From: Leifsonia sp. ZF2019
GTDB taxonomy: Bacteria > Actinomycetota > Actinomycetes > Actinomycetales > Microbacteriaceae
DNA length: 64,000 nucleotides
NCBI RefSeq assembly: GCF_019924635.1
Contig: NZ_CP065037.1
Coordinates: 682,001 to 746,000, forward strand
Direction of reading: 5' to 3'
The translations under genes and the position numbers were made by a program. The notes beneath the pieces were generated by a model. That model did no database searches and was not told the origin of the DNA. It saw only the letters and a program-made list of their open reading frames with translations. Shown piece by piece: positions 1 through 64,000 of this stretch. How positions within the stretch are numbered: the first letter of the stretch is position 1; each line of letters begins with the position of its first letter.

Positions 1-33
1 ACTCCCGACTAAGGGGCGGTGGGACGAACCCGA

Positions 34-552
34 TCAGCCATGCCCGGAGCTGTCGTTTACCCGGTTCAGGACGAGAGCGGCGGCTGCCTCGGCGCTAACC
101 GACTTATCGATTCGGACCTCCTGTGCGAAGGCCAACGGCTGCCAACCGTGATACCAGTCACGCAGCTTGTGCTCGCCGAATTCCGCCGCTTTTGGACGCT
201 GACCGTGACGTCGAATGGTCTCCTCGAGGGAAAGATCCCAGGCAAAGAAATGTGATGCCCAGGACCTCTCTCGCAAGCGCTCCAGCGTGTGCTGATAACG
301 CCGCACATCCAGAATGCCCTCCACGACCACGAGCAGCCCTCGGGCGAGCCCCCACTCAGCGATCGTCTTGAGGAGCTCAGCATTGTTTGCGCCCAGCACG
401 TCTGGCTCGCGCAGCATATCTCGCCGGAGATGGTCCTGTGAGACCACAAGGCATCGGCCCGCGGGCAGCCGCTGCTGAACCAGTCGCGCTACCGTCGACT
501 TTCCGGAACCCGCGTTACCACGCAGCACAACAAGGACACCCGAAACGCTCAC
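34..552 (-). CDS. Small P-loop kinase / zeta-toxin-like ATP-binding protein
   Basis: A 172-aa single-domain P-loop NTPase. The Walker A motif GNAGSGKST lies near residue 12, followed by SQDHLRRD, the usual position of the substrate-binding Asp in small-molecule kinases. The layout matches AAA_33 or zeta-toxin-like kinases, which phosphorylate small molecules or nucleotide sugars; the substrate cannot be told. The GTG start overlaps the stop of the upstream 85-aa ORF in a GTGA junction, so translation is probably coupled. No antitoxin-like partner is obvious, so a housekeeping or resistance kinase is as likely as a toxin. Confidence 0.75.
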   Translation of the reverse strand: MSVSGVLVVLRGNAGSGKSTVARLVQQRLPAGRCLVVSQDHLRRDMLREPDVLGANNAELLKTIAEWGLARGLLVVVEGILDVRRYQHTLERLRERSWASHFFAWDLSLEETIRRHGQRPKAAEFGEHKLRDWYHGWQPLAFAQEVRIDKSVSAEAAAALVLNRVNDSSGHG

Positions 553-806
553 CTGACCAGTCTGCCCGATACCAAACGAGACGCAATCAGAGGTTTGAGC
601 ACGCGACTACGCCGCCGTAGAGATATCTGCGCCTTCGTTGGTGAGGTGAGCTGGGGTTTCCTGATGAGGCCTCGACTGACTGTTATGGCCAGTCCGATGA
701 GTGCTGCGGCGGAGCCGGCGACTCCGAGAATAGGGAAGACGGTGCCGACTCCGGCGCGGCGCCTCCCGCGAAGCCGCTGAGCCTTTCGAGTGTGGGCATG
801 ATGCAT
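549..806 (-). CDS. Small predicted membrane protein upstream of the kinase
   Basis: An 85-aa ORF with a basic N-terminus, one strong hydrophobic segment (about residues 20-45, containing GVAGSAAALIGLAITV) and a basic C-terminal tail. Its TGA overlaps the GTG of the kinase gene by four bases, which is the main reason to believe it is translated. No family is recognised. The codons show actinobacterial third-position GC bias, but the protein is short, so this is a tentative gene. Confidence 0.42.
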   Translation of the reverse strand: MHHAHTRKAQRLRGRRRAGVGTVFPILGVAGSAAALIGLAITVSRGLIRKPQLTSPTKAQISLRRRSRVLKPLIASRLVSGRLVR

Positions 807-1060
807 CGCGGGTTGTCGGAGCGCCTATTATCGTGCCCAGCAGACGACGCCTCCGAAGGCCGCCGCCACGGCCGAGTCCTTGCTGCAGGCGTCGATCGAC
901 CAAGGCCGCGTAGGCCACGAGGGCGAGGATGATTCCCATGGGCGCACCAGCTGCGAGCATGACCGGCCCCGCATAGCTGCTGCGAGCGTGGTCCTGGCGC
1001 CGCTGCCCTGCAACGCGGCGACATAGGCGCGGGTGGGGAAGGGGGTGAACATCCTGTTTC

Positions 1061-1109
1061 GCGTGCCGCGTGCCGCGTGCCGCGTGCCGCGTGCCGCGTG
1101 CCGCGTTCC
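1061..1109. repeat. Heptanucleotide tandem repeat (GCGTGCC)n
   Basis: Six perfect copies of GCGTGCC followed by a seventh reading GCGTTCC, with no spacers. It lies in the 345-bp gap between the small membrane-protein ORF and the end of the LuxR-type gene at 1152. No convincing gene spans it. Reading frames on the minus strand contain repeated RGTRHAA because 7 is not divisible by 3, which marks them as repeat artefacts. Confidence 0.9.
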
Positions 1110-1151
1110 ACGCTCCGACGCTGCGGGCGAAGGACTGACCCGCAACTATCC

Positions 1152-3737
1152 TTATCCCCTTTCTCTGCCGGGACCTTCTGCGGGACGAGGTTGACTGGAC
1201 CCCAGTAGCACCTGAGGGAGCGGTTGCGGGCGGGGATCGTTCTCGACCGCGTGTGGCGGCTCGGGGAGGAGTGCGAGCTCGCTTGCCTTTCGCAGTGCCT
1301 CCTCACGTGTCGATACGTCGAGCTTGCGATACACCGAACGCAACTGCGTTTTTATCGTGTTGGGAGAGACATGCAGCTGATGGGCCAGCTCTTCGCGCGA
1401 ATCGGCAGTGGCGAGCGCTGCGAGCACATAGGCCTCCTTCTTCGACAGGCGGACCGCAGCCACGCGCACATAGGGAAAGGCGTCGGTCAGCGCGGGGAAT
1501 GGGTCGTCAGTATCTTCGCCGAGGAGCCAGCGGCGATCGGCACTGTTCTGCCACGCTACAGGGCTCGATAACTGGTGCACCTCCAGCGTCGCCCGCGCGT
1601 GAGCGACCAACTCCTGGTGAACCGGCATGCCGAGCTGGCGAGCGCTCACGGCTGAGAGGGCGTAGACACTGCTGTCGATGAAGGGGTTGTATCGCTTGCC
1701 GCGGTGGGGCGCCAAGGTCAGCAGAGCATCGCTCTCGTTGCCCGTCAACAGGAGATGCAACGAGCGGATGAGATCGTTCTCTACCACGCCGCGGGGGAGA
1801 ACGCGGATCAGGGATGAGGCGCTTCGCATCTCTCCAAGCGCCAGATATGCCAAGGCCTCGACTCGATCGAGCGCCTGGTATGCGGATGCTGTAGTCTTGG
1901 GGTGAGCGTGCGGCTCCCGAGCAGCCTCGATCTGCTCGATGGCGACCTGCGATTGGCCCGTGCGGATTCGAATCGAGGCAGCGAGGGCGACGGTGATCGG
2001 CCAGTGCTCGACGGTGGCGAAGTGCTCGGCGATCTGCTCCAACGCTTCCTCGGCCGCCTGATAATCGCGGGCTTCCGCAGCGATCGTTGCGCGGGCGACT
2101 TGACCGAGATAGCCGATGTAGCTTGATCGCCTGATCGGCGGATGATCAACGGACTCGGTCAGCGCCAGGGTGCGCGCCGCGCTGGGCATATCGCCGGCGA
2201 GTGCCTGTATGCCTGCGCGAATACTCATTGTGTGGTACCACGCGGCCGACTCGGGGGGAAGAAGCCGCAACGCCGTTTCGGTAGCGTTCATCGCTGCGGC
2301 GGCATCATCTGAGTAGAGGATTGAGAGCGCCATATGCGGGAAGATTCGGAAGAACCCCTCGGACATGCCGTCAACGTCAGCGAGTTTCAGCCGGCTCGCG
2401 ACAGTGCAGGCTCTCAAGGCCATGTTCCCCGCCGCCTTGAACCTGCCGGTGAGGCGCAAAGCACTCGTGAGCATGCCGAGAATCCACAGCTGCTCTATGG
2501 GATCCTGATCGTCCGGTGGCTTCCTCGCGGACTTCACGATCGGCAAGAGGAGAGCGAGAGCTCGCGAGCGGTGGCCGCGAGCGTTGTAGCCGATAGCGAG
2601 CGCCATCGGAACGGCCGGGAAGTGAGACCGCGTTCGTGAGTCCATCTTCTCGAGGATCGCTTGTGTCTCTTCCCCGTTGTATCGAAGAAGGACGTCCCAA
2701 TAACTGCGAACAATGCGCGATAACAGATAGTGGTCGCCTGATGCGGCCGCCATTCTCAGCGCTTCGAAAGGTTGCTCATTGTCTAGCGCCCACACGCTCG
2801 CAATTCGGCTGATTCGTTGAAACTCGTTCGGAGAGCGACCTTCGAGCCTGAGCCGGAGCTCATCGCGGTACGCCGGGTTGAAGACAAAATGGGCGCCAAG
2901 GCCTGTGGCGCTCGGCGCACCCAATCCGACGTCCTCTGCGGCGCCCAAGACATCGGCTCCTTGCGCCATGCTCGTTATCCGTTCGACCAACTCTGCATTC
3001 ACGCTTGTGGGAACAGCCAATTCTGGCATCACTTCTGCGTAGGATTCGGGGAGCAGACCGAGAAGATAATCCAAGAGGCCGGTGTCCGAATCGTGGTCGG
3101 GGTCGAAGCCATTGCGCGTTGACAGGGCGAGCATCTTCGCCCGAATCGGAAACATCGACGTTACCAGGCCTTCGTACGGCGAACCCGCACGTTCTTCGAT
3201 GCTACGCCGTGCTTCTTCTGACGTAAGTTCGAGGTCTGCTCCGGTCAGAAGCTCGCTATCGGTGGCGAGGACGAGACGATCGAACGCTCCTGACTTTCGC
3301 GACGCCACGATGAAGCGCACCTTATTGTTCTTTTCACCGATTCGGGTGATGTCGGCCTCGAAGGCGGCGTTCTGGCGGACCCCATCGATGGCGATGACGA
3401 CGCCCACGTCGATGCCTTCGATCAGGGCCATCCAGTGTTCACGGGCCGCGGTCTCATCGACGCCGGCGACAAGTCCGATATCGGCGAGGCCCCGAATCAC
3501 ATACAGCCAGATCTCGTCTGCTTCGTCTACCCCGGCCGCGCTGATAGTGACGACGGGCTCGGTCGCGCCTTCCGCGAACTCGCGGATCAATGCGCTCTTT
3601 CCCGCCCCCGCTGGTGCAGTGATCGCAACGACCGCGCGTGGCTGCGCAAGCTTCGATGTCAAGCGTGGACGCCCTACGTACCCGCCGGCGGGCTGCCAGG
3701 ATGTTGGAAGTGCGTTCGACGTTGCGTCAGAGGACAT
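1152..3737 (-). CDS. Large ATP-binding LuxR-family regulator (LAL/MalT-like)
   Basis: An 861-aa transcription regulator. The N-terminal P-loop NTPase has Walker A PAGAGKSA near residue 47. A long helical, TPR-like middle follows, and a C-terminal LuxR-type helix-turn-helix contains LHVSPNTIKTQLRSVYRKLD. LAL proteins usually bind an inducer through the middle region and ATP through the N-terminus, then activate nearby promoters. The ATG at 3737 was chosen over an upstream start because a GAGGAG ribosome-binding site stands about 8 nt before it. It resembles the plus-strand regulator at 5367-7982 in architecture and in the HTH sequence. The inducer is unknown. Confidence 0.9.
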   Translation of the reverse strand: MSSDATSNALPTSWQPAGGYVGRPRLTSKLAQPRAVVAITAPAGAGKSALIREFAEGATEPVVTISAAGVDEADEIWLYVIRGLADIGLVAGVDETAAREHWMALIEGIDVGVVIAIDGVRQNAAFEADITRIGEKNNKVRFIVASRKSGAFDRLVLATDSELLTGADLELTSEEARRSIEERAGSPYEGLVTSMFPIRAKMLALSTRNGFDPDHDSDTGLLDYLLGLLPESYAEVMPELAVPTSVNAELVERITSMAQGADVLGAAEDVGLGAPSATGLGAHFVFNPAYRDELRLRLEGRSPNEFQRISRIASVWALDNEQPFEALRMAAASGDHYLLSRIVRSYWDVLLRYNGEETQAILEKMDSRTRSHFPAVPMALAIGYNARGHRSRALALLLPIVKSARKPPDDQDPIEQLWILGMLTSALRLTGRFKAAGNMALRACTVASRLKLADVDGMSEGFFRIFPHMALSILYSDDAAAAMNATETALRLLPPESAAWYHTMSIRAGIQALAGDMPSAARTLALTESVDHPPIRRSSYIGYLGQVARATIAAEARDYQAAEEALEQIAEHFATVEHWPITVALAASIRIRTGQSQVAIEQIEAAREPHAHPKTTASAYQALDRVEALAYLALGEMRSASSLIRVLPRGVVENDLIRSLHLLLTGNESDALLTLAPHRGKRYNPFIDSSVYALSAVSARQLGMPVHQELVAHARATLEVHQLSSPVAWQNSADRRWLLGEDTDDPFPALTDAFPYVRVAAVRLSKKEAYVLAALATADSREELAHQLHVSPNTIKTQLRSVYRKLDVSTREEALRKASELALLPEPPHAVENDPRPQPLPQVLLGSSQPRPAEGPGRERG

Positions 3738-3957
3738 CCACGTTCTCCTCGTCGCTCCCGAACAAGGGCTTCGGGCGTCCCTGGCTCGGCCTGCGAGGTG
3801 CAACGCCACTGCTTATATCAAACTGCATCTGAGATCCCCCTCAAAGAATGCTTTCGATTGCACTAGGTTCGCCCCGAATCACGACGGCCGTAGTACCTGG
3901 GACGGCGTGTCGAGGGAGGTTGGGTATGGCAGCCGTGTGCGCGATGCCTTGCCGCCG

Positions 3958-5106
3958 CTACGCCGCCGTCGCCCCGACGCTCATGATGGACGTTTCACGG
4001 CAGATCGATTCCACGTCATCGCCGATGGCCAGTCGCTGACAGATCGTCGCTATTCTCTCGCTCGCGTTACCATCGCCGTACGGCGATGGTGTCGTCAGCA
4101 GTCGGGAACGTAGTGCATGATCGTGCAGCATGGCGTTCGCCACCGAGGCGAGATCCGCTGTCGGCGGCGCGAGACGCGCGAAGCCGGCGTCCATCGATTC
4201 GGGGCGTTCAGTGGAGCGTCTGACAACGATCAGAGGCTTCCCGATGATCGTGCATTCCTCCTGAACCCCGCCCGAATCGGAGATGAGGAGATCTGCGCGC
4301 ATGGCCAAGGAGAGGAATTGCTCGTGAGAGACGGGCGGACCGACATGGACGAGTTCAAGAAGATGATCCAGGCCATAGGCAGACAATGCCGCACGCGTCC
4401 GAGGGTGAATGAGGAGGAGGACCGGTGCGTCGATTCCCGCGAGCCCGTGGAGGACGCGCGTGAGGGCGTCGCGCGTGTCGGTGTTTTCTGGTCGATGAAT
4501 GGTCGCCAGCACGAACCCGTCGCGGATTTCGGGGAGTGAAGTCGATGGGGCAGATTCCGCTCGCGCCACCGACTCCCGCGTAATCTCGACGATGGTATTT
4601 CCGGTGACAGATATACGCCCCGGATCGATTCCTTCCGACTGAAGGTTCCGGGCGTTCTGCATCGTTGCCGCGCAATGCACTGTGGCGAGCGCTCCGGCGA
4701 CCATGCGATTGATTTCCTCAGGCATTCCTCGGTCGTAGGAGCGCAGTCCTGCCTCGACGTGGACCACCGGGATACCTAGATAGTTCGCCGCCTGAGCTCC
4801 GGCGGACACCGCGTTGGTGTCGCCCTGCACGACAACGACGGACGGACGGTCCTCGAGGAAGGCGTCGGTGATGTCGCCGAGGGCGCTTGCGATCTGCGCG
4901 CCACGGAGTCGCCCTCCCACATCGCGGAGCAGGAGATGAGGCTCCGGCAAGCCCAGTTCTGGGAAAAACTGGCCAGACAACGCCGGGTCATAGTGCTGGC
5001 CCGTGTGTATGAGACGCGCTCGAGTGCCCAGCAGTCGAATGACGGGTGCCAGTTTGATGATCTCGGGTCGAGTGCCGAACACAAGTGCGATGTCGGCAGA
5101 TGGCAT
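3958..5106 (-). CDS. wecB: UDP-N-acetylglucosamine 2-epimerase (non-hydrolysing)
   Basis: A 382-aa cytosolic enzyme that interconverts UDP-GlcNAc and UDP-ManNAc for surface glycan synthesis. Family signatures are [14 protein letters not shown] at the N-terminus, [23 protein letters not shown] and, toward the C-terminus, SDSGGVQEE. The full family length is present. The ATG at 5106 has GGAG about 8 nt upstream. No other glycan genes surround it; it lies alone between two large LuxR-type regulators, which is unusual for a wecB gene. Confidence 0.92.
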
Positions 5107-5366
5107 TAGGAGTCTCCGTCCTCGGGTAACGCGGTGAGTAGTCGTCTGCCGTCGTCTGGACTGTGCGAGCGGTTCGACGCGGCAGCCGACTCTCATGATT
5201 CACGTGACTGAGAAGACGCACGGTTCTCGGCGCCGCGCGACGCAGGTCTCACCCTGGCTTTCACCCGGGGGAGCTATCTGTGAGGCGGGGTGAAGGGATG
5301 GGTGACCTCTGTCTCTTCTTCGATGGTGGTGTCCTCTGGGTGGAGGTGGCGCGACAGCATTCTTTA

Positions 5367-7982
5367 ATGGCCACGTCGCACGACCGCATTGTCAGCCCTC
5401 GCTCGGGCTCCCAACCGTCTCACCGGCATGTGAGTCGAACGATGCGTGAGCGCGCCGGCATTCTTCACGTACCTGGTATCGCGCCGCCTAGCCTTCCGTC
5501 GACCTTTCTGTCTCGGCCACGACTCGCCAGCGCGATTCATGGCGACTGGGACGTGATTGTGGTGATGGGTCCCATCGGGGCAGGAAAGACCTCCTTGTTG
5601 GCGGAATGGGCACACTCTCCCCGCGAAAACCCCACCGTCTGGCTTCCCTATGTCGAAAATCGTGAAGACTTCTGGCGATACCTCGGCGAGCTGCTCGGGG
5701 GATCTGCTCATTGTGTCGATGACGTGGTGGCGCTTGTACAGGCGTCGGATATCGCTGCAACCATCGTGGTCGACGACGTGCCTGGGGAGAGCGCGGATTT
5801 TTTCGATTCAATCCGCCGTCTCGCCACGTCTTGCCCGGGCATTCGGATGATCGTGGCGACGAGCGGCGCCTGCGCCCTCTCCGATCTTGCTGCCGTTGCC
5901 GATCTCGATATCAGGGTCATCGGGCCCACGGATCTCATGTTTACTCGGTCCGAAGCTCGAGAGGTCGTCACGTCCCTCGCTGGCCCGCACAGCGCCGACG
6001 ACGTCTATCTCGGGGACACGGTCCTACCATTGGGAGCGCGACTGATCGGCGTTGCCGTTGAGCGAGGAACCTACGGCAGCTTCGACTGGGAGGGCAGTGG
6101 CCGTTCTCAGGTGGCGGAGATACTTGTCCACAAGCTGATTCCGCAGATCCCGGACTCGAAGCTATTCACCGCAGTGATGCGTCTCTCAGTGGCGGAGTTC
6201 GTTGATGACGAACTCTGCCGCAGCCTCGTCGGTGAGTCGTCCGACGACCTCCTCGACGAACTCGAGCGGCTGGGGCTCGGCTACTTCACTCCCGCAGGCG
6301 CGGTGCGACGATTCACGATCGTGCCGCTCCTCCGTCAGGGGTATCTGAAAGAACTGCATCGACGATTGCCCGCTGAGGTTCAGAGTCTGCAGCGCGTCAC
6401 CGCACTCTGGTGTCTTGACAAGGGCCGTTTCGCCGAGGCGCTCCGCAACGCCGTTGACATCGAGGACTACTACTTGGCGTCCCGCATCGCGCGTGCAGGT
6501 TGGGCAGAACTCACGGGATCGTTCCTCTCCGAGGCCACGACGATCCTCGCAAGGCGGGACCGAACCAAGTACATGAAATTTCCTGTTCTCGCGACTCTTG
6601 CTGGATTGGGCGCGCTGCGACACTCACGTGACGGTGAGGCGTCGGTCCACTTCGAGGACGCTCTGAGCGCGCTCCGGCGGACCGGCGCACATGCGCAGGC
6701 CGATGTCATCTGGACCTCCACACTTCGCGCGGTGTGTCGTATGCACCTCGGGAGTTCTGCACTCGCGGCGCGGGCGGCGCAGCGCGCCGTGGCAGAGTTC
6801 GAGCAGCTAGCGCGTCGAACACGAGACGAGCTCGGCAACGCGGGCGGCCTTCTGATGAAGGAGTGCTCTATCGTCCTACTGTTCGCAGGGCTCACCACGG
6901 AGGCGGGCGCCGCGGCGCGACTCGGAATGAGATGGGCGGACGGGACAAGCATCACCGCGAACCAGCTGCGCCTCGTTGAAGCCGTCGCGTGGGCGCTCGA
7001 CGGACACATCGACGCATCGCTGATGCTGGTTGCTCAGCCGTTTCCGTCAGGACTGGGACTCGACCATCTCGAATCCGCACTGCGCGTCATCGTCGAGGCC
7101 GAGACGGGAGTTCTCGCGGCCCCGGAGGATCTGTCCCTGCTCCGCGGGCTCTGCCGTACGTCGGATTGGTGGACTGTGTCGTGGGCGCTCGCGCTGCACG
7201 CCATGGCTCAAGGGAGTTTTGACCAGGGGGCTGCGACAGTTGCGGCAGCGTTGCCCGCAATCGTTCCCGAGAGTATTGGCAAGCTCCGCACAGAGCGGAT
7301 GTACGGCTACCTCCTGATGGGTTCTCGCAGACCCGGTCGAGCGGACGAGCTCATTGCGCGGTTTGCTCGACGGGATGACGAAACCAGTCTCTTGCGAGCA
7401 GTCCGTTTCGCGCAGTCCGGCCGGTACTCGGAAGCACTCGAACAGACCGCCGTCGCTCTATCCGCCACGAATGAGTCCAATCCCCGCGTGGGTGCGACTG
7501 CGGCGATGTTGGCCGCCGTATGCGCATCCGAGCTACTCATGACCGACCTCAGCCATCAATTTGCTTCACGCGGCGTCGCATTGGCGAGCCAGCACCATCT
7601 CTTGTCGCCCCTCCTCGTGCTCTCAGCCGGCCATCGCGAGGAATTTCGCAGATTCCTCCAGTCGCTGCCCGGTGATCAGAGATCCTTCCCCGCTGGCTCG
7701 TGGCTGAGTGAACAGAGCACCAGCCATCCGTTAACCCGCCGTGAACGGGCGGTGCTCGCCGAGTTGCTGATCCACGAGACACGAGCCGACTTGGCTGAAT
7801 CGCTCGGAGTCTCCATCAACACCGTGAAGACGCAGTTGCGGAGCCTTTACAGAAAGCTCGGGGCGAGCGATCGCCGCACGGCGATCGTGAGAGCACTCGA
7901 GAGCGGGATCATCACCGCCAGTGAGAAGAGCCCAGCGCGGCCCATCGGCGATGTGAGCGGAGCAGCCGGCCTTCTCGACTGA
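5367..7982 (+). CDS. Large ATP-binding LuxR-family regulator (LAL/MalT-like), second copy
   Basis: About 871 aa, with the same architecture as the minus-strand regulator at 1152-3737: N-terminal Walker A GPIGAGKTS, long helical middle, and C-terminal LuxR HTH with LGVSINTVKTQLRSLYRKLG. Several starts are possible: GTG at 5280, ATG at 5298, 5367 or 5442. None has a strong ribosome-binding site; 5367 is a compromise, and 5442 would match the N-terminal length of the paralogue. Divergent from wecB. Sequence identity to the paralogue looks modest outside the NTPase and HTH ends, so the two probably sense different signals. Confidence 0.88.
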   Translation: MATSHDRIVSPRSGSQPSHRHVSRTMRERAGILHVPGIAPPSLPSTFLSRPRLASAIHGDWDVIVVMGPIGAGKTSLLAEWAHSPRENPTVWLPYVENREDFWRYLGELLGGSAHCVDDVVALVQASDIAATIVVDDVPGESADFFDSIRRLATSCPGIRMIVATSGACALSDLAAVADLDIRVIGPTDLMFTRSEAREVVTSLAGPHSADDVYLGDTVLPLGARLIGVAVERGTYGSFDWEGSGRSQVAEILVHKLIPQIPDSKLFTAVMRLSVAEFVDDELCRSLVGESSDDLLDELERLGLGYFTPAGAVRRFTIVPLLRQGYLKELHRRLPAEVQSLQRVTALWCLDKGRFAEALRNAVDIEDYYLASRIARAGWAELTGSFLSEATTILARRDRTKYMKFPVLATLAGLGALRHSRDGEASVHFEDALSALRRTGAHAQADVIWTSTLRAVCRMHLGSSALAARAAQRAVAEFEQLARRTRDELGNAGGLLMKECSIVLLFAGLTTEAGAAARLGMRWADGTSITANQLRLVEAVAWALDGHIDASLMLVAQPFPSGLGLDHLESALRVIVEAETGVLAAPEDLSLLRGLCRTSDWWTVSWALALHAMAQGSFDQGAATVAAALPAIVPESIGKLRTERMYGYLLMGSRRPGRADELIARFARRDDETSLLRAVRFAQSGRYSEALEQTAVALSATNESNPRVGATAAMLAAVCASELLMTDLSHQFASRGVALASQHHLLSPLLVLSAGHREEFRRFLQSLPGDQRSFPAGSWLSEQSTSHPLTRRERAVLAELLIHETRADLAESLGVSINTVKTQLRSLYRKLGASDRRTAIVRALESGIITASEKSPARPIGDVSGAAGLLD

Positions 7983-8037
7983 AGAGGCTACACAACCGTA
8001 AGCGTCAACCGCGCCAAGGAAGGGGCGACTCGGCAGG

Positions 8038-8268
8038 ATGCGATCGAATCATCGTGGGTCAGATGTACGCTGCGCAATCCGAAGTGCCCTCAGCTTAACG
8101 GGCATCATGACATCCGCCGCGTTAGTGGAAGCATGCCAGCCCTTTCCCGCAGAGCGGGTACTGAAGGAGCTTTCGGGTCTTGTCCAGAGGGGTGACCTCC
8201 GATGCGCCGAGCAATCGGGAACAGTCTTCTATAGCGAGCGCGCCAAGCGAACGGGTGCGACGTCGTGA
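8038..8268 (+). CDS. Small predicted winged-helix-like protein
   Basis: A 76-aa ORF. The segment ALVEACQPFPAERVLKEL followed by GLVQRGDLRCAEQ and a short beta-hairpin resembles a small winged-helix fold, but this is only a pattern impression. The stop overlaps the GTG of the next ORF (GTGA), which suggests a two-gene unit. AGG stands directly before the ATG; a later ATG at 8107 is also possible. Function unknown. Confidence 0.4.
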   Translation: MRSNHRGSDVRCAIRSALSLTGIMTSAALVEACQPFPAERVLKELSGLVQRGDLRCAEQSGTVFYSERAKRTGATS

Positions 8269-8714
8269 TACTCCCGATGCCGGCATCGACCCAGCGGGGA
8301 GACGCTGTCGACATGTTTCGTTGGCGCACCGTGGATGGGGATCGGCAGGCACTCGTGGTGCGGGGGATCCTTCTGTACGCGAAGCGGGACGTCTGGGTGC
8401 TCGACATCGAGGATTCGACTCGGCACTTCTCGATGGCCGAATGGCACCTCTGCGCCCGTGTGAGCCGCGATGTCGAAAGGGTGACGCTCACCACATCTAA
8501 GATCCCCCACGGCGAGAGTGCTACCCGGCGGCATCGGTTCACGACACGGGCATTGACGGTCGCTGCGATCATCGCTGCCGGCTTCGAAGTCATCGCCTCC
8601 GCAGTCGAAGAGGACGACCATCAGTACTTCACCATCTCCGATTTCCTTCGCGCCCGAGAACGGCCGCACGGGATCCATGCGGGGGACGCCGCGGCTGGGC
8701 AGGAAGTGAATTAG
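8265..8714 (+). CDS. Hypothetical protein coupled to the preceding small gene
   Basis: A 149-aa protein of unknown function. It starts at a GTG overlapping the previous stop by four bases; in-frame ATGs lie a few codons further in (8277, 8313). The first half looks like a beta-rich domain (VRGILLYAKRDVWVLDIEDS). A hydrophobic stretch ALTVAAIIAAGFEVIASAV follows, and the C-terminus is polar. It could be a single-pass membrane protein. No family recognised. Confidence 0.5.
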   Translation: MILPMPASTQRGDAVDMFRWRTVDGDRQALVVRGILLYAKRDVWVLDIEDSTRHFSMAEWHLCARVSRDVERVTLTTSKIPHGESATRRHRFTTRALTVAAIIAAGFEVIASAVEEDDHQYFTISDFLRARERPHGIHAGDAAAGQEVN

Positions 8715-8890
8715 CCATCTCTCCGGGCGAGCTCGGATCGGTGCGGGGTGAGTGGTGGGGTGATTTACCAAGCTGGAGGTTTCCGCATCTCTGTGCGGAG
8801 TATTCGCTCGAAGATCATCGAAACAGTACTAACGCGGCACGGCGCCGTGGTCGGCCGCCGTGGTCGGCGCACCACACATTAGGGAGACAC

Positions 8891-9811
8891 ATGCGTATTA
8901 TCAGAATCGCTGCCAGCGCGGGAGCGCTTGCCGCACTGGCAGCTGGCGGGCTCATCGCCGCAGCGCCAGCAAATGCCGCTACCGCTGGCACCAACGACCT
9001 TGGTGTTTCAAGTATCATGTGGGAAGCGGCCACCGACGCGCCGTACCTTGTGTGGCATCAGTCTGCGTCGGGCGGGACTGTCGCCGGGACGGGTACGCTT
9101 CAGGCTGGCGACGTGATGCGCCAGACGGTTGCGTTGTCAGCGGGGCAGATCGGAAGCACGAGCTTCCAGCTCGGCGGTCTGGGTAACCCGATCTGCGACA
9201 CTACCGGGCAGCCGGTCACTGTCGCCACGGGGACGGTGAGTTGCCGCCTCCTGCCCAGCCTGAAGGGGCTCCAGTGGACGTTCACGGCCACCCAGGACAC
9301 CTCGGTCGCCAACCTCGACAACGGACCGGTGGTGGTTCCGATTGACCCGTCCATTCGCGATGAAGCCAGCGCTGAGGCGACGATCGTGTCGACGTTCCCG
9401 AGCGCACAGACAAGCACCAAGCCCGAGTGGCAGGACGCGGCGGTGTATCTGAGTATTGCCGCTCCGACGGTCACGGGAGATGACGGCGGAAATCCGGCAA
9501 CCGTGACGGGCCAGGGAATCCCCAATGCGGACATTCAGGTCTACGACACGTCTGGATCTGGCACCGCGACGGACCCGGGCAACTTTCTGGGGGGAACCGC
9601 TGCCGATTCGCAGGGGAATTGGTCGGTCACTCTCAGCCACAACCCCGCTGACGGCAAGATTCGAGTGCTTCAGGACCCGGACACGAGTGGAGGCCAGTAC
9701 ATTGATGACTGGCAGTTTTCGCCGTATGTGGATTACGAGCTGACTCCGGCTGGGCCGGTGGTTGATCTGCCAGGCATCGCCCGCATGGTCTCGGGGTGGC
9801 TCGGCTTCTAG
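8891..9811 (+). CDS. Secreted protein with bacterial Ig-like domain
   Basis: A 306-aa exported protein. It begins MRIIRIAASAGALAALAAGG and ends its signal peptide around APANAATA, so signal peptidase I cleavage near residue 30 is expected. The mature part is rich in G, T, S, D and V. Its last third fits an Ig-like fold (APTVTGDDGG ... NPADGKIRVLQD). A clear GGGAGA ribosome-binding site precedes the ATG at 8891, so the longer upstream reading is rejected. No sortase signal is seen, so release or non-covalent surface attachment is likely. A strong hairpin follows at 9842-9880. Confidence 0.75.
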   Translation: MRIIRIAASAGALAALAAGGLIAAAPANAATAGTNDLGVSSIMWEAATDAPYLVWHQSASGGTVAGTGTLQAGDVMRQTVALSAGQIGSTSFQLGGLGNPICDTTGQPVTVATGTVSCRLLPSLKGLQWTFTATQDTSVANLDNGPVVVPIDPSIRDEASAEATIVSTFPSAQTSTKPEWQDAAVYLSIAAPTVTGDDGGNPATVTGQGIPNADIQVYDTSGSGTATDPGNFLGGTAADSQGNWSVTLSHNPADGKIRVLQDPDTSGGQYIDDWQFSPYVDYELTPAGPVVDLPGIARMVSGWLGF

Positions 9812-9841
9812 CGCACGCGCGCGAGGCTGAGCTGTGCCCGC

Positions 9842-9880
9842 CTGGCGGCCGGATGACAAGGGATGCCATCCGGCCGCCAG
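9842..9880 (+). terminator. Hairpin after the Ig-like protein gene
   Basis: A 14-bp perfect stem (CTGGCGGCCGGATG pairing with CATCCGGCCGCCAG) around an 11-nt loop, 30 bp after the stop codon. There is no T-run, as is usual for high-GC actinobacteria. It probably separates this gene from the cyclase operon. Confidence 0.75.
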
Positions 9881-9992
9881 CCGTACCCGGGACTCGTGCG
9901 AATACAGCGCGGAGAGCTGATTCCGTCAGCTCTCGTTTCGCATACTCAAGCGCGGGAGGGTCGGAGTGCGGGCAATCGGAGAGGTGAACACA

Positions 9993-12158
9993 ATGACGCC
10001 TAGGACGAATGCCGCCGCCTCGCCGTCACGTCGCTCCCCGGGAGGCGCGAGACGCTTCAGCATTCAGTCGAAACTCCTGGTAATGCTGCTGGGGGTCAGC
10101 ATGGTCTCCGTCATCACCGCGGGAACAGTTGGCTATTTCAGTGCGTCGGACTCGCTGAGAGCCAACGTCTTCGCCCAGCTCACAACCATACGTGAGACTC
10201 GCGCGGCCGAGATCACCCGCTTTCTCGAGAGTGTCCGGTCGGACGTCATGATCGGGTCGAGCAACGAGAGCGCTGTCGGGGCTTCGAACAGCTTCAACTC
10301 GGCATTCGATCGACTGGAAGCTCAGTCGTTGCCGCCGACACTCCAGCAGTCTGTTGATCAGTTCTACCGGGATGATTTCGTCCCGCAGCTGTCAAAACGC
10401 ACCGGACTGGATTACTCGACAGCAGCATTCACCCCGCGCAACAATGCTGCGACATACTTACAAGGCTTCTACACGGCTCCGCATCACCTTGACTACGACG
10501 AAGCGGCCAAGGTGGACGACGCTCAAGACGGAAGCTCGTGGTCGGAGGTGAACGCCCGGTACAACTCGTACTTCAGGACGTTCACCGCGCACCTGGGGTT
10601 CGACGACGCCCTGTTGCTGGACACGCACGGAAACGTCGTCTATTCCGTCTACAAAGGTGTCGATCTGGGGGCCAATCTGAAGACCGGCCCGTACCAGGAC
10701 TCTGCGCTCACGAGTGCCTACGAACAGATTCTGAGGTCGAACACTCTCGGTGACGCCACGCTGACTGACTTCGATCGGTATCTGCCCTCGCTGAACGCTC
10801 CCACGATGTGGGCGTTGTCGCCGGTAGGAGCTGACGGGCAGATCACGGGAGTTCTCGCATTTCAGATCAGCCTCGACTCCATCAACACGGTCATGACTGG
10901 CGGGCAAGCGTGGGAGAAGCAAGGGCTCGGCGCAACCGGCGAGGTGTATCTCGCCGGACCTGATCGCACGATGCGGTCAACGTCACGCGCGCTCCTCGAG
11001 CATCCTCGCGACTACGCACAACGGGCACTAGAAGCAGGCACCCCCCCCGATGTCGTAGCGAAGATGAGCAAATATGAGGGAACGATCCTCCTTCAGCCCG
11101 TCCGATCGGCCGCGGTCGCCAATGCGTTCGAGGGGAAGACGGGCACGATCGTCGCGCGAGACTATTTGGGAACTGAGAGTCTCTCGGCGTACGCCCCTGT
11201 GCATATTCCAGGCCTCAATTGGGTGATCGTCGCACATGAAGACATGAATGAGGCATTCGCCCCCGTCGTCACTCTCACGCGCGACCTTGCTCTCTCGATT
11301 GTCGGTCTAGTGCTGCTTGTGTGTCTGGCCTCCTTGCTTCTCGCCCAGCTTTTCCTGCGGCCACTGCGCCGACTCGTGCGGGCGGTGAAGCGTATCGCAG
11401 CCGGCGAGATCGGCGTGCAGGTCAACACGGGATCCCGCGACGAGATCGCCGACGTGGGGGAGTCGTTCAACGAGATGTCCCGGAGCCTGCAAGTGAAGGC
11501 CGATCTCCTCGACGCGGAGCAGAAGGAGCATGAGCGACTGTTGCTCACGCTGATGCCCGAAGGGCTGGCCAAGCGATACAGGCAGGGTGACGAAACGATT
11601 GCCGAGGATCACCACGATGTGACGGTGCTGTTCGCAGACATCCTCGGATTCGACGACTATGCGCGCGATAGGAGTTCCGCCGAAACGCTGGCGTCTCTGA
11701 ACGACATCGTCAAGGCGTTCGAGGAAGAAGCGGAACGGTGGGGGATCGAGCAGGTTCGAACCACGCGTCAAGATGGCTTTCTCGCCAGTTGCGGGCTCGT
11801 CGTGCCCCGGGTCGACAGTGCGCGCCGCACCGTCGAATTCGCAATGGAGATGACGAGGATTGTCGATCACTTCAACACTCAGCACCACACAGAGTTGGGC
11901 CTCCGCGCGGGGATCGATACGGGAACAGTGACGAGCGGTCTCGTCGGTCGCACGAGCGTGGTATATGACATGTGGGGTGACGCTGTCAACCTGGCCCATC
12001 GCGTTCAAGGTTCTGCTGACGCCCCCGGCATCTACGTCACCGAACGCGTGGTGGAGGCACTCCCCGCATACGTCAGCTTCACAGAGACAGCCGTAGTCGG
12101 GGGCGGTCCCGATGAGCAACGTGTGTGGTGCGTCGACATCGAGGCTCAGCATGCCTGA
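9993..12158 (+). CDS. Membrane sensor class III nucleotide cyclase (Cache-HAMP-cyclase)
   Basis: A 721-aa inner-membrane receptor. TM1 is at about residues 27-49, a large extracellular Cache-like sensor follows, TM2 (LALSIVGLVLLVCLASLLLA) is near residue 430, then comes a HAMP linker and a C-terminal class III cyclase domain. Metal-binding Asp is seen in VLFADILGF; the transition-state Asn and Arg are in MWGDAVNLAHRVQ. The usual KTxGD segment is changed to RTTRQDG: the purine-reading Lys is Arg and one residue appears inserted, so substrate choice (cAMP, cGMP or another cNMP) is uncertain. GGAGAGGTGA precedes the ATG at 9993. It overlaps the next gene, a cNMP-binding channel, by 8 nt. Confidence 0.88.
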   Translation: MTPRTNAAASPSRRSPGGARRFSIQSKLLVMLLGVSMVSVITAGTVGYFSASDSLRANVFAQLTTIRETRAAEITRFLESVRSDVMIGSSNESAVGASNSFNSAFDRLEAQSLPPTLQQSVDQFYRDDFVPQLSKRTGLDYSTAAFTPRNNAATYLQGFYTAPHHLDYDEAAKVDDAQDGSSWSEVNARYNSYFRTFTAHLGFDDALLLDTHGNVVYSVYKGVDLGANLKTGPYQDSALTSAYEQILRSNTLGDATLTDFDRYLPSLNAPTMWALSPVGADGQITGVLAFQISLDSINTVMTGGQAWEKQGLGATGEVYLAGPDRTMRSTSRALLEHPRDYAQRALEAGTPPDVVAKMSKYEGTILLQPVRSAAVANAFEGKTGTIVARDYLGTESLSAYAPVHIPGLNWVIVAHEDMNEAFAPVVTLTRDLALSIVGLVLLVCLASLLLAQLFLRPLRRLVRAVKRIAAGEIGVQVNTGSRDEIADVGESFNEMSRSLQVKADLLDAEQKEHERLLLTLMPEGLAKRYRQGDETIAEDHHDVTVLFADILGFDDYARDRSSAETLASLNDIVKAFEEEAERWGIEQVRTTRQDGFLASCGLVVPRVDSARRTVEFAMEMTRIVDHFNTQHHTELGLRAGIDTGTVTSGLVGRTSVVYDMWGDAVNLAHRVQGSADAPGIYVTERVVEALPAYVSFTETAVVGGGPDEQRVWCVDIEAQHA

Positions 12159-13545
12159 GGTGGCGTCGCAGCCGTGGTTTTGGCCGGCCCTGGCAATCGT
12201 TGTCGGCACGCCCCTGGCGCTCATAGTTCTCACCGAGTTCGCAGACGCTCTCGCCAGGCGCGAACGCCCGTCGGCTCGCCTGGTGAAGTTCATCCGCAAC
12301 TTCGTCGTGCCTACAGGAGCGCTTCTCGCTCTTCTGAGCCAACTGCGCCTCGACTCCGATGAAGTCAACTGGAGTAAGCTCGCTGCGACGCTTTTCGGCT
12401 TCGTTCTCATCGTCGGTCTTCTCAATGGACTGAATATCGCGTTGTTTGCGCGGGCCGCGCGCGATACGTGGCGCTCACGCGTGCCCTCCATCTTCGTCGA
12501 CATCGTGAGGCTTCTGCTGATCGTTGCATGCCTCGCCCTATTGTTCGCCTGGGTCTGGGGAGCTGACGTCGGGGGGCTCTTCACTGCGCTCGGCGTCAGC
12601 TCGATCGTGATCGGCTTAGCTCTCCAGAACGCGGTGGGACCGATCGTCTCCGGGCTGTTTCTGTTGTTCGAGCAGCCGTTTCGCCTCGGTGATTGGCTCG
12701 ACACGGGATCCGTTCGCGGCCGGGTCATCGAAGTGAACTGGCGTGCGGTGCACATCGACACGGGAAACGGGATACACATCGTTCCCAACGGTGCCCTCGC
12801 GGACGCATCCTTCGCCAATCTCTCCCGAGGAATGGGAGCCTTCAGCGTGATCACCACATGCGAGTTCGGCGCCAATGACGCGCCGCATGACGTGATTCGT
12901 GTGTTGCGCGAGGTGGCTGCCGATCTACCCATGCGTGAGCCGAACACGATGCCGACGGTGGCCCTCGTCGGGCCGAGCCTCTACTCCGTCGACATCCCGC
13001 TCGGGAGCCCGGCCGTGGGGCATCAGGCGACCTCCCTCTTCGGCGTGTGGCTGTGGTACGCGAGCCGGCGTGCTGGCCTCCACCTTGATGGGGCGGATTT
13101 CCCACCGGGTGATGACCTCGACCGGCGACGTAGCGCGATCCAGCGCGTAAGAGGGGCTTTGCACGCGAGCGACGACGAAATCGATGCGCTTGCTGATGAA
13201 TCTGCCGTGCGGGAGTTCGGGCCGGGCGAGACCGTTCAGCGGCAAGGCGTGGCACCGGAGCATGTCGGGCTCATGGTGAAGGGGAGAGCGCGACTTGTCG
13301 TAGGTGGGAACGCTCTTGAGGTCGCTGCGCTTGGTCCTAGCGACTTCGTCGGGGAGTCAGCGCTGACTGGGCAACCGTCTCGAGCCGCGATCATCGCGGA
13401 CAGCGACATCGTCATCGTGACATTCCCCCTTCCTTCATTGCACGGATGGGCTCGTTCGCACCCGGCATTCGCACGAGACGTCGGCCAGACGATCGACAAT
13501 CGGCGCGTGCTTGAGGACGCGGCGATCGCGAAGGCGGCCGAATGA
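12151..13545 (+). CDS. MscS-type mechanosensitive channel with C-terminal cyclic-nucleotide-binding domain
   Basis: A 464-aa channel of the bCNG branch of the MscS family. Four hydrophobic helices occupy about residues 8-30, 50-67, 75-97 and 112-135. The MscS pore helix and its beta region follow (LGVSSIVIGLALQNAVGP, FRLGDWLDTG). A CNBD at about 360-455 contains the phosphate-binding signature FVGESALTGQPSRAAI, with the conserved Glu and Arg that hold the cyclic nucleotide. The ATG at 12151 lies inside the end of the cyclase gene. Cyclase and channel almost certainly form one pathway in which the sensor's cNMP gates ion or solute efflux. Confidence 0.9.
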   Translation: MPEVASQPWFWPALAIVVGTPLALIVLTEFADALARRERPSARLVKFIRNFVVPTGALLALLSQLRLDSDEVNWSKLAATLFGFVLIVGLLNGLNIALFARAARDTWRSRVPSIFVDIVRLLLIVACLALLFAWVWGADVGGLFTALGVSSIVIGLALQNAVGPIVSGLFLLFEQPFRLGDWLDTGSVRGRVIEVNWRAVHIDTGNGIHIVPNGALADASFANLSRGMGAFSVITTCEFGANDAPHDVIRVLREVAADLPMREPNTMPTVALVGPSLYSVDIPLGSPAVGHQATSLFGVWLWYASRRAGLHLDGADFPPGDDLDRRRSAIQRVRGALHASDDEIDALADESAVREFGPGETVQRQGVAPEHVGLMVKGRARLVVGGNALEVAALGPSDFVGESALTGQPSRAAIIADSDIVIVTFPLPSLHGWARSHPAFARDVGQTIDNRRVLEDAAIAKAAE

Positions 13546-13899
13546 CAGCGGGCCTCTGTTCCTGAGCTGCCAGGTAAAGAAGGTGACGGTAAGCCCGACC
13601 CCGGACAGGGCAATCCCGCACGTCAGGCCGCCCCAGCTCCATGGAACCACCATGCTGATAGCGCCAGTGGCGTAAAAGAAGGACGCTAGTTCTGTCGGGA
13701 TGAACGCGGAGGCGCGATGTGCGTCGTGATAGCCGGCGCGGGACTTCGACGCCGCATGGGCCGCCTTGCTGGCTACCAGTTGGGTCACTTTCGCCTCCAA
13801 CCCCGTGTTCACTTTCGCGATGAGTTGATAGCTTCCCGCACCTGCGATGCAGGTGCTAGCCCCCGCCCCAGGGTGCCATTGGCCCTTTTCGGGTGACAT
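13435..13899 (-). CDS. Hypothetical membrane protein, convergent with the channel gene
   Basis: A 154-aa protein. A polar helical first half (VNTGLEAKVTQLVASKAAHA) precedes two hydrophobic segments (TELASFFYATGAISMVVPW and GLTCGIALSGVGLTVTFFTW) and a basic tail. GAGGTGGAG stands just before the ATG at 13899, which supports this start over an earlier in-frame one. Its last 111 bp overlap the end of the channel gene on the other strand, so transcription from either gene could affect the other. Family unknown. Confidence 0.5.
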   Translation of the reverse strand: MSPEKGQWHPGAGASTCIAGAGSYQLIAKVNTGLEAKVTQLVASKAAHAASKSRAGYHDAHRASAFIPTELASFFYATGAISMVVPWSWGGLTCGIALSGVGLTVTFFTWQLRNRGPLSFGRLRDRRVLKHAPIVDRLADVSCECRVRTSPSVQ

Positions 13900-14001
13900 G
13901 GCTCCACCTCGCAGCTCGTGAGTGACGGAGCTGAGGGCGAAAAGCGACGACAATCGCCTCCTCGAGTGGGTTATGTTCCGGATTCATGGTGATGGTGTTC
14001 T

Positions 14002-14466
14002 ATGGAAACGACATCATCGGCTTTGTCTCCGCAGGTTCATTTTCTCCGCATGCCGGCTCCCGCCGAGGTGGCATACGTATCGCTCACACGCTGGAACGAA
14101 ACGTCCTTGTTCGGTGCGGGGGCCACACTCGAGCTGTTGACAGGTCGGATCGTCTGTTGTGGGGACCGAACCTTGGTGGTCGAGGCCGGAGGCGCGATGG
14201 TCACTACGAGTATCGGCAAGTGGGAGCTTCGCCGCCGGGTGGAGGAGCTACCCTCACGATTCTTTCTGTTCACTTCACAGATTGCTCGCTCGGACGCCGT
14301 CGCGCAGACGCGCGCGCTACGCCTGCGTCAGCGACACCTCTGCCTATTCCGCCGCCTCGGATTTCGGGTCGGCCATGTCCGTCGCCGCGAAGATCCGAGC
14401 ACGGACTCGTACGGAATCTACGACAGAGTTGCGTTCGCCACCAGTTCGTCTCCGACGGTCGAGTGA
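14002..14466 (+). CDS. Doubtful hypothetical protein
   Basis: A 154-aa open frame. The part from about residue 17 (an internal ATG at 14050) to residue 90 looks protein-like (TLELLTGRIVCCGDRTLVVE, then VTTSIGKWELRRRVEEL), while the C-terminal part is Arg-rich and resembles a shadow reading. A competing frame from 13986 also starts plausibly but soon becomes low complexity. This may be a decayed gene with a frameshift. Confidence 0.3.
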   Translation: METTSSALSPQVHFLRMPAPAEVAYVSLTRWNETSLFGAGATLELLTGRIVCCGDRTLVVEAGGAMVTTSIGKWELRRRVEELPSRFFLFTSQIARSDAVAQTRALRLRQRHLCLFRRLGFRVGHVRRREDPSTDSYGIYDRVAFATSSSPTVE

Positions 14467-14768
14467 GCGTCACACCTCAGGCGGTCGCTCGACCGCGCAC
14501 TTCGACAACCATCAGACTTCTAGTCGGAGTGCCGCGGCTGCACTTTCGGGCGGTTGGCGATGCGGCGTGCGGCATCCGCTGATCGGTGGCCGTATTGACA
14601 CGGCGGCCGCCGGTAGCAGGTAGCCGGATCCGGTCCGGACCCCAGTGGCGATCGCTGATCCGCGGAAGTCTGCCACGATTCGGCTCGCACGTGCGCCAAA
14701 GCGCGACTTCCAAATCAGCCCTCGACGGGGATTTCACACGACGTTACCCAGCGCACTCCAGAATCACG
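14467..14768. other. Intergenic stretch, no supported gene
   Basis: About 300 bp between the doubtful ORF and the 3' end of the lysozyme-like gene. The open frames seen here are short or continue as antisense of the neighbour. No strong hairpin was seen. Confidence 0.6.
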
Positions 14769-15386
14769 TCAAAAGAGGTCATCAACGAGAGACGATGCGG
14801 GCGCGACCCAGTGTGTATAGAGGCTCGGGTAGGCGCTGACCTGCACCGTCTGGGCTGCGACCGGCACCGGAATACTCTCCCACTCCGGTACAGCCGCCAA
14901 TCGGTCAAGGAACGCCGACGAGGCGAACACGGGGTCTTCGATCTGCTGCGCCGTACCCCAACCCTCGGAAGGTCGCTGCTGGAAGAGTCCGAGAGAGTCC
15001 CTGTCGCCTGCTCTGAGGTTCCGCAGACTGGACTCCTGCCCCGCCGTGGCAACCGCAACGATCGCCGCCCGGCGCTGGGCGTCCGGGGTAGGGAATTTCA
15101 CCTTTGCGACTGCGATGATGGTCGCCGCATTCTGGATCTGCTCCGGGCTGAATCCTGCAATGGTGTCGAACCCCACAGTCGGTGTCTGGGGAAGGCTCAC
15201 AGGAGGCCTCGCGGTGACGAGATTTTCAAGTGCTTGGGCGCGCGGTTGTCCTGCAACGGGGCCAATCCGGCTCAGAATGCGTACTCCCATGAAAACGGCT
15301 ACACCCGCGAGAGTGAGCACGAGGACGGCGAGCGCAACGCTCACCCCTGTGCTGCGCCTCGCCCTCTTTGCGACATCGGGCTTCAA
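14769..15386 (-). CDS. Membrane-anchored lysozyme/transglycosylase-like protein
   Basis: About 205 aa. One N-terminal membrane anchor (STGVSVALAVLVLTLAGVAVF) leads into a linker and a lysozyme-like domain. The run AIVAVATAGQESSLRNL ... GDRDSLGLFQQRPSEGWGT is typical of actinobacterial phage- or ICE-type peptidoglycan hydrolases, with the catalytic Glu probably in GQESS. The C-terminal PSLYTHW completes the family pattern. Expected to act outside the membrane on peptidoglycan. The start is uncertain: TTG at 15386 gives a normal anchor; upstream GTG codons (to 15593) add an unlikely Arg-rich tail. Confidence 0.72.
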   Translation of the reverse strand: MKPDVAKRARRSTGVSVALAVLVLTLAGVAVFMGVRILSRIGPVAGQPRAQALENLVTARPPVSLPQTPTVGFDTIAGFSPEQIQNAATIIAVAKVKFPTPDAQRRAAIVAVATAGQESSLRNLRAGDRDSLGLFQQRPSEGWGTAQQIEDPVFASSAFLDRLAAVPEWESIPVPVAAQTVQVSAYPSLYTHWVAPASSLVDDLF

Positions 15387-16061
15387 TTGAGACGTCTGTA
15401 AAATGCTGCGTCGACTGACGAGCTTGCGGGGGCGCTGAAATTCGAACACGTGCTCTCGGCGTCGGCACCTGGTCAATTGCACACTGTGCAGCCTGCACGA
15501 TCGCGTGCGGGCAGTACCCCGCCGAGCAGCCCGAAACCAGATTTTCACCCACAGTCCGTGCCTGCTGCGAGTGATTAGGGGGCGTCTCGTCACGTGCGAG
15601 TTGCGGCGGCCTCAGCCGATTGCGATCTTCGAACCGCCATGGCCTGGGGTATCGCTCGCATGGATGGCGTCGCGCAGGGTAACCATCAGCGCTCCGCTGC
15701 CAGGCGTCGACTCTCTGGCCCTCGGTCAGCGATCGCGTTCGCCCAGCGGGAGAGCAGCGAGGCAGCGCATACCCTGCCCACAAGGGCTCCCCGCGGACGC
15801 ATCCCAGCACGCTGCTACTGTCGGGCCTACTATTCGGTCGAACGCTCGTGGGGACGTCGACACGTCCTACGAGCACGCGGCGATGCAGTCGGAACCGGCG
15901 TGCGGGTGTCGGTCAAGGCCGCGCCGTACGGCCTTCATGCTACCCGCCCGGTGTGCTGCTCCAGCCGCCCTAACCTGCAATGAAACAGATGGAAGTGACG
16001 GTCCTGTGCGGCGGGATCATTGACGAGATATGGCTCGCGAGGGTGCCAATATTCCTCGAGG

Positions 16062-16102
16062 CGGTGTGCTGCAATTCCACCCGACGGTATTGCAGCACAC
16101 CG
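16062..16102. repeat. Perfect 14-bp inverted repeat, hairpin 1
   Basis: CGGTGTGCTGCAAT pairs with ATTGCAGCACACCG around a 13-nt loop. The stem is perfect and moderately GC-rich. There is no T-run on either strand, so it is not a textbook terminator. Confidence 0.9.
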
Positions 16103-16119
16103 GGATTCCCTTGAGGAGA

Positions 16120-16163
16120 TCGTCCCGGGTGGCAGCGGATTGTGACAGCACCACCCGGGATGA
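16120..16163. repeat. Inverted repeat, hairpin 2
   Basis: The core TCCCGGGTGG pairs with CCACCCGGGA, extended by three more base pairs (one G-T) around an 18-nt loop. It lies only 17 bp after hairpin 1 and shares no sequence with it. Confidence 0.85.
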
Positions 16164-16336
16164 GGTCAAATTTATCGAGCCTCCGGGCGCAGTGAACGCT
16201 CCGGCTTGATGCGGACCCAAGTTCACCCCGTGGATCACCCGGCAGGCTTGTTTGCGACGGATGTCGTCCCGGAGCGGGAGCTGAGATCGTACCGTCGACC
16301 GATGGGCGGGTAGGGGATGGTGGGGATGCTGGGTCT

Positions 16337-16984
16337 ATGAAAACGGATTCGGGTTCCAGAGGCGCATTTGTGAACGGGTGGCTATCGCGGGCATGTCGTA
16401 GGCTGGTGGGGGATGACCAGTGGCGCACGGTGCCCAACTACATCAGCCTTGGTCGGTTGGCGTTGCTGCCGCTCTTGTTTGCGTTCTTGGCGACGGGGCT
16501 TTATTCCGTCGCGGTCGTTGTTGCAGTGGTCGTGTTTGTCTCGGATTTCGTTGATGGGTATGTTGCCCGGCGTACCGACACGGAGTCTCGGTTGGGTGCG
16601 TGGTTGGATCCGGTGGCGGACCGGTGTGCGGGTATGGCTGTGGCGGCAGGTTTGGCCGTCAGTCACGCAATTCCGTGGGGGTATCTGCTGTTGCTGGTGG
16701 TGCCGGATGTTGTGCTTCTCCTGGTTGCTGTGCTGAAGTTCTCAGGTTCGCCGGAGGTAGCGGTGACGAAAACGGGGAAGGCCCGCACCGCGCTGATCTT
16801 CCTCGGCCTTGCGACGGTGATGCTCGGGATGGCACTCAGTGAGCACAGTACCGACACCATGAATCTGGTCGGTTGGGGGTACCTGACTGCGATGATCGGC
16901 CTGGCTGTGCACTACATCGCCGGGGTTCAGTACCTCACCGCCATGTGCCACAAACCGCGGCATGTGTCGAACGTGACCGCATGA
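16337..16984 (+). CDS. CDP-alcohol phosphatidyltransferase family protein
   Basis: A 215-aa integral membrane enzyme with four or more helices. The full CDP-alcohol phosphatidyltransferase signature is present: Asp70, Asp73-Gly74, Ala77-Arg78, Gly87, Asp91 and Asp95. The family transfers a phosphatidyl or related group from a CDP-lipid to an alcohol such as glycerol-3-phosphate or inositol. It most resembles PgsA/cardiolipin-synthase-like members, but the acceptor cannot be named from sequence alone. It stands alone, so a specialised copy is more likely than the essential PgsA. Confidence 0.85.
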   Translation: MKTDSGSRGAFVNGWLSRACRRLVGDDQWRTVPNYISLGRLALLPLLFAFLATGLYSVAVVVAVVVFVSDFVDGYVARRTDTESRLGAWLDPVADRCAGMAVAAGLAVSHAIPWGYLLLLVVPDVVLLLVAVLKFSGSPEVAVTKTGKARTALIFLGLATVMLGMALSEHSTDTMNLVGWGYLTAMIGLAVHYIAGVQYLTAMCHKPRHVSNVTA

Positions 16985-17360
16985 GAACACGCAACCTCGC
17001 ATGGTTCCCGAACATCTCTCATCGAGCACGTGCACACATAAGCGAATCCCTCAATTGGAGTGCGCTGCAGGAGTCATTACCCCGCTCGGGCTGGGTGGGT
17101 GGCCCATAGATCGCGTTGGCCGCCGGATAGGACGAGACCCAGGACGGTCACGGAATTGATGCCGCACCGTGGAATTCGCGGGGGCGAATATTGCGTTCAA
17201 CGCTGGCGTTCAACCCTAGCTGTCATGTGATTCCCTTTGACTACGAGTGGGCCGACAACGGAGCAGGTCGCCAAGAGCTCACCCTTCACTCGATTGAGGC
17301 TTTGGCACCGGGCACGATCTTGTGGTCTACCGCGCGCTACGGCGAGAAGAGGGGAAAACT
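16985..17360. other. Intergenic stretch, no supported gene
   Basis: About 375 bp between the phosphatidyltransferase and the lipoprotein gene. A 74-codon open frame at 17191-17415 overlaps the lipoprotein start and has no ribosome-binding site or recognisable domain; I regard it as chance. Confidence 0.55.
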
Positions 17361-17870
17361 GTGGGAGTACGATCGCGAGTCATTAAGCAGCGCGTGCTGC
17401 TCGTGTCATCGCTGAGCCTGACGCTGCTGGGCGTGACGGGCTGTTCGAACCCTGCGACCGGGACTACGTGTACCGGATCGCCGAGCGTAGTGTTGCAACG
17501 CTTCACGGAATCGTTCAACCAGCATGACGCTCACGCAATTGCTGCACTGTTCTCGCCCGATGCCACCTTCATCAACATATTCGGCATGCGAATGGAAGGA
17601 CGTACGGGGATCGAAAGCGGCCACCGAAAAGCCTTCCGTAGCCGGCTTGTGACAGCGGTCTTGGTGATGAAGGGTGTCGAGAAGCAAGAACTCGCCCCTG
17701 ACAAGTACGTTCTATACGGCACGTGGAACCTCGCGCAGCCGAAGAGTGCTGACAGCGGGAGAAGCGTCCCGGCCGGCTCAGGAATCCTCACCGCGGTCGT
17801 GCAGTGCGCCTCAGGAGACTGGCAGCTGCGAGCGGCCGCAAACGTTCGCCAAGCAAGCCCGCCGAGCTGA
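17361..17870 (+). CDS. Lipoprotein with SnoaL/DUF4440-like fold
   Basis: A 169-aa predicted lipoprotein. A basic N-terminus and hydrophobic core end in the lipobox VTGC, so the mature protein should be lipid-anchored outside the membrane. The mature part (VLQRFTESFNQHDAHAIAAL ... LFSPDATFINIFG ... GRTGIESGHRKAF) fits the cone-shaped NTF2-like SnoaL/DUF4440 family, often annotated as SgcJ/EcaC. These bind small ligands or act as isomerases. The GTG at 17361 has AGAGGGG seven bases upstream and gives a normal signal peptide; the earlier GTG at 17322 is less likely. Confidence 0.78.
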   Translation: MGVRSRVIKQRVLLVSSLSLTLLGVTGCSNPATGTTCTGSPSVVLQRFTESFNQHDAHAIAALFSPDATFINIFGMRMEGRTGIESGHRKAFRSRLVTAVLVMKGVEKQELAPDKYVLYGTWNLAQPKSADSGRSVPAGSGILTAVVQCASGDWQLRAAANVRQASPPS

Positions 17871-18510
17871 AGACCCACCATCCTCCTCAGAATGTGCAAC
17901 CGCGACGACGGATGCCGTGCCGCCGTCAGCATGACATTGTTGCGGGGTTGGACTCGCGGCTGTGGTCAGAGAGTCTTCGGCGTTGCCCGTTTAGCTCTCA
18001 GTTTGGGAGTCCACTAACACCGGTGAACAGGGCCCACCTTTCCGACGAATCGAGCGGGCTACGGCGTGATTCCGTCCACGTGAGCACGCGTCGGGAAGGC
18101 CTCAATGGACCGAGGCGAATCCGAGAGGGCTACGTTCGGGGTGATGTTTCGCCGCGCAGGGTGTTGCGCGCAGCCGGGGGCGTTGGTCCCTGCGATACCA
18201 GTATCCATGCGCGTACAGAAGGACCTGAAGGGGAGCCCGGGGCCAAGCATGGAGTTCTCGTACCGGATCAATGCAGGACCCCGGGGCGGCCCTTGCCACG
18301 AGCCGAGCGACACTGTGGACGGCGACGATCGCGCAGACGATCCTCGGCGATCTCGGCTCACGTCGGTCTCTCGAGGGGTGCAGTCGCGGGCGACTGCACC
18401 CCTCATCACATCCACGTGGGTGCCCAGTCTCAGTGGCGAATGTCCACCGGGCGCCCTCGCACCGCGCGGCAACCGTAGACGGCATGTATTCAAGGGATGA
18501 AGGAGCATTG
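17871..18510. other. Intergenic region with a long palindrome
   Basis: About 640 bp with only shadow-type open frames. Its main feature is a nearly gapless palindrome at 18373-18404, about 107 bp before the next gene. Confidence 0.6.
18373..18404. promoter_or_regulatory. Near-perfect 32-bp palindrome upstream of a membrane-protein gene
   Basis: GAGGGGTGCAGTCGC and its exact reverse complement are separated by only two G bases. Two nucleotides are too few for a stable RNA loop without opening the stem, which favours a DNA site for a dimeric regulator or a cruciform, although a terminator cannot be excluded. Confidence 0.6.
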
Positions 18511-19362
18511 ATGTCTGAGCCTGAGAATGAACGGCCCGAGCGTGGCGGCAAGAAGATCGTGCGCAAGGTGTCGGCTTCCCCGAAGCATCCATCGAGCGCG
18601 CCAACCGCTGAAGCGGGTGCTCGTCCTGAATGGGCGCCCACGGCAGAGAGCAAGCGTCAAGCAACGCTCCTTCGACTGATTGCAATGGGGTCATGGGTGA
18701 TCGCGGTCGGAGGTGAGCTCTTCGCGGTGCTGTGGGTGCTTCGGCAGCAGCCGGTCAGTGTGGGATTGCTCGTCGCGGTGATCGTACTCATTGGCGCGTT
18801 TGCGGTCACTGGGTCGTTGTTATGGAAGCGAGCGAATCGGCTGAACCCCGCGGCGAAGGCCGATCGGGTTCGTTTCTTTGTTCAGAACCAGCTCGGGGCG
18901 ATCATCGCGGTGGTTGCTTTTCTTCCTCTGATCATCGTGGTTCTCTCAAGCAAGAACTTGGATCCGCGACAGAAGGCTGTGGCGGGCTCTGTTGGCATAC
19001 TTGCCGCCGCAATTGCTGTGTTCGCCGGTATCGACTTCAATCCACCTTCCGTGGAGGAGTACTCGCAGGAAACGAACATCGTGCAACAGCTGACGGGACA
19101 GGATGTTGTGTACTGGACAAAATCGGGCACGGTTTTTCATGTCTGCTCCGATGTACCGGACGTGAACAAGGAGTCCCGAGATCACACGATCTACGAAGGG
19201 ACCGTGGCTGACGCCCATGCTGCCGGCAAGCAGCGTCTGACTCAGAAGTGGAAGAGCGAGGCCGTCGCCTACTGTGGCTATACACAAGAGCAGGTGAGCG
19301 GGATATCGGGCGCGGTCGAAACCCAGACTCCCGAGCCGACCAGGGGATCAGGCGGTCAATAG
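18511..19362 (+). CDS. Hypothetical four-helix membrane protein with extracytoplasmic domain
   Basis: A 283-aa protein. A charged N-terminal segment of about 50 residues (SEPENERPERGGKKIVRKV) leads to two helix pairs: LIAMGSWVIAVGGELFAVLW with VGLLVAVIVLIGAFAVTGSL, then LGAIIAVVAFLPLIIVVLSS with VAGSVGILAAAIAVFAGIDF. A soluble C-terminal domain of about 110 residues with two Cys (FHVCSD and AYCGYT) follows and may form a disulfide outside. AAGGAGCATTG just before the ATG fixes the start. No family is recognised, though similar proteins of this layout are common in actinobacteria. Confidence 0.75.
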   Translation: MSEPENERPERGGKKIVRKVSASPKHPSSAPTAEAGARPEWAPTAESKRQATLLRLIAMGSWVIAVGGELFAVLWVLRQQPVSVGLLVAVIVLIGAFAVTGSLLWKRANRLNPAAKADRVRFFVQNQLGAIIAVVAFLPLIIVVLSSKNLDPRQKAVAGSVGILAAAIAVFAGIDFNPPSVEEYSQETNIVQQLTGQDVVYWTKSGTVFHVCSDVPDVNKESRDHTIYEGTVADAHAAGKQRLTQKWKSEAVAYCGYTQEQVSGISGAVETQTPEPTRGSGGQ

Positions 19363-20090
19363 CGATATGACGCATCAACGAACTCATCTCACAGCCCGAC
19401 CGGCCGGCTCGCCAGGAGGCTCGGCGTAGACGGGTCCAATTCAGCCGATGCGGTCCATAGAGCTGTACCGGCGCTCCTGTGGGAGGAATATGGGCCGACA
19501 CGCAATCTGGCGGCGGTCCCACGTGAGAAGGCCTCCAGAGCCCATGTCCAGAACGGTGTGGACTGAACGTCGACGATAGTGGTGTCTCATGGTCCTCGGT
19601 GAATCCCACGAAGCCGTGGTAAGCGGTCTCGGCTCGCAGCCCTCAGGTAGGGCTCATAGGCCAGGCTTGCGCGGTGAGCATTCACTTGAGCTCAACTCCT
19701 GAAGTTGGCCTCTCATTGCGAGGTGCCCCCCGGAGCTTCGATCCGTCATTGTCTCGTAGTGATTGGACGCATCGTCCGGGGTGATCACCTCGATTCGTCG
19801 GTCCTTCAGATCGTACGCGGGCAATGGAGTGACGGCAGCGGCAGAATGCGGTCCAATCTCACCGTCCTACGATTGATGCCGCAGGCCGATCGTAAACGCG
19901 ACCGGCGGTTCTCCTGGCGACTTGAGTGACCCACATCCAGCGACCTTCCCTACAAGCTGACGGTCAACTCCCTGCCTCCCGGAATTCGGGGAGATTCAGC
20001 ATTCAGCGCACCCAGCGACACCACTGTGGGTGGAGTCTGCCACGGTGACCATCCCCTCCTGCGAGCTGTCTAGGTCCTCCAGTCTACGAG
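19363..20090. other. Intergenic stretch at the boundary between the accessory and GC-rich regions
   Basis: About 730 bp without a supportable gene. Composition changes near 19,980-20,090 from mixed to very GC-rich, and gene density rises sharply afterwards. No tRNA, integrase or direct-repeat pair marks the change. Confidence 0.5.
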
Positions 20091-21128
20091 TCACAACCCG
20101 GTGGTCAGCCAGATCACCAGCAGGCTGGTCCCGGCGACGAGGGTCGAGAGCGTAGCGCCCAGCAGGAGGGGGCGCCACCCGGCGCGGCGGATGGCGGCCA
20201 CGTCGGTCGAGAGGCCGATCCCCGCGAGCGCCACCGAGACCAGGAACACGCTGGCGGTGACGAGGCCGTCGTGCACCGGCGCGGGGATCGGGATGACCGT
20301 GTTCGCCACCGCGACCAGCAGGAAGCCGACGAGGAACCACGGCACGAGGCCGACCGCGCGCCGCAGGGTCATCGGCTCTCCGGCGGTGCGGCGACGGTTC
20401 TCGGCGATGGCCAGGCCGATGCTGATCGGGATGATCATGAGGGTGCGCACGAGCTTCACGACGACGGCGAAGCCGAGTGCGGAGGTCGCGAACAGGCTGG
20501 CGGCCGCGACGACCGAGCTGGTGTCGTTGACCGCGGTGCCGGCGAAGAGGCCGAACGTGTGCGGGTCCATCCCGAGCGCGTGGCCGAGGTACGGGAAGAC
20601 GACGACCGCGATCGCGTTGAACAGGAAGATCGTCGACACGGCGTAGGCGATCTCGGCGCTGGTCGCCCCGATGATGGGGGAGATCGCCGCGATCGCCGAG
20701 GCGCCGCAGATGCCCGTGCCGACGCCGATGAGGGTGCGCTCCCGCGCGGGGATGCGCAGCGCGCGGCCGATGAGCCATGCGGCGAGCAGGCACACGACGA
20801 GCGAGCTGAGCATGACCGGGAGCGATTCGACCCCGACGACGAGGATGCTCGCGAGGGAGAGCTGTACGCCCAGCAGGACGACGGCGAGTTGCAGCAGGAA
20901 CTTGCCCGAGTAGGCGACTCCCGGCGCGAAGCGCCCCGTCGGCTTGCGCACGACCGCGACCAGTACGCCGAGCAGCAGGGCGGGCAGCGCGCTCCCGAGC
21001 GCGGGGACGACCCGGGCGATCGCGGTGGCGACGAGAGCGATCGCCACGGCGATGCCGACGCCGGGTGCGACATCGACGGCGCGGGCAGCGAGGCGGGAGG
21101 GGAGGGTGCGGACGGGTGCGACGTTCAT
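20091..21128 (-). CDS. yeiH: YeiH-family membrane transporter (putative sulfate exporter)
   Basis: A 345-aa protein, almost entirely hydrophobic with about ten helices. Family features include LLLGVLVAVV, VAYSGKFLLQLAVVLLGVQL, the glycine-rich GVGTGICGASAIAAISPIIG and FGLFAGTAVNDTSSVVAAA. YeiH-family proteins are annotated as putative sulfate exporters, but the substrate is not firmly known. ATG at 21128 or 21140 are both possible; neither has a clear ribosome-binding site. It lies 108 bp downstream of rpmJ on the same strand and may share its zinc-responsive promoter. Confidence 0.88.
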   Translation of the reverse strand: MNVAPVRTLPSRLAARAVDVAPGVGIAVAIALVATAIARVVPALGSALPALLLGVLVAVVRKPTGRFAPGVAYSGKFLLQLAVVLLGVQLSLASILVVGVESLPVMLSSLVVCLLAAWLIGRALRIPARERTLIGVGTGICGASAIAAISPIIGATSAEIAYAVSTIFLFNAIAVVVFPYLGHALGMDPHTFGLFAGTAVNDTSSVVAAASLFATSALGFAVVVKLVRTLMIIPISIGLAIAENRRRTAGEPMTLRRAVGLVPWFLVGFLLVAVANTVIPIPAPVHDGLVTASVFLVSVALAGIGLSTDVAAIRRAGWRPLLLGATLSTLVAGTSLLVIWLTTGL

Positions 21129-21236
21129 CCCGTCGAGCATCCCCCGACGGGCCGGGGCGGGGCTACCGGCGCGCGGTTGTAGCGTCACAAACGATCGTTG
21201 TGGCGCTCCGCCCGGCCCGCGGGCAGCCGCGCGACC

Positions 21237-21359
21237 TCAGCCCTGACGGCCCTTGAAGCGCGGGTTGAGCTTGTTGATGACGAACACCTTCCCGCGGCGG
21301 CGGACGACCTGCGCGCCGGGCTGCTTCGTGAGGGATTTGAGGGATGCACGGACCTTCAT
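21237..21359 (-). CDS. rpmJ: 50S ribosomal protein L36, zinc-independent paralogue
   Basis: A 40-aa protein starting [10 protein letters not shown] and ending NPRFKGRQG. It follows the L36 pattern but has none of the Cys or His residues that hold zinc in the standard form; it carries [13 protein letters not shown] where the zinc ribbon would be. Such C-minus paralogues replace the zinc protein when zinc is scarce, which frees zinc. A Zur-like palindrome stands directly upstream, as expected. Confidence 0.95.
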
Positions 21360-21371
21360 GGCGACTCCTAT

Positions 21372-21386
21372 TGATAACCGTTATCG
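21372..21386. promoter_or_regulatory. Zur-type operator between rpmJ and the CobW-like gene
   Basis: TGATAACCGTTATCG is a 7-1-7 near-palindrome with the perfect core GATAAC-C-GTTATC. It resembles actinobacterial Zur boxes and lies between two divergent genes that are both classical zinc-starvation genes. One bound Zur dimer could repress both. Assigning it to Zur is inference from motif and context. Confidence 0.8.
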
Positions 21387-21423
21387 TTAAGGATAGACCC
21401 ATCCGACCGACAGGAGACCTCCC

Positions 21424-22467
21424 GTGCCACAGATCGACGTGATCGCCGTCGTCGGCCCTCGCGCCCCGGTGCGTGTCCGCTGCGCCAAACGCCTCGCCGA
21501 GCGCACGCAGCGCGCGTTCGTCCCGGCAGCGCGCCTCGCCGTCGCGGCCGACCCGATCGAGGAGGCCATCGCCCTCGTGCCGTGGACGACTCCGTCGAGC
21601 GGTGCCGTGGTCGAGTTCCCTGCGGAGACGCCGGTGCTGGAACTCATCGGCGCGCTGACCGCGCCGGAGGCTCCCACCCGGCTGCTCGCGGTGGTCTGCG
21701 TCGCGGACGCCGAACGGCTGGAGGCGGACCTCGCCGACGAGAGCTACGTCACGCGGACGGCCGGAGCCGGGGAGGTCGAGCACACGGCCCGGGCCTGGCT
21801 CACGGTGACGCAGGTCGAGCACGCGACCACCATCGTCCTGGCGAACGCCGACCGGCTGCACGCGGAGCGTCGCGACGACCTCATCGGGCTCCTCGGCCTG
21901 CTGGCCCCGACGGCGCGCATCCATGCAGCGGGGACGGGGTCCGTCTCGCCGATCCCGCTGGACCTCGCGGAACTCGGGCCCACCCAGGCGCGGGCCGGAT
22001 GGTCGCGCGCCCTGAGCGGGGACCTGGTGCGCGCGCCGCGGGGCGCGGCAGGCGCCTTCCGCTACGAGAACGAGCGGCCCCTCCATCCGTGGCGCCTGCA
22101 CCTGCTCCTCGCCGAACGCTTCGAATCGGGGGAGTTCGGGACCATCGTGCGCTCGGCCGGCTTCTGCCGGCTGGCGACCAGGCCCGGCGCGATCGCGCAG
22201 TGGGAGCAGGTGGGAGCGATGTTCGACCTGGTGCCGCTGGCGGACGCGGTGTGGTCGGAGGGAGGATCGGCTGCCGAGGAGGTCGAGCTCCTCACACTGG
22301 GGCAGGACCTCTTCGTCGCCGGCTACGATCTCGACCGCGCCGCGTTCACGGTCGCCCTCGACGATGCCGCCCTGCACGACGGCGAACTCGTGGCCGGGCC
22401 GGACGAATGGCGCACCTACCCGGACCCGTTCCCGGACTGGCTCGTGGCCGACGACCACGAGCATTGA
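21424..22467 (+). CDS. CobW/COG0523-like protein lacking a P-loop
   Basis: A 347-aa protein. The C-terminal CobW_C-like domain (RLHLLLAERFESGEFGTIVR and FCRLATRPGAIAQWEQVG) identifies the COG0523 family, which delivers metal to client proteins using GTP. The N-terminus begins DVIAVVGPRAPVRVRCAKRL where GxxGxGKT is expected, so Walker A is missing; no CxCC metal motif is seen either. GGAGACC precedes the GTG start. The Zur-like operator upstream suggests a role in zinc starvation, perhaps as a non-catalytic partner or metal-binding scaffold. Confidence 0.82.
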   Translation: MPQIDVIAVVGPRAPVRVRCAKRLAERTQRAFVPAARLAVAADPIEEAIALVPWTTPSSGAVVEFPAETPVLELIGALTAPEAPTRLLAVVCVADAERLEADLADESYVTRTAGAGEVEHTARAWLTVTQVEHATTIVLANADRLHAERRDDLIGLLGLLAPTARIHAAGTGSVSPIPLDLAELGPTQARAGWSRALSGDLVRAPRGAAGAFRYENERPLHPWRLHLLLAERFESGEFGTIVRSAGFCRLATRPGAIAQWEQVGAMFDLVPLADAVWSEGGSAAEEVELLTLGQDLFVAGYDLDRAAFTVALDDAALHDGELVAGPDEWRTYPDPFPDWLVADDHEH

Positions 22468-22503
22468 CGCGAGACGCGGCAGACCGAACCCCGCAGGGAT
22501 CGG

Positions 22504-22818
22504 TCAGCCGAGGGTGACGGCCGTGCCGTAGGCGCAGACCTCGACGCCGCCCTGGCCGTAGTCGTTCGTCTCGAACCGGAAGGCGAGCACGGCGTCGGCG
22601 CCCTTCGCCTGCGCCTCGTCGGCGAGGCGGCCGAGCGCCTCCGTGCGGGCGTCGTGCAGCAGGGAGGTGATGCCCTTGAGCTCGCCGCCCGCCAGTGATT
22701 TGAAGCCGGCACCGAGGTTCGAGCCGAGGTTGCGGGAGCGCACGGTCAGGCCGAACACCTCGCCGATGACGTTCGTCACGGTGCGGCCCGGGATGTCGTT
22801 GGTCGTCACGATCAGCAT
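22504..22818 (-). CDS. YbjQ/UPF0145 family protein
   Basis: A 104-aa cytosolic protein. MLIVTTNDIPGRTVTNVIGE, ARTEALGRLADEAQAKGADAV and the C-terminal CAYGTAVTLG are diagnostic for the YbjQ/UPF0145 (putative heavy-metal-binding, pentameric) family. The biochemical role is unknown. The ATG at 22818 was chosen because the family begins there; upstream codons are not conserved in type. Convergent with the CobW-like gene. Confidence 0.88.
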   Translation of the reverse strand: MLIVTTNDIPGRTVTNVIGEVFGLTVRSRNLGSNLGAGFKSLAGGELKGITSLLHDARTEALGRLADEAQAKGADAVLAFRFETNDYGQGGVEVCAYGTAVTLG

Positions 22819-22926
22819 GGTCAGACACTCGCACAGCGGCGGATGTCGCGCGGCCTCCAGTACGGGGCGCACGACATCCGCGAACGACACGCGCGCGAGT
22901 CGCTGCGCGACCGTAGCGCGGGGTCG

Positions 22927-23070
22927 CTACGCGGTCTGCTCGAGCTCGGCGTAGTAGGTGACGTGGCAGCCGTCGCCGGAGCACTCCACGCACACGGTGA
23001 TCTCCTCACCGTGCTGGAGCGGGTCGGCACCGGTCCCGTCGCACCGTTCGCAAATCTCCAAGGTCCTCAT
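22927..23070 (-). CDS. 47-aa two-CxxC zinc-binding-type protein
   Basis: A small acidic protein beginning MRTLEICERCDGTGADP, with CERC, then CVEC and CSGDGCH, and ending YYAELEQTA. The paired Cys motifs and the CxGxG-like spacing resemble one repeat of a DnaJ zinc finger. It is too short for usual ORF cut-offs but has good codon use. Such tiny proteins are common in actinobacteria, with unknown roles, possibly as metal-binding or protein-interaction modules. Confidence 0.7.
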   Translation of the reverse strand: MRTLEICERCDGTGADPLQHGEEITVCVECSGDGCHVTYYAELEQTA

Positions 23071-23213
23071 GCGGACGATTCTGCGCCCGACCCCCGACAT
23101 CCGCGGAAGGGACGTCGGGGTGTCGCGGATCGACGTCGTCGTCCGCGTGGATGACCCGGGAGGTGGTACGACGGTCCGACGACATCGCGGGCGGCGCCAC
23201 GTAGCGTCGGATC

Positions 23214-23429
23214 ATGCGCATCGTCTACGACCCCGAACTGGATGTGGCGCACCTCCTGTTCGACGAGGGCGCCGTGGCCACGGCGGTGCGCGGCGCTGTC
23301 GCCGGAGTCGCGGCCGGCGGGTACGTGGACGCGGAGTACGACGCCGCCGGACGGTTGGTCGGACTGGAGGTGCTCGGGGCGCAGCGGGTGCTTCCGCCGG
23401 AGGTGCTCGCGGGCGCGGAGCCCGCATGA
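23214..23429 (+). CDS. DUF2283 family protein
   Basis: A 71-aa protein. MRIVYDPELDVAHLLFD and the later VDAEYDAAGRLVGLEVL are the standard DUF2283 pattern, a small beta-rich domain of unknown function often found near toxin-antitoxin or regulator genes. It lies upstream of the clgR-like gene on the same strand with a 95-bp gap. Confidence 0.8.
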   Translation: MRIVYDPELDVAHLLFDEGAVATAVRGAVAGVAAGGYVDAEYDAAGRLVGLEVLGAQRVLPPEVLAGAEPA

Positions 23430-23524
23430 CGGTGCCCCGGTGCGGCCCGGGCCGCGTTCTGCTCTGAGCAGAATCCCCCGACCCGCCGGGTCCGGATCCG
23501 CGCCGGGCGGCTTAGGCTGGCGCC

Positions 23525-23905
23525 ATGCTTCTGCGGCACGCCCTCGGCTCCGTGCTCCGTCGCATTCGGACGGAGCAGGGCACGACGCTGCGCCAGCTCT
23601 CCGAGACCTCCCGGGTGAGCATCCCGTACCTCTCGGAGATCGAGCGGGGTCGCAAGGAGGCGTCGTCCGAGATCCTCGCCGCGCTGTGCCGGGTGCTCGG
23701 TGTCCCGGAGGGGGAGCTCCTGCTTCTGGTCGCGGCTGAGTACGCCTCCACGGCGCCGCCGGTCGCCGCTCCGGTGCAGGTGCTGAGCCTGGTGCCCGAG
23801 CGCGAGCGGGTCGAGACCCGTACGTCCGTGGCCGAGTATCCGGATGCGGCACCCGCCGCGCCCGTCGCACCGGCCGCGCCCGCGGCGCTCCTCCTCGTCG
23901 CCTGA
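23525..23905 (+). CDS. clgR: XRE-family regulator, ClgR-like
   Basis: A 126-aa protein with an N-terminal XRE helix-turn-helix ([20 protein letters not shown], then [20 protein letters not shown]). The phrase [20 protein letters not shown] is characteristic of ClgR, the activator of clp protease genes in actinobacteria. An Ala/Pro/Val-rich tail follows. The convergent neighbour is clpP, which supports the call. ClgR is itself a Clp substrate in relatives; its C-terminal Ala-rich end is compatible with this but does not prove it. Confidence 0.85.
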
Positions 23906-23922
23906 CCGGCCCCCTCGCCGTT

Positions 23923-23969
23923 TGGACCGAATGTCGTGATTGGCGTGCACTTTCGCGACATTTGGTCCA
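23923..23969. terminator. Bidirectional hairpin between clgR and clpP
   Basis: TGGACCGAATGTCG pairs with CGACATTTGGTCCA with a single internal mismatch and a 19-nt loop. It lies between two convergent stop codons, so it probably ends transcripts from both sides. Confidence 0.7.
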
Positions 23970-23985
23970 CATGGCGAGTGCCGAG

Positions 23986-24546
23986 TCAGGCGCGGAGGGC
24001 GCCCGTCGTGCCGACCACCGCGTCGACGAAGCCGTAGTCGAGCGCCTCGTCGGCCGTGAACCAGCGGTCGCGGTCGCCGTCCTCCACGATCTGCTCGACG
24101 GTGCGGCCGGTCTGCTCGCTCGTGAGCTGCGCCATCCTGCGCTTGAAGTGCAGGATCTGCTTCGCCTGCGTTTGGATGTCGGCGCTCGTGCCGCCGAAAC
24201 CGCCGTGCGGCTGGTGCATGACGACGGACGCGTTCGGCAGGGCGTACCGCTTGCCGCGCGCCCCCGACGAGAGCAGGAACTGCCCCATCGACGCCGCGAA
24301 CCCGAGCGCGACGGTCGCGACGTCGGCACGCACGAAGTTCATGGTGTCGTAGATGGCGAACCCGGCCGTGATGGAGCCGCCGGGGGAGTTGATGTAGAGG
24401 AAGATGTCCTTGTCCGAGGCGATCGAGTCGAGCAGCAGCAGCCGCGCGCAGATCTCGTTGGCGGCCTCGTCGGTCACCTCGGTGCCGAGGAAGACGATCC
24501 GCTCTTCCAGCAGACGCTGGACCGGGGAGTTCATGTCGGTGTCCAT
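23986..24546 (-). CDS. clpP: ATP-dependent Clp protease proteolytic subunit
   Basis: A 186-aa serine peptidase of the ClpP tetradecamer type. The catalytic triad is Ser86 (GFAASMG), His111 (VVMHQPHGG) and Asp160 (DGDRDRWF). The SPGG motif at 54-57 is also present. It works with ClpX or ClpC ATPases on unfolded proteins. It is not followed by a second clpP or clpX, so it is probably an accessory ClpP rather than the main clpP1P2 pair. Start at 24546; a second ATG lies four codons later. Confidence 0.95.
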
Positions 24547-24711
24547 GCGCCCATCCTGAGTCGCCGCCCGGTCCGGTGTCGCGGCCTTCTGCCGGTCGCG
24601 AATTCGCCGCGGGCAGACGCCTCTCCCACCCGATTTCGCGAGTCGGCGTGCGGCAAGTATCCTTATCTGGCGCCTTCGGTCAGCAGCTGACTGGTGGTCG
24701 GGAGCGCGAAC

Positions 24712-24793
24712 GGCGAGTTACCCTAGCGGCCAAAGGGATCTGACTGTAAATCAGACGCGTAATGCTTCGGGGGTTCGAATCCCTCACTCGCCA
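24712..24793 (+). tRNA. tRNA-Tyr (GTA)
   Basis: The acceptor stem GGCGAGT pairs with ACTCGCC. The anticodon arm CTGACTGTAAATCAG exposes GTA, and a long variable arm (class II) and a T-arm with GGTTCGAATCC follow. All arms are intact. The last 12 bases belong to the first copy of a 15-bp direct repeat made by the adjacent insertion sequence. Confidence 0.95.
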
Positions 24794-24796
24794 CCA
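24782..24796. repeat. 15-bp target-site duplication, left copy
   Basis: CCTCACTCGCCACCA, including the tRNA-Tyr 3' end, is repeated exactly at 26099-26113 on the other side of the insertion sequence. Confidence 0.92.
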
Positions 24797-26098
24797 TGTC
24801 TTGAGTCGCGACATAGGTCTCACCTGAGTCGTGTCTTAGGTCTCACGTGAAGAAGCCCTCGGCCATCGGCCGGGGGTTTTCTCGTTGTTGCGCCAGTAGC
24901 TGCGGGTGGGGTCGATGGTGTGGGTGGAGAGGATTTCGCCGGTGTGGAGGGCGATGACGGTGACGGTGGTGTCGTCGGCGAGGGCGAGGATGCGGGTTCC
25001 GCGGTGGTGGTAGCCGATGCCGAGGTGGTGCATTCGGCCGGCGCGGCGGAGGCTGACTTTGCCGCCTGTTCCGACGAGGTCGTAGCGGATGCGGTAGTGG
25101 CCGGGGGTGCGGGCCTGGGCGGGGAGCGCTTTCGGGGTGGCGCGGAATGCTTGCCCGGGTGTCTGCCGGTTCAGGGCGCGGTGGGGGCGGTGCTCGTTGT
25201 AGTGCTCCCGGAACGCGTCGAGCTGAGTCTGGAGCTCGGTCAGGGTGTCGGCGGCGGGCCGTGCGGTGAGCCAGCGTTTGAGGGTTTGGTGGAAGCGTTC
25301 GATCTTGCCTTGAGTTTGCGGGTGGCTGGGTGAGCCGTTCTTCTGGGTGACGCCGAGCAGGGGGAGCAGGTATTCGAAGGCGTTGCGGCCGCCGCCGAAC
25401 CGGGCGGTGTAGACCCTGCCGTTATCGGTCAGGGTGGAGGCAGGGATGCCGTGCCGTTCGGTCGCGGTCAGGAAGCTGGTGACCACGTCGTCGCCGGTGA
25501 CCGGGCGGTGTGCGGTGCAGGAGAGCAGGTAGCGGGAGTGGTCGTCCAGCCAGTTCAGGATCTCGATATCGGTGCCATCGGCCAGGCGCCAGTGGGTGAA
25601 GTCGGACTGCCAGGTCTCGTTCGGTTGCGCGGCCTGAAACCGGAGGTAGGAGGAGCGGGGCCGTTTCCGGGGTTCCGGGGTGATGAGCCCGGCGGTGTGG
25701 AGGGTCCGGCGGATCGTCGAGGTCGACGGAGCCTGCAGGTTCTCCTGTTCGAGGTGCCAGGCGATGGTGACCGGGCCGGCATCCAACCCGTTCCCGATCA
25801 GCTCAGCTCGCAATTGCAGGATCCGTTCCCGGACTTCGTCCGCGGTTCGCTGCGGGCTGGTGTGCGGGGCTCGGGAGCGCGGTTCGACCGCGTCCAGGCC
25901 GCCGTCTCGGTAGCGTGCGAGCAGCCGATGCAGGTGCCGGCGGGAGAACCCGTACTCGGCAGCTGCCGCCGTCACGGTGAGCTGTTTGGACACGATCTTC
26001 ATCACGGCGACCCGAGCCTTCGACATGCCACCGACTGTGACGCATGTCCCGACTCACCAGGGACCTATCAACTGAGACCTATGTCGTGAACCCAGACA
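24797..26098. mobile_element. IS481-family insertion sequence (1302 bp)
   Basis: It starts TGTCTTGAGTCG and ends, read inward from the right, TGTCTGGGTTCA. Both ends continue CGACATAGGTCTCA, giving 26-bp terminal inverted repeats with 22 matches. It is bounded by a perfect 15-bp duplication and carries one full-length transposase, so it looks recent and potentially active. Confidence 0.93.
24836..26026 (-). CDS. IS481-family transposase (DDE)
   Basis: A 396-aa transposase. An N-terminal helix-turn-helix (AAAAEYGFSRRHLHRLLARY) leads into an rve-type RNase H core with the acidic triad in WQSDFTHW, TDNGRVY and GKIERFHQTLKR. A C-terminal domain contains GHYRIRYDLVGTGGKVSLRR. The length is normal for IS481 and no frameshift is seen. 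Transcribed opposite to tRNA-Tyr. Confidence 0.95.
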   Translation of the reverse strand: MSKARVAVMKIVSKQLTVTAAAAEYGFSRRHLHRLLARYRDGGLDAVEPRSRAPHTSPQRTADEVRERILQLRAELIGNGLDAGPVTIAWHLEQENLQAPSTSTIRRTLHTAGLITPEPRKRPRSSYLRFQAAQPNETWQSDFTHWRLADGTDIEILNWLDDHSRYLLSCTAHRPVTGDDVVTSFLTATERHGIPASTLTDNGRVYTARFGGGRNAFEYLLPLLGVTQKNGSPSHPQTQGKIERFHQTLKRWLTARPAADTLTELQTQLDAFREHYNEHRPHRALNRQTPGQAFRATPKALPAQARTPGHYRIRYDLVGTGGKVSLRRAGRMHHLGIGYHHRGTRILALADDTTVTVIALHTGEILSTHTIDPTRSYWRNNEKTPGRWPRASSRET

Positions 26099-26113
26099 CC
26101 TCACTCGCCACCA
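26099..26113. repeat. 15-bp target-site duplication, right copy
   Basis: An exact repeat of 24782-24796. Because it carries the tRNA-Tyr 3' end, it is also a partial tRNA remnant without function. Confidence 0.92.
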
Positions 26114-26118
26114 CCCGA

Positions 26119-26148
26119 AAGCCCCCGGCGCTCTGCGACCGGGGGCTT
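26119..26148 (+). terminator. Former tRNA-Tyr terminator, displaced by the insertion sequence
   Basis: AAGCCCCCGG pairs with CCGGGGGCTT around a 10-nt loop. It stands 5 bp after the right target duplication. Without the insertion it would lie immediately after tRNA-Tyr. Confidence 0.75.
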
Positions 26149-26182
26149 CGTCGTTCCTGGCCGCCCGGACCCGTCTGTGCAT

Positions 26183-26306
26183 AAAACGTAACCCACGGGC
26201 TGGGGTGAGAAAAAGGTAACCTGCGGGCCGGGGTGAGGAAAACGTAACCTCGCGCGGAGGGTGAGAAAAAGGTAACCTGGTCGAGGAGGTGTGGAAAAGG
26301 TAACCT
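26183..26306. promoter_or_regulatory. Five 28-bp direct repeats upstream of hipB, probable operator array
   Basis: The motif GAGRAAAASGTAACCT (first copy degenerate) recurs with GTAAC beginning at 26188, 26216, 26244, 26272 and 26300: exactly 28 bp each time. The last copy ends 22 bp before the hipB start. Iterated binding sites for the HipB-like protein are the simplest explanation, since HipB autoregulates through several operators in known systems. The 28-bp step is not a whole number of helical turns. Confidence 0.85.
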
Positions 26307-26328
26307 CCCATTCGCGCGGAGGTGGAGC

Positions 26329-26562
26329 ATGCAGACGGCCAGGATCACGGGACCGCGTTCGCTGGGCACGATCCTGCGCGAGGCCCGCTTGACCCGCGGC
26401 CTGACGCAGCAGAAGCTGAGCGAGGAACTCGGTGTGAGCAAGCGGTACATCATCGAGATGGAGCAGGGGAAACCGACGAAGGCGGTCGAGCGGCTTTTCG
26501 ACTACCTGCGAGCGACAGGGGTGACTCTTCAGGGCGAGATCGCCGACGAGGTCGACCTGTGA
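26329..26562 (+). CDS. hipB: HipB-like XRE antitoxin/regulator
   Basis: A 77-aa protein with one XRE helix-turn-helix (LGTILREARLTRGLTQQKLS, then ELGVSKRYIIEMEQG). A strong GCGGAGGTGGAG site precedes the ATG. Its TGA overlaps the GTG of the hipA-like gene (GTGA), so the two are translationally coupled. It should bind the HipA-like kinase and the upstream 28-bp repeat array. Confidence 0.9.
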   Translation: MQTARITGPRSLGTILREARLTRGLTQQKLSEELGVSKRYIIEMEQGKPTKAVERLFDYLRATGVTLQGEIADEVDL

Positions 26563-27872
26563 GCGAACTCGTCGTGGAGCTGTACGGGCGCCGGATCGGT
26601 GTCCTGACCGGTGAGCGTGACTCTTTCGATTTCACGCCCGACGCCGACGCGATGCGGCACTACGGCGTCGGCAGCACCGCCCTGTCCATCGCCGTCCCTC
26701 TGGCGACCCCGCGCTCGGACGGCCTGGCGCTCCGCCGCAACTTCTTCGAGGAGATCCTGGCGGAGGGACGCATCCGCGAACGGCTCGGCGCCAACGCGCG
26801 CCTCGACGCCGAGAACACCGTCGGCCTGCTCAAGCGGTACGGCCGGGATGTGGCCGGAGCCGTTCAGATCTGGGACCCCGAGGATGCGGCGGAGCCTCGC
26901 ACGCCCGCCACGCGACCGGTCACCGACCAGGAGATCGCGTCGATGTTCGCCGAAGTCAAGAAGAACCCTCTGGGGAACAAGGGACGTCGACGGCTCTCCT
27001 CACTTGCCGGCGTGCAGGACAAGGTGCTGCTCGCACTCACCGGCGAGGGATGGGCGGAGCCGCTCGACGGCTATCCCTCCACGCACATCCTCAAGCCGGT
27101 GGTCGGGAGCATGCCGAGCCTCATCTTCGACGAGGAGTACGGCTCGCGGTTCGCACGCGCACTCGGTCTCGCGGACTTCACCACCACCATCGCCTCGTTC
27201 GACGGCACGCGCGCGCTGGTCATCGAGCGATACGACCGCGACGAGCGGCGCGAACGGATCCACCAGGAGGATTTCAATCAAGTGCTCGGGTACCGGGGGG
27301 ACGCGAAGTACGAACCGGAGGCGGGTGACGGCCGGCTTCGGCAGATCGCCCAGACCGTCCGCGAATACGCCACGGTGTCCGACGTGCGGCGCCTGGTCCG
27401 CATGATGACGCTGTCGGCAGCGGTCGGAAACCTCGACATGCATGCCAAGAACATCTCGATCCTGCACCTCCCCGGCGACCGCGTGCGGTTGGCGCCGATG
27501 TACGACGTCGTGCCCCAGCTCCACCAGGACGTCGATCAGGAGACCGCTCTGCTCATCAACGGGACGAACGCGATCGAGAAGATCACGGGGGGTGACCTCG
27601 TCGCCGAAGCCGCCGGGTGGGGCGTGCGCGACGCCGAAGCCATCGTCGCAGAGACCCTGGAGGAGATCGTCGCCGTCGTCGCGCACGAGAAACCATTGCC
27701 CGGTGCGCATCCGTCGCTCAGCGAGGACATCCGTCGGCAGACGATGAAGTTGCAGGGATCGCTTGCCTCCACCAGTGAGCCAGGCGCGGCGGAAGCGCAC
27801 CCGCGCCCGGGCCGCGACGAGATCTTCCCCACGCGCAACGCTCCGGGCGGATGGGGTGGACCGGTCGGGTGA
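26559..27872 (+). CDS. hipA: HipA-like serine/threonine kinase toxin
   Basis: A 437-aa protein. An N-terminal HipA subdomain-1 region (VVELYGRRIGVLTGE) leads to the kinase fold. Visible motifs: the glycine-rich RLSSLAGVQDK (residues 145-155, with the Ser used for autophosphorylation in HipA homologues), nucleotide-binding HILKP (176-180), catalytic NLDMHAKN (291-298, Asp293 and Asn298) and metal-binding YDVV (Asp316). All key residues are present. HipA phosphorylates an aminoacyl-tRNA synthetase in E. coli and causes dormancy; the target here is unknown. A disordered tail of about 50 residues ends the protein. Confidence 0.92.
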   Translation: MSELVVELYGRRIGVLTGERDSFDFTPDADAMRHYGVGSTALSIAVPLATPRSDGLALRRNFFEEILAEGRIRERLGANARLDAENTVGLLKRYGRDVAGAVQIWDPEDAAEPRTPATRPVTDQEIASMFAEVKKNPLGNKGRRRLSSLAGVQDKVLLALTGEGWAEPLDGYPSTHILKPVVGSMPSLIFDEEYGSRFARALGLADFTTTIASFDGTRALVIERYDRDERRERIHQEDFNQVLGYRGDAKYEPEAGDGRLRQIAQTVREYATVSDVRRLVRMMTLSAAVGNLDMHAKNISILHLPGDRVRLAPMYDVVPQLHQDVDQETALLINGTNAIEKITGGDLVAEAAGWGVRDAEAIVAETLEEIVAVVAHEKPLPGAHPSLSEDIRRQTMKLQGSLASTSEPGAAEAHPRPGRDEIFPTRNAPGGWGGPVG

Positions 27873-27894
27873 TCGATCGTGTCAGGCTGGTCCC

Positions 27895-28707
27895 ATGACC
27901 TCGAATGCAGAGCTCCGCGACATCGCCGTGTCCATCGCCAAGCGCGCGGCGGCGATCGCCCAGCAGCGGCGGCGAGACGGGGTGGAGATCGCCGCCTCCA
28001 AGTCGTCGGTGTCGGACATCGTGACGCGCGCGGACCGGGAGGCGGAAGAGCTGATCCGTGGCGCGCTCTCCGCGGCACGGCCGTTGGACGGGTTCCTCGG
28101 CGAGGAGTCGGGAGCCGAGGCGGGGACGAGCGGGCTCACCTGGGTGGTCGATCCGATCGACGGGACGGTCAACTACGCGTACGGCATCCCGGACTACGCG
28201 GTCAGCATCGCGGTCGTCGAGGGCGACCCCGATCCGGCGAGCTGGCGGACTCTGGCCGGTGCGGTCGTCGCCCCGGAACGCGGCGACGTGTTCGCCGCAG
28301 CGTGGGGGGAGGGCGCGACGCTCAATGGAGGACCGCTGCGGGTGAACGGGGCGGTGGAGCTGCCGGTCGCACTGGTCGGCACGGGTTTCAGCTACGACGC
28401 GGAGACGCGGATGCGCCAGGCGGAGTTCGTGGGCCGGCTCATCGGGGAGGTGCGCGACATCCGGCGCATCGGCTCGGCCGCCCTCGACCTGTGCGGACTG
28501 GCGGCCGGTCGGCTCGACGCGTACTACGAGCGCGGACTGAATCCGTGGGACCACGCGGCGGGCGCGCTCGTCGCGCGCGAAGCGGGAGCGCGGGTCGGCG
28601 GGCTCGACGGCGGTCCGGAGGGGAGGCGGCTGCTCCTCGCCGCCGCACCGGGGCTCTATGAGGCGCTCGAACCCCGCATCGCCGGGTTCTTCGGGGCCTG
28701 GGACTGA
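27895..28707 (+). CDS. Inositol monophosphatase family phosphatase
   Basis: A 270-aa Mg2+-dependent phosphatase. The family metal ligands are in GEES (Glu70-Glu71), DPIDGT (Asp86, Asp89) and NPWDHAAG near the C-terminus. It hydrolyses inositol-1-phosphate or similar sugar/histidinol phosphates; HisN and CysQ members share these motifs, so the substrate is open. The ATG at 27895 is where the family begins. It follows hipA by 22 bp but is probably unrelated to it. Confidence 0.9.
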   Translation: MTSNAELRDIAVSIAKRAAAIAQQRRRDGVEIAASKSSVSDIVTRADREAEELIRGALSAARPLDGFLGEESGAEAGTSGLTWVVDPIDGTVNYAYGIPDYAVSIAVVEGDPDPASWRTLAGAVVAPERGDVFAAAWGEGATLNGGPLRVNGAVELPVALVGTGFSYDAETRMRQAEFVGRLIGEVRDIRRIGSAALDLCGLAAGRLDAYYERGLNPWDHAAGALVAREAGARVGGLDGGPEGRRLLLAAAPGLYEALEPRIAGFFGAWD

Positions 28708-28806
28708 GGAGGAGCGGAGTCGTCCGCGCCGGCGTGCGCGTCTGCGCGCGCCCGCCAGTCGCCTCTCGACTGGCATGATGTTTATCGATTTGTTACTTTT
28801 GGTCGA

Positions 28807-29676
28807 GTGCGCCCGACAACCGACCTCCGCGCCGGCCAGCCAGAGCCGGACGCGCCGCTGACCCGCCGGGCGATCCGGGAGGCCCGCGAAGCCGGGCGGA
28901 GGCGCGCCCGTGCGGTGCGCCGTCCCGCCGCTCCCACGGCCCCGGAGTCCCGCCCGCCGCAGGGCAAGCGCGGCCGCGGCGTCAGCCTCGTCGCGATGTT
29001 CGCGGTGCTCGGCATCGGCGTGGCCACCTCCCTTCCGGCGATGGCGCTGCTGACCGAGGATCAGGTGCGGGCGAAGGCGATCGCCGAAGCCTTCCCGGTC
29101 GCCGGCCAGGGCGAGGTGCAGGCGCTCGACCGCGTCGAGTCCGACCGCAGCGCCGTGGTCGACCGCGAGAGCCCGGAGGTCATCGCCGCCGAGCAGCTCG
29201 CCGCGGTGCGCTCGATGCGCATCGCCGACACGTTCACCAACAACCCGCGCGGAGCCGTCCAGTGGCCGTTCCCTGTGGGCGTCCCCATCTCGTCGTACTT
29301 CGGGCCGCGCGCGGCCCCGACCGCCGGTGCCTCCACGAACCACCTCGGCGTCGACTTCACGCCGGGTGAGGGCGTGCCCATCCAGATCATCGCCGACGGC
29401 GTGGTGCGGGAGGTCGTGCTCGGCGACAACGGCGGCTGCGGGGTCAACGTCACGATCGACCACATGATCGCCGGTGCCCTCGTGAGCAGCAAGTACTGCC
29501 ACATGCAGCGCGGCTCGGTGCGGGTGCAGGTGGGACAGGTCGTGAGAGTCGCGGACACGGTCGGCAAGGTCGGCAACACCGGCGTCTCCACGGGTGCGCA
29601 CCTCCACCTGGAGATCCGCCTCAACGGGACGGAGCCGGTCGACCCCTACGCATGGCTGAAGGCCAACGCGTCCTGA
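28807..29676 (+). CDS. M23-family peptidase (LytM-like)
   Basis: A 289-aa protein. A highly basic cytoplasmic N-terminus precedes a single signal-anchor helix at about 59-81. An extracytoplasmic helical linker follows, then an M23/LytM domain with zinc ligands in NHLGVDF and GAHLHLEI, plus the family pattern GNTGVSTG. It should cleave peptide cross-links in peptidoglycan or act in cell-separation control. The start is a GTG. The AT-rich stretch just upstream (28780-28800) is a likely promoter. Confidence 0.9.
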   Translation: MRPTTDLRAGQPEPDAPLTRRAIREAREAGRRRARAVRRPAAPTAPESRPPQGKRGRGVSLVAMFAVLGIGVATSLPAMALLTEDQVRAKAIAEAFPVAGQGEVQALDRVESDRSAVVDRESPEVIAAEQLAAVRSMRIADTFTNNPRGAVQWPFPVGVPISSYFGPRAAPTAGASTNHLGVDFTPGEGVPIQIIADGVVREVVLGDNGGCGVNVTIDHMIAGALVSSKYCHMQRGSVRVQVGQVVRVADTVGKVGNTGVSTGAHLHLEIRLNGTEPVDPYAWLKANAS

Positions 29677-29710
29677 ACCGACCGGCCCGTCGCTTCACCG
29701 TCCGATCGCG

Positions 29711-31444
29711 TCAGACCAGCCAGGCCGTGGTGTCCTGCGGGAGGCTGCGCCCGTCGAGCGGACCGCTCGACAGCAGCACGTCGCCGGCGGGCAGCTCCAG
29801 CGGCTCCTCGCGGAAGTTGGCCACGACGGTCACCTCGCCGGACCGGAAGGCGAGCGTGTCCGGGCCGAGGTCGAACCACTCCAGCTCGCCGAACGCGAGG
29901 TCGTGGGCCCGGCGGGCCGCCAGCGCCTCCTGGTACATGGTCAGCGTCGATCCCGGCACACCCTCCTGCGAGGAGCGCGTGTAGGCCGCCCACGAGGCGG
30001 GCTGCGGCAGCCAGCTCCGCGCGCCCGGGCCGAACCCGTACGACGGGTCCGCGCCCTCCCACGGGATCGGGACGCGGCAGCCGTCGCGACCGTACCGCTC
30101 GCCGTTCGTGCGGAACCACGTCGGGTCCTGCCGGGCGTCGTCGGGCAGGTCGATGGCCTCCGGAAGGCCGAGTTCCTCGCCGTTGTAGAGGTAGGCGGAG
30201 CCGGGCAGGGCGAGCATGAGCGCCGTGGCCGCCCGCGCGCGGTTGAGCGCGAAGGCCGGGTCGGGCAGCCCCGTGGTCTTCGGGCCGATGCCGTGCCCCT
30301 GCAGGTTCTCACCGGTGAGGGCCAGGCGGGTCGCGTGGCGCACGACGTCGTGATTCGACAGCACCCACGTGCTCGGCGCGCCCACACTGCCGAAGACGGC
30401 GATCGAGCGGTCGATCACCGTGCGGAGGGCCGCCGCGTTCCAGGGGGTCTCGAGGTAGCCGAAGTTGAAGGTCTGCTGCATCTCGTCCGGGCGCACCCAG
30501 CGCACGAGCTTCTCCAGCGGCTCGACCCAGGCCTCGCCGCAGAGCACGCGGTCGCCCTCGTACTCCGCCAGCACCCGGTGCCAGTCACGGTAGATGTCGT
30601 GCACGCCGTCCTCGGCGAAGTACGGCGGGGTGGCGGGCTCGTCGCCCGCGTGGCCCTCGATGGCCGGCTCGAGCGTGACCGAGCCCGCGCCGCCGCCCAT
30701 GCTGCCCACGTTCTCGGGCGGCGTGTAGTCGGGGAGGCCGGCCTCCTTGATCATGCCGTGGGCGACATCCACACGGAAACCGTCGACGCCGCGGTCGAGC
30801 CAGAAGCGCAGGATGCCGCGGAACTGCTCGCGCACCCACGGGTTGGTCCAGTCGAAGTCCGGCTGCGACTTGTCGAACAGGTGCAGGTACCACTGGCCCG
30901 GGGTGCCGTCGGCCTCCTCGATGCGGGTCCAGGCGGCTCCGCCGAAGATCGACTCCCAGTTGTTCGGGGGGAGCTCGCCGTGCTCGCCTTTCCCGTCGCG
31001 GAAGAGGTAGCGCCCGCGCTCCTCGCTCCCCGGCCCGGCGGCCAGGGCCTCCTGGAACCACACGTGGTCGCTGGAGGAGTGGTTGGGGACGATGTCGATG
31101 ATGACGCGCAGGCCCAGCTCGTGCGCGGTCTCGAGCATCGTGTCGAAGTCGGCGAGCGTGCCGAAGAGCGGGTCGACGTCGCGGTAGTCGGCGACGTCGT
31201 ACCCGGCATCGCGCTGCGGCGAGGTCTGGAACGGCGACAGCCAGACCGCGTCCACACCGAGGGAGCGCAGGGCGGGGAGGCGGTGCGTGATGCCCGGCAG
31301 ATCGCCGATCCCGTCGCCGTCGGCATCCGCGAACGAGCGCGGATAGACCTGGTAGATGACGGCGGAGCGCCACCACTCGCGTCCCGGGGAGCTGGGGGCG
31401 AGGGAGGAGGAAAGGCCGGGGGTCGTGGCGGCGATGGTGGTCAC
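29711..31444 (-). CDS. GH13 alpha-glucosidase / alpha-amylase family enzyme
   Basis: A 577-aa enzyme. GH13 signatures: VYPRSFADADGDGIGDLPGI, IIDIVPNHSS, nucleophile Asp in GFRVDVAHG, acid/base Glu in CGEAWVEP and the third Asp in LSNHDVVRH. This oligo-1,6-glucosidase/alpha-glucosidase subgroup acts in the cytosol on maltose, sucrose or isomaltose-type sugars. The GTG at 31444 overlaps the TGA of lacI by four bases; the longer fused reading through lacI is a frame artefact. Co-transcribed with lacI. Confidence 0.93.
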   Translation of the reverse strand: MTTIAATTPGLSSSLAPSSPGREWWRSAVIYQVYPRSFADADGDGIGDLPGITHRLPALRSLGVDAVWLSPFQTSPQRDAGYDVADYRDVDPLFGTLADFDTMLETAHELGLRVIIDIVPNHSSSDHVWFQEALAAGPGSEERGRYLFRDGKGEHGELPPNNWESIFGGAAWTRIEEADGTPGQWYLHLFDKSQPDFDWTNPWVREQFRGILRFWLDRGVDGFRVDVAHGMIKEAGLPDYTPPENVGSMGGGAGSVTLEPAIEGHAGDEPATPPYFAEDGVHDIYRDWHRVLAEYEGDRVLCGEAWVEPLEKLVRWVRPDEMQQTFNFGYLETPWNAAALRTVIDRSIAVFGSVGAPSTWVLSNHDVVRHATRLALTGENLQGHGIGPKTTGLPDPAFALNRARAATALMLALPGSAYLYNGEELGLPEAIDLPDDARQDPTWFRTNGERYGRDGCRVPIPWEGADPSYGFGPGARSWLPQPASWAAYTRSSQEGVPGSTLTMYQEALAARRAHDLAFGELEWFDLGPDTLAFRSGEVTVVANFREEPLELPAGDVLLSSGPLDGRSLPQDTTAWLV

Positions 31445-32547
31445 CTCTCGTTCGGGCTGTCGGCTGACAGGGCTTGCAGGGCGGGATCGGGCGCGGACGT
31501 GCTGGCGCGCACCACCAGGTCGGTGGAGACGGGGACGGTGACGGGAGTGGCTGTTCCCGCGTCCGTGCGGCGGCCGGCGGTCGCGGACCCGCGGGGGCCG
31601 GAGCGGCGGCGCACGTCCTCGATGCTCTGCACCAGCAGCTCGACGGCCTCCTCGCCCTGGCGTTCCGGGTACTGGGCGATGGTGCTCAGCCCGAAGAACG
31701 CGGCGAGGGGATGGTCGTCGACACCGATGACGGAGAGGTCGCCCGGCACGGTGAGGCCGAGCTCCCGTGCCGCGAGGATGCACCCGATCGCCATCTCGTC
31801 GGAGGCGGCGAAGACGGCGGTGGGGCGCTCGTCGGCGCCGGCGAGCAGCTCGATCGCCGCGGCGTGGCCCCCGGGAATGGTGAAGTCGGAGCCGCGGAAG
31901 AGCGACGGGTCGGGGGTGATGCCGGCGTCGCGCAGCGCCGACTCGTAGCCGAGCCGGCGATTGCCCGGGGTGTGGAACTCGAGGTCGTACTCCTCGCTGC
32001 CGCCCACGTGGGCGATGCGCCGGTGCCCGAGGGAGAGGAGGTGCTCGGTGGCGACTCGCGCCACGGCGACGTCGTCGATCGTGATGGCGCTCGCCCCGGG
32101 CAGCGGCCCTCCGACACCGGCGATCGGCTTGCCGAGGGAGAGCAGCCGGCTCACCTCGTCCTCGTCCAGGGCGAGCGCGACGGCGATCACCGCATCGACC
32201 CTGTTGCGCAGCAGGTGATGGTCGAAGACACGGCGCCGCTCCTCGCCGTCCCCGCTGAGGTTGTAGAGCGTGAGGTCGTAGCCGCGCCGCAGGAGCTCGC
32301 GCTCCGCACCCTCGATGACGGCGGTGAAGAACCAGCGGTTGAGGCGCGGGACCACCACGCCGATGTTGCGTGTGCGGCCCGACGCGAGGCTGGACGCGTC
32401 GGAGGAGACGACGTAGCCGAGCGCGGCGGCCGCGTCGGCGACGCGGGCTCGCGTGCGCTCGGAGACGGGACCGTTGCCGCTCAGTGCGCGGGAGACCGTG
32501 GCGGTCGAGACGCCGGCGAGGCGCGCGACGTCGTCGATGCCGGGCAT
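31441..32547 (-). CDS. LacI-family transcriptional regulator
   Basis: A 368-aa repressor. The N-terminal LacI helix-turn-helix (GIDDVARLAGVSTATVSRAL) and hinge (RNIGVVVPRLNRWFFTAVIE) precede a periplasmic-binding-type sugar domain (SVIGVDDHPLAAFFGLSTIA). It overlaps and precedes the alpha-glucosidase gene, so it most likely represses this operon and senses the sugar or its phosphate. A perfect LacI-type operator lies 78 bp upstream. Confidence 0.95.
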   Translation of the reverse strand: MPGIDDVARLAGVSTATVSRALSGNGPVSERTRARVADAAAALGYVVSSDASSLASGRTRNIGVVVPRLNRWFFTAVIEGAERELLRRGYDLTLYNLSGDGEERRRVFDHHLLRNRVDAVIAVALALDEDEVSRLLSLGKPIAGVGGPLPGASAITIDDVAVARVATEHLLSLGHRRIAHVGGSEEYDLEFHTPGNRRLGYESALRDAGITPDPSLFRGSDFTIPGGHAAAIELLAGADERPTAVFAASDEMAIGCILAARELGLTVPGDLSVIGVDDHPLAAFFGLSTIAQYPERQGEEAVELLVQSIEDVRRRSGPRGSATAGRRTDAGTATPVTVPVSTDLVVRASTSAPDPALQALSADSPNER

Positions 32548-32624
32548 CGCACCCCTTCCGCGGTCCGAGAGGCCGCGACCGGACGCGCGACCGGGACGAG
32601 TCTAGTCGCGGCGCCTCGGCGGAA

Positions 32625-32638
32625 TGCAAGCGTTTCCA
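32625..32638 (-). promoter_or_regulatory. LacI-family operator
   Basis: Read on the minus strand the site is TGGAAACGCTTGCA, which matches the TGNAANCGNTTNCA consensus of LacI-family operators at every fixed position, including the central CG. Its place upstream of lacI suggests autoregulation of lacI and the alpha-glucosidase gene. Confidence 0.82.
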
Positions 32639-32696
32639 GTGTACGGGCTCCCGAGTGCGGGTCCGGATCGCAGGGCGATGCGGACCCGCACCGGCG

Positions 32697-34235
32697 TCAG
32701 CCGGCCTGCCCGGGGCGCTCGCCCTGGCGTTCCCGGCCGATGCGAATGCGACGCGCCCCGAGCAGGGAGAGGCCCGTCAGGAGGGCCAGCGCTGCCGCCC
32801 CGGCGAGAACGGGGGACGCGGTGGAGCCGGTGTGCGCGAGCGCTCCGGTCGTCGGCAGGGAGGTGGCGCCTGCGTCCGCCGGCCCGGGTGCGGGAGACGG
32901 GGTGGCCGACGGGGCACCGCTCGGCGGCGTAGTGCCCGTTCCGCTGCCGGGAACGACGGGGGTCGCGGCGTAGGTGTTCGTGACGGTCACCCCGATCGGG
33001 TCGTCGCCTTCGGGAACCGTGATCGACGCGGCAGGTGAGTAGGCGATCGATGTCGCGCCGCGGGAGTCGGTCTCTCTCACTGCGCACTGGGCACCCACGG
33101 GCACACGGGGGAAGACGTGAGTCTCGCCGGCCGCGATGGAGGCGCTGGCCGGGTAGCCCGCGACCGGGGCGCCACCGAGCGTGCAGGCGACGGCGATCGG
33201 GAACCCGCCGGTCGGTGCGACGCCGTCACCCGCGACGCGCTTGGTGACGGCGAGTTCGCGCGTCGTCTCTCCGCTCGCGGCTCCGCCCGCGGAGACGTAC
33301 GCGACGGACGCCTCGTCGGATCCGACGCCGTCGCCGCGGACGGTGTTGGCGAAAACGGTCCCGTCGGCTGTGCCGGCGGGGACGCTGAGCTGGTAGAGCA
33401 CGACATAGGTGCTCTGCGGGTCGGGCGCGTGGACGGTCAGCGTGAACGACGGAGGGGTCGAGCCGACGGTGTAGGCGCCGGCACCCGTGCCCTCGGCGAG
33501 CGGGACGGCGGAGCCGGACCAGTCGCCGCCGTTCCAGTCGGCGTCCGCCACGCGGAGGACCGAGAGGGAGCCGGGGACGAGCGACAGGCGCGCGTCGTAG
33601 GTGTCGGTGACCGTGACCTCCGCGCCGTCGTGGAGGAGCTGACTTCCCGGCAGGTAGATCAGCCAGCCGAGCGTGCCGTCCGCGTTCTGCCAGCCGCCTT
33701 TCGCCAGCGCGGTCGGTGGCTGGGTCGCCGGGGAGCCTGTGCCCTCCCCGATCCCGCCGCCGGGGACGGTGACGTGGTAGACCGTGCCGTTCGACGACTG
33801 GAACAGCAGCGTGCCGCCGGAGGTCTGGACGGCGCTGGCGTAGAAGAACAGCGTGCCGGTGATACCGGTGTGCGTCGCGGCGTAGTCGCCGAGCGTGCAG
33901 TGGAAGGAGTCGGAGTCGACGGTGCAGGTTCCGACCTCGGCTCCGGCGGCGTCGGTGAGCGTGAAGGAGGACGCGTAGCCATGGACGGGGGAGGGGAACG
34001 ACACCGAGAACGTGTCTCCCGGGGCCGCGGCGGCGGGCAGCGACCAGGCGACGTCCACCCGGAACATCTGGCCGACGGTGAGCGGCACGGTCGGGTCGGC
34101 GGGATCCGGCGAGGAGATGGTGAGGGACGTGACGACGTCGAGGTCGGCGGCGCGGGCCTCGTCGGCGGCCAGGACGGGGACGAGGGTGAGCGCCGCAACC
34201 CCCAGTGCGGCGAGGACGGTTCTGTAGACGGGCAT
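32697..34235 (-). CDS. Cell-wall-anchored surface protein with LAHTG sortase signal
   Basis: A 512-aa protein with a signal peptide (LAALGVAALTLVPVLAADEARA). Adhesin-like beta domains follow (DPTVPLTVGQMFRVDVAWSL and VTVTDTYDARLSLVPGSLSV), then a DUF5979/SpaA-like Ig domain (AVTKRVAGDG ... GAQCAVRETD). A Pro/Ser/Thr-rich wall spacer precedes the sorting signal LAHTG with a hydrophobic helix and the basic tail RRIRIGRERQGER. A sortase should attach it to peptidoglycan. Monocistronic. Confidence 0.88.
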   Translation of the reverse strand: MPVYRTVLAALGVAALTLVPVLAADEARAADLDVVTSLTISSPDPADPTVPLTVGQMFRVDVAWSLPAAAAPGDTFSVSFPSPVHGYASSFTLTDAAGAEVGTCTVDSDSFHCTLGDYAATHTGITGTLFFYASAVQTSGGTLLFQSSNGTVYHVTVPGGGIGEGTGSPATQPPTALAKGGWQNADGTLGWLIYLPGSQLLHDGAEVTVTDTYDARLSLVPGSLSVLRVADADWNGGDWSGSAVPLAEGTGAGAYTVGSTPPSFTLTVHAPDPQSTYVVLYQLSVPAGTADGTVFANTVRGDGVGSDEASVAYVSAGGAASGETTRELAVTKRVAGDGVAPTGGFPIAVACTLGGAPVAGYPASASIAAGETHVFPRVPVGAQCAVRETDSRGATSIAYSPAASITVPEGDDPIGVTVTNTYAATPVVPGSGTGTTPPSGAPSATPSPAPGPADAGATSLPTTGALAHTGSTASPVLAGAAALALLTGLSLLGARRIRIGRERQGERPGQAG

Positions 34236-34332
34236 CGGGCTTCCTTGCGATCAGACGGGGAGGCTCGGGTGCCTTCCCGCTCCTGAGAGACCGCGCCGGG
34301 CGGGGATCATGACGCCGTTTGTCGAATAAATC

Positions 34333-35202
34333 TCACTTACGCCAGTGCGAGGGCCGTTCCAACCCGGCCGGGAGACGCGTGCGCGCATCGCCGGAGGCCG
34401 CGTTGACCTGGGTCTGGGTGAGGTAGAGCGCGTCGCGGAGGTCGGCACCGTCGAGGCGTGCATCCCGCAGATCCGCGCCGAGGAGCTCGGCGAACGCGAG
34501 ATCGGTGCCACGGAGGTCGGCCGCGATGAGGAGCGCCCCGCGCAGCTCGGTCGCGCGCAGGTCGGTCGCGCGCAGGTCGGCGCCGAGGAGGTCGGCGCCG
34601 GGGCGCAGGCGGGAGCGGGCGACGCGGGCACGGGCACCGGGAGCCGTCCCGGGGCGCGTTGCGGGCGGCCGCCTGCTGGCGGCCTCCCTGGTCAGGCGCG
34701 CGGACTCGCGGAGCAGCTCAGCGGCGGGCGCCCGCAGGGCGTCCACGTCGAGCGCGCGGATGCGGTCGGGAGAGTCGTCGGCGGCCGCGCGGACCGCGCG
34801 CTCGGCTGCACGCAGACGCGCGTGGAGTCGCTCGGCGGCCGGCATGCCGAGCGCCTCGCGCAGGTACCAGGGCAGCTCGTGCAGCTGGCGGACGATCGGG
34901 AACACGGCGAGCATCCCGTCGCGCACGTCGCCGCCGTCGCGCCAGGTCGCCCCGCCGAAGGTGCGCTGCGTCACGTGCTGACCGGCTCCGAAGCAGTCGA
35001 ACACCGTGCATCCCTTGAAGCCGCTCTCCCGGAGGTGCGGATGGATGCGACAGCGGAAACCGTCGTCGAGGTTGTCGCACGGGTCGCCCGCGGGCTTGTC
35101 GATCGCGAAGTCCGCCGACCGGGCGAACGCCAGCGCGACGCAGCACAGGCCGGCGCAGCTCGCACAGTCGGCCGAGAGCGGCGGGGCGGCGGCGACATCC
35201 AT
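34333..35202 (-). CDS. Pentapeptide-repeat protein with Cys-rich N-terminal domain
   Basis: A 289-aa protein. The first 90 residues hold about nine Cys (CASCAGLCCVALAF, DPCDNL, RCRIH, GCTVFDCFG), typical of YkgJ-like zinc/iron-sulfur-binding domains. A helical linker follows. The end is a run of A(D/N)LR-type pentapeptide repeats (ADLLGADLRATDLRATELRG), which fold into a right-handed beta-helix. Similar fusions are common in Microbacteriaceae; the function is unknown. Divergent from the aldo/keto reductase gene. Confidence 0.85.
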   Translation of the reverse strand: MDVAAAPPLSADCASCAGLCCVALAFARSADFAIDKPAGDPCDNLDDGFRCRIHPHLRESGFKGCTVFDCFGAGQHVTQRTFGGATWRDGGDVRDGMLAVFPIVRQLHELPWYLREALGMPAAERLHARLRAAERAVRAAADDSPDRIRALDVDALRAPAAELLRESARLTREAASRRPPATRPGTAPGARARVARSRLRPGADLLGADLRATDLRATELRGALLIAADLRGTDLAFAELLGADLRDARLDGADLRDALYLTQTQVNAASGDARTRLPAGLERPSHWRK

Positions 35203-35327
35203 TCCTCCACAGTAGGGCCGCGCCGCAACCTTTCCACATCTTCATCCGCTCCCGGAATTTCGCCCGGTCGTCCGCGTTAGCGTGAAGGGACCGGAACGAC
35301 AGACTCATGAACTGGGAGAGACCTTCT

Positions 35328-36284
35328 ATGACTGCACCCCGTCGCACGATCGGCACCTCCGACCTCGACGTCTACCCGCTCTCGCTGGGCGGCAACGTCT
35401 TCGGCTGGACCGCGGACGCGGACACCTCGTTCGCGGTGCTCGACGCGTACGTCGCCGCGGGCGGCAACTTCGTCGACACGGCCGACGGCTACTCGGCGTG
35501 GGTGCCGGGCAACACCGGTGGCGACTCCGAGCGCATCCTGGGCCGGTGGTTCGACGCGCGGGGCAACCGCGAGGACGTCGTGCTCGCGACCAAGGTGAGC
35601 CAGCACCCCGACTTCAAGGGACTCGCCGCCGACAACATCCGTCGCGCCGCCGACGCCTCCCTCGAGCGCCTCGGCAGCGAGTACATCGACCTCTATTACG
35701 CGCACTTCGACGACGAGACCGTTCCCCTGGAGGAGACCGTCGCCGCTCTTTCCGGCCTCGTCGACGCCGGCAAGGTGCGTTACATCGGCATCTCCAACTA
35801 CAGCCCCGAGCGCATCGAGGAGTGGTTCCGCATCACCGAGGCCGAGGGTCTGCACCGTGCGGTCGCGCTCCAGCCGCACTACAACCTCGTGGAGCGCTCC
35901 TACGAGCAGAACTACCGTCCGATCGCCGAGCGCGAGAACCTCGGCGTCTTCCCCTACTTCGCCCTGGCTGCGGGGTTCCTGACGGGCAAGTACCGCGACG
36001 GTGTGGCTGTGGACAGCGCCCGGGCGGCCGGTGCCGCCAAGTACCTCGACGACACCGGACGCGCGGTGCTCGGAGCGCTGGACGAGGTCGCCGCCGCACA
36101 CGGCGTCTCGGTCGCAACGGTCTCGCTCGCCTGGCTCGCGGCCCAGCCGACCGTCACGGCACCGATCGCGAGCGCCCGCACCCTCGACCAGTTGCCCGAC
36201 CTCCTGGCGTCCGTCACCCTCGAGCTCACCGGCGACGAGATCGCCGCCCTCGACACCGCTTCGGAGGCCGCCCGCGGCGCCTGA
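35328..36284 (+). CDS. Aldo/keto reductase
   Basis: A 318-aa NADPH-dependent oxidoreductase with a TIM-barrel fold. Family features are RRTIGTSDLDVYPLSLGGN, FVDTADGYSAW (Asp and Tyr of the tetrad), LATKV (Lys), DLYYAHFDD (His) and IGISNYSPERIEEW. It most resembles the YajO/Tas-like branch. GGGAGAG stands about 7 nt before the ATG at 35328. Substrate unknown. Confidence 0.93.
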   Translation: MTAPRRTIGTSDLDVYPLSLGGNVFGWTADADTSFAVLDAYVAAGGNFVDTADGYSAWVPGNTGGDSERILGRWFDARGNREDVVLATKVSQHPDFKGLAADNIRRAADASLERLGSEYIDLYYAHFDDETVPLEETVAALSGLVDAGKVRYIGISNYSPERIEEWFRITEAEGLHRAVALQPHYNLVERSYEQNYRPIAERENLGVFPYFALAAGFLTGKYRDGVAVDSARAAGAAKYLDDTGRAVLGALDEVAAAHGVSVATVSLAWLAAQPTVTAPIASARTLDQLPDLLASVTLELTGDEIAALDTASEAARGA

Positions 36285-36391
36285 GCCGGCGCACGTCGGC
36301 CGGGTCCGCGATGGTCGGAAGCACCCCCGCGGTGATGGTATCCTCGTACGGTTGCCAAAATCGTTCGGGCCTTCCGGCCAGGACCGGCTTC

Positions 36392-36463
<72 letters not shown>

Positions 36464-36493
36464 CCGTCTCCCCGTCCGTCGACGGGAGGCCGC

Positions 36494-36567
36494 GGCGGGG
36501 TAGCTCAGGTGGTTAGAGCACACGGCTCATAATCGTGGTGTCGCGGGTTCGAGTCCCGCCCTCGCTA
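36494..36567 (+). tRNA. tRNA-Met (CAT)
   Basis: The anticodon arm CACGGCTCATAATCGTG exposes CAT. The D-arm GCTCAGGTGGTTAGAGC and T-arm GCGGGTTCGAGTCCCGC are intact; the acceptor stem pairs with two G-T wobbles. The U-paired first position and sequence fit an elongator rather than initiator tRNA. Phage-type genes begin right after it, so its 3' end is a candidate prophage attachment site. Confidence 0.93.
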
Positions 36568-36585
36568 CAAAACACAGGGATCGAG

Positions 36586-36650
36586 AGCGCCGAGTCTCAC
36601 CAACTCGGCGCTTACTCGGCGCTTTCGATTCGCGATAGACCAACTCGGCG
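36586..36650. repeat. Cluster of ACTCGGCG repeats at the prophage left edge
   Basis: ACTCGGCG occurs at 36603, 36614 and 36643 and inverted at 36588. The first inverted and direct copies form a 10-bp hairpin (AGCGCCGAGT with ACTCGGCGCT, 7-nt loop). This could be the tRNA-Met terminator, an integrase arm-site cluster, or both. Confidence 0.6.
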
Positions 36651-36671
36651 TCTGCGGAATAGGATCGCTGC

Positions 36672-36926
36672 ATGACGACGAGTGCCGGCGCCGATGCTTC
36701 CACGGGCGCGACGATTGCGATCGTCGGTCGTGTCGCGATGTGGACTGGGCTTGCCGTCGTCGTCGTCGGACTTCTCTGGGCGGCCGTCTACTTCCTCTCC
36801 CAGGGCGCCGCACCGCTTTCAGATTTTGGTCCGCGGAACTTGCTGGTCGGCCTCACCGTTTCGGTGGCTGGCTTGGTGATTCTCGCGGCTGGTTTGCTCA
36901 TGCGCTGGATTGGACGACGGTCCTAG
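36672..36926 (+). CDS. Small two-helix membrane protein in the prophage left arm
   Basis: An 84-aa protein with two clear hydrophobic helices (VAMWTGLAVVVVGLLWAAVYF and LLVGLTVSVAGLVILAAGLL) and the C-terminal tail RWIGRRS. It is transcribed against the lytic operon, next to attL, as is typical of genes expressed from a resident prophage. No family is known; membrane-linked exclusion functions are common for such proteins, but this is only inference. Confidence 0.65.
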   Translation: MTTSAGADASTGATIAIVGRVAMWTGLAVVVVGLLWAAVYFLSQGAAPLSDFGPRNLLVGLTVSVAGLVILAAGLLMRWIGRRS

Positions 36927-37010
36927 CCGGGCCTTCTCGCGCGAGATTCGTAACTCCTCGGCGAAGGCTATCTCGGCGACCGCTTCGAGCGCTTCGGCGA
37001 GCGTGGTCAT
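36819..37010 (-). CDS. Small helical phage protein
   Basis: A 63-aa ORF starting MTTLAEALEAVAEIAFAEEL, strongly helical at first, then polar. The ATG overlaps the TGA of the preceding 36-aa ORF (ATGA). Its second half overlaps the 84-aa membrane-protein gene on the other strand, so its C-terminus is constrained by that gene and is low complexity. Function unknown. Confidence 0.45.
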   Translation of the reverse strand: MTTLAEALEAVAEIAFAEELRISREKARLGPSSNPAHEQTSRENHQASHRNGEADQQVPRTKI

Positions 37011-37117
37011 CGAATCCGCTCCTGTTCGATGCGGTCGGACTCGATCCTGGCGGCAATCCGAATGAGTACTCGCGCCGCCTGGCGTAGGCATTCTTCACGG
37101 GTGCGTGATTCTGTCAT
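37007..37117 (-). CDS. 36-aa helical phage peptide
   Basis: It reads MTESRTREECLRQAARVLIR, then IAARIESDRIEQERIR, a single amphipathic, charged helix. It couples by ATGA to the next small ORF. Tiny helical peptides like this are frequent in actinobacteriophages. It is too short for most ORF callers. Confidence 0.45.
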   Translation of the reverse strand: MTESRTREECLRQAARVLIRIAARIESDRIEQERIR

Positions 37118-37140
37118 GGGCTGAGCCTATTGTCACTCGC

Positions 37141-37533
37141 GTGCCTGTCGAATGGAGTCCGGTCACCTACGCGCGACCGATGGAGTGGTTCCTGCGCGTC
37201 TCCGAATCGCAGGAGCCTTACGCCGTCGTCCGCCGCTTCCTGAAGGGCGACCCGAACCGCCCTGAGGAGTGGTTCCGCGTCGTCACGTACGCGCCGACCT
37301 CGGAGGGACGCGAGCTGGTCGGATGGGTAAGCGCCTTCGAGGCCGCCTGTCAGCTCGGATGGGACTACAAGTGCGCCTACGAGTCGTGGCGTCACCATAT
37401 GGCTAAGAACCGGGCGAGCAGCGAAGCTATGAGCGCCGCGCAGCCGCCGGCCGCGGAGCTCGTCCGCTTCTATCGCGAGCACGAGAAGAAGAGAGAGCAA
37501 GAGGTCCGGGGAGCCGGGCCTCCCGCCATCTGA
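37141..37533 (+). CDS. Hypothetical prophage or flanking protein
   Basis: About 130 aa from the GTG at 37141 (an earlier start at 37105 would add 12 residues). Soluble, rich in Trp, Glu and Arg (EEWFRVVTYAPTSEGRELVG and AACQLGWDYKCAYESWRHHM). The C-terminus is a charged helix. No family recognised. It ends 23 bp before the transposase start, so it limits how far the insertion sequence can extend to the left. Confidence 0.6.
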   Translation: MPVEWSPVTYARPMEWFLRVSESQEPYAVVRRFLKGDPNRPEEWFRVVTYAPTSEGRELVGWVSAFEAACQLGWDYKCAYESWRHHMAKNRASSEAMSAAQPPAAELVRFYREHEKKREQEVRGAGPPAI

Positions 37534-37556
37534 CGGATCCGGAGTAGGTTTCGCGC

Positions 37557-38645
37557 GTGGGCGAACTCTCGAGCCGCGTGGTCTCTGACCGTTTCACCTT
37601 CGTGGTGGGTGTCGACACGCATTCCGAATCACACACGTACGCCATCCTTCGTGGCCGAAACGGTGAGGTGTGCGCGATCTCAGATTTTCGCGCGGACAGG
37701 CAAGGCATCCAGGCAGCCCTAGCGTGGATCGCCACGGTCGTGAGTGGCGAGACACTGCTCGCGATCGAAGGCGCAAACTCCTACGGCTCACTCCTCGCCC
37801 AGGTAGCGGCGGAGGCGGGGTTCGAGGTCTGTGACGCGCGGGTCAGAATGCGTGATCCCACCAGGCCCAAGAACGACCAGACCGATGCTGTGTGGGCGGC
37901 GTACCGCCTACTGGGTACCCGTCTAGAGTCCCTCGCCCGACCGCGTGCGTGGGGCGCTCGCCAGATGCTCAGCCTCCTCGTGATGTCTCGTCGCGACATG
38001 GAGATCCGCTCGGTTGCTGTTCGCAACCGGCTCGGGGCGATCGTGCGCACAGTCGACCTCGGCCTGGACACAACCCGCAAGATCAGCCGTTCCACCATCC
38101 GCACCCTCGCAGACCACGACTGGGCCAGAGCCGACGACCCACTCACCATGCTGGGACGCCGAGAGGTGTCCCGGATGGCCAACGAATACCTGCTGCTACT
38201 CGAACAGCTCGACAGCAACAAGAGCGACCTCGAGGCCGTCGTCAGGTCTCTCGCTCCGGGGCTGCTGGAGATCTACGGAGTCGGCCCCGTCACTGCCGCA
38301 GTTATCCTCGGTGCGTACTCCCACGTCGGCCGCGTCCGATCCGAGTCTGCGTTCGCATCGCTGGCCGGCGTCGCGCCGATCGAGTACGCGTCAGGTAAGA
38401 CGACCCGGCACCGCCTCAACCGCGGCGGTGACCGCCAGCTCAATCGCGCGATCCACACCATCGTCGTCGTGAGACTGTCCCGCGAAGGCCGCACTCGCGA
38501 GTACGTTCGACGGCGCACGACTGAGGGAGTGTCGAAGGCCAACGCGATTCGGAGCCTCAAACGCTACGTCGCGCGCGAGATCTTCAGACAAGTCGATCGG
38601 ATGATGCGGGCAGGGGAGGCGGGCAAAACCACTGGCAGCCACTAG
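37557..38645 (+). CDS. IS110/IS1111-family transposase (DEDD)
   Basis: A 362-aa recombinase. The N-terminal RuvC-like DEDD domain contains VVGVDTHSESHTYAIL, LLAIEGANSYGSLLAQVA and KNDQTDAVWAA. The C-terminal transposase_20 region has LEIYGVGPVTAAVILGAYSH and the conserved FASLAGVAPIEYASGKTTRH, which includes the serine region. Full length and apparently intact. IS110-group enzymes use a structured guide RNA encoded beside the gene. Confidence 0.93.
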   Translation: MGELSSRVVSDRFTFVVGVDTHSESHTYAILRGRNGEVCAISDFRADRQGIQAALAWIATVVSGETLLAIEGANSYGSLLAQVAAEAGFEVCDARVRMRDPTRPKNDQTDAVWAAYRLLGTRLESLARPRAWGARQMLSLLVMSRRDMEIRSVAVRNRLGAIVRTVDLGLDTTRKISRSTIRTLADHDWARADDPLTMLGRREVSRMANEYLLLLEQLDSNKSDLEAVVRSLAPGLLEIYGVGPVTAAVILGAYSHVGRVRSESAFASLAGVAPIEYASGKTTRHRLNRGGDRQLNRAIHTIVVVRLSREGRTREYVRRRTTEGVSKANAIRSLKRYVAREIFRQVDRMMRAGEAGKTTGSH

Positions 38646-38845
38646 CGGGCAGCTTATGTTCGAGCCACGCCTCCCCGTACGAGACTAGTGACGACGGACG
38701 AAGCTGCACCGAGGCATCCGTTGAGCCAGTGTGATCATTGGTCACGCCGCCTTCACGAAGGTAGCACCGCTCAGCGGGGCGCAAACTGCCGAACACCCAC
38801 GACCCACTCGGGGAGCGACGGCAGCCTACGCCGAAACACGAAGAA
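38646..38845 (+). ncRNA. Candidate IS1111-type bridge RNA region
   Basis: Two hundred bases after the transposase stop contain no gene but several short stems, including CCTTCACGAAGG at 38750-38761 and CCGCTCAGCGG at 38767-38777. IS1111-group elements carry their bridge RNA 3' of the transposase. The 5' side offers only 23 bp here, so this is the only room for one. Not folded or compared. Confidence 0.3.
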
Positions 38846-38879
38846 GAGCCCCGGCTCACCCGAAGGTGAGCCGGGGCTC
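38846..38879 (-). terminator. Terminator at the end of the prophage late operon
   Basis: A perfect 15-bp stem (GAGCCCCGGCTCACC with GGTGAGCCGGGGCTC) with a CGAA tetraloop. On the minus strand it is followed by TTCTTCGTGTTT. It ends the long tail-lysis operon just before the transposase region. Confidence 0.9.
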
Positions 38880-38944
38880 GTGGTCATGATCGACTATGAC
38901 CTACTCCTGTGCGGATGCTGCTGCGCCGTCAGAGCGGAGACGCT

Positions 38945-39442
38945 CTAGGCGGCGTGTTTCGCGAGGTAGACCGGTGCGGCGTCCGTGCCGAGCAGGAACC
39001 GCGCGGACGGCCAGCGCGAGACGATCCACCGGGCGAGCGCGTAGTAGGCCGCCTGGATGAGCGCGACGAGGCCGACGATGAGCGTCGACTGGGTGTCCGC
39101 GTCGAGAGCAAGGCCGAGCGCGACGACGGTCGCGACGAGCGCGCCGGCGAGCGACGGGATGATGGTGCGCACGAGGGACGCCCAGAGATTGTCGACCGCG
39201 GCGAACTGCGGTGCGGTCGGCCAGCCGAGCAGCGCACCGATCCACGGCACCCGCACCTCGATGACCCGCACGAGCACGTAGTACGCATTCTGGGTCAGCG
39301 GGACGAGGAACGCGATGAGCGCGAGCTTTACGGGCCCGGTGAAGTCGATGCCGGTGTGCACGAGGAGCCACGCCAGCGCGGCGCCGACGAGGTACGGCAC
39401 GTAGGTGCGGATGTAGGCGAGCGCCTTGTCGTTGGGGGTCAT
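38945..39442 (-). CDS. Phage holin-like membrane protein
   Basis: A 165-aa protein with about four hydrophobic helices (YLVGAALAWLLVHTG, PVKLALIAFLVPLTQNAYYV, IIPSLAGALVATVVALGLAL, STLIVGLVALIQAAYYALA). As the last gene of the late operon, after the endolysin, it fits a holin. The ATG at 39442 overlaps the preceding stop (ATGA). The family is not certain. Confidence 0.72.
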   Translation of the reverse strand: MTPNDKALAYIRTYVPYLVGAALAWLLVHTGIDFTGPVKLALIAFLVPLTQNAYYVLVRVIEVRVPWIGALLGWPTAPQFAAVDNLWASLVRTIIPSLAGALVATVVALGLALDADTQSTLIVGLVALIQAAYYALARWIVSRWPSARFLLGTDAAPVYLAKHAA

Positions 39443-39930
39443 AGCGGTTGGTCTCCTTGGGAGTCGGGGGTGGGGTCGGGTGCACGGTGCCTGGCAGGAG
39501 GCATGAATCGGTTGCGCGGCCATGTACGTTCGATCAGTTCGAGACGTTCTCGGGAGTCGGCGATGTCTTCGTCCTGGTCGCCTTGCGAGGCGATGAGCTT
39601 CTTGAGGACCACGTCGTGTGACTCGAGCAGCTCGCCGTGAGACTCGAGGAGAGCGATGATCTTGTCGTTCTGCTTGGTCACCACCTCGTGACGCTCGTCG
39701 TTCTCCTCCCGCATATTGATCGGCTCGCCGGTCACGGGGTCCCGGTGGTTGTTCTCGACCTGGTCCAGCGTGCGGTCAGTCTTCTGGTCGATGCGCTTGA
39801 GACGTCTATTCGCGCGCGCCTGCAGCACGTACGGGCCGATGACCGCCGCGATGAGCGCGACGAGGACGCTCGCCCATCCGCCCGGGATGTCGACGATGAC
39901 CGGGCCGCCGGTCCCGGTAAGCACGATCAC
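39439..39930 (-). CDS. Phage single-pass membrane protein (DUF2746-like), possible second lysis protein
   Basis: A 163-aa protein. An N-terminal transmembrane helix (GWASVLVALIAAVIGPYVLQ) is followed by a long charged coiled-coil (RLKRIDQKTDRTLDQVENNH) and a Pro-rich end. The layout matches DUF2746-type proteins that sit between endolysin and holin in actinobacteriophages, possibly anti-holins. GTG start. Overlaps the holin-like gene by four bases. Confidence 0.65.
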   Translation of the reverse strand: MIVLTGTGGPVIVDIPGGWASVLVALIAAVIGPYVLQARANRRLKRIDQKTDRTLDQVENNHRDPVTGEPINMREENDERHEVVTKQNDKIIALLESHGELLESHDVVLKKLIASQGDQDEDIADSRERLELIERTWPRNRFMPPARHRAPDPTPDSQGDQPL

Positions 39931-39939
39931 GCGGAAGTG

Positions 39940-40794
39940 CTACTTCGTCGCGCGCTTGTTGGTGAACGCGGAGTCCGTGCCGAGCGCGAGGTTGATCAGG
40001 GTCTGGAACTGCGTCGTGCCGATCGCGGCGGCCTTGGCCTGCTCGACCGTGTCGTAGGTCTGCGAGTAGAAGTCGCGAGCGTTGCGGGCCTGCTGCTCGC
40101 CGTCGTTGCAGTAGAGGATGTTGTTCTGGCCCGGGGTGCGGTGCCAGAAGATGATCACGAACTGCGGCAGGCCGGCCGGCGGCGTGGCGCAGTAGTAGAG
40201 GCGCCCGCGGCTCTCGCGCAGGAGCATCTCCTTGATCAGGGCGGTCTGGGCGGCGTTGGACGCGTCCGCCTGCTTGCGGAGGTCTTCGATGGTGGCCATG
40301 TCGATCTCGTCTCCTTGGGGGATCAGGGTTGCGCCGCCATCAGCGGCCGAGGTGGTGCCCGGGTAGGGCGGTCGGATGTAGCTGAGGATGTAGCCGGCGG
40401 AGCGGGTGCGGTCGCGCATGTCGTCGCCGGGGTTCGAGTTCGTGCCGCGGGAGGTGACGATCGACCCGCCGGACGAGACCGAGACGACGATCTCGGTGTG
40501 GTCGGGGTCGCCGTCGCCGTCCCAGTCGAACGCGAGCACGTCGCCGCGCTGTACGCCCGCGTGCCCGGGATGCCAGACGCCGAGGTTGCGACCCCAGGTC
40601 TGGATCTGCGAGACGTAGCTGTAGAACGGGTTGCCGAGGGAGTTGAGGCCGAAGAGGTAGAAGCTCACGCAGGCGGCGCAGTCGTCGTACGCGCTGATGC
40701 CCTTCGGCCACCACGGGTTCGGCCACCGAGTGCGGAACTGCTCCTCCATCGCGGCGAGCATGTCGTCGACGCTGCGCTGGAGAAGGTCAGGCAT
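39940..40794 (-). CDS. Phage endolysin with CHAP domain
   Basis: A 284-aa cell-wall hydrolase. The N-terminal CHAP-type domain has the catalytic Cys in YDDCAACVSFYL and the His in GDPDHTEIVVSV, with the usual RGDVLAFDWDG between. The C-terminal half (IEDLRKQADASNAAQTALIK onward) is probably a wall-binding or spacer domain. GAGGAGG stands 6 nt before the ATG at 40794. It cleaves peptidoglycan at the end of lytic growth. Confidence 0.87.
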   Translation of the reverse strand: MPDLLQRSVDDMLAAMEEQFRTRWPNPWWPKGISAYDDCAACVSFYLFGLNSLGNPFYSYVSQIQTWGRNLGVWHPGHAGVQRGDVLAFDWDGDGDPDHTEIVVSVSSGGSIVTSRGTNSNPGDDMRDRTRSAGYILSYIRPPYPGTTSAADGGATLIPQGDEIDMATIEDLRKQADASNAAQTALIKEMLLRESRGRLYYCATPPAGLPQFVIIFWHRTPGQNNILYCNDGEQQARNARDFYSQTYDTVEQAKAAAIGTTQFQTLINLALGTDSAFTNKRATK

Positions 40795-40921
40795 CGGGGT
40801 CCTCCTCGCCATAGCTCGAGCTGATCGCCTCCGGCGCCGGCTTCTTGACGGCGTTCATCGGCGGCAGCGGGGTCCCGTCCGAGTCATACGGGATGTTGGG
40901 GTCGGGTTCGATCTCAGTCAC
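40787..40921 (-). CDS. 44-aa phage peptide before the endolysin gene
   Basis: It reads MTEIEPDPNIPYDSDGTPLP and ends SSYGEEDPDA: acidic, Pro-rich and probably unfolded. AGGAGGACCCC before its GTG is a strong ribosome-binding site. Its end overlaps the endolysin start by eight bases, so it may set endolysin translation. Confidence 0.6.
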   Translation of the reverse strand: MTEIEPDPNIPYDSDGTPLPPMNAVKKPAPEAISSSYGEEDPDA

Positions 40922-40930
40922 GGGGTCCTC

Positions 40931-41485
40931 CTAGACCGCGTCGAAGGTGGTGTCGATCCAGCCGACGGCGGAGGCTGTGGAGCTCACCCAGAGGATGTTC
41001 ATGGTGCCGTCGGTGTTGAAGATGCAGTTCATGACGCCGGGGGAGCCACCGGTCGTGAGGGAGCCGACGGCGACGTGCTGGGCGACGGGTCGGAATCCGG
41101 GTGGCAGGGTGAAGATCGGGCCGGTCGCGACGAGGGGGTTTGTCCCGCGGTTGAACTGGAGCGCGAGAGTGACTGAGCCGTTCCGCCTCGAGAGGCGGTT
41201 TGTGAGGCCGGCGCCGTATCCGTTCGCGAACGAGGAGATGCTGCTCAGCTGGGTGGCTTGACCGATCGGCACCCAACTGCCGTTGTCGTTGATGTAGAAA
41301 GTGTCGGTGTCGCGGGCGTAGACGAGGCGGCCGCTGTAGGTCGACGCCGCCGACGGGAAGTCGTTCGCGGTCGCGTAGCTGCGATTCTCGATGTCGTCCC
41401 AGTGCTGAGACTGTGCGACGATCTGCGCGGGCCCTTCCATACCGGACCCGTTGGTGAGGGCCGGGTAGTTCGTTACGCCTGGCAT
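40931..41485 (-). CDS. Phage minor tail protein / tail-fibre tip-like protein
   Basis: A 184-aa protein: MPGVTNYPALTNGSGMEGPA, then a short helix and a beta-rich body (GRLVYARDTDTFYINDNGSW, SVTLALQFNRGTNPLVATGP). The phrase with YxRDTDTFYIND is a common phage fibre motif. It starts at the ATG at 41485, just after the previous gene. Probably a distal tail component that contacts the host. Confidence 0.7.
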   Translation of the reverse strand: MPGVTNYPALTNGSGMEGPAQIVAQSQHWDDIENRSYATANDFPSAASTYSGRLVYARDTDTFYINDNGSWVPIGQATQLSSISSFANGYGAGLTNRLSRRNGSVTLALQFNRGTNPLVATGPIFTLPPGFRPVAQHVAVGSLTTGGSPGVMNCIFNTDGTMNILWVSSTASAVGWIDTTFDAV

Positions 41486-41489
41486 GGGG

Positions 41490-42401
41490 TCATGTCCTCC
41501 ATCTGATGAACAGTGCGCCGGAGTTGTTGACGCCGGCGCGGCTCCACTTGTGGTAGCCGCCGTGGTTGGTTCCAAGGCCGAGCGCGGCGCCGGTCTTGAG
41601 GAGGTCGCCGAGCGCGGTTGGCAGGTTCTTCCAGCCGGTGCCGCCGGGCACGGTCCCGGCGCTGCTGACGGCGGGTGCGCCGGTCGCGCCGGCGAGCGAG
41701 TGCACGCCGATCGTCGGGTCCGAGCCGGTCGTGTAGAAGGCGTCCACGTAGACGCGGATCTCGAGGATGGTCGCGGTGTCGGGGATGGTGTCGGCGATGC
41801 CGGCGTAGAACCACGCGCCGAGGGTGCTGTCGGAGCACCAGACGTTCGAGTCCTGCCACTTGGAGTAGGTCGTCGACCACGTGCCGGACCCGTTCGGGTC
41901 GAACGTGAGGGACTTCTCCTGCGCGACTGGCGAGACGACCGGCGGCGGGATGTACACCGGGTCGAGGGTGATCGGGTCGGCGGAGAGCTTCGCGAACGCG
42001 AAGCCGCCCGACCACCAGTCCACGATGATCCGGTCGTTCAGCGCGAACGTGATCGTCGAGTCGTAGGCGATCGTCTTCACGGTGCCGTCGTCGCCGGTGA
42101 AGCCGAGCACGCCGCTCGCCGGCGCCGTCGTGACCTTCCCCGTCATCGACCGCGGCACCGGTCCCAGGCAGAGGGCCTGCTGCCCGATCCACCCCACCCA
42201 GCACTTCTGCTGCGGGATGGGCGGCGCGGCGCCGAGCATCGGGATCGAGATCGCGCCGCCAGAGACGATGACGTTCGCGAGACCGTTCGTCCAGTCGATC
42301 GACGAGCAGATGCCCTGCTGCAGGTTCGACAGGCCCGACTTCATGTCCGCCAGGGCGGACGCCGTCGCGCGCGCGGGCGAGCGCGTCACCGTCCCGCTCA
42401 C
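41490..42401 (-). CDS. Phage minor tail protein
   Basis: A 303-aa protein. The N-terminal part (MKSGLSNLQQGICSSIDWTN) resembles tail-hub or baseplate spike accessory proteins with an OB-like domain (DSTITFALNDRIIVDWWSGG). The C-terminal part is a beta-sandwich (WCSDSTLGAWFYAGIADTIP). The GTG overlaps the upstream stop (GTGA). Confidence 0.7.
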   Translation of the reverse strand: MSGTVTRSPARATASALADMKSGLSNLQQGICSSIDWTNGLANVIVSGGAISIPMLGAAPPIPQQKCWVGWIGQQALCLGPVPRSMTGKVTTAPASGVLGFTGDDGTVKTIAYDSTITFALNDRIIVDWWSGGFAFAKLSADPITLDPVYIPPPVVSPVAQEKSLTFDPNGSGTWSTTYSKWQDSNVWCSDSTLGAWFYAGIADTIPDTATILEIRVYVDAFYTTGSDPTIGVHSLAGATGAPAVSSAGTVPGGTGWKNLPTALGDLLKTGAALGLGTNHGGYHKWSRAGVNNSGALFIRWRT

Positions 42402-43507
42402 GGGGTGATCACCTCGGCGACCGTCATGGTGCCCGACATCAGGTCCGTCGGGTCGAGGCTGAACTGCATGGTCGCGATCTCGCCGCGGTACGTCTTGTCG
42501 GACACCTCGTCGATGACGTCCCCGAAGTCGCCGATCTCCAGGTCGGGTCGCGGCAGGCACGAGAACGTGACGGTATGCGCCTGCTGCGTCGACACGCGCG
42601 CGAGCGACGTCGCGGCCGCGGCATCCGCCATCGCCTGCGTCGTCATCAGCGGATCGGCGAGTTTGTACGGGCGGCGCCCGAAGGGACCACGCACGTACAG
42701 CGGGTGCGCCGGCTCGTCGATCATCTTGATGCCGAGGATCTTCGGGTCGTTCGGGTTGGTGACGACGACGCAGTTGTAGAGCTTGTTCGTCATCGTGTCC
42801 GAGATCGCGACGGTGCCGTTCACCTCGAACTCGGGCGTGGTCGCCGTCAGCCAGCGGTCGCGGGCGCGCGCCGTGAGCAGGCCGTCGCGCGTCATGTGGG
42901 GGACGCCGTTGAGGTTCGCCATCAGCTTCGTGATGGCGTCGGACATGCTCGTGTAGGTGATCCCCGCGGGGACCGCCGTGTCCACCAGCGAGGTGCGCAG
43001 TCCGAGACCCTGCGGCATGAGGCGCTGGATCTCGGTCCACGTGCTCGGCCCGGCGACCGTCGAGGTCGGCGCGGTGAAGTCGTCGTTCTGGAGGATGTCC
43101 ATCCGGTCGCGCACGGTGAGCTGCAGCGACCAGCCCGCATCCCGCTGCGACGGGTAGCGGTGGAAGTACTCCTCCATGTCGGGCACTTCCGTGATCCGGA
43201 ACCGGCCGAGCGGGATGCCGGGCGCCGAGCCGACATTCTGCAGCGACCGCCACAGGGCGATCTCCTGGCCGAACGGAGCGAAGGTGTCCTGCTGGTTGCG
43301 CGGGGTGTAGTCGGTTCCGCTGTCGCCCAGGTACAGGGTGCCCGAGCTCTCGACCGCTGCGGACCCGTCGAAGGAGATCGACCCCTGCCCGAACAGCGGT
43401 ACCTCCGCAAGCGTCTGCTCCGAGCCGTAGTACGCCGACGCCCGGTAGACGCTGGTGCCGGAGGTCTCCAGTGCGGCGAGCACGTCGGAGTCGAGTGCCA
43501 GGACCAT
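42398..43507 (-). CDS. Phage tail protein, DUF5047-like
   Basis: A 369-aa protein. SISFDGSAAVESSGTLYLGD and FGQEIALWRSLQN are typical of DUF5047 minor tail proteins, related to baseplate hub proteins. The C-terminal PDLEIGDFGDVIDEVSDKTY region fits a receptor-binding-hub fold. Directly follows the large minor tail gene with no gap. Confidence 0.8.
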   Translation of the reverse strand: MVLALDSDVLAALETSGTSVYRASAYYGSEQTLAEVPLFGQGSISFDGSAAVESSGTLYLGDSGTDYTPRNQQDTFAPFGQEIALWRSLQNVGSAPGIPLGRFRITEVPDMEEYFHRYPSQRDAGWSLQLTVRDRMDILQNDDFTAPTSTVAGPSTWTEIQRLMPQGLGLRTSLVDTAVPAGITYTSMSDAITKLMANLNGVPHMTRDGLLTARARDRWLTATTPEFEVNGTVAISDTMTNKLYNCVVVTNPNDPKILGIKMIDEPAHPLYVRGPFGRRPYKLADPLMTTQAMADAAAATSLARVSTQQAHTVTFSCLPRPDLEIGDFGDVIDEVSDKTYRGEIATMQFSLDPTDLMSGTMTVAEVITP

Positions 43508-44914
43508 TCACGCCTCCGGGGGGTTGTTGATCGCGTCGAGCCAGGTCAGGTAGGCGGCGTTGAAGTCGCCCCAAGTGGGGAAGGCGTCGATGTAGATCTG
43601 CCACGGGGTGAGCGACGAGATCGGCTCACCCTCGAACGGCGAGAGCTCGTCGACCGGGTTCTGCCAGGCGAAGTCCTCGATCCCGGCCGGGAGGTTGAAC
43701 TCCTCCCACACCAGCGCCTTCGTCCACGCGTAGAGCAGGCGCGGTACCGGCAGCGGCGGCGTCGTGCGGAAGAGCAGGAGCCCGTTCGACCCGTCGACGA
43801 GGTCGCGGACTGCGTGGTACTCGACGGCCGTGGAGGTGAAGAACGACATGTCGACGCCCTCGAGCAGCCCGCGCGGTGCGAGGAGCGCGATCGTGCGCAA
43901 CCCCACACGGTACTTCGCGCCCGGCGCCTCCTGCGTCCCACCGGTCCCGGCGGTCGATCGCATCTCGACCCGCACCGGGGCCGTCGCCGGGTCGAGCGGG
44001 TTGCTGACCCAGCCGGCACCGACCGGCCCGTCGACATGAACGGTGGTCGAGGGGGTGTAGCCGAGGCTCCGCCCGTCGCTGCGAAAGATCTCGGCCCGGA
44101 ACGAAACATCGACGCCTGGCGGGAGCTCGACGTCGTCGGTCGCGAGACCACCCGCGGCGAACCTGTCGACCGCACTACGGACGGTCATCGTCTTCCCCTC
44201 GAACTGTCGATACAGCGTGAGAGTGCCGACGTTGTCGGCCAGGTCTGCTTCGGTCCAGAGGATATGCGCGGTGGGCGGGTCGATGATCGTAGTGACGGTC
44301 GGTGCCGCGAACGCGTAAAGGGTGGAAGTCGACGCATTCGCGGCGGCGTCCCAGAACGCGCCGGGGGTGAGATCGGGAAGGAAGAACGGCCGAAGGGTGC
44401 TGCCGCTCTCCACCAGCACCGCCGTGAACTGGGCCGTGTTGCCGACCGCGAACGCGGCGGAAGTCGACATGCGGCCAGCCACGATCACGCGCACCGTGCC
44501 CGCCGGTGCGGTTCCCGTCGCAGAAGCGCGCCCCCATGCTCCGGTGGCGACGGCGACCGCCGAGCCCACGAGGGTCGAGCCGATGATGTTGCCGGAAGCG
44601 TCAACGAACGAGAGGCGGCAGGTCAGGTTCAGGCCTGCCGCCGCCGACGTGATGCGGCCGTACACCGACGCGACGACCGTCTCGCCGGGTGCGACGACCA
44701 TGTCGCCGCTGTTGCCCTCCACACCCTGCACGTAGGTTGGTGCACCAGCGGTCACCTGGGCCTGAAAGACGGTATCGATCCCGGGGAGCGGCTGGCCAAC
44801 TCCGGCGAGCGCGACACGGGCCGAGGTGAGCGAGCCAGTCGACGATGCGGCCGCCCACCCGGAGGCATTGACAACTACGACCTGGTTTGTGGCTCGGTTC
44901 CTGCGGTAACCCAT
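43508..44914 (-). CDS. Phage minor tail protein with carbohydrate-binding-like repeats
   Basis: A 468-aa beta-rich protein. The first half (WAAASSTGSLTSARVALAGV, VVASVYGRITSAAAGLNLTC) resembles carbohydrate-binding modules found in tail proteins. The second half (TTVTIIDPPT-like and VDVSFRAEIFRSDG) is a Fn3-like or distal-tail region. Its position right after the tape measure suggests the distal tail protein. Confidence 0.75.
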   Translation of the reverse strand: MGYRRNRATNQVVVVNASGWAAASSTGSLTSARVALAGVGQPLPGIDTVFQAQVTAGAPTYVQGVEGNSGDMVVAPGETVVASVYGRITSAAAGLNLTCRLSFVDASGNIIGSTLVGSAVAVATGAWGRASATGTAPAGTVRVIVAGRMSTSAAFAVGNTAQFTAVLVESGSTLRPFFLPDLTPGAFWDAAANASTSTLYAFAAPTVTTIIDPPTAHILWTEADLADNVGTLTLYRQFEGKTMTVRSAVDRFAAGGLATDDVELPPGVDVSFRAEIFRSDGRSLGYTPSTTVHVDGPVGAGWVSNPLDPATAPVRVEMRSTAGTGGTQEAPGAKYRVGLRTIALLAPRGLLEGVDMSFFTSTAVEYHAVRDLVDGSNGLLLFRTTPPLPVPRLLYAWTKALVWEEFNLPAGIEDFAWQNPVDELSPFEGEPISSLTPWQIYIDAFPTWGDFNAAYLTWLDAINNPPEA

Positions 44915-44917
44915 CGT

Positions 44918-47900
44918 CTACGCTCCCGGTCGCGATCCGTTGTCGAAGATGCGGCGCTCAGCGTCGAGCGCGTCATGGACGATGCCGTCGATGAGCCCGG
45001 TGAGCCCGTTGCCGAGATCGAGGGTCCCCTGGATGCGGAGGCCGCTCGATCTGGTCGCCGAGCCGGATGTCCCGCCGTCTCCGAAGCTGGCTGCGGCAGT
45101 CGGAACCAGCTGGTAGCCGAACTGCGTCGCGACGCTCTGCAAGATCGCGGTCGACCGTGCGCGCTTTGCCTCGGCCAGCGGGATGTACGCCTCGCCGCCG
45201 GTCTCAGCCTCGGCCCAGACCCGCATGGTGCCCGCCTTGGCGATCTGCGCCACGTGGTGCTCGCGAATGCCGCCGCCGGCGAACGCCTCCACGCGCGGGT
45301 AGACGGCGCCCTCGGCGTTGAACCGGACATTCGTCCCGGGCACCTGGTACGCCTGTCCGCCATACGCGTCTACGTACATGCGGAGCCGCTTCCCATCGTT
45401 CGTCGTGACGAAGCTGTTGATGGCCTGCTGCGCGGGCTGTGTGTCCGCGAGGAGCTTGAACTCCTTCTCCGAGGGGATCCGATAGATCTGATCGGCCAGG
45501 GCGGCCGCGGCATCCCGGTTTCCGGTCAGGGCGGTGATCTGGTCGATGAGCGCCTGCCGACCCGCGACGAGGTTCGCCCGATAGGAGTCCGTGTTGTGGT
45601 CGAGGTCGTACTGCGCCTTGGCGGCGGCCTGCGACTTCTCCGCGAGGTCGGCGAACATCGATGCGTTCTTCGCGCCGGCCGACGTCGACTGATCGAGCGA
45701 AGTCGAGTAGCCTTCTGCCCCCTCGTGGGCCTTCTGGATCGTGTCCGCAACATCGGCGAGCGCCTGCTGGTAGGTCGCGTTCGTGGTGACAGCGTCTTGG
45801 CCGACCCCATTGGCCTTGTCGATCGACTCGATCAGCTCATCGATCTGCTTCGTCAGGCTGGTCGCCTGGTCTGCGGCATCCTGGTAAGCGGATGCAGCGG
45901 TCGCGGTGGTCTCGGCATTGGACGCTGTGACGAGCGTCGAGTTCTCCATCGCGAGCGAGAGGAGGTTGTGCTTGTTCGCAGCCTCGTCTGCCGAGGTGAC
46001 GTTTATGCCCATTTCTGTCGCCTGGGCCGTGAGGGCGTCCTTGTAGGCCGGCATCGTGTTGAGGAGCCGCCACAGCTCCTTCTGAGAGCCATCGGTCTCG
46101 TCGGCGAGCAACGAGAATGCGTGCTGCGCAGCGGGGAGGTCCGTCTGGGCGAGCGTGCTCAAGCTCTCGCCGACCTGCTTCAGCGCATCGAAGGCGCCGA
46201 AATGACGGTCATCGAAACGCGCGAACACGTTGTCGCTCTGATCGGCGGCCGCCTGCAACACGTCAGGTAGATCCTTCAGGTCGGCCTTCACGTCAGTGAG
46301 CCACTTGAAGTCCTTGCCCTTGCCCGCCGTCGCGAAGATATCCGCAGCGTCCTTGGCTGTCTTCAGCGAGTTCGTCATCTCGTCGGACGACGCCTGCAGG
46401 CTGTCGAGGTACTGCGAGAGGAGCTGGACGCCGAGCGCGGCGGCCGCGAGCGCCACTCCCCACGGGCCCGTTAGGAAGGAGGCGAACTGCTTCGCGCGGG
46501 CGATCGTGCCGGGGAACTCGGCGGAGAGGGTCGCGACGGCCACACGGAACTGGACGATCTTCGGGACCGCGACGAGGAGCGTGCCGCCGAAGAGTGCGGT
46601 TGCGGCCGTGCCGACGCCGATCGCGAGGGCGGCAGCCTGGACGGGTTCGGGCAGCGAGCTGTACCACTGCACGACCTGCGTGAGGGTTTGGACCATGTCG
46701 CGGAGCACATCGTTCGCGCCGGATCCTGTGCGGATCATCGCAGTGTCGAACGCGGCGCCGAGCTTGCCGACGTCGCCCTCCAGGCTGTTCAGCTTTCCCT
46801 GCGCCTGCTCGGCGGCGAACCCGCTGTCGTCGACCTTGTCGACCCAGCCCTGGATCCCGTCGGCTCCCTCCTTGTAGAGGACGTTCGCGGCACGGATGGC
46901 ATCCGTGCCGAAGATCACCGAGAGGGCGTGGTCACGCTCAGCCTGCGAGGCATCCTTCAGCCCGGCGGAAAGCTTGCCAGCCAACGCGGTGATGCCGATG
47001 AAGTTGCCCTGGGCGTCGTACGCCTCGATGTTGTACTTCTTCATCAGCTCGGTCGCCTGCGTCGACGGCGAGGCGAGCGAGAGGAGCATGGTCTTGAAGC
47101 TGGTACCGGCGTCCGAGCCGAGGAGGCCCGCGTTTGCAAACGCCGAGAGGGTGCCGACCGTGTCTTCGATCGTGAGCCCGAACTGGGATGCGACGAGGCC
47201 GGACTGGTTCAGGGCCATGCCGAGGTCGTCGACGCCGCCGAGCGCCTTGTCCGCACCGGCGGCGAGTAGGTCGGCAAGGTGAGGGACGTCCTGGCCCGCC
47301 AGCTTGAACTGGGTCATCGCCACCGCGGCGATCTGGGTCGACTTCGCGACGTCGATCTGGCCCGCCGATGCGAGGTTGAGCGCGCCGGAGAGCGCGCCGC
47401 CGAGCTGCTGCTCGACGTCGACGCCGGCCTTCACGAGCTCGGTCTCGGCCTCCGCGACTTGGTTCGCCGAGAGACCGATGTTCTGGCCCATCGTGAGCGC
47501 TGCCTCGGACAGTTGGTGCATCTGCTCGGTGTCGGCGTGTGCGAGGGTCTGCACCTGGGCGAGTTCGCCGCTGAAGCTGCTGAACTTCGCGACGGCCGCG
47601 CCGACCATGACCGAGACCGCGGCGCCGACACCGAGCATCCCGGCGCCGACCTCCTTCGCCGCCTGCTGGCCCTTCTCCGACATCGAGGAGAGCTCCTGGC
47701 CGAGGGTCTTGGTGCTCTCCGTGGTGCGCTTTTGTGAGCCGCCGAGCGCCTCGGTGTCCGACTTCGACTGGCGCTGCTTTTTCGAGGTCTCGTCGGTCTT
47801 CTTGCCGAGCTCCTCGGTCGCCGTCGCTGTCTGCTTGGCGGTCGAGCCCGCCTTACCGAGCGCCTGGTCCTGGTCCTGGATCGCCTTCTTGCCCTGCTCG

Positions 47901-47947
47901 GCCCCGATGACCTGGATTCGATAGATCAGTGCGCCCGCGTCGAACAT
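44918..47947 (-). CDS. Phage tail tape measure protein
   Basis: A 1009-aa protein. The N-terminal TP901-like domain includes the family pattern GAAVAKFSSFSGELAQVQTL and SEAALTMGQNIGLSANQVAE. Long helical coiled coils and a central membrane segment (LAIGVGTAATALFGGTLLVA and GVALAAAALGVQLLSQYL) follow. It sets tail length; about 1,000 residues imply a tail of roughly 150 nm by the usual proportion. No separate peptidase domain is visible. Confidence 0.93.
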   Translation of the reverse strand: MFDAGALIYRIQVIGAEQGKKAIQDQDQALGKAGSTAKQTATATEELGKKTDETSKKQRQSKSDTEALGGSQKRTTESTKTLGQELSSMSEKGQQAAKEVGAGMLGVGAAVSVMVGAAVAKFSSFSGELAQVQTLAHADTEQMHQLSEAALTMGQNIGLSANQVAEAETELVKAGVDVEQQLGGALSGALNLASAGQIDVAKSTQIAAVAMTQFKLAGQDVPHLADLLAAGADKALGGVDDLGMALNQSGLVASQFGLTIEDTVGTLSAFANAGLLGSDAGTSFKTMLLSLASPSTQATELMKKYNIEAYDAQGNFIGITALAGKLSAGLKDASQAERDHALSVIFGTDAIRAANVLYKEGADGIQGWVDKVDDSGFAAEQAQGKLNSLEGDVGKLGAAFDTAMIRTGSGANDVLRDMVQTLTQVVQWYSSLPEPVQAAALAIGVGTAATALFGGTLLVAVPKIVQFRVAVATLSAEFPGTIARAKQFASFLTGPWGVALAAAALGVQLLSQYLDSLQASSDEMTNSLKTAKDAADIFATAGKGKDFKWLTDVKADLKDLPDVLQAAADQSDNVFARFDDRHFGAFDALKQVGESLSTLAQTDLPAAQHAFSLLADETDGSQKELWRLLNTMPAYKDALTAQATEMGINVTSADEAANKHNLLSLAMENSTLVTASNAETTATAASAYQDAADQATSLTKQIDELIESIDKANGVGQDAVTTNATYQQALADVADTIQKAHEGAEGYSTSLDQSTSAGAKNASMFADLAEKSQAAAKAQYDLDHNTDSYRANLVAGRQALIDQITALTGNRDAAAALADQIYRIPSEKEFKLLADTQPAQQAINSFVTTNDGKRLRMYVDAYGGQAYQVPGTNVRFNAEGAVYPRVEAFAGGGIREHHVAQIAKAGTMRVWAEAETGGEAYIPLAEAKRARSTAILQSVATQFGYQLVPTAAASFGDGGTSGSATRSSGLRIQGTLDLGNGLTGLIDGIVHDALDAERRIFDNGSRPGA

Positions 47948-48715
47948 CCACTACCGCCTTCCATAGCCAGGTGTCGGTGTCGTTGAGCAGCTGCTCGACC
48001 GCGGAGCGGATGAAGTGCCAGGTGCGATGACTCATGGCAGCGTCGAGGTCGTCGATCAGACCGGCGCGCAGCAGGTCGAACTCGATCTCCTGGAAGAGGT
48101 GGGGGAGTGCGATGGACCAGAGCTGGACAGCGGTTATGCCGTCCCGCGCCGCCGCCGCCCGTTCTGCCCGATGCTGCGCTTCCAGCGCGGCAGCCGCTCG
48201 AGCGCGCTTCCACTCGTCGGGGAAGACGTAGAAGTCGTACCGGCCGGTGACGGGGTCTGGGTCGCCAACACCGAACTGGGCGATGTCACCAGCGGCGAGA
48301 TCCCCAAAGTCATGGTCAGCGACCCGAGTGCTTTTACCCCGCCGGCCATCCCGCCGCCGGCGGCGAAGTACTCCTCCACCCCCTTGATGCCGAGAACCGA
48401 GGACCAGTAAAAGGCGGGGAGGAGGACGTCTTCGCCTTCGGTGAGGGTGAGCACGTTGAAGACGCGGCGGGAGTTCTCCCCGTCGGTGATCCATTCGCCG
48501 TCGGCGTCGACGCCGTTGACCGCCCAGTTGAGCACGGTGGCCATGTCGGCGGGAGCTCCGGGGATGCCGTCGAGCGGCTGCTGCGACGCGATGCGGAGAA
48601 AGTACTCGGTGAGTTCCTGGCCACGACGACCGGGCAGGGGGCGGATGACGAACGGGTCATCCACCCCCTCGATCGTGATGTGGAGGTCTCGCCCCTGCTG
48701 CGAGAACGATGCCAT
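47853..48715 (-). CDS. Tail assembly chaperones, with a -1 frameshift product
   Basis: The first frame (48134-48715, 193 aa) begins MASFSQQGRDLHITIEGVDD. Its protein-like part ends near GGVKALGSL. The -1 frame continues with STRVADHDFGDLAAGD through TGRYDFYVFPDEWKRARAAA to a stop at 47853, inside the tape measure gene. The switch point falls at GGGGTAAAAG (48331-48340, minus strand), where Lys-AAA can slip back one base, giving join(48715-48332, 48332-47853). This matches the two-product chaperone system of long-tailed phages, which wraps the tape measure. Confidence 0.85.
48331..48340 (-). promoter_or_regulatory. Proposed -1 ribosomal frameshift site
   Basis: GGGGTAAAAG on the minus strand. 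In frame 0 it reads GGG-GTA-AAA-G; slipping the Lys codon back one base gives AAA again. It is not a classical XXXYYYZ heptamer, but it lies exactly where coding quality changes from frame 0 to frame -1. Confidence 0.65.
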
Positions 48716-48737
48716 CTGTGATCGGTGCCCTTCTGGC

Positions 48738-49484
48738 CTATGCGGCCGTGTAGCCGTTGAACGCGGCGGACGCCCCGTTCGGGTTGGTGAGGATGATCGG
48801 TGCCGCGCCGGCGACCGTGGCCGGGATCACGATGACGATCGTGTTCGCATCGACGATCGTGATCTTCGCGATCGCCTGGCCGTCGATGGTGCCGGCGGTG
48901 ACGGTGCCGAGGTTGTAACCGCGGATGACGAGCTGGTCGCCGACGGTCTTGCCGTTGGGGGTGGGGACGGACTCGATGGACGGCTTCCCGTCGCCGGCGA
49001 CCGGCGACGGGACGTCGCGGACGACGCCGTCGCTGGTGAGCGTGAACTTGTAGCCGCCCTTGTCGGCGTAGCCGGTGTTCAGCGGGACGACCGCGACCGC
49101 GAAGGTGCCCTCGGTCGCGTCGATCGACCCGTCGAGAGCGTCGAACAGCTGGGCGTCGACCTTGTTCGCGGCTCCCTTGGAGCGGGCGGCGACGAGCAGG
49201 GCCTTCAGCCAGGGCTGGATGATCGCGCCGTTGTCGTCGCGGACGGCCTCGCAGTCGAAGGTCACGACGTGGTTCAGGCCGATCACATCGGACGAGTCCG
49301 TGCCCTTCGTGCCGTAGACCTCCCGCTTGACCGTGACGGGTGTGGTGGTGTCGAGCAGGTTGTTCACGTCGCCGGTGATGTTCTCGAAGGCGCCGGCCCG
49401 CTTGACGCGGATGATCTGCTGGTGGGCGAGCGCGACGGAACCCTCGGTGGGCACCGTGGCGTCGTAGATCGAGGTATCGGACAC
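48738..49484 (-). CDS. Phage major tail tube protein with C-terminal IPT/TIG domain
   Basis: A 248-aa protein. The first 160 residues (LAHQQIIRVKRAGAFENITG ... IQPWLKALLVAARSKG) are of the tail-tube type. The last 85 residues (PSIESVPTPNGKTVGDQLVI and IDGQAIAKITIVDANTIVIV) form an Ig-like IPT/TIG domain that decorates the tube. Located directly before the chaperone genes in transcription order. Confidence 0.88.
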   Translation of the reverse strand: MSDTSIYDATVPTEGSVALAHQQIIRVKRAGAFENITGDVNNLLDTTTPVTVKREVYGTKGTDSSDVIGLNHVVTFDCEAVRDDNGAIIQPWLKALLVAARSKGAANKVDAQLFDALDGSIDATEGTFAVAVVPLNTGYADKGGYKFTLTSDGVVRDVPSPVAGDGKPSIESVPTPNGKTVGDQLVIRGYNLGTVTAGTIDGQAIAKITIVDANTIVIVIPATVAGAAPIILTNPNGASAAFNGYTAA

Positions 49485-49541
49485 GATCTCTCTCCTTGTG
49501 GTTGGTGGTTGGTGCCGCGGGTGCGACGGTCCCGTGAGGGT

Positions 49542-49982
49542 CTATGAGCGGCGGCGGCCGCGGAAGTAGAAGGTGACGGTGCCGCCCGGGCGGCCGACGG
49601 TGTCGGCGCCAAACGGCAGAGCGTTGCGGTACTCGACGAAGCTGATGCGGACGTCACCGAATCGGACGAGCTCGAGGTGCTCGAACGTCTCCCGGATCCG
49701 CCAGCCGAAGTTGCGGGCATCCGAGGGCGTTGCGCCGGGCGCCAGGCGGTACCGGAACTGGATCGGTGTGATGAGGTCCTCGCGGCCATCCGGCGTCGGG
49801 TCGAGCACGGTAAGCACGATGCACCGGTCGAAGGTCGTCGGGAGGTCGCCGTCGATGCGGATCCCGACCTCGGGGTCGGTGTAGGGCGGCCCGGTGAGGC
49901 GGAAGGAGCCGAGGCCGGCGTCCGCGGCGTGCTGGGCGACGCCGCGGCCGAGCCTGACCGGGTAGGAGAGAGGTTCACTCAC
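49542..49982 (-). CDS. Phage tail terminator protein
   Basis: A 146-aa protein starting at a GTG (VSEPLSYPVRLGRGVAQHAA). The middle region (FDRCIVLTVLDPTPDGREDL and RFRYRLAPGATPSDARNFGW-like) matches tail terminator or minor tail U-type proteins that cap the tail tube. It overlaps the upstream gene by 8 bp and follows the connector genes in the expected order. Confidence 0.7.
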   Translation of the reverse strand: MSEPLSYPVRLGRGVAQHAADAGLGSFRLTGPPYTDPEVGIRIDGDLPTTFDRCIVLTVLDPTPDGREDLITPIQFRYRLAPGATPSDARNFGWRIRETFEHLELVRFGDVRISFVEYRNALPFGADTVGRPGGTVTFYFRGRRRS

Positions 49983-50370
49983 CGGCCTTCGCCGCCTTCC
50001 TGACGATCGCGCCGATCTGGCGGCGGTTCTCGCGCGCCGGGTTCTCGACGTAGTGGGACTCGCGGCCGTTCTGGAAGTTCGAGCTGCCCTCGTAGTGGCG
50101 GCCGAGCGAGTCGATGAGGGGGCCGTCCTCGTGCCAGCGCGCGGCGTAGGGGGCGTCGAAGACGACATCGGCCTCGATGTCGATCGCGTCGTCGGCGCGC
50201 TGAACAGTGCCTGAGCTGACGAGGTCGCCGTCACGGAACGGGGCGCGGGCCTTCGCCAGGCCGAGGAGGAACTCGGCGCCGAGGTTGACGCCGGTCGCGG
50301 CGCCCGTGAGGATCTGCTCGATGACCTCCGCGCCGTGCTGCTGGGTGGTGACGTCGACGCGGTAGGACAT
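49975..50370 (-). CDS. Head-tail completion protein (HK97 gp10-like)
   Basis: A 131-aa protein. KARAPFRDGDLVSSGTVQRA and VVFDAPYAARWHEDGP are the standard pattern of HK97 gp10-like tail-completion proteins. Such proteins connect the head neck with the tail. Near-contiguous with both neighbours. Confidence 0.8.
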   Translation of the reverse strand: MSYRVDVTTQQHGAEVIEQILTGAATGVNLGAEFLLGLAKARAPFRDGDLVSSGTVQRADDAIDIEADVVFDAPYAARWHEDGPLIDSLGRHYEGSSNFQNGRESHYVENPARENRRQIGAIVRKAAKAGE

Positions 50371-50372
50371 GG

Positions 50373-50714
50373 CTACTCCAGGTACAGCTCGATGTGGTTC
50401 GGGGTGCCGCGGTAGTCGAACGCGGCGGAGTCGATGACCTGGGAGCGTCGCTGGCGAGGGGTTCCGGCGTGCGTGGTGATCCAGGAGCCGGGGAGAGCGT
50501 CGTCGCCGGGGAGGAGCACGACGAACGTCGTCGAGGTAATCTCCTGGCCGGCGGTCTCCGACGCGGCGCGGCGGTCGACGACAAGGCGCGACTTCTGCTC
50601 GACGTACGCGGGGCGGCCGGTGGCGGGCGGCGCGTAGATCGCTCCCTCCGCACCCTCACCGCCGAGGCGCTCGATGGTGACGCGGTGGGGGAGGTGCTTC
50701 TTGCGGAGCCTCAT
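50373..50714 (-). CDS. Head-tail stopper / adaptor protein
   Basis: A 113-aa protein beginning MRLRKKHLPHRVTIERLGGE, with VVLLPGDDALPGSWITTHAG and a C-terminal NHIELYLE. The sequence pattern and gene order (after the connector, before gp10-like) fit the head-closure or stopper protein. Its ATG overlaps the preceding gene's stop. Confidence 0.72.
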   Translation of the reverse strand: MRLRKKHLPHRVTIERLGGEGAEGAIYAPPATGRPAYVEQKSRLVVDRRAASETAGQEITSTTFVVLLPGDDALPGSWITTHAGTPRQRRSQVIDSAAFDYRGTPNHIELYLE

Positions 50715-51130
50715 CGGGAGCCTACGATTTGTGCGACGAGACCCTCGTTGGCGAGGATCTCGTACGCTTCAGGGGAGACACGGGAGTCGCTTGCCGAGTT
50801 GTGATTCTGAGCTGAACCGCCGACGCCGGATCCGCCGAGCGACACCGAGCCGATGCGGACCGGGCCCATCGTGGACTCGGCGCCGGTGGGGTCGTCGGTG
50901 GTCTCCCAATACTCGACCTGGGCGCACGTGGCCTCGGTGAACGCCTTGGAGACGTCCGGGTCGGTCGGGAAGCCGTCCTCGTCGAGGTCGTAGCGCGCGA
51001 AGCGGGTCAGCCCATCGATGACGCCGGACGCGCGCCGCAGCCGCTTGACCAGCTTCGCGTCGTCGCCGTCGAAGGGCTCCTCCGCGTAGGCGGTGTAGTC
51101 GGCGGCCGTGGCGTAGACGCGCTGGGCCAT
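50711..51130 (-). CDS. Head-tail connector (gp6/gp15-like)
   Basis: A 139-aa protein. MAQRVYATAADYTAYAEEPF, KRLRRASGVIDGLTRFARYD and ATCAQVEYWETTDDPTGAES are typical of the helical head-tail connector family. The ATG at 51130 is the family start. Confidence 0.8.
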   Translation of the reverse strand: MAQRVYATAADYTAYAEEPFDGDDAKLVKRLRRASGVIDGLTRFARYDLDEDGFPTDPDVSKAFTEATCAQVEYWETTDDPTGAESTMGPVRIGSVSLGGSGVGGSAQNHNSASDSRVSPEAYEILANEGLVAQIVGSR

Positions 51131-51132
51131 GC

Positions 51133-51579
51133 TCAGTCCTCTGCGAGCCCGGCCGTGGCCAGAGCCTCGGCACGCGCGGACGCGGCGGGGACCTCGGACT
51201 CTTCCACTCCGGCCTTCCGCAGCTCGGCGCTGGCGGTGCCGATGACGTTCTCGAGGTGGTTCGCGAGGGCCTCCAAGTAGTCCGCCTTCGACCACTTCGA
51301 CTTCGTCTCGATCCCAGACTCGTCGGCGAGGGCCTTCAGCTCGGGGATCGTGAGCGAGTCGAGGCTCTCGTCGCCCTCGTGCTCGCTGACTGCGGTGTCG
51401 CTGATCGTGGCCGTCTCGGCGACTTCCGGCTCGACCTCGTAGCCGTGCATGGCGTACGCGTCGGCGAGGTTCGGCTTGTCGGACAGGTCGATGTCGGCGT
51501 AGCCGTCGATGAACTCGACCCCGGCGATGCGGTCGCGGATGCGGCCGAGCTGCGGCCGGGGGTGCTTGATGCGTGCCAT
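51133..51579 (-). CDS. Phage structural accessory protein with HeH/SAP-like motif
   Basis: A 148-aa acidic protein. The segment LTIPELKALADESGIETKSK, followed by WSKADYLEALANHL, is a helix-extended-helix (Rho-N/SAP-like) motif, common in small proteins next to phage capsid genes. The first 40 residues (LGRIRDRIAGVEFIDGYADI) look beta-rich. Role unknown. Confidence 0.65.
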   Translation of the reverse strand: MARIKHPRPQLGRIRDRIAGVEFIDGYADIDLSDKPNLADAYAMHGYEVEPEVAETATISDTAVSEHEGDESLDSLTIPELKALADESGIETKSKWSKADYLEALANHLENVIGTASAELRKAGVEESEVPAASARAEALATAGLAED

Positions 51580-51609
51580 CGTGGTGGCCTCCGATCTGGT
51601 GTCTGCGGG

Positions 51610-51642
51610 GGCGGCCCCGGAGCGCGTCACTCAGGGGCCGCC
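51610..51642 (-). terminator. Hairpin between two capsid-accessory genes
   Basis: GGCGGCCCC pairs with GGGGCCGCC around a 15-nt loop. It lies in the 73-bp gap between two head genes and may lower transcription of downstream genes or stabilise the upstream mRNA. Confidence 0.5.
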
Positions 51643-51652
51643 AGGGGTACTG

Positions 51653-52060
51653 CTAGCGGACGTTCTCCGGGAGGGTCTGCTGATCCTTCACGGTGTTGTC
51701 CTTCGGGTCGGCGCTGTCGTTGACGAGCGCGGTCCCGTCCGGCGTGGTCTGGCCCTTGTAGGGGGTGCCGCCCGGCTGGATGGCGTTCCAGATCTCGTCC
51801 TTGCCCTTCGCGGAGCCGAGGTCGATCTGGTGCTCCGTCGCGTACGCGGTGAGCTGCTTCACCGTCCACTTGTCGGACGGGTCGCCCTCGGGGTACGGGC
51901 GTTCCTGCTCCTTGTCGGAGCCGGAGACCTTGTAGCCCTGCCGCTCGAAGTAGGCGATCGCCGCCTCGTCGTCGGTCGAGCCGACGCCCTTCTCGAAGCG
52001 GACGCCCGCGACGGTCCCGTCGAAGGTCTCGACGGGCGCCTTGATGGTCTTCTTCGCCAT
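51653..52060 (-). CDS. Phage capsid-adjacent small protein with HeH-like segment
   Basis: A 135-aa protein. ETFDGTVAGVRFEKGVGSTD and EAAIAYFERQGYKVSG form one small domain; KWTVKQLTAYATEHQIDLGS then forms an HeH-like helix pair with the next helix. It lies 11 bp after the capsid gene. The combination resembles head-fibre or decoration proteins but is not conclusive. Confidence 0.6.
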   Translation of the reverse strand: MAKKTIKAPVETFDGTVAGVRFEKGVGSTDDEAAIAYFERQGYKVSGSDKEQERPYPEGDPSDKWTVKQLTAYATEHQIDLGSAKGKDEIWNAIQPGGTPYKGQTTPDGTALVNDSADPKDNTVKDQQTLPENVR

Positions 52061-52071
52061 GTCGGCTCTCC

Positions 52072-53079
52072 TTAGCTGCTGACTCGGATGTTGCGGAGGA
52101 CGGCGGCGGCCTTGGTCGCCTTGAGGGCGACGGCGACCGGGCCGAGCTCGACCTCGCCCTTCTTCACCGCTCCGGCGGTGGAGAAGTCGGGCAGCCAGGA
52201 CTGCACGAGCTGGCCGCCGACGGTCGAGACGCCGTGGAAGCCGTCGAGGCCGATGCGGACCGCGTAGAGGTCGGTGAGTCCCGTGGTGGACGTGCCGCCG
52301 ACGGTGCGCGTCGAGATCGGGATGATCGGGTTGTTGGTGCCGGGCTTGTTGCCCGGGTCCGCGAACACGATGTCGCCGTACTGCTCGCGTACGATCGGGC
52401 GGCCGTTCGGGCCGACGAGACCGTCGATCGGGCTCTTGACGTACATGTCGGCTCGGCGGGCCGCGGCGCGGACCTTGGCGAGCGCTCGAGCGTTGCCGAA
52501 GATCACGGTCGGGGCGCCGTCGAGGTACGACAGGAAGTCGTCGATGGCGTCGAGCGCCTTGAACGCGGCGCGCGTGTCGGTGTCGAAGTCGCGCCAGTCG
52601 GTCACGGCTCCCGTCCCGATCTCGGTCGAGGAGCCGACGAGGGCCTTGTCGAGGCCGTCGAAGCCGTTCGCGTCGACTGCGGTGTCGCCGTTGATCACGG
52701 CGTCCTGGAACTTCGTGACCGTGCTCTTCACGGTCTGCTGAAGGTTCAGGGTCACCGAGCCGGACGCGGCCGGGCCGATCTTGGCGAGGACGCGGTCGAC
52801 CTCGAACGAACCACCGAGCGGGGCGAGGGTGACGTTGACCTTGGTCGTGGTCACAGCCTCGGGCGTGTACTCGGTGTTGTAGGCGCGGAACGCCGCGTTG
52901 CGCTGAGTGGCGAGTCGGCGGTAGCCGTAGTCGAGGGTGGCGCCGCCGCCGACTGGGTTGACTGCGTCATCCCAGACGAGGGCGTCCATGATCGCCGATT
53001 CCTTGCGGAACTCGTCGATCACTGCGACGTCGAGATCCGCGACCGCGTTGTTCTTCGACTCGTTGAGCGTTACTGGCAT
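52072..53079 (-). CDS. Major capsid protein (HK97-fold)
   Basis: A 335-aa protein: VAVIDEFRKESAIMDALVWD, then TLAPLGGSFEVDRVLAKIGP, GAPTVIFGNARALAKVRAAA and LTDLYAVRIGLDGFHGVS. The order N-arm, E-loop region, spine helix and P-domain fits HK97-type coat proteins. No N-terminal protease-cleaved delta domain is seen; a separate scaffold gene lies just upstream. Confidence 0.9.
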   Translation of the reverse strand: MPVTLNESKNNAVADLDVAVIDEFRKESAIMDALVWDDAVNPVGGGATLDYGYRRLATQRNAAFRAYNTEYTPEAVTTTKVNVTLAPLGGSFEVDRVLAKIGPAASGSVTLNLQQTVKSTVTKFQDAVINGDTAVDANGFDGLDKALVGSSTEIGTGAVTDWRDFDTDTRAAFKALDAIDDFLSYLDGAPTVIFGNARALAKVRAAARRADMYVKSPIDGLVGPNGRPIVREQYGDIVFADPGNKPGTNNPIIPISTRTVGGTSTTGLTDLYAVRIGLDGFHGVSTVGGQLVQSWLPDFSTAGAVKKGEVELGPVAVALKATKAAAVLRNIRVSS

Positions 53080-53097
53080 TTCATCTCCCTAGTGGAG

Positions 53098-53787
53098 TCA
53101 GCCTCCGAGCGCCTTGCTTACGGCGCCCGCGAGGGTGGTGGGTGCTGCGGGTGGTTGACCGCCCTGGTGGCCGCCTCCGCTCGTCGGGGGCAGGGTTGGG
53201 CCGGTCTTGAACGCGGGGTTGCTCTCCATCGCCTCAGTGATGAAGGTCTTCACCGCCTCCGGGTCGCTGGGATCGACCGCAGCGAGCTTGGTGTCGAGCG
53301 ACTTCGCGTCGAGGATCGCCGCGGCGTTCGCCCCGAGGGCGCCGGCGGCGAGGATGACCGCGTTCGCTCGGGCGAGCTGCGCGTTCTGGGCCGTCAGGGT
53401 CTCGTTGGTCTGGGTGAGCTCACCGACCTGGGTCGTGAGCGTCTGGTTCGTCTCGCGGCGCTGCTTGTTCTCGTCGCGCAGGTCGCGGATGTACTCGTTG
53501 GGGTCGCCGCGGAAGTCGATCGGCGGCGTCGGCGCCGGTGCCGGCGCGGGCGGCTGCGGTGCCGGGGGAGTCGGCGCGGGCGGTGCCGGGGTGGGCGCCG
53601 GAGGCTGAGGCGCCGATGCGGGAGGCGCGGGCGGGGTGGGGTCGCCGCCCGCGGGTGGCGCCGGGGGCGTGTTGCCGCCAGGCTCGCCCTCGTAGCGGAT
53701 GCCCATGAGGTCGTGGCGGGTGCGGCCAATGATCGCGAGGCCGTCGCGGTCCGTGAGGACGGGGTGCAGCGTGCTGCGGGTGGTCAT
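53098..53787 (-). CDS. Scaffolding protein
   Basis: A 229-aa protein. A long Pro/Ala-rich linker (about residues 40-90) precedes a coiled-coil (EYIRDLRDENKQRRETNQTL and TTQVGELTQTNETLTAQNAQ) and a helical C-terminus ending TTLAGAVSKALGG. The layout and position right before the capsid gene in transcription are typical of phage scaffolds. Confidence 0.82.
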   Translation of the reverse strand: MTTRSTLHPVLTDRDGLAIIGRTRHDLMGIRYEGEPGGNTPPAPPAGGDPTPPAPPASAPQPPAPTPAPPAPTPPAPQPPAPAPAPTPPIDFRGDPNEYIRDLRDENKQRRETNQTLTTQVGELTQTNETLTAQNAQLARANAVILAAGALGANAAAILDAKSLDTKLAAVDPSDPEAVKTFITEAMESNPAFKTGPTLPPTSGGGHQGGQPPAAPTTLAGAVSKALGG

Positions 53788-53854
53788 GTGAGCCTCCAGC
53801 TCGGTTGTGCCGGCCTCTCGCCGACGTGTGCATCCACCCCTGCGGTGGGCGTGA

Positions 53855-53890
53855 CCGTGCCGCCTGCGTGCAGGGCCGCAGGCGGCACGG
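53855..53890 (-). terminator. Strong hairpin before the scaffold-capsid genes
   Basis: A perfect 14-bp stem (CCGTGCCGCCTGCG with CGCAGGCGGCACGG) with an 8-nt loop in the 114-bp gap between the 103-aa gene and the scaffold gene. No T-run. It may act as a partial terminator or as an mRNA 5'-end stabiliser for the highly expressed capsid genes. Confidence 0.6.
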
Positions 53891-53901
53891 GGTCTGGGGT
53901 G

Positions 53902-54213
53902 CTACCGCCGTCCGAATGCCTTGCGCTTTGCGCGCTTCAGCGTGGCGATGAGCTTGTCGATCTCGTCCGAGGTCAGTACGTCGGTCCACACGAGCGTCCG
54001 GCCGGGCGTCGAGCCGTTCGGAGAGGCGATGGCGAAGCGGGCGTAGCTGATATCCAGCTCCAGCCCGAGCTGCACCCACGAGCCGGGGTGCCACCCGACG
54101 TGGATCGCGGGATCCATCCACGGTGCGAAGTCGAAGCCCGCCGGCACGCCCGCGCCGCTGATGGGGACGCGTGAGGACGGGGTCGGCGGGTGGTTGATCT
54201 GTTCTCTGGGCAT
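53902..54213 (-). CDS. Hypothetical phage protein in head region
   Basis: A 103-aa protein. A beta-rich middle (FDFAPWMDPAIHVGWHPGSW and VQLGLELDISYARFAIASPN) and the basic helix EIDKLIATLKRAKRKAFGRR are seen. ATG at 54213. No family recognised; small genes of this kind commonly lie between the minor head and scaffold genes. Confidence 0.65.
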   Translation of the reverse strand: MPREQINHPPTPSSRVPISGAGVPAGFDFAPWMDPAIHVGWHPGSWVQLGLELDISYARFAIASPNGSTPGRTLVWTDVLTSDEIDKLIATLKRAKRKAFGRR

Positions 54214-54270
54214 CACGCCCTCCTTCAGTGGTGCCGCATCACGCGGCCAGCCCCGCACTGCACGGGGAAG

Positions 54271-55458
54271 CTACTTACCGTCGGCGAAGTGGAGCTGCTC
54301 GCGGTAGCTCGCGCGCTTCCGGCCGGTCTCGGCGAGGAACGACCTCAGATCGCCCTGCGCGTCCTTCACGTCACGGAGCGCCCGCTGCCGGGCCACTTGG
54401 TCACCGGCGGTCGACGCGTCACGCTTCGCCGCGCGGACGCGCCGCTCGAGCGCGCGCTGACGCTCCCGCTCGGCTTCGGCCTTCGGGTTGTAGGTGGTCG
54501 CGTCCTGCGGGATCGTCAGGCCAGGGAGGTAGGCGACGAGTTGGCAGCGGCAGTTCGGGTGACCCCACCCGGCATTCCGTGCGTCCTGCACAGTGCCGTC
54601 GACCCGAACGGCCACGGTTCGGTCCTCGATCGCGTGCGGGACGATCACATCCGATGGGTCGCCGCTCGTGGAGAGGATCTTGCCCGACCAGCCGGCGCAC
54701 TTCTTGCACGAGTCCAGTCCGCGGACGACGGTGACAAGGTTCACACCCGACTGCTGCATTCGCCAAACCCCGGCATCCTGGTAGGCGCGCTGCGTCGCCG
54801 TGCGCCCTGCCATCTCCGCGTACGTGCCGATCCGCCATCGGCGGTCGGCGCGGTCGGTGAAGCCGTCGATGCCGTCGGCGAGGAATCTCTGCACGGCGAT
54901 CTGCTGGACGCGGAGTCGAGTCTCGCCGCCGAGGAGATTGATCGGCGCGGTCTCGGAGATGATCTGCTGGTAGGCGTCCTGCGGGTACCGGAGGATGCGC
55001 GCGTTGACCGTCTCGAGCCGCGAGGTGAGGTCGAGGGTGAGCTGGGCGATCGCGGACGAGGACGTCGCGGTGATCGGTGCTCGGTTCGGGAGGCGGCGCG
55101 CGAGTCCGAGCTGGGCGACGGCGGCCGCCTCGCCGTAGCGGGCGGCCTCGCGGACGAGCTTCTCGGCCAACCCCGCCTGACGGATCCGCGCGACCTCCCG
55201 CTCAGCAGTGCGCTGCAGCTCCCGCAGAGCGGTGAGCCGAGCCATCGCGAGCTGCTGGAGCCGCTGTTGTGCGGCCAGCGTTCCCGCAAGCTCACCGTCG
55301 GCCTGCGCCTGCAGAGCGAGGATGACGTAGGCGCGCTTCGCGATCGCCTCGGCGAGCACCTGCTCGGCGGCGGTGTAGCGGGCGGCCAGCTCGGCGCCAA
55401 ACGCCTCGATCAGGTCGGCCGGGTCTGGACCGTCAGGGTCGGGCAGGTAAAGGGCCAC
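54271..55458 (-). CDS. Minor head protein (MuF-like)
   Basis: A 395-aa protein. A long helical first half leads to the MuF-like domain with VRGLDSCKKCAGWSGKIL and GWGHPNCRCQLVAYLPG, the typical Cys-containing end. A charged helical tail (KAEAERERQRALERRVRAAK) follows. In related phages this protein is packaged with the portal and aids DNA entry. GTG start immediately after the stop of the 58-aa gene. Confidence 0.85.
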   Translation of the reverse strand: MALYLPDPDGPDPADLIEAFGAELAARYTAAEQVLAEAIAKRAYVILALQAQADGELAGTLAAQQRLQQLAMARLTALRELQRTAEREVARIRQAGLAEKLVREAARYGEAAAVAQLGLARRLPNRAPITATSSSAIAQLTLDLTSRLETVNARILRYPQDAYQQIISETAPINLLGGETRLRVQQIAVQRFLADGIDGFTDRADRRWRIGTYAEMAGRTATQRAYQDAGVWRMQQSGVNLVTVVRGLDSCKKCAGWSGKILSTSGDPSDVIVPHAIEDRTVAVRVDGTVQDARNAGWGHPNCRCQLVAYLPGLTIPQDATTYNPKAEAERERQRALERRVRAAKRDASTAGDQVARQRALRDVKDAQGDLRSFLAETGRKRASYREQLHFADGK

Positions 55459-55459
55459 G

Positions 55460-55636
55460 TCAGTACCTCCGGGCGCCGTGCTTCCGGGTCTGCTGCAGGC
55501 GTGTGTGGCGCTTCTTCGACTCGGTCAGGTGCGGGAGCACTACGAACCACGAGACACCGTCGCGGCGGCCGCGGCCGAGGCAGGTGAGGACCGGCCAGAG
55601 CACGGCGACAAACAGGAGGAAGAACGCCAGGCTCAC
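55460..55636 (-). CDS. 58-aa phage membrane protein
   Basis: It reads MSLAFFLLFVAVLWPVLTCL, then a basic tail containing ESKKRHTRLQQTRKHGARRY. One N-terminal hydrophobic helix and a strongly basic cytosolic end. The GTG start overlaps the preceding stop (GTGA) and its own stop is one base from the MuF-like gene. Role unknown. Confidence 0.65.
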   Translation of the reverse strand: MSLAFFLLFVAVLWPVLTCLGRGRRDGVSWFVVLPHLTESKKRHTRLQQTRKHGARRY

Positions 55637-55872
55637 GAGCGCTCAGCGGTGGTCGTACCGACCGTCGCGGCCGGGTTCTCGTCGAGCGAGATGATGACCG
55701 AACCGTACGAATCGAGGCGGACGTCGGCCGGACGGAAGAGGTAACCGCCGATCGCGATGAACACCGCGCGCTGCCCCTCGACCTGGTCGCTCTCCGCGAC
55801 CTTCGCGTGCACGACGCGCTCGAACTCTTCGAGGCTCACACCGCGAATCGCGTCAGGCGTCGGCTGGGTCAT
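55633..55872 (-). CDS. Small phage protein after the portal
   Basis: A 79-aa protein: SLEEFERVVHAKVAESDQVE followed by a beta-rich part (FIAIGGYLFRPADVRLDSYG). It overlaps the end of the portal gene by 20 bp. No family recognised. Confidence 0.65.
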   Translation of the reverse strand: MTQPTPDAIRGVSLEEFERVVHAKVAESDQVEGQRAVFIAIGGYLFRPADVRLDSYGSVIISLDENPAATVGTTTAERS

Positions 55873-57427
55873 CGGTCTCTTCCTCCTGGGTCGGGTCGCC
55901 GGTGAAGGTGGCAGGGTCGGGAGCGAGCGCGGTCGAGGAGCGCTTCTCGTCGAGGATGCGGTCGACCTCGGCCTGGATGGTCGGGTCGTCCCAGTCGGGG
56001 TTGAACATCTTCACCGACTGCCAGATCGAGATCGCGGACGCAGCCGAGAGGTACTGGATCGTGCGGGCCTGCTTCTCCGGGTCGACCTGCGCGCTGTCGG
56101 GGAATCGGACTTCGGGGAGGTCGAAGCGGCCGCCGCCCTTGCCCGGGAAGAGCTTGCCGTCGAGTTCGAGCGCGACCGAGAGCTGCTCGGCGATGGCCCG
56201 CTTGTCGTACAGGATCTTCTTGCCGCGGGTGGCTTCCTTGTCGTCGTCCTGCAGCAGCTCGCCGGTGGCCGTGAGCTGCTTGCCGGCGTCGCGGTCGACG
56301 GAGCGGGTGCCGAGACCGGCCGTGCGGTAGATGATGCGCCACAGCTCGGTGGTCGTGGCCTCGTGCTCCTCTACGCGGATGTCGAACTGGACCTGCTCGA
56401 TCTTGTCGCCGTCCGGGTTGCCGGGCGTCGCGAGGCCGACGAACAGCTCGCGGTCGATGTCGAACGATGCGCCCTTGCCGCGGCCGAGGGTGTCGAGGTA
56501 CGCCTGCGGGACGACGGCCTTCGCCGCGCCGAGCTTCAGGTCACGCATCCAGGACGAGTACGCCTCGTCGAGCGCGTCGAAGAGCGGGTACAGCTGGGCG
56601 AAGTCGGAGCGGCCGGCCGACGCGAGCTGCCCCTTCTTCCGCCACGCCCACGACGGGAGGTTCACGTTGTACGAAGCGGTCAGCCGGTCGAGGCCGGTCT
56701 CGATCGCGCTGTCACCGTTCACCAGGGTCGCGAGGTACTCGGTCTCCGGGTGATCCTGCAGAGGAACCCGCTGCCCGACCTTGTCAGAGGAGCCCGCGTA
56801 GAGGGCGTGCTCGATGCGACCGATCGAGTGGCGCTCGAGGTGCCGGTAGTAGACGCTGCCCACTCGGTACTCGGTCCAAAGCGTGACGGCGACGAGCTTG
56901 CCCTTCCGGAACTCGGGCAGGGCGACGTCGGCACCGTACGCGGACAGCCAGACGTGGTCGGCTGTCTCCGTGTCCCACTCGGTGGTGAGCACGGAGGCGC
57001 CGAAGACAGACTTCAGCTCGCCCATGGTGTTGAACGTGGCGTGTGCCTCGTCCGAGTTGCCGATCAGCTCCAGCCGGTCGAGCGTCGCCTGCGACTGCTT
57101 GTCGGAGAAGCGCAGCTCGGGCGGGTTCGAGAAGATGTTCGCCGACGCCATCGACGCGACGTCCGCCGGGGCGGGCACGTGCAGACGGGTGCGGTTTTGC
57201 CCGGGCGGGACGGGGCGGCCCCAGAACTTCGACGACACCCAGCCGGCGACGCCGCCCTCGTGGAGCTCGCCGTTGTGACGGTGTGTCGCGGCTGGGCGCT
57301 CGCCGCGGTAGAAGTCGTGGATGGCGTCCGGGTCACCGACGCGCCATACCTCGGACTCGCTGTACACCTTGTACGCCTGGTCCCACGGCTTCGGCGGCCA
57401 AGAGCTGTTCGCGTCGGGAAGCGCCAC
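55853..57427 (-). CDS. Portal protein
   Basis: A 524-aa protein of the SPP1/HK97-like portal type. Signatures are YKVYSESEVWRVGDPDAIHD, HVPAPADVASMASANIFSNP, VFGASVLTTEWDTETADHVW and the helical stem and crown near the C-terminus. It forms the dodecameric ring through which DNA enters. An acidic tail (PTQEEETDDPADA) ends it. Confidence 0.9.
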   Translation of the reverse strand: MALPDANSSWPPKPWDQAYKVYSESEVWRVGDPDAIHDFYRGERPAATHRHNGELHEGGVAGWVSSKFWGRPVPPGQNRTRLHVPAPADVASMASANIFSNPPELRFSDKQSQATLDRLELIGNSDEAHATFNTMGELKSVFGASVLTTEWDTETADHVWLSAYGADVALPEFRKGKLVAVTLWTEYRVGSVYYRHLERHSIGRIEHALYAGSSDKVGQRVPLQDHPETEYLATLVNGDSAIETGLDRLTASYNVNLPSWAWRKKGQLASAGRSDFAQLYPLFDALDEAYSSWMRDLKLGAAKAVVPQAYLDTLGRGKGASFDIDRELFVGLATPGNPDGDKIEQVQFDIRVEEHEATTTELWRIIYRTAGLGTRSVDRDAGKQLTATGELLQDDDKEATRGKKILYDKRAIAEQLSVALELDGKLFPGKGGGRFDLPEVRFPDSAQVDPEKQARTIQYLSAASAISIWQSVKMFNPDWDDPTIQAEVDRILDEKRSSTALAPDPATFTGDPTQEEETDDPADA

Positions 57428-57437
57428 GGTGCCTCCT

Positions 57438-58730
57438 CTACGCTGCGACCGGTTCCAGTTCCGGTGTCCAGATGTGCTTGGTCGAATGGGTCACGTAGCG
57501 GCCGCCGTCGAGCCAGTGGTCGTTATCCTTCAGCGGCTTGTCCTCGCCGCCGTCGGTTGCCTTTTCGTCCCATCGGTACTCGGTGACCTCGGAGAGCCAG
57601 TTCTCGCACCGGTCGGTGACGATGAGCTTGCGGCGATCGAGGAGGTTCGAGATCGTCGCGATGCCGGGGAGGACGTCGTTGTTCGCCGGCCAGGTGCTGA
57701 TGCCGTCGTCCATGAGCTGTCGGGCGAACGATGCGGCCGACGGGTCGCGGAAGATGAACGCGGGCTCCAGGTCGGACGGGTACGGGGTGTGCTGCTGCGG
57801 CAGCCACTTCCGGAATCGTTTCGACAGCTCGACGTCGGAGAGCGTGTAGCCCTCCTCGCGGCTGTTCCAGCCCCACTCGTCCATGAACACCAGCCGCGGG
57901 TCGGCCTCGTCGGTAAGGCCCAGCATCATCGCGGTCGTGGCGTTCGTCGTGCCGTAGTCCATACCGACACCGATGATCGACTGCAGCGGCGGCATCATCG
58001 CGAACGGGATCTGGTGCACGTGCGGATCCCACATCGGGAAGATCGCACCGGCCGCGTTCGTCCACAGGCCGCGGATCATCCGATCGTAGAAGACACCCGA
58101 GTACGAGCGCTCCATGTCGGCGATGTACGAGGGGTCGAGGGCCGGGTTGTCGGCCATCGTGAAGTGGAAGCTGACGAGGTTCTTCTCGGCGGCCTGCAGG
58201 ATCCAGTCCTTGCGGATCCAGTGGTTCGCGCTCGCCGGGTTCATCGTGGCGAGGAGGCGGGCGCCGGCGACGCGGAGACGGGAGACGAGCATGTTCCAGA
58301 ACTCCTGCGGGAGCAGCGCCGCCTCGTCGACGTACACGAGGCCGATCGTCGCACCCTGGATGCGGCCGACAGCCTTCGCATCGTTCGCGCCGACGAGCAT
58401 GACCTCACGGCCGAGGATCCACGCCGTCGTGCTGCCCGGCGTGTAGTGCACCTGGTTCGCGATCGCGGAACCGAAGATCTCGGTGTTCTGCAGGAGGACG
58501 AACACGTTCTGGTAGATCGTCTGCAGCGACTTCCCGACGATCACGATCAGGCCGCCGCGCGGTGCCTTCGGGATCGCCATCAGGAACGCGAACAGCGAGA
58601 TGACCGTCTTGCCCGCCGAGACCGACCCGTACCAGAGCGCCAGCTTCCGGGAGGTCGCGTCGACGAGGGAGAGGATCTGCGCACGGGAGACGCGGCGCTC
58701 GATCTCGTCAAGCCTCATCGGGCTCGCCAT
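57438..58730 (-). CDS. terL: Terminase large subunit
   Basis: A 430-aa packaging motor. Walker A GSVSAGKT (35-42) and Walker B GLVYVDEA lie in the ATPase; the C-terminal RNase H-like nuclease is seen from GVGMDYGTTNATTAMMLGL, with DEWGW and later acidic residues. The length matches phage_terminase_3-type proteins. It overlaps the small-subunit gene by 23 bp. Confidence 0.93.
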   Translation of the reverse strand: MASPMRLDEIERRVSRAQILSLVDATSRKLALWYGSVSAGKTVISLFAFLMAIPKAPRGGLIVIVGKSLQTIYQNVFVLLQNTEIFGSAIANQVHYTPGSTTAWILGREVMLVGANDAKAVGRIQGATIGLVYVDEAALLPQEFWNMLVSRLRVAGARLLATMNPASANHWIRKDWILQAAEKNLVSFHFTMADNPALDPSYIADMERSYSGVFYDRMIRGLWTNAAGAIFPMWDPHVHQIPFAMMPPLQSIIGVGMDYGTTNATTAMMLGLTDEADPRLVFMDEWGWNSREEGYTLSDVELSKRFRKWLPQQHTPYPSDLEPAFIFRDPSAASFARQLMDDGISTWPANNDVLPGIATISNLLDRRKLIVTDRCENWLSEVTEYRWDEKATDGGEDKPLKDNDHWLDGGRYVTHSTKHIWTPELEPVAA

Positions 58731-59241
58731 CGGCCGGCGTTGACTCGCGAGCCCGGATCTCCTCCGCCGCAGCCTTGAACCCAGCAGCGAGGACGTCGAG
58801 CGTACCGACCGCCTCCTCGAGCCCGTGGTCCGACTTCTCGATCACCCGGGTCGCCTTATCGAACGCGATCCCCGCCGTGACGACCGCGTTGCGGCGCACC
58901 TCGGCCGGCGCCGCATCCAGCACGGCCGACTCGAACGTGTTGTCCTTGCCGCCGAAGTTGAACACCTCGTACGGGGCGTCCAGCTGGTCGAGCATGTCCG
59001 AGGCGACCGCGAGCATCTTCTGCGCCACGAGCAGACGCTCCTCAGCGAGATCGATCGACCGGGCGCGCACCGCGAGCTCCGTCGCCGACCGGTCGAAGCT
59101 GACCCCGGCATCCGTACAGATGCGAGTCACCGTCCCGCCAGCGACACCGAATTCGCGTGCGATCGCGTTCCGGGTCTTCCCCTCGCGGGCGGCCGCCACG
59201 ATCTGTTCGCGCGTTTCGCCATCGACTGGTCTACCCGGCAT
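58708..59241 (-). CDS. terS: Terminase small subunit
   Basis: A 177-aa protein. The N-terminal helix-turn-helix (ETREQIVAAAREGKTRNAIA, then REFGVAGGTVTRICTDAGVS) recognises the packaging site. A helical oligomerisation region and an acidic C-terminus follow. Last gene before the divergent plus-strand cassette. Confidence 0.85.
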   Translation of the reverse strand: MPGRPVDGETREQIVAAAREGKTRNAIAREFGVAGGTVTRICTDAGVSFDRSATELAVRARSIDLAEERLLVAQKMLAVASDMLDQLDAPYEVFNFGGKDNTFESAVLDAAPAEVRRNAVVTAGIAFDKATRVIEKSDHGLEEAVGTLDVLAAGFKAAAEEIRARESTPADGEPDEA

Positions 59242-59408
59242 GGTCGATCACCTCGGTTGGGCCTCTTGCCCGTTCGGAGTGAGGCCGTGGGCCTCGGGTG
59301 GGATTGCGACACGACGGCGCTGCGGCTTTTCATGTCGGTGACGGTCTCTACCGTGGTTACAGGTGCCTCGTACCCGACGAGGCGAAGTGGAAGGTTGTCG
59401 ACGTGGAT

Positions 59409-59630
59409 ATGAGTGGCTGGGAAGGCTTTCGCGAGAACGCAAATGAGCGTGGGCGAGAGATGGTCGAGCAGCAGTTTGCTGAACAGCTCGCCGATGTTGC
59501 CCGGGAGAACGGGATGAGCACTGTGGATGCGATCGAGGTGGACCTCAAGATCGAGGGCGACCCGAACAACGAGCTCGGCATCAGCGAGACCAGCATCCGC
59601 GCGAAGGCGAACGCGCTGCTCGGCGCGTAG
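59409..59630 (+). CDS. Plus-strand small soluble prophage protein
   Basis: A 73-aa protein from the ATG at 59409 (MSGWEGFRENANERGREMVE). Upstream in-frame codons back to a GTG at 59298 also look partly coding, so the true start is open. Helical, acidic; EQQFAEQLADVARENGMSTV and NNELGISETSIRAKANALLG. It lies opposite to the lytic operon and 15 bp before the next gene, with which it forms a likely lysogenic cassette. No family recognised. Confidence 0.6.
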   Translation: MSGWEGFRENANERGREMVEQQFAEQLADVARENGMSTVDAIEVDLKIEGDPNNELGISETSIRAKANALLGA

Positions 59631-59645
59631 ACACGAGAGGAAACC

Positions 59646-59972
59646 ATGGATCCCATCAGCATCGTTGCTCTGGGCGTTGCCATCGTCTCGGCAGTCGTCG
59701 CCATCTGGCAGGGCATATTGTCTCGCCGCCAGCTTCAGCTAGCCCGCGATACCGAGGGTCGGACGAACGCGGCGCTTGAGGAGATCAAGCGAGTGACCGC
59801 TGAGACCAGGCAGTTGACCAACGACATCAAGCAGAACATCGACGACAGGATCACCAAGATCCTCGACAGCAAGCTCATCACCGAGCAACAGGGGGCCGCG
59901 AGTGGACAGGCGTTTGCCGAGATGCTCATGAAGAAGGCTGTGGAAGGCATGGGCGGCGGCACTCAGCAGTAG
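59646..59972 (+). CDS. Plus-strand membrane-anchored coiled-coil protein
   Basis: A 108-aa protein. An N-terminal helix (PISIVALGVAIVSAVVAIWQ) is followed by a coiled-coil (LEEIKRVTAETRQLTNDIKQ) and an amphipathic end. GAGAGGAAACC precedes the ATG. A strong terminator hairpin follows at 60082-60121. The size, topology and orientation suit a moron that changes lysogen behaviour, such as superinfection exclusion, but nothing proves it. Confidence 0.7.
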   Translation: MDPISIVALGVAIVSAVVAIWQGILSRRQLQLARDTEGRTNAALEEIKRVTAETRQLTNDIKQNIDDRITKILDSKLITEQQGAASGQAFAEMLMKKAVEGMGGGTQQ

Positions 59973-60081
59973 ACCATCGGTCGCGCCGCGCAGGTCTGCC
60001 TGGCCCGAAAGGTAAAGCGTCATGGGCAGCCTTCACGGCTCACAACCGACCGTGTTGACGCGGACGCGACCGTGCTCATGG

Positions 60082-60121
60082 CAACGGCCCCGTCACCTGG
60101 GGGAAGGTGGCGGGGCCGTTG
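60082..60121 (+). terminator. Terminator of the plus-strand cassette
   Basis: A 17-bp stem including CAACGGCCCCG with CGGGGCCGTTG plus an inner CACCT/AGGTG extension; one G-T pair and a 6-nt loop. It insulates the cassette from the minus-strand early genes. Confidence 0.85.
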
Positions 60122-60199
60122 TGGGTGGAGTTCTCCATCCGACACTGTCTATGGTTCCGGTTTTCCCGAATTAATGCACGCCTGTGATCCTCGGCGTGT

Positions 60200-60397
60200 C
60201 TACCGGGTCTTGCCGCTCCCACGGGGGCGTCCGCGGCGTTGGCGGCCGGCGACTCGCATGAGGTCGATCGAGCGGACGGTGCGGCCGTCGGATGTCTCCT
60301 CGAAGCGCAGCAGGCCGGTGTCCATCCATCGGTAGACGGTCGTCTTGGAGCGGCCGCTCGCGACGACGGCCTCGGCGACGGTGAGCTCAGTCTTCAT
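60200..60397 (-). CDS. Small HTH protein (excisionase/MerR-like)
   Basis: A 65-aa DNA-binding protein. LTVAEAVVASGRSKTTVYRW followed by MDTGLLRFEETSDGRTVRSI is the winged-helix pattern of Xis/MerR-type proteins. A basic AT-hook-like tail (GRQRRGRPRGSGKTR) follows. In a prophage it could be an excisionase or late regulator. Its start overlaps the end of the DUF4326-like gene. Confidence 0.75.
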   Translation of the reverse strand: MKTELTVAEAVVASGRSKTTVYRWMDTGLLRFEETSDGRTVRSIDLMRVAGRQRRGRPRGSGKTR

Positions 60398-60785
60398 TCG
60401 CACCTCCGTTCGCGGCCTCCAGCAACACGTCGGCGTGGCACGGCTGGTCGAGCGGGCACCAGCACGCGAGGTTCTTCCCGGCGAGCTCCTCCCGGATCTC
60501 CTCCGGCTCGGGATACTCCAGCGCTGCCCGGGTGCTGGGGTCTTCGAGCATCGCGCGGAACGCGGCGATGGCGTGGTCACGGCCGTACTCAGAGAGCGGG
60601 AACGGGTTGCCCCACTTCGATGGCCGCGCGACGACGACCGTGTTCTCCGGCTTCCGCCAGCCCGCTCTCCGACTCAGCTGAACGTGGTGTGGGTGCTCCT
60701 CCGACGGGTAGGGGCACGGATATCGCGCGAGCATCACCTGGCAGTCGTCCGAAAACTTGCCCGGCTTGTACAGGTGGCTCATCAT
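60387..60785 (-). CDS. DUF4326-family protein
   Basis: A 132-aa protein. VVARPSKWGNPFPLSEYGRD and GKNLACWCPLDQPCHADVLL are diagnostic for DUF4326, frequent in phages; the CWCPLxQPCHxDVL motif suggests metal binding. Catalytic function unknown. The ATG overlaps the previous stop (ATGA). Confidence 0.85.
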   Translation of the reverse strand: MMSHLYKPGKFSDDCQVMLARYPCPYPSEEHPHHVQLSRRAGWRKPENTVVVARPSKWGNPFPLSEYGRDHAIAAFRAMLEDPSTRAALEYPEPEEIREELAGKNLACWCPLDQPCHADVLLEAANGGANED

Positions 60786-61555
60786 GCTGCCTTTCCCTTC
60801 CTGCCGAGCAGCTCGGCCTCGATATCCTCGCGCAGCACCCGCATGTCGAAGTCGACCATCTGCGGATCCCACAGGGCGCCGCAGCCCGGGTTCGAGCACT
60901 GGATCACGATCGGGTCTAGGTGCTCGAGCGGTGGCCGCCACTGCAGGGACTCGTGCTGGCAGGTGCGGCAGCGGATGTGGCGAATGCGGCGCGGCTTCTC
61001 CTCGAGCGGGAACGCGTGCAGGGCGGTCTGGACTGCGTGCACGTACCGGACCGCCTCGGCGGCGCCGTGGTGCTTCGTCCGGAGTCGCTCGACGCTGTCG
61101 GTGACGTAGCGGACGAGGAGCTCGGTCACCCACCAGACAGCCTCGATCGGTGCTTCGGGGTGGAAACCCTGGTGGTGGGAGGCGGTGATGTCCCACTCGG
61201 GCTCGTCGACGTGCCAGTCGACGGAGTAGGCGACGGCGACGGCGGCGAGCGCGCGGTACAGGGTGTCGGCCTGCACCCACGATGTCGGGAGGATGACGCG
61301 CGAGCCTGGTGCTGTGCGCACGCCGGACGTGTCTCGCGGGCCGGTCTCGATCGATCGGCAGTGGGAGATGAGGGCGACGGTGAGCGCGAGCGCCTCGTCG
61401 AGCTTCGTCGCGCACGAGTAGCAGAGGAGGCCCCGCTCGGCCGGCCGCGGGAGGCAGCCGGTGCAGGCGTCGTCCTCGCACGTGGAGAGGTGTTGATCGC
61501 GGATCGTGCAGGAGCGCAGGTCCGCGACGTCGTTGGTGATGCAGAGCAGAGTCAT
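60782..61555 (-). CDS. Hypothetical Cys-rich phage protein
   Basis: A 257-aa protein. An N-terminal Cys cluster (DACTGCLPRPAERGLLCYSC), a long helical middle and a C-terminal second zinc-type cluster (IRCRTCQHES and IQCSNPGCGALW). This two-zinc-knuckle layout is seen in several actinobacteriophage early proteins and may bind nucleic acid. It couples to DUF4326 by ATGA. Confidence 0.7.
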   Translation of the reverse strand: MTLLCITNDVADLRSCTIRDQHLSTCEDDACTGCLPRPAERGLLCYSCATKLDEALALTVALISHCRSIETGPRDTSGVRTAPGSRVILPTSWVQADTLYRALAAVAVAYSVDWHVDEPEWDITASHHQGFHPEAPIEAVWWVTELLVRYVTDSVERLRTKHHGAAEAVRYVHAVQTALHAFPLEEKPRRIRHIRCRTCQHESLQWRPPLEHLDPIVIQCSNPGCGALWDPQMVDFDMRVLREDIEAELLGRKGKAA

Positions 61556-61581
61556 GGCTGGCTCCTCAGTAGGATTCGGGG

Positions 61582-62025
61582 ATGGAATGGGTCACGGGCA
61601 TTGCAACGGGTCTGATCGTCGCTGCCCTGCTGTGGGCTGGAGAGCGGCTCCGACGGCGGTACTGGAACCCGGTCGAGTGGCGATTTCGGCGCCTCGACGG
61701 CGATCTCTGGCAGTTTCGGTACCTTGGCCGGCGGACGGCCTATGTTGTGCAAATCGAGGCGGGATACGGCGGTCTTGACGGACCCCGAGCGAAGATTCAA
61801 CGCTGGGATAGCGAGTGGCGTGACTATTTCGATATGCCTCCCGGTGTCGACGTCGAAGTTCGCGGCCTTCTTCCGCTCACTAGCGGTCCGTGGAGGATGG
61901 AGTGGATCGAGCGTCGCGGCCGCCGTGCGGTCTACTTCCGGGTATTGCCCACAAGAGATCAGATCGAGATACGTCGCAAGCTGTCCGCCGACCCCTCCAA
62001 GGGCTTCCCTGGCACCGCAGAATAG
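61582..62025 (+). CDS. Plus-strand single-pass membrane protein, probable moron
   Basis: A 147-aa protein. An N-terminal helix (GIATGLIVAALLWAGERL) leads to a compact beta-rich, Trp/Arg-rich cytosolic domain (PVEWRFRRLDGDLWQFRYLG and WRMEWIERRGRRAVYFRVLP). It is inserted against transcription between two minus-strand genes, 26 bp from one start and 11 bp from another stop. No relative is known to me. Confidence 0.65.
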   Translation: MEWVTGIATGLIVAALLWAGERLRRRYWNPVEWRFRRLDGDLWQFRYLGRRTAYVVQIEAGYGGLDGPRAKIQRWDSEWRDYFDMPPGVDVEVRGLLPLTSGPWRMEWIERRGRRAVYFRVLPTRDQIEIRRKLSADPSKGFPGTAE

Positions 62026-62036
62026 TGAGCTTGTAG

Positions 62037-62225
62037 TCATTGCTCACCCCGTTCCTGCTGATGGCAGGTGCACGTGAGATGCCGCCCGCAGCCGAATGGC
62101 GTCTTGCAGCACGACGGCTTGCACTTCGCCGGCGCGGGCTTCGGTCGCGACGCTGGCTCGAACCACGAGGACAGAGGGCGCTCGTTCAGCAGCGACGTCG
62201 TCGATCGCGCCCGCCGCAGCCTCAC
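62037..62225 (-). CDS. 62-aa Cys-rich phage protein
   Basis: The C-terminal half (CKPSCCKTPFGCGRHLTCTC followed by HQQ) holds eight Cys and two His, a compact metal-binding module seen in many actinobacteriophage early regions. The start is a GTG overlapping the preceding stop (GTGA). Confidence 0.65.
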   Translation of the reverse strand: MRLRRARSTTSLLNERPLSSWFEPASRPKPAPAKCKPSCCKTPFGCGRHLTCTCHQQERGEQ

Positions 62226-62692
62226 GACGGGACCTTCTCGAGGACGACGAGCGGCCGACGCCCGCGAGTCTCCCCGCACGTCGTCCACCCGGCTCGCTTG
62301 AAGCAGTAGCCCGGGTTCGTCGAGCGGATGCGCCGCGGGTTCACGTAGGTGTAGAAGCGCTCGCCCGGCCAGCGATCGCGCGCCCACGTCTCGGCGTCGA
62401 TGATCATCTCGGAGGCGACGCACGGGGACTCGTTGCGGAAGATGGCACAGTTGACGCCCTTCTGGCCAGACGCGTCGATGAACTTCCGCCAGACGAACAG
62501 CGCATCGTCGTCATGGGCGACGAGGACGAGTTTCTCGCCCGGGCCGACGAACAGCGCAGGGTCACGGCCGTCGGCGTACCGGCGGCGTGAGTAGTGGCGG
62601 CGGTGCAGCGCGAGGCCGAGCGGGTCGCCGTCCCGCGACTGCCGCCAGAACGTCGACCCCGTCATGGAGGCCGAGCTGATGAGCGCGGTCAT
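62222..62692 (-). CDS. GNAT/Mom-like phage protein
   Basis: A 156-aa protein. The conserved-looking segments are LHRRHYSRRRYADGRDPALF, VLVAHDDDALFVWRKFIDAS, CAIFRNESPCVASEMIIDAE and TYVNPRRIRSTNPGYCFKRA, followed by GWTTCGETRGRRPLVVLEK. The order (substrate Ser/Arg segments, then NPGYCFxxAGW) recalls Mom-type GNAT-fold proteins that modify adenine in phage DNA. That reading is tentative. Coupled by ATGA to the upstream 37-aa gene. Confidence 0.6.
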   Translation of the reverse strand: MTALISSASMTGSTFWRQSRDGDPLGLALHRRHYSRRRYADGRDPALFVGPGEKLVLVAHDDDALFVWRKFIDASGQKGVNCAIFRNESPCVASEMIIDAETWARDRWPGERFYTYVNPRRIRSTNPGYCFKRAGWTTCGETRGRRPLVVLEKVPS

Positions 62693-62802
62693 GCGCGATC
62701 GGCCTCCTCGAACGTGTCGGTCCCGCGGTACTCGAACTCGAACACCGTGAGGCGCTGGTCCGGGCTCAGGTGCGGCGCCGCCGGCCGGGGGACGCCGCTC
62801 AT
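62689..62802 (-). CDS. 37-aa phage peptide
   Basis: It reads MSGVPRPAAPHLSPDQRLTV, then FEFEYRGTDTFEEADRA. Both ends overlap neighbours by four bases (ATGA), which strongly suggests it is a real link in a coupled chain. Function unknown. Confidence 0.55.
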   Translation of the reverse strand: MSGVPRPAAPHLSPDQRLTVFEFEYRGTDTFEEADRA

Positions 62803-63131
62803 CACAGCCCCATCCGGAGTAGGAGGCGCTGCCAGAGTGCCTGGCGCGCATCCTTCGCGCGCTGCGATGGGTTTGGGAGCTGCCAGAGCGCGGCGAACAT
62901 CGCGACATCCGCTTCGACGGTTGTCCTCTCCGCCCGGCTCACCTCGATGCGCTCGTAGAGCCTCGCCTCCCGAAGGGCGGCGACGAGGTCGCGCTCGGGC
63001 AGAGTGACCTGTCGGACGCGGGTCACGCGTCCCCACCGGCCTCCGGCGCGCTCCTTCAGCGTGATCCGCACCCGCTGGTGCGGGCTGACCTGAGCGCCGA
63101 AGCGCTCGATCTCGATGTCCTGGTGCTTCAT
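62802..63131 (-). CDS. Hypothetical phage early protein
   Basis: A 109-aa protein: MKHQDIEIERFGAQVSPHQR, a beta-rich start, then helices (RDLVAALREARLYERIEVSR and FAALWQLPNPSQRAKDARQA). Its ATG overlaps the upstream stop and its stop overlaps the next ATG. No family recognised. Confidence 0.65.
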   Translation of the reverse strand: MKHQDIEIERFGAQVSPHQRVRITLKERAGGRWGRVTRVRQVTLPERDLVAALREARLYERIEVSRAERTTVEADVAMFAALWQLPNPSQRAKDARQALWQRLLLRMGL

Positions 63132-63445
63132 GCTGCTCGTCCTCCTGCTGTTGGGTGCTCGATCACGTAGCGGGCGTGGTACTTCTTCGCCGTCTCGACG
63201 GCGATGTGCTCCTCCTCGGCGATCTGCTCCCACGTGCGGTGCATCCACCGGTCGTCCCAGATCCGCTCGCCGAGCGCGGGCGTGTACTTGGTCGGCCGGC
63301 CGATCCGCTTGGGCGTCAGCGCCCGGCGCGTCAGCTCAGCGACCAGCGCGCCGACCGTCGTGTCGTGGAGCGTCGCGAGCTGGTGCAGCCGCTTGTAGTG
63401 CTCGACCGTGATCGCCGTGTGCACATCCACGAACCCCTCGGTCAT
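63128..63445 (-). CDS. Phage DNA-binding-type protein (HTH)
   Basis: A 105-aa protein. The first half (TAITVEHYKRLHQLATLHDT, then TVGALVAELTRRAL) looks like a ribbon-helix-helix-type domain. The second half (MHRTWEQIAEEEHIAVETAK) is a helix-turn-helix of the recombinase/sigma type. Likely regulatory. Confidence 0.65.
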   Translation of the reverse strand: MTEGFVDVHTAITVEHYKRLHQLATLHDTTVGALVAELTRRALTPKRIGRPTKYTPALGERIWDDRWMHRTWEQIAEEEHIAVETAKKYHARYVIEHPTAGGRAA

Positions 63446-63786
63446 GCGAGAACCCCCGCTGCGTACACCCGTCGAGCAAGGTCGTTCGCCCGCTCCATCG
63501 CTTGCGCCCAGGTGGCGTGATACGCCTCGGCGACCGCTTCGTCATCGCGGAGCAGGTACGACAGGGCCTTGGGTGCGTCCGCGTGGCTCCAATTGATGCA
63601 GGCGACCTTGACCCGCGGAGACTTATCCACAGCTTCACTCGTGCGCTCAGGAACAGAAGAATTTCCGGTTCGGTCTTGGACACGTTCGTTAGTTGCGTCC
63701 GTTGCGTTCGTTGCGTGCATTGCTCCCAAAGCCGCCGAGCACTGCTCAGGTCGAATGCTCGGAGCATTGCTTGTAGCAGTGCTCAT
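63442..63786 (-). CDS. Hypothetical phage early protein
   Basis: A 114-aa protein. A low-complexity Thr/Asn/Ala-rich first half (GAMHATNATDATNERVQDRT) precedes a helical domain (PKALSYLLRDDEAVAEAYHA, then TWAQAMERANDLARRVYAAG). ATG at 63786, overlapping the stop of the replication gene by four bases. Confidence 0.6.
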   Translation of the reverse strand: MSTATSNAPSIRPEQCSAALGAMHATNATDATNERVQDRTGNSSVPERTSEAVDKSPRVKVACINWSHADAPKALSYLLRDDEAVAEAYHATWAQAMERANDLARRVYAAGVLA

Positions 63787-64000
63787 GCTGCTGCTCCCTT
63801 CTGCTTGGCCCACCGCGCCGCGGCAGCCTTTCTCGCCTTCTCGGACCGCGCCCGCGACTCCTCATCGGAGGGCTGGTAGACGGCCCAGTCGTGGATCTGC
63901 CAGCCGCCGTCGACTGGCTCCCACAGCCCGACCTCGACAAGCAACTCGGCGTCGCGCTTCCGGCCGTGCATCAGGCCGAGCGCGGCCGCTGGGATGAACC
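63783..64000 (-). CDS. Phage replication-initiation-like protein, C-terminal part (truncated by window)
   Basis: Only the last 71 or so codons are inside the window; the frame is open to the edge. VEVGLWEPVDGGWQIHDWAV, YQPSDEESRARSEKARKAAA and RWAKQKGAAA are typical of the end of the N-terminal domain in phage replisome-organiser proteins, where such a basic helix precedes a variable tail. The in-frame ATG at 63971 is not the true start. Confidence 0.7.
   Translation of the reverse strand, partial: FIPAAALGLMHGRKRDAELLVEVGLWEPVDGGWQIHDWAVYQPSDEESRARSEKARKAAAARWAKQKGAAA

Follow-up and report, generated by a model that had tools for sequence, protein, structure and literature searches.

Two overlapping genes are found on the forward strand of the window, by which we mean the whole 64,000-nt stretch of the Leifsonia sp. 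ZF2019 genome that was analysed. The first gene (positions 9993–12158) encodes a 721-aa membrane receptor in which a transmembrane segment, a dCache-like sensor, a second transmembrane segment, a HAMP domain and a class III cyclase homology domain follow one another, and the second (12151–13545) encodes a 464-aa channel of the MscS superfamily with a C-terminal cNMP-binding-type domain (CNBD). Both assignments are based on the open reading frames, Pfam, AlphaFold models and fold matches. The receptor and channel reading frames share 8 nt (12151–12158, ATGCCTGA), and the sequence, the ORFs and Pfam thus confirm the preliminary description of this locus as a sensor cyclase overlapping an MscS-type channel.

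In the receptor, residues 194–414 (10572–11234) form the extracytoplasmic dCache_1-like sensor, whose match to PF02743 (39.1 bits) lies below the 45-bit cut-off; the AlphaFold model (pLDDT 89.5) shows long helices followed by strand-rich stretches at 203–292 and 317–417. The HAMP domain comprises residues 449–500 (11337–11492; PF00672, 51.6 bits) and the cyclase homology domain residues 537–691 (11601–12065), for which PF00211 gives 109.7 bits, above the curated cut-off and in agreement with the fold matches. Alignment to AC9 and the family columns, read beside control cyclases, places D549, D594, D659, N666 and R670 in this domain, together with R589 where the substrate Lys is usual. D594 occupies the second metal position in these alignments, a placement that depends on the gap left by an adjacent one-residue insertion: HMMER sets the gap before D594, which puts it on the metal position, and the alternative gap placement puts Gln there.

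The AlphaFold model of the channel (pLDDT 89.2) contains helices at residues 10–36, 41–64, 74–99 and 113–136 and a probable pore helix at 140–174, and Foldseek matches its fold to YnaI/MscS. The MscS beta domain (MS_channel_2nd) spans residues 163–226 (12637–12828; PF00924, 67.9 bits) and the CNBD residues 354–431 (13210–13443; PF00027, 42.4 bits); each of them was found in all 76 family members scanned, the window included. The family alignment locates the stretch of the phosphate-binding cassette, G401 E402 ... R411 A412, at 13351–13386. An MscS-type channel joined to a cNMP-binding-type domain is what defines the bCNG channels, a group of the MscS superfamily reportedly described by Caldwell et al. 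2010 and Malcolm et al. 2012. Pfam, the model and the 76-member scan all show this layout, an MscS pore with a C-terminal cNMP-binding domain, in the window channel, and by layout the channels of the family would count as bCNG channels. Two things set them apart from the known ones: nearly all members have lost the Glu and Arg of the pocket, and there is a tie between the channel and a single receptor gene.

How strict is this tie? Counting duplicates, 154 of 155 sequences have the cyclase directly upstream of the channel, and the lone exception is a cut contig. The gene pair was found in 64 of 398 Microbacteriaceae genomes and also in mycobacteria. All 63 further Microbacteriaceae genomes that bear the channel carry the cyclase as well, adjoining by coordinates, so that the search for co-occurrence and synteny upheld the earlier proposal that the two genes are a unit, the homologues being adjacent and not separated. 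Within the genus, PF00211 matches occur in 4 of 28 genomes, the same four that hold the channel. A sample of 396 genomes of the phylum gave 14 strong channel matches in 13 genomes, each adjoining a strong cyclase match by coordinates, and no cyclase match with E ≤ 1e-150 away from a channel among the candidates scored, which were at most four and two per genome. The pairing is therefore near-obligate across the family, which spans at least two actinobacterial orders plus distant members of the phylum. A separate scan of 66 genomes returned matches in three, the third of which (G766) is partial. The family distribution is patchy, and the pair of the window sits in a low-GC region.

The two genes are also closely spaced. 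For 152 of 154 cyclase–channel pairs (duplicates included) the distance from stop to start lies between −8 and +34 nt, and among the 136 non-redundant pairs it is −8 in 25 and −4 in 37. The identity matrix of the cyclases correlates with that of the channels (r = 0.93 over 135 pairs, uncorrected for shared species history). Promoter and terminator scans gave nothing exceeding chance, and a crude gene call over 84 loci showed no further conserved gene next to the pair; the largest cluster of neighbouring genes, present at 14 of the 84 loci, resembles spurious antisense frames. In one pair (L018) a single open frame runs over both genes. We gave this apparent natural receptor–channel fusion no weight: it is known from a single assembly, and since the final 140 bases at the junction can be aligned with those of L019 without inner gap, a frame change further upstream in L018 can be inferred.

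A cyclase followed by a membrane protein with a CNBD, distributed patchily and placed in a low-GC region, recalls Pycsar, and the preliminary description had raised the possibility of phage defence through an MscS-type membrane effector. According to the passages of PMC11224242 that bear on this point, Pycsar likewise joins a cyclase and a CNBD effector in one system, PycC plus PycTM or PycTIR, in which the pocket Gly, Glu and Arg are highly conserved, whereas in the family of the window they are mostly lost. In the present family, moreover, a large outside sensor belongs to the cyclase protein. The best PADLOC PycC match reaches only 28.2 bits, in a library that states no cut-off, as against 109.7 bits for PF00211. 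The channel had no match in 72,556 plasmid records (E ≤ 1e-30) or 50,697 phage records (E ≤ 1e-15), one scan of viral contigs yielded no confirmed relative, and the 84 loci showed no conservation of neighbouring genes. Phage defence by the pair is thus unlikely, and we regard a Pycsar-like system with an MscS-type effector as very improbable.

Does the pair then form a circuit in which an outside signal raises a cyclic nucleotide that opens the channel? To answer this, residues were counted in a non-redundant set of 136 pairs, obtained from the 155 by dropping four truncated or broken ones (L027, L040, L086 and L167) and copies at least 99% identical. The catalytic set D549/D594/N666/R670 is complete in two of the 136 cyclases, and D594 itself is present in four. 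In 16 members, the window included, a residue is inserted beside the second metal position, which makes this position ambiguous; nine of the 16 combine Asp at the inserted position with Gln at the first metal position. In fifteen cyclases both metal positions are acidic and the Asn and the Arg are present, so activity is possible for that minority. On the channel side, E402 is found in one and R411 in four of the 136. The degeneration extends to the distant operons, where catalytic and pocket residues are degenerate too: none of seven aligned cyclases from distant genomes keeps the first metal Asp, the Asn or the Arg (an eighth, L157, truncated at a contig end, was excluded). Some of these operons have three genes, and a split C1/C2 cyclase was considered for them and rejected, both cyclases having degenerate residues. 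Each of nine aligned cyclases from loci titled Mycobacterium, Mycolicibacterium or Mycobacteriaceae is without at least one metal Asp, with the second metal position ambiguous through an inserted residue in four of the nine. As a control, 12 loci that were the best cyclase matches outside the family were taken; L244 gave no match, and the 11 actinobacterial cyclases that aligned keep all four catalytic residues and the Lys. The family departs from class III cyclases such as Rv1625c (PDB 7yz9, 4p2f) and the mammalian adenylyl cyclases in that 135 of 136 members have Arg for the substrate Lys and most have degenerate metal, Asn and Arg positions. Loss of the pocket is not peculiar to this family, since degenerate pockets are common: 14 other CNBDs of the genus, read by coordinates, include none with the Arg.

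Because nearly all relatives have degenerate catalytic and pocket residues, the canonical messenger route is not what conserves the pair, and the circuit first proposed is not supported as a family mechanism. In this genome, estimated to be 100% complete, it is possible, because the pair supplies the sole PF00211 match and the sole PF00027 match and could close the circuit by itself. The ligand-bound receptor would here make cAMP or cGMP, which the CNBD would bind so that the channel opens. The nucleotide-binding signature, earlier called intact, appears so in the window channel, which has E402 and R411; as judged from the alignment, this combination occurs in no other of the 136 members. The window cyclase has D549, D594, D659, N666 and R670, and since the pair had been chosen for its pocket, the chance of finding D594 as well was about 0.03. 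Against this stand R589 in place of the substrate Lys, the dependence of D594 on one of two gap placements, and the nearest relatives: the cyclase tree places the window beside three Leifsonia pairs that have Glu at 594 and Leu or Phe in the pocket. As these neighbours lack the canonical residues and the channel half evolves fast, the residues are more easily explained as gains than as an ancestral state. Taken together, a canonical circuit in this species seems possible but rather doubtful. For this species, rescue of a defective site by a heterodimer with another cyclase was discarded, there being no other PF00211 match in its genome.

The unusual divergence of the window channel concerns its C-terminal half. 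Against L007, L018 and L019, the pore and beta regions are 93–96% identical, the C-domain 41–44% and the CNBD 37–39%. A tree with distant outgroups puts this half outside all others; without outgroups, the half taken entire clusters with L180 and L231 (support 0.78), whereas of its parts taken singly the CNBD joins the Leifsonia pairs (0.80) and the C-domain finds no supported place (0.08). We considered whether a domain swap had supplied the channel with an intact CNBD and set this aside; we treat the divergence as probable fast evolution, with a swap as a further possibility.

Why, then, are the degenerate domains retained? Both are under purifying selection and are not decaying. Over 27 close pairs, the window not among them, the cyclase domain has a median dN/dS of 0.050, the CNBD one of 0.083 and the sensor one of 0.127; for HAMP the median is 0.041 over 26 pairs of relatives. 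Mean identity is higher in the cyclase domain (56.5%) than in the sensor (46.3%), and the pore and beta region of the channel is the most conserved (75% mean pairwise identity). Several replacements are themselves kept and not drifting, namely R589 in 135, D659 in 127 and, within the conserved GxTALTR of the channel, R407 in 129 of 136 members. Such constancy would fit a pseudoenzyme that binds ATP, GTP or another ligand uncyclised, or a cyclase with an unusual product, recognised in either case by the altered pocket. However, the window channel itself has Gly at 407, we are aware of no earlier case of such a product or of such a pocket, and we consider this explanation unlikely.

Since most members are without the residues for making or canonically binding a cyclic nucleotide, we propose coupling by contact. 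The dCache-type domain would sense an extracytoplasmic ligand, and the signal would run through HAMP into the cyclase-fold domain, presumably a dimer, which would control the MscS-type channel, presumably a heptamer, via its CNBD, mainly by direct contact of the two cytoplasmic domains or through a tightly held ligand. In the species of the window, near-canonical residues at both ends, which count against a reading by contact, suggest that a real cyclic-nucleotide step may have been kept or regained. That the family is such a receptor–channel unit, with a possibly nucleotide-using member in the window, is a reading that may equally well prove right or wrong. The architecture, the joint inheritance, the degenerate residues, the purifying selection and the single PF00211 and PF00027 matches of the genome are observed; the physical coupling, gating direction, oligomeric states, solute and stimulus are all matters that we infer. 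More tentatively, the family may be a collapsed second-messenger circuit, with a class III cyclase fold turned into a non-catalytic transmission domain that acts directly on a former CNBD, and with the chemistry retained or regained in the species of the window.

The KCNH channels (hERG, EAG, ELK) offer an analogy of working, not of membership: as summarised in part of PMC7515569, they keep the CNBD fold as an interaction module, are not directly cyclic-nucleotide-gated and act via domain contact. They differ in belonging to another pore family and in having as partner a PAS domain and an intrinsic ligand in the same protein. Judged by published descriptions, M. tuberculosis Rv2435c and Rv2434c, which have neighbouring locus numbers, are probable mycobacterial members. 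Passages of PMC4822843 and PMC3961136 report a double Cache domain in Rv2435c and call it an adenylate cyclase, and passages of PMC11205783 call Rv2434c a membrane protein possibly involved in cAMP signalling; these passages do not treat the two as a single receptor–channel unit.

The literature searched contained no description of a receptor–channel unit of this kind, nor of an MscS channel in bacteria that has a dedicated outside receptor to open it, and we know of no such channel. Because most of the relatives examined are without residues normally required for making or binding the messenger, the receptor may act on the channel by another route. Direct coupling would mean that, in this family, a second-messenger pathway has been converted into a receptor–channel complex. 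An active pair in the window would amount to a minimal sensor–messenger–channel circuit, the genome having no other PF00211 or PF00027 match. Should the family be a collapsed circuit of which the species of the window has retained or regained the chemistry, both modes of coupling could be compared among close relatives. Either way, the annotation of such receptors as adenylate cyclases, probably of the mycobacterial ones too, is worth testing.

The membrane receptor gene with a class III cyclase domain (9993–12158, plus strand) and the MscS-type channel gene that it overlaps by 8 nt (12151–13545, plus strand) were paired correctly in the preliminary description, and the pairing is much better conserved than could have been known from one sequence. 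A scan of genome contigs, covering the best 80 of 136 loci encoding relatives, placed the cyclase directly upstream of the channel in 79, and in the single remaining locus the contig starts about 27 bases before the channel. With later-fetched loci added, the cyclase was present in 154 of 155 sequences (window included, some duplicates). Cyclase stop and channel start, with start codons chosen by script, lie −8 to +34 bases apart in 152 of the 154 pairs; the other two are a pair that reads as a fusion and a pair whose cyclase frame is broken. In one Leifsonia aquatica assembly (L018, about 5940–6080) the two genes can be read through as a single open frame, which seems to result from a frameshift in the cyclase gene, either real or a sequencing error. 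The cyclase matches of four genomes (G139, G390, G436, G333) each have one internal stop codon reported, and another genome (G815) carries two copies of the pair, on contigs C133 and C150 (L166, L167).

Within Microbacteriaceae, the channel was found in 64 of 398 genomes and 25 of 85 genera (limit 1e-20, up to 4 candidates scored per genome); among the matches listed, no E value fell between 1.9e-96 and the limit. A cyclase search of all 63 further channel genomes located a cyclase adjoining the channel by coordinates in every one, so that the synteny which the preliminary description proposed to check holds, rather than the genes being separated in most genomes. In the genus, the channel occurs in 4 of 28 genomes and any match to the cyclase family PF00211 is confined to the same four. 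Among the matches listed for a phylum sample of 396 genomes, strong channel matches occurred in 13 (14 matches in total), and the same 13 had strong cyclase matches beside the channel. Over 135 pairs, the identity matrices of cyclase and channel show a correlation of r = 0.93, a value uncorrected for shared species history. No conserved neighbour gene was seen, the largest cluster (14 of 84 loci) looking spurious, and the unit apparently comprises this pair alone.

What the family conserves does not include the usual chemistry. Positions were mapped by alignment to human AC9 and control cyclases, and we take the metal, Asn, Arg and Lys positions to have the roles generally known for class III cyclases. 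Across 136 non-redundant pairs, Asp stands at the first metal position in 78, Glu in 49 and Gln in 9; the second is Gly in 39, Asn in 29, Glu in 26, Ser in 12, Gln in 11 and Asp in only 4; the Asn and Arg positions are kept in 66 and 109, and the substrate Lys is replaced by Arg (R589) in 135. The complete set of two Asp, Asn and Arg is found in two cyclases, those of the window and of locus L224, and in 15 if Glu is allowed at the metal positions. Sixteen cyclases, the window's included, carry an extra residue next to the second metal position, so that the assignment there hangs on gap placement; the extra residue is Asp in nine, and since the first metal position is Gln in every one of these, the complete-set count is unchanged. 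Eleven of 11 actinobacterial cyclases outside the family (best such matches) kept the four residues and the Lys.

Residue loss extends to the channel's C-terminal cyclic-nucleotide-binding-type domain (CNBD), for whose fold PMC11224242 names pocket Gly, Glu and Arg residues. Only one of the 136 channels has the pocket Glu and four have the Arg, with both together in the window's alone; R407 is kept in 129. The proposed route from external signal through cyclic nucleotide to channel opening may operate in the window species, yet the family as a whole does not conserve it (complete residues in 2/136 cyclases and 1/136 pockets).

Some distant relatives carry a second cyclase gene. G468, G521 and G740, three genomes from other families, have the order cyclase–channel–cyclase with tight spacing, and such operons lie in genomes outside the window's class at L153 8193–14004, L154 7953–13833 and L155 6327–12246 (minus strand). 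The cyclase domains of both flanking receptors are degenerate in all three, in different ways. Genome G591 holds two of these cyclases, each on its own contig and one running off a contig end, and no channel match, so that it could fit either a paired or an unpaired state. In an alignment of seven distant cyclases, of which G591 supplied one and the three complete operons the other six, none retained the Asp of the first metal position, the Asn or the Arg; the near-misses were one Asp two positions on and one Asn one position on. The Gly-Glu...Arg pattern was found in 0 of 3 distant channels.

Could these folds simply be decaying? In 27 independent close pairs of relatives, which the window, having no close enough relative, did not join, median dN/dS rose from 0.021 in the pore and beta region through 0.041 in HAMP (26 pairs), 0.050 in the cyclase domain and 0.083 in the CNBD to 0.127 in the sensor. 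The replacement residues R589 and R407 are themselves conserved, and with the low dN/dS the pattern is not one of decay. Averaged over pairs, sequence identity reaches 56.5% in the cyclase domain, against 46.3% in the sensor and 39.4% in the CNBD. In most members at least, selection maintains the folds for a purpose that is not the usual chemistry.

The window is the sole pair with complete residues at both ends. Chance coincidence with a second metal Asp is about 0.03 (4/136), a figure that counts this Asp alone because the pair had been chosen for its pocket. The cyclase tree places the window beside three Leifsonia pairs (support 0.98), which have Glu at 594 and Leu and Phe in their pockets. 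The C-terminal half of its channel is fast evolving and its tree position varies with part and outgroup: the whole half groups with L180 and L231 (0.78), the CNBD alone with the Leifsonia pairs (0.80), and with distant outgroups included the half falls outside all others. Given this unstable placement and the relatives' residues, the chemistry may have been regained or kept, or else the resemblance may be partly chance. Counting against the window's specialness, 14 other CNBDs of the genus (L245–L258) all lack the pocket Arg, and the Glu position is always acidic, with Glu in 7 and Asp in 7. Of four inspected by eye, three resemble fusions with a thioredoxin-reductase-type enzyme; PF00211 matches are absent from 24 of the 28 genomes of this genus. 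The window genome has no further PF00211 or PF00027 (CNBD) match, and for an active cyclase this channel would thus be the one CNBD target detected.

Positions 1–20000 of the window have 61–64% GC versus 65–74% in the remainder, consistent with an accessory region. On the cyclase's strand, 181 bases upstream of it, 8741–9811 encodes a possibly secreted protein that weakly matches a bacterial Ig domain (20.1 bits, below cut-off). Two large frames also lie close by: the one at 5280–7982 matches GerE (LuxR-type) and, weakly, AAA, and the one at 1152–3809 matches PADLOC CARF3 models in a short C-terminal stretch only, perhaps a helix-turn-helix.

A literature search of titles and abstract openings found no description of a cyclase–MscS unit among the papers listed, most subscription papers, probably including those on bCNG channels, being beyond reach. 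From locus numbers and published descriptions, M. tuberculosis Rv2435c–Rv2434c is probably a family member: Rv2435c is called a double-Cache adenylate cyclase (PMC4822843), and Rv2434c is described as a membrane protein with a possible part in cAMP signalling (PMC11205783). In all nine mycobacterial-titled loci with an aligned cyclase, one or both metal Asp residues are missing; the second position is ambiguous in four.

Two PF00924 (MscS) matches besides the pair's channel occur in the window genome, so general osmotic safety need not rest on this channel. We propose a receptor–channel unit in which an outside ligand would act through HAMP on the cyclase-fold domain, then on the CNBD-type domain and the MscS pore. 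These parts and this order are shown. As KCNH channels illustrate (PMC7515569), a CNBD fold can escape cyclic-nucleotide control and serve domain contacts. Co-inheritance suggests that the receptor gates the channel, and the residues suggest that it would do so mostly without a canonical cyclic nucleotide.
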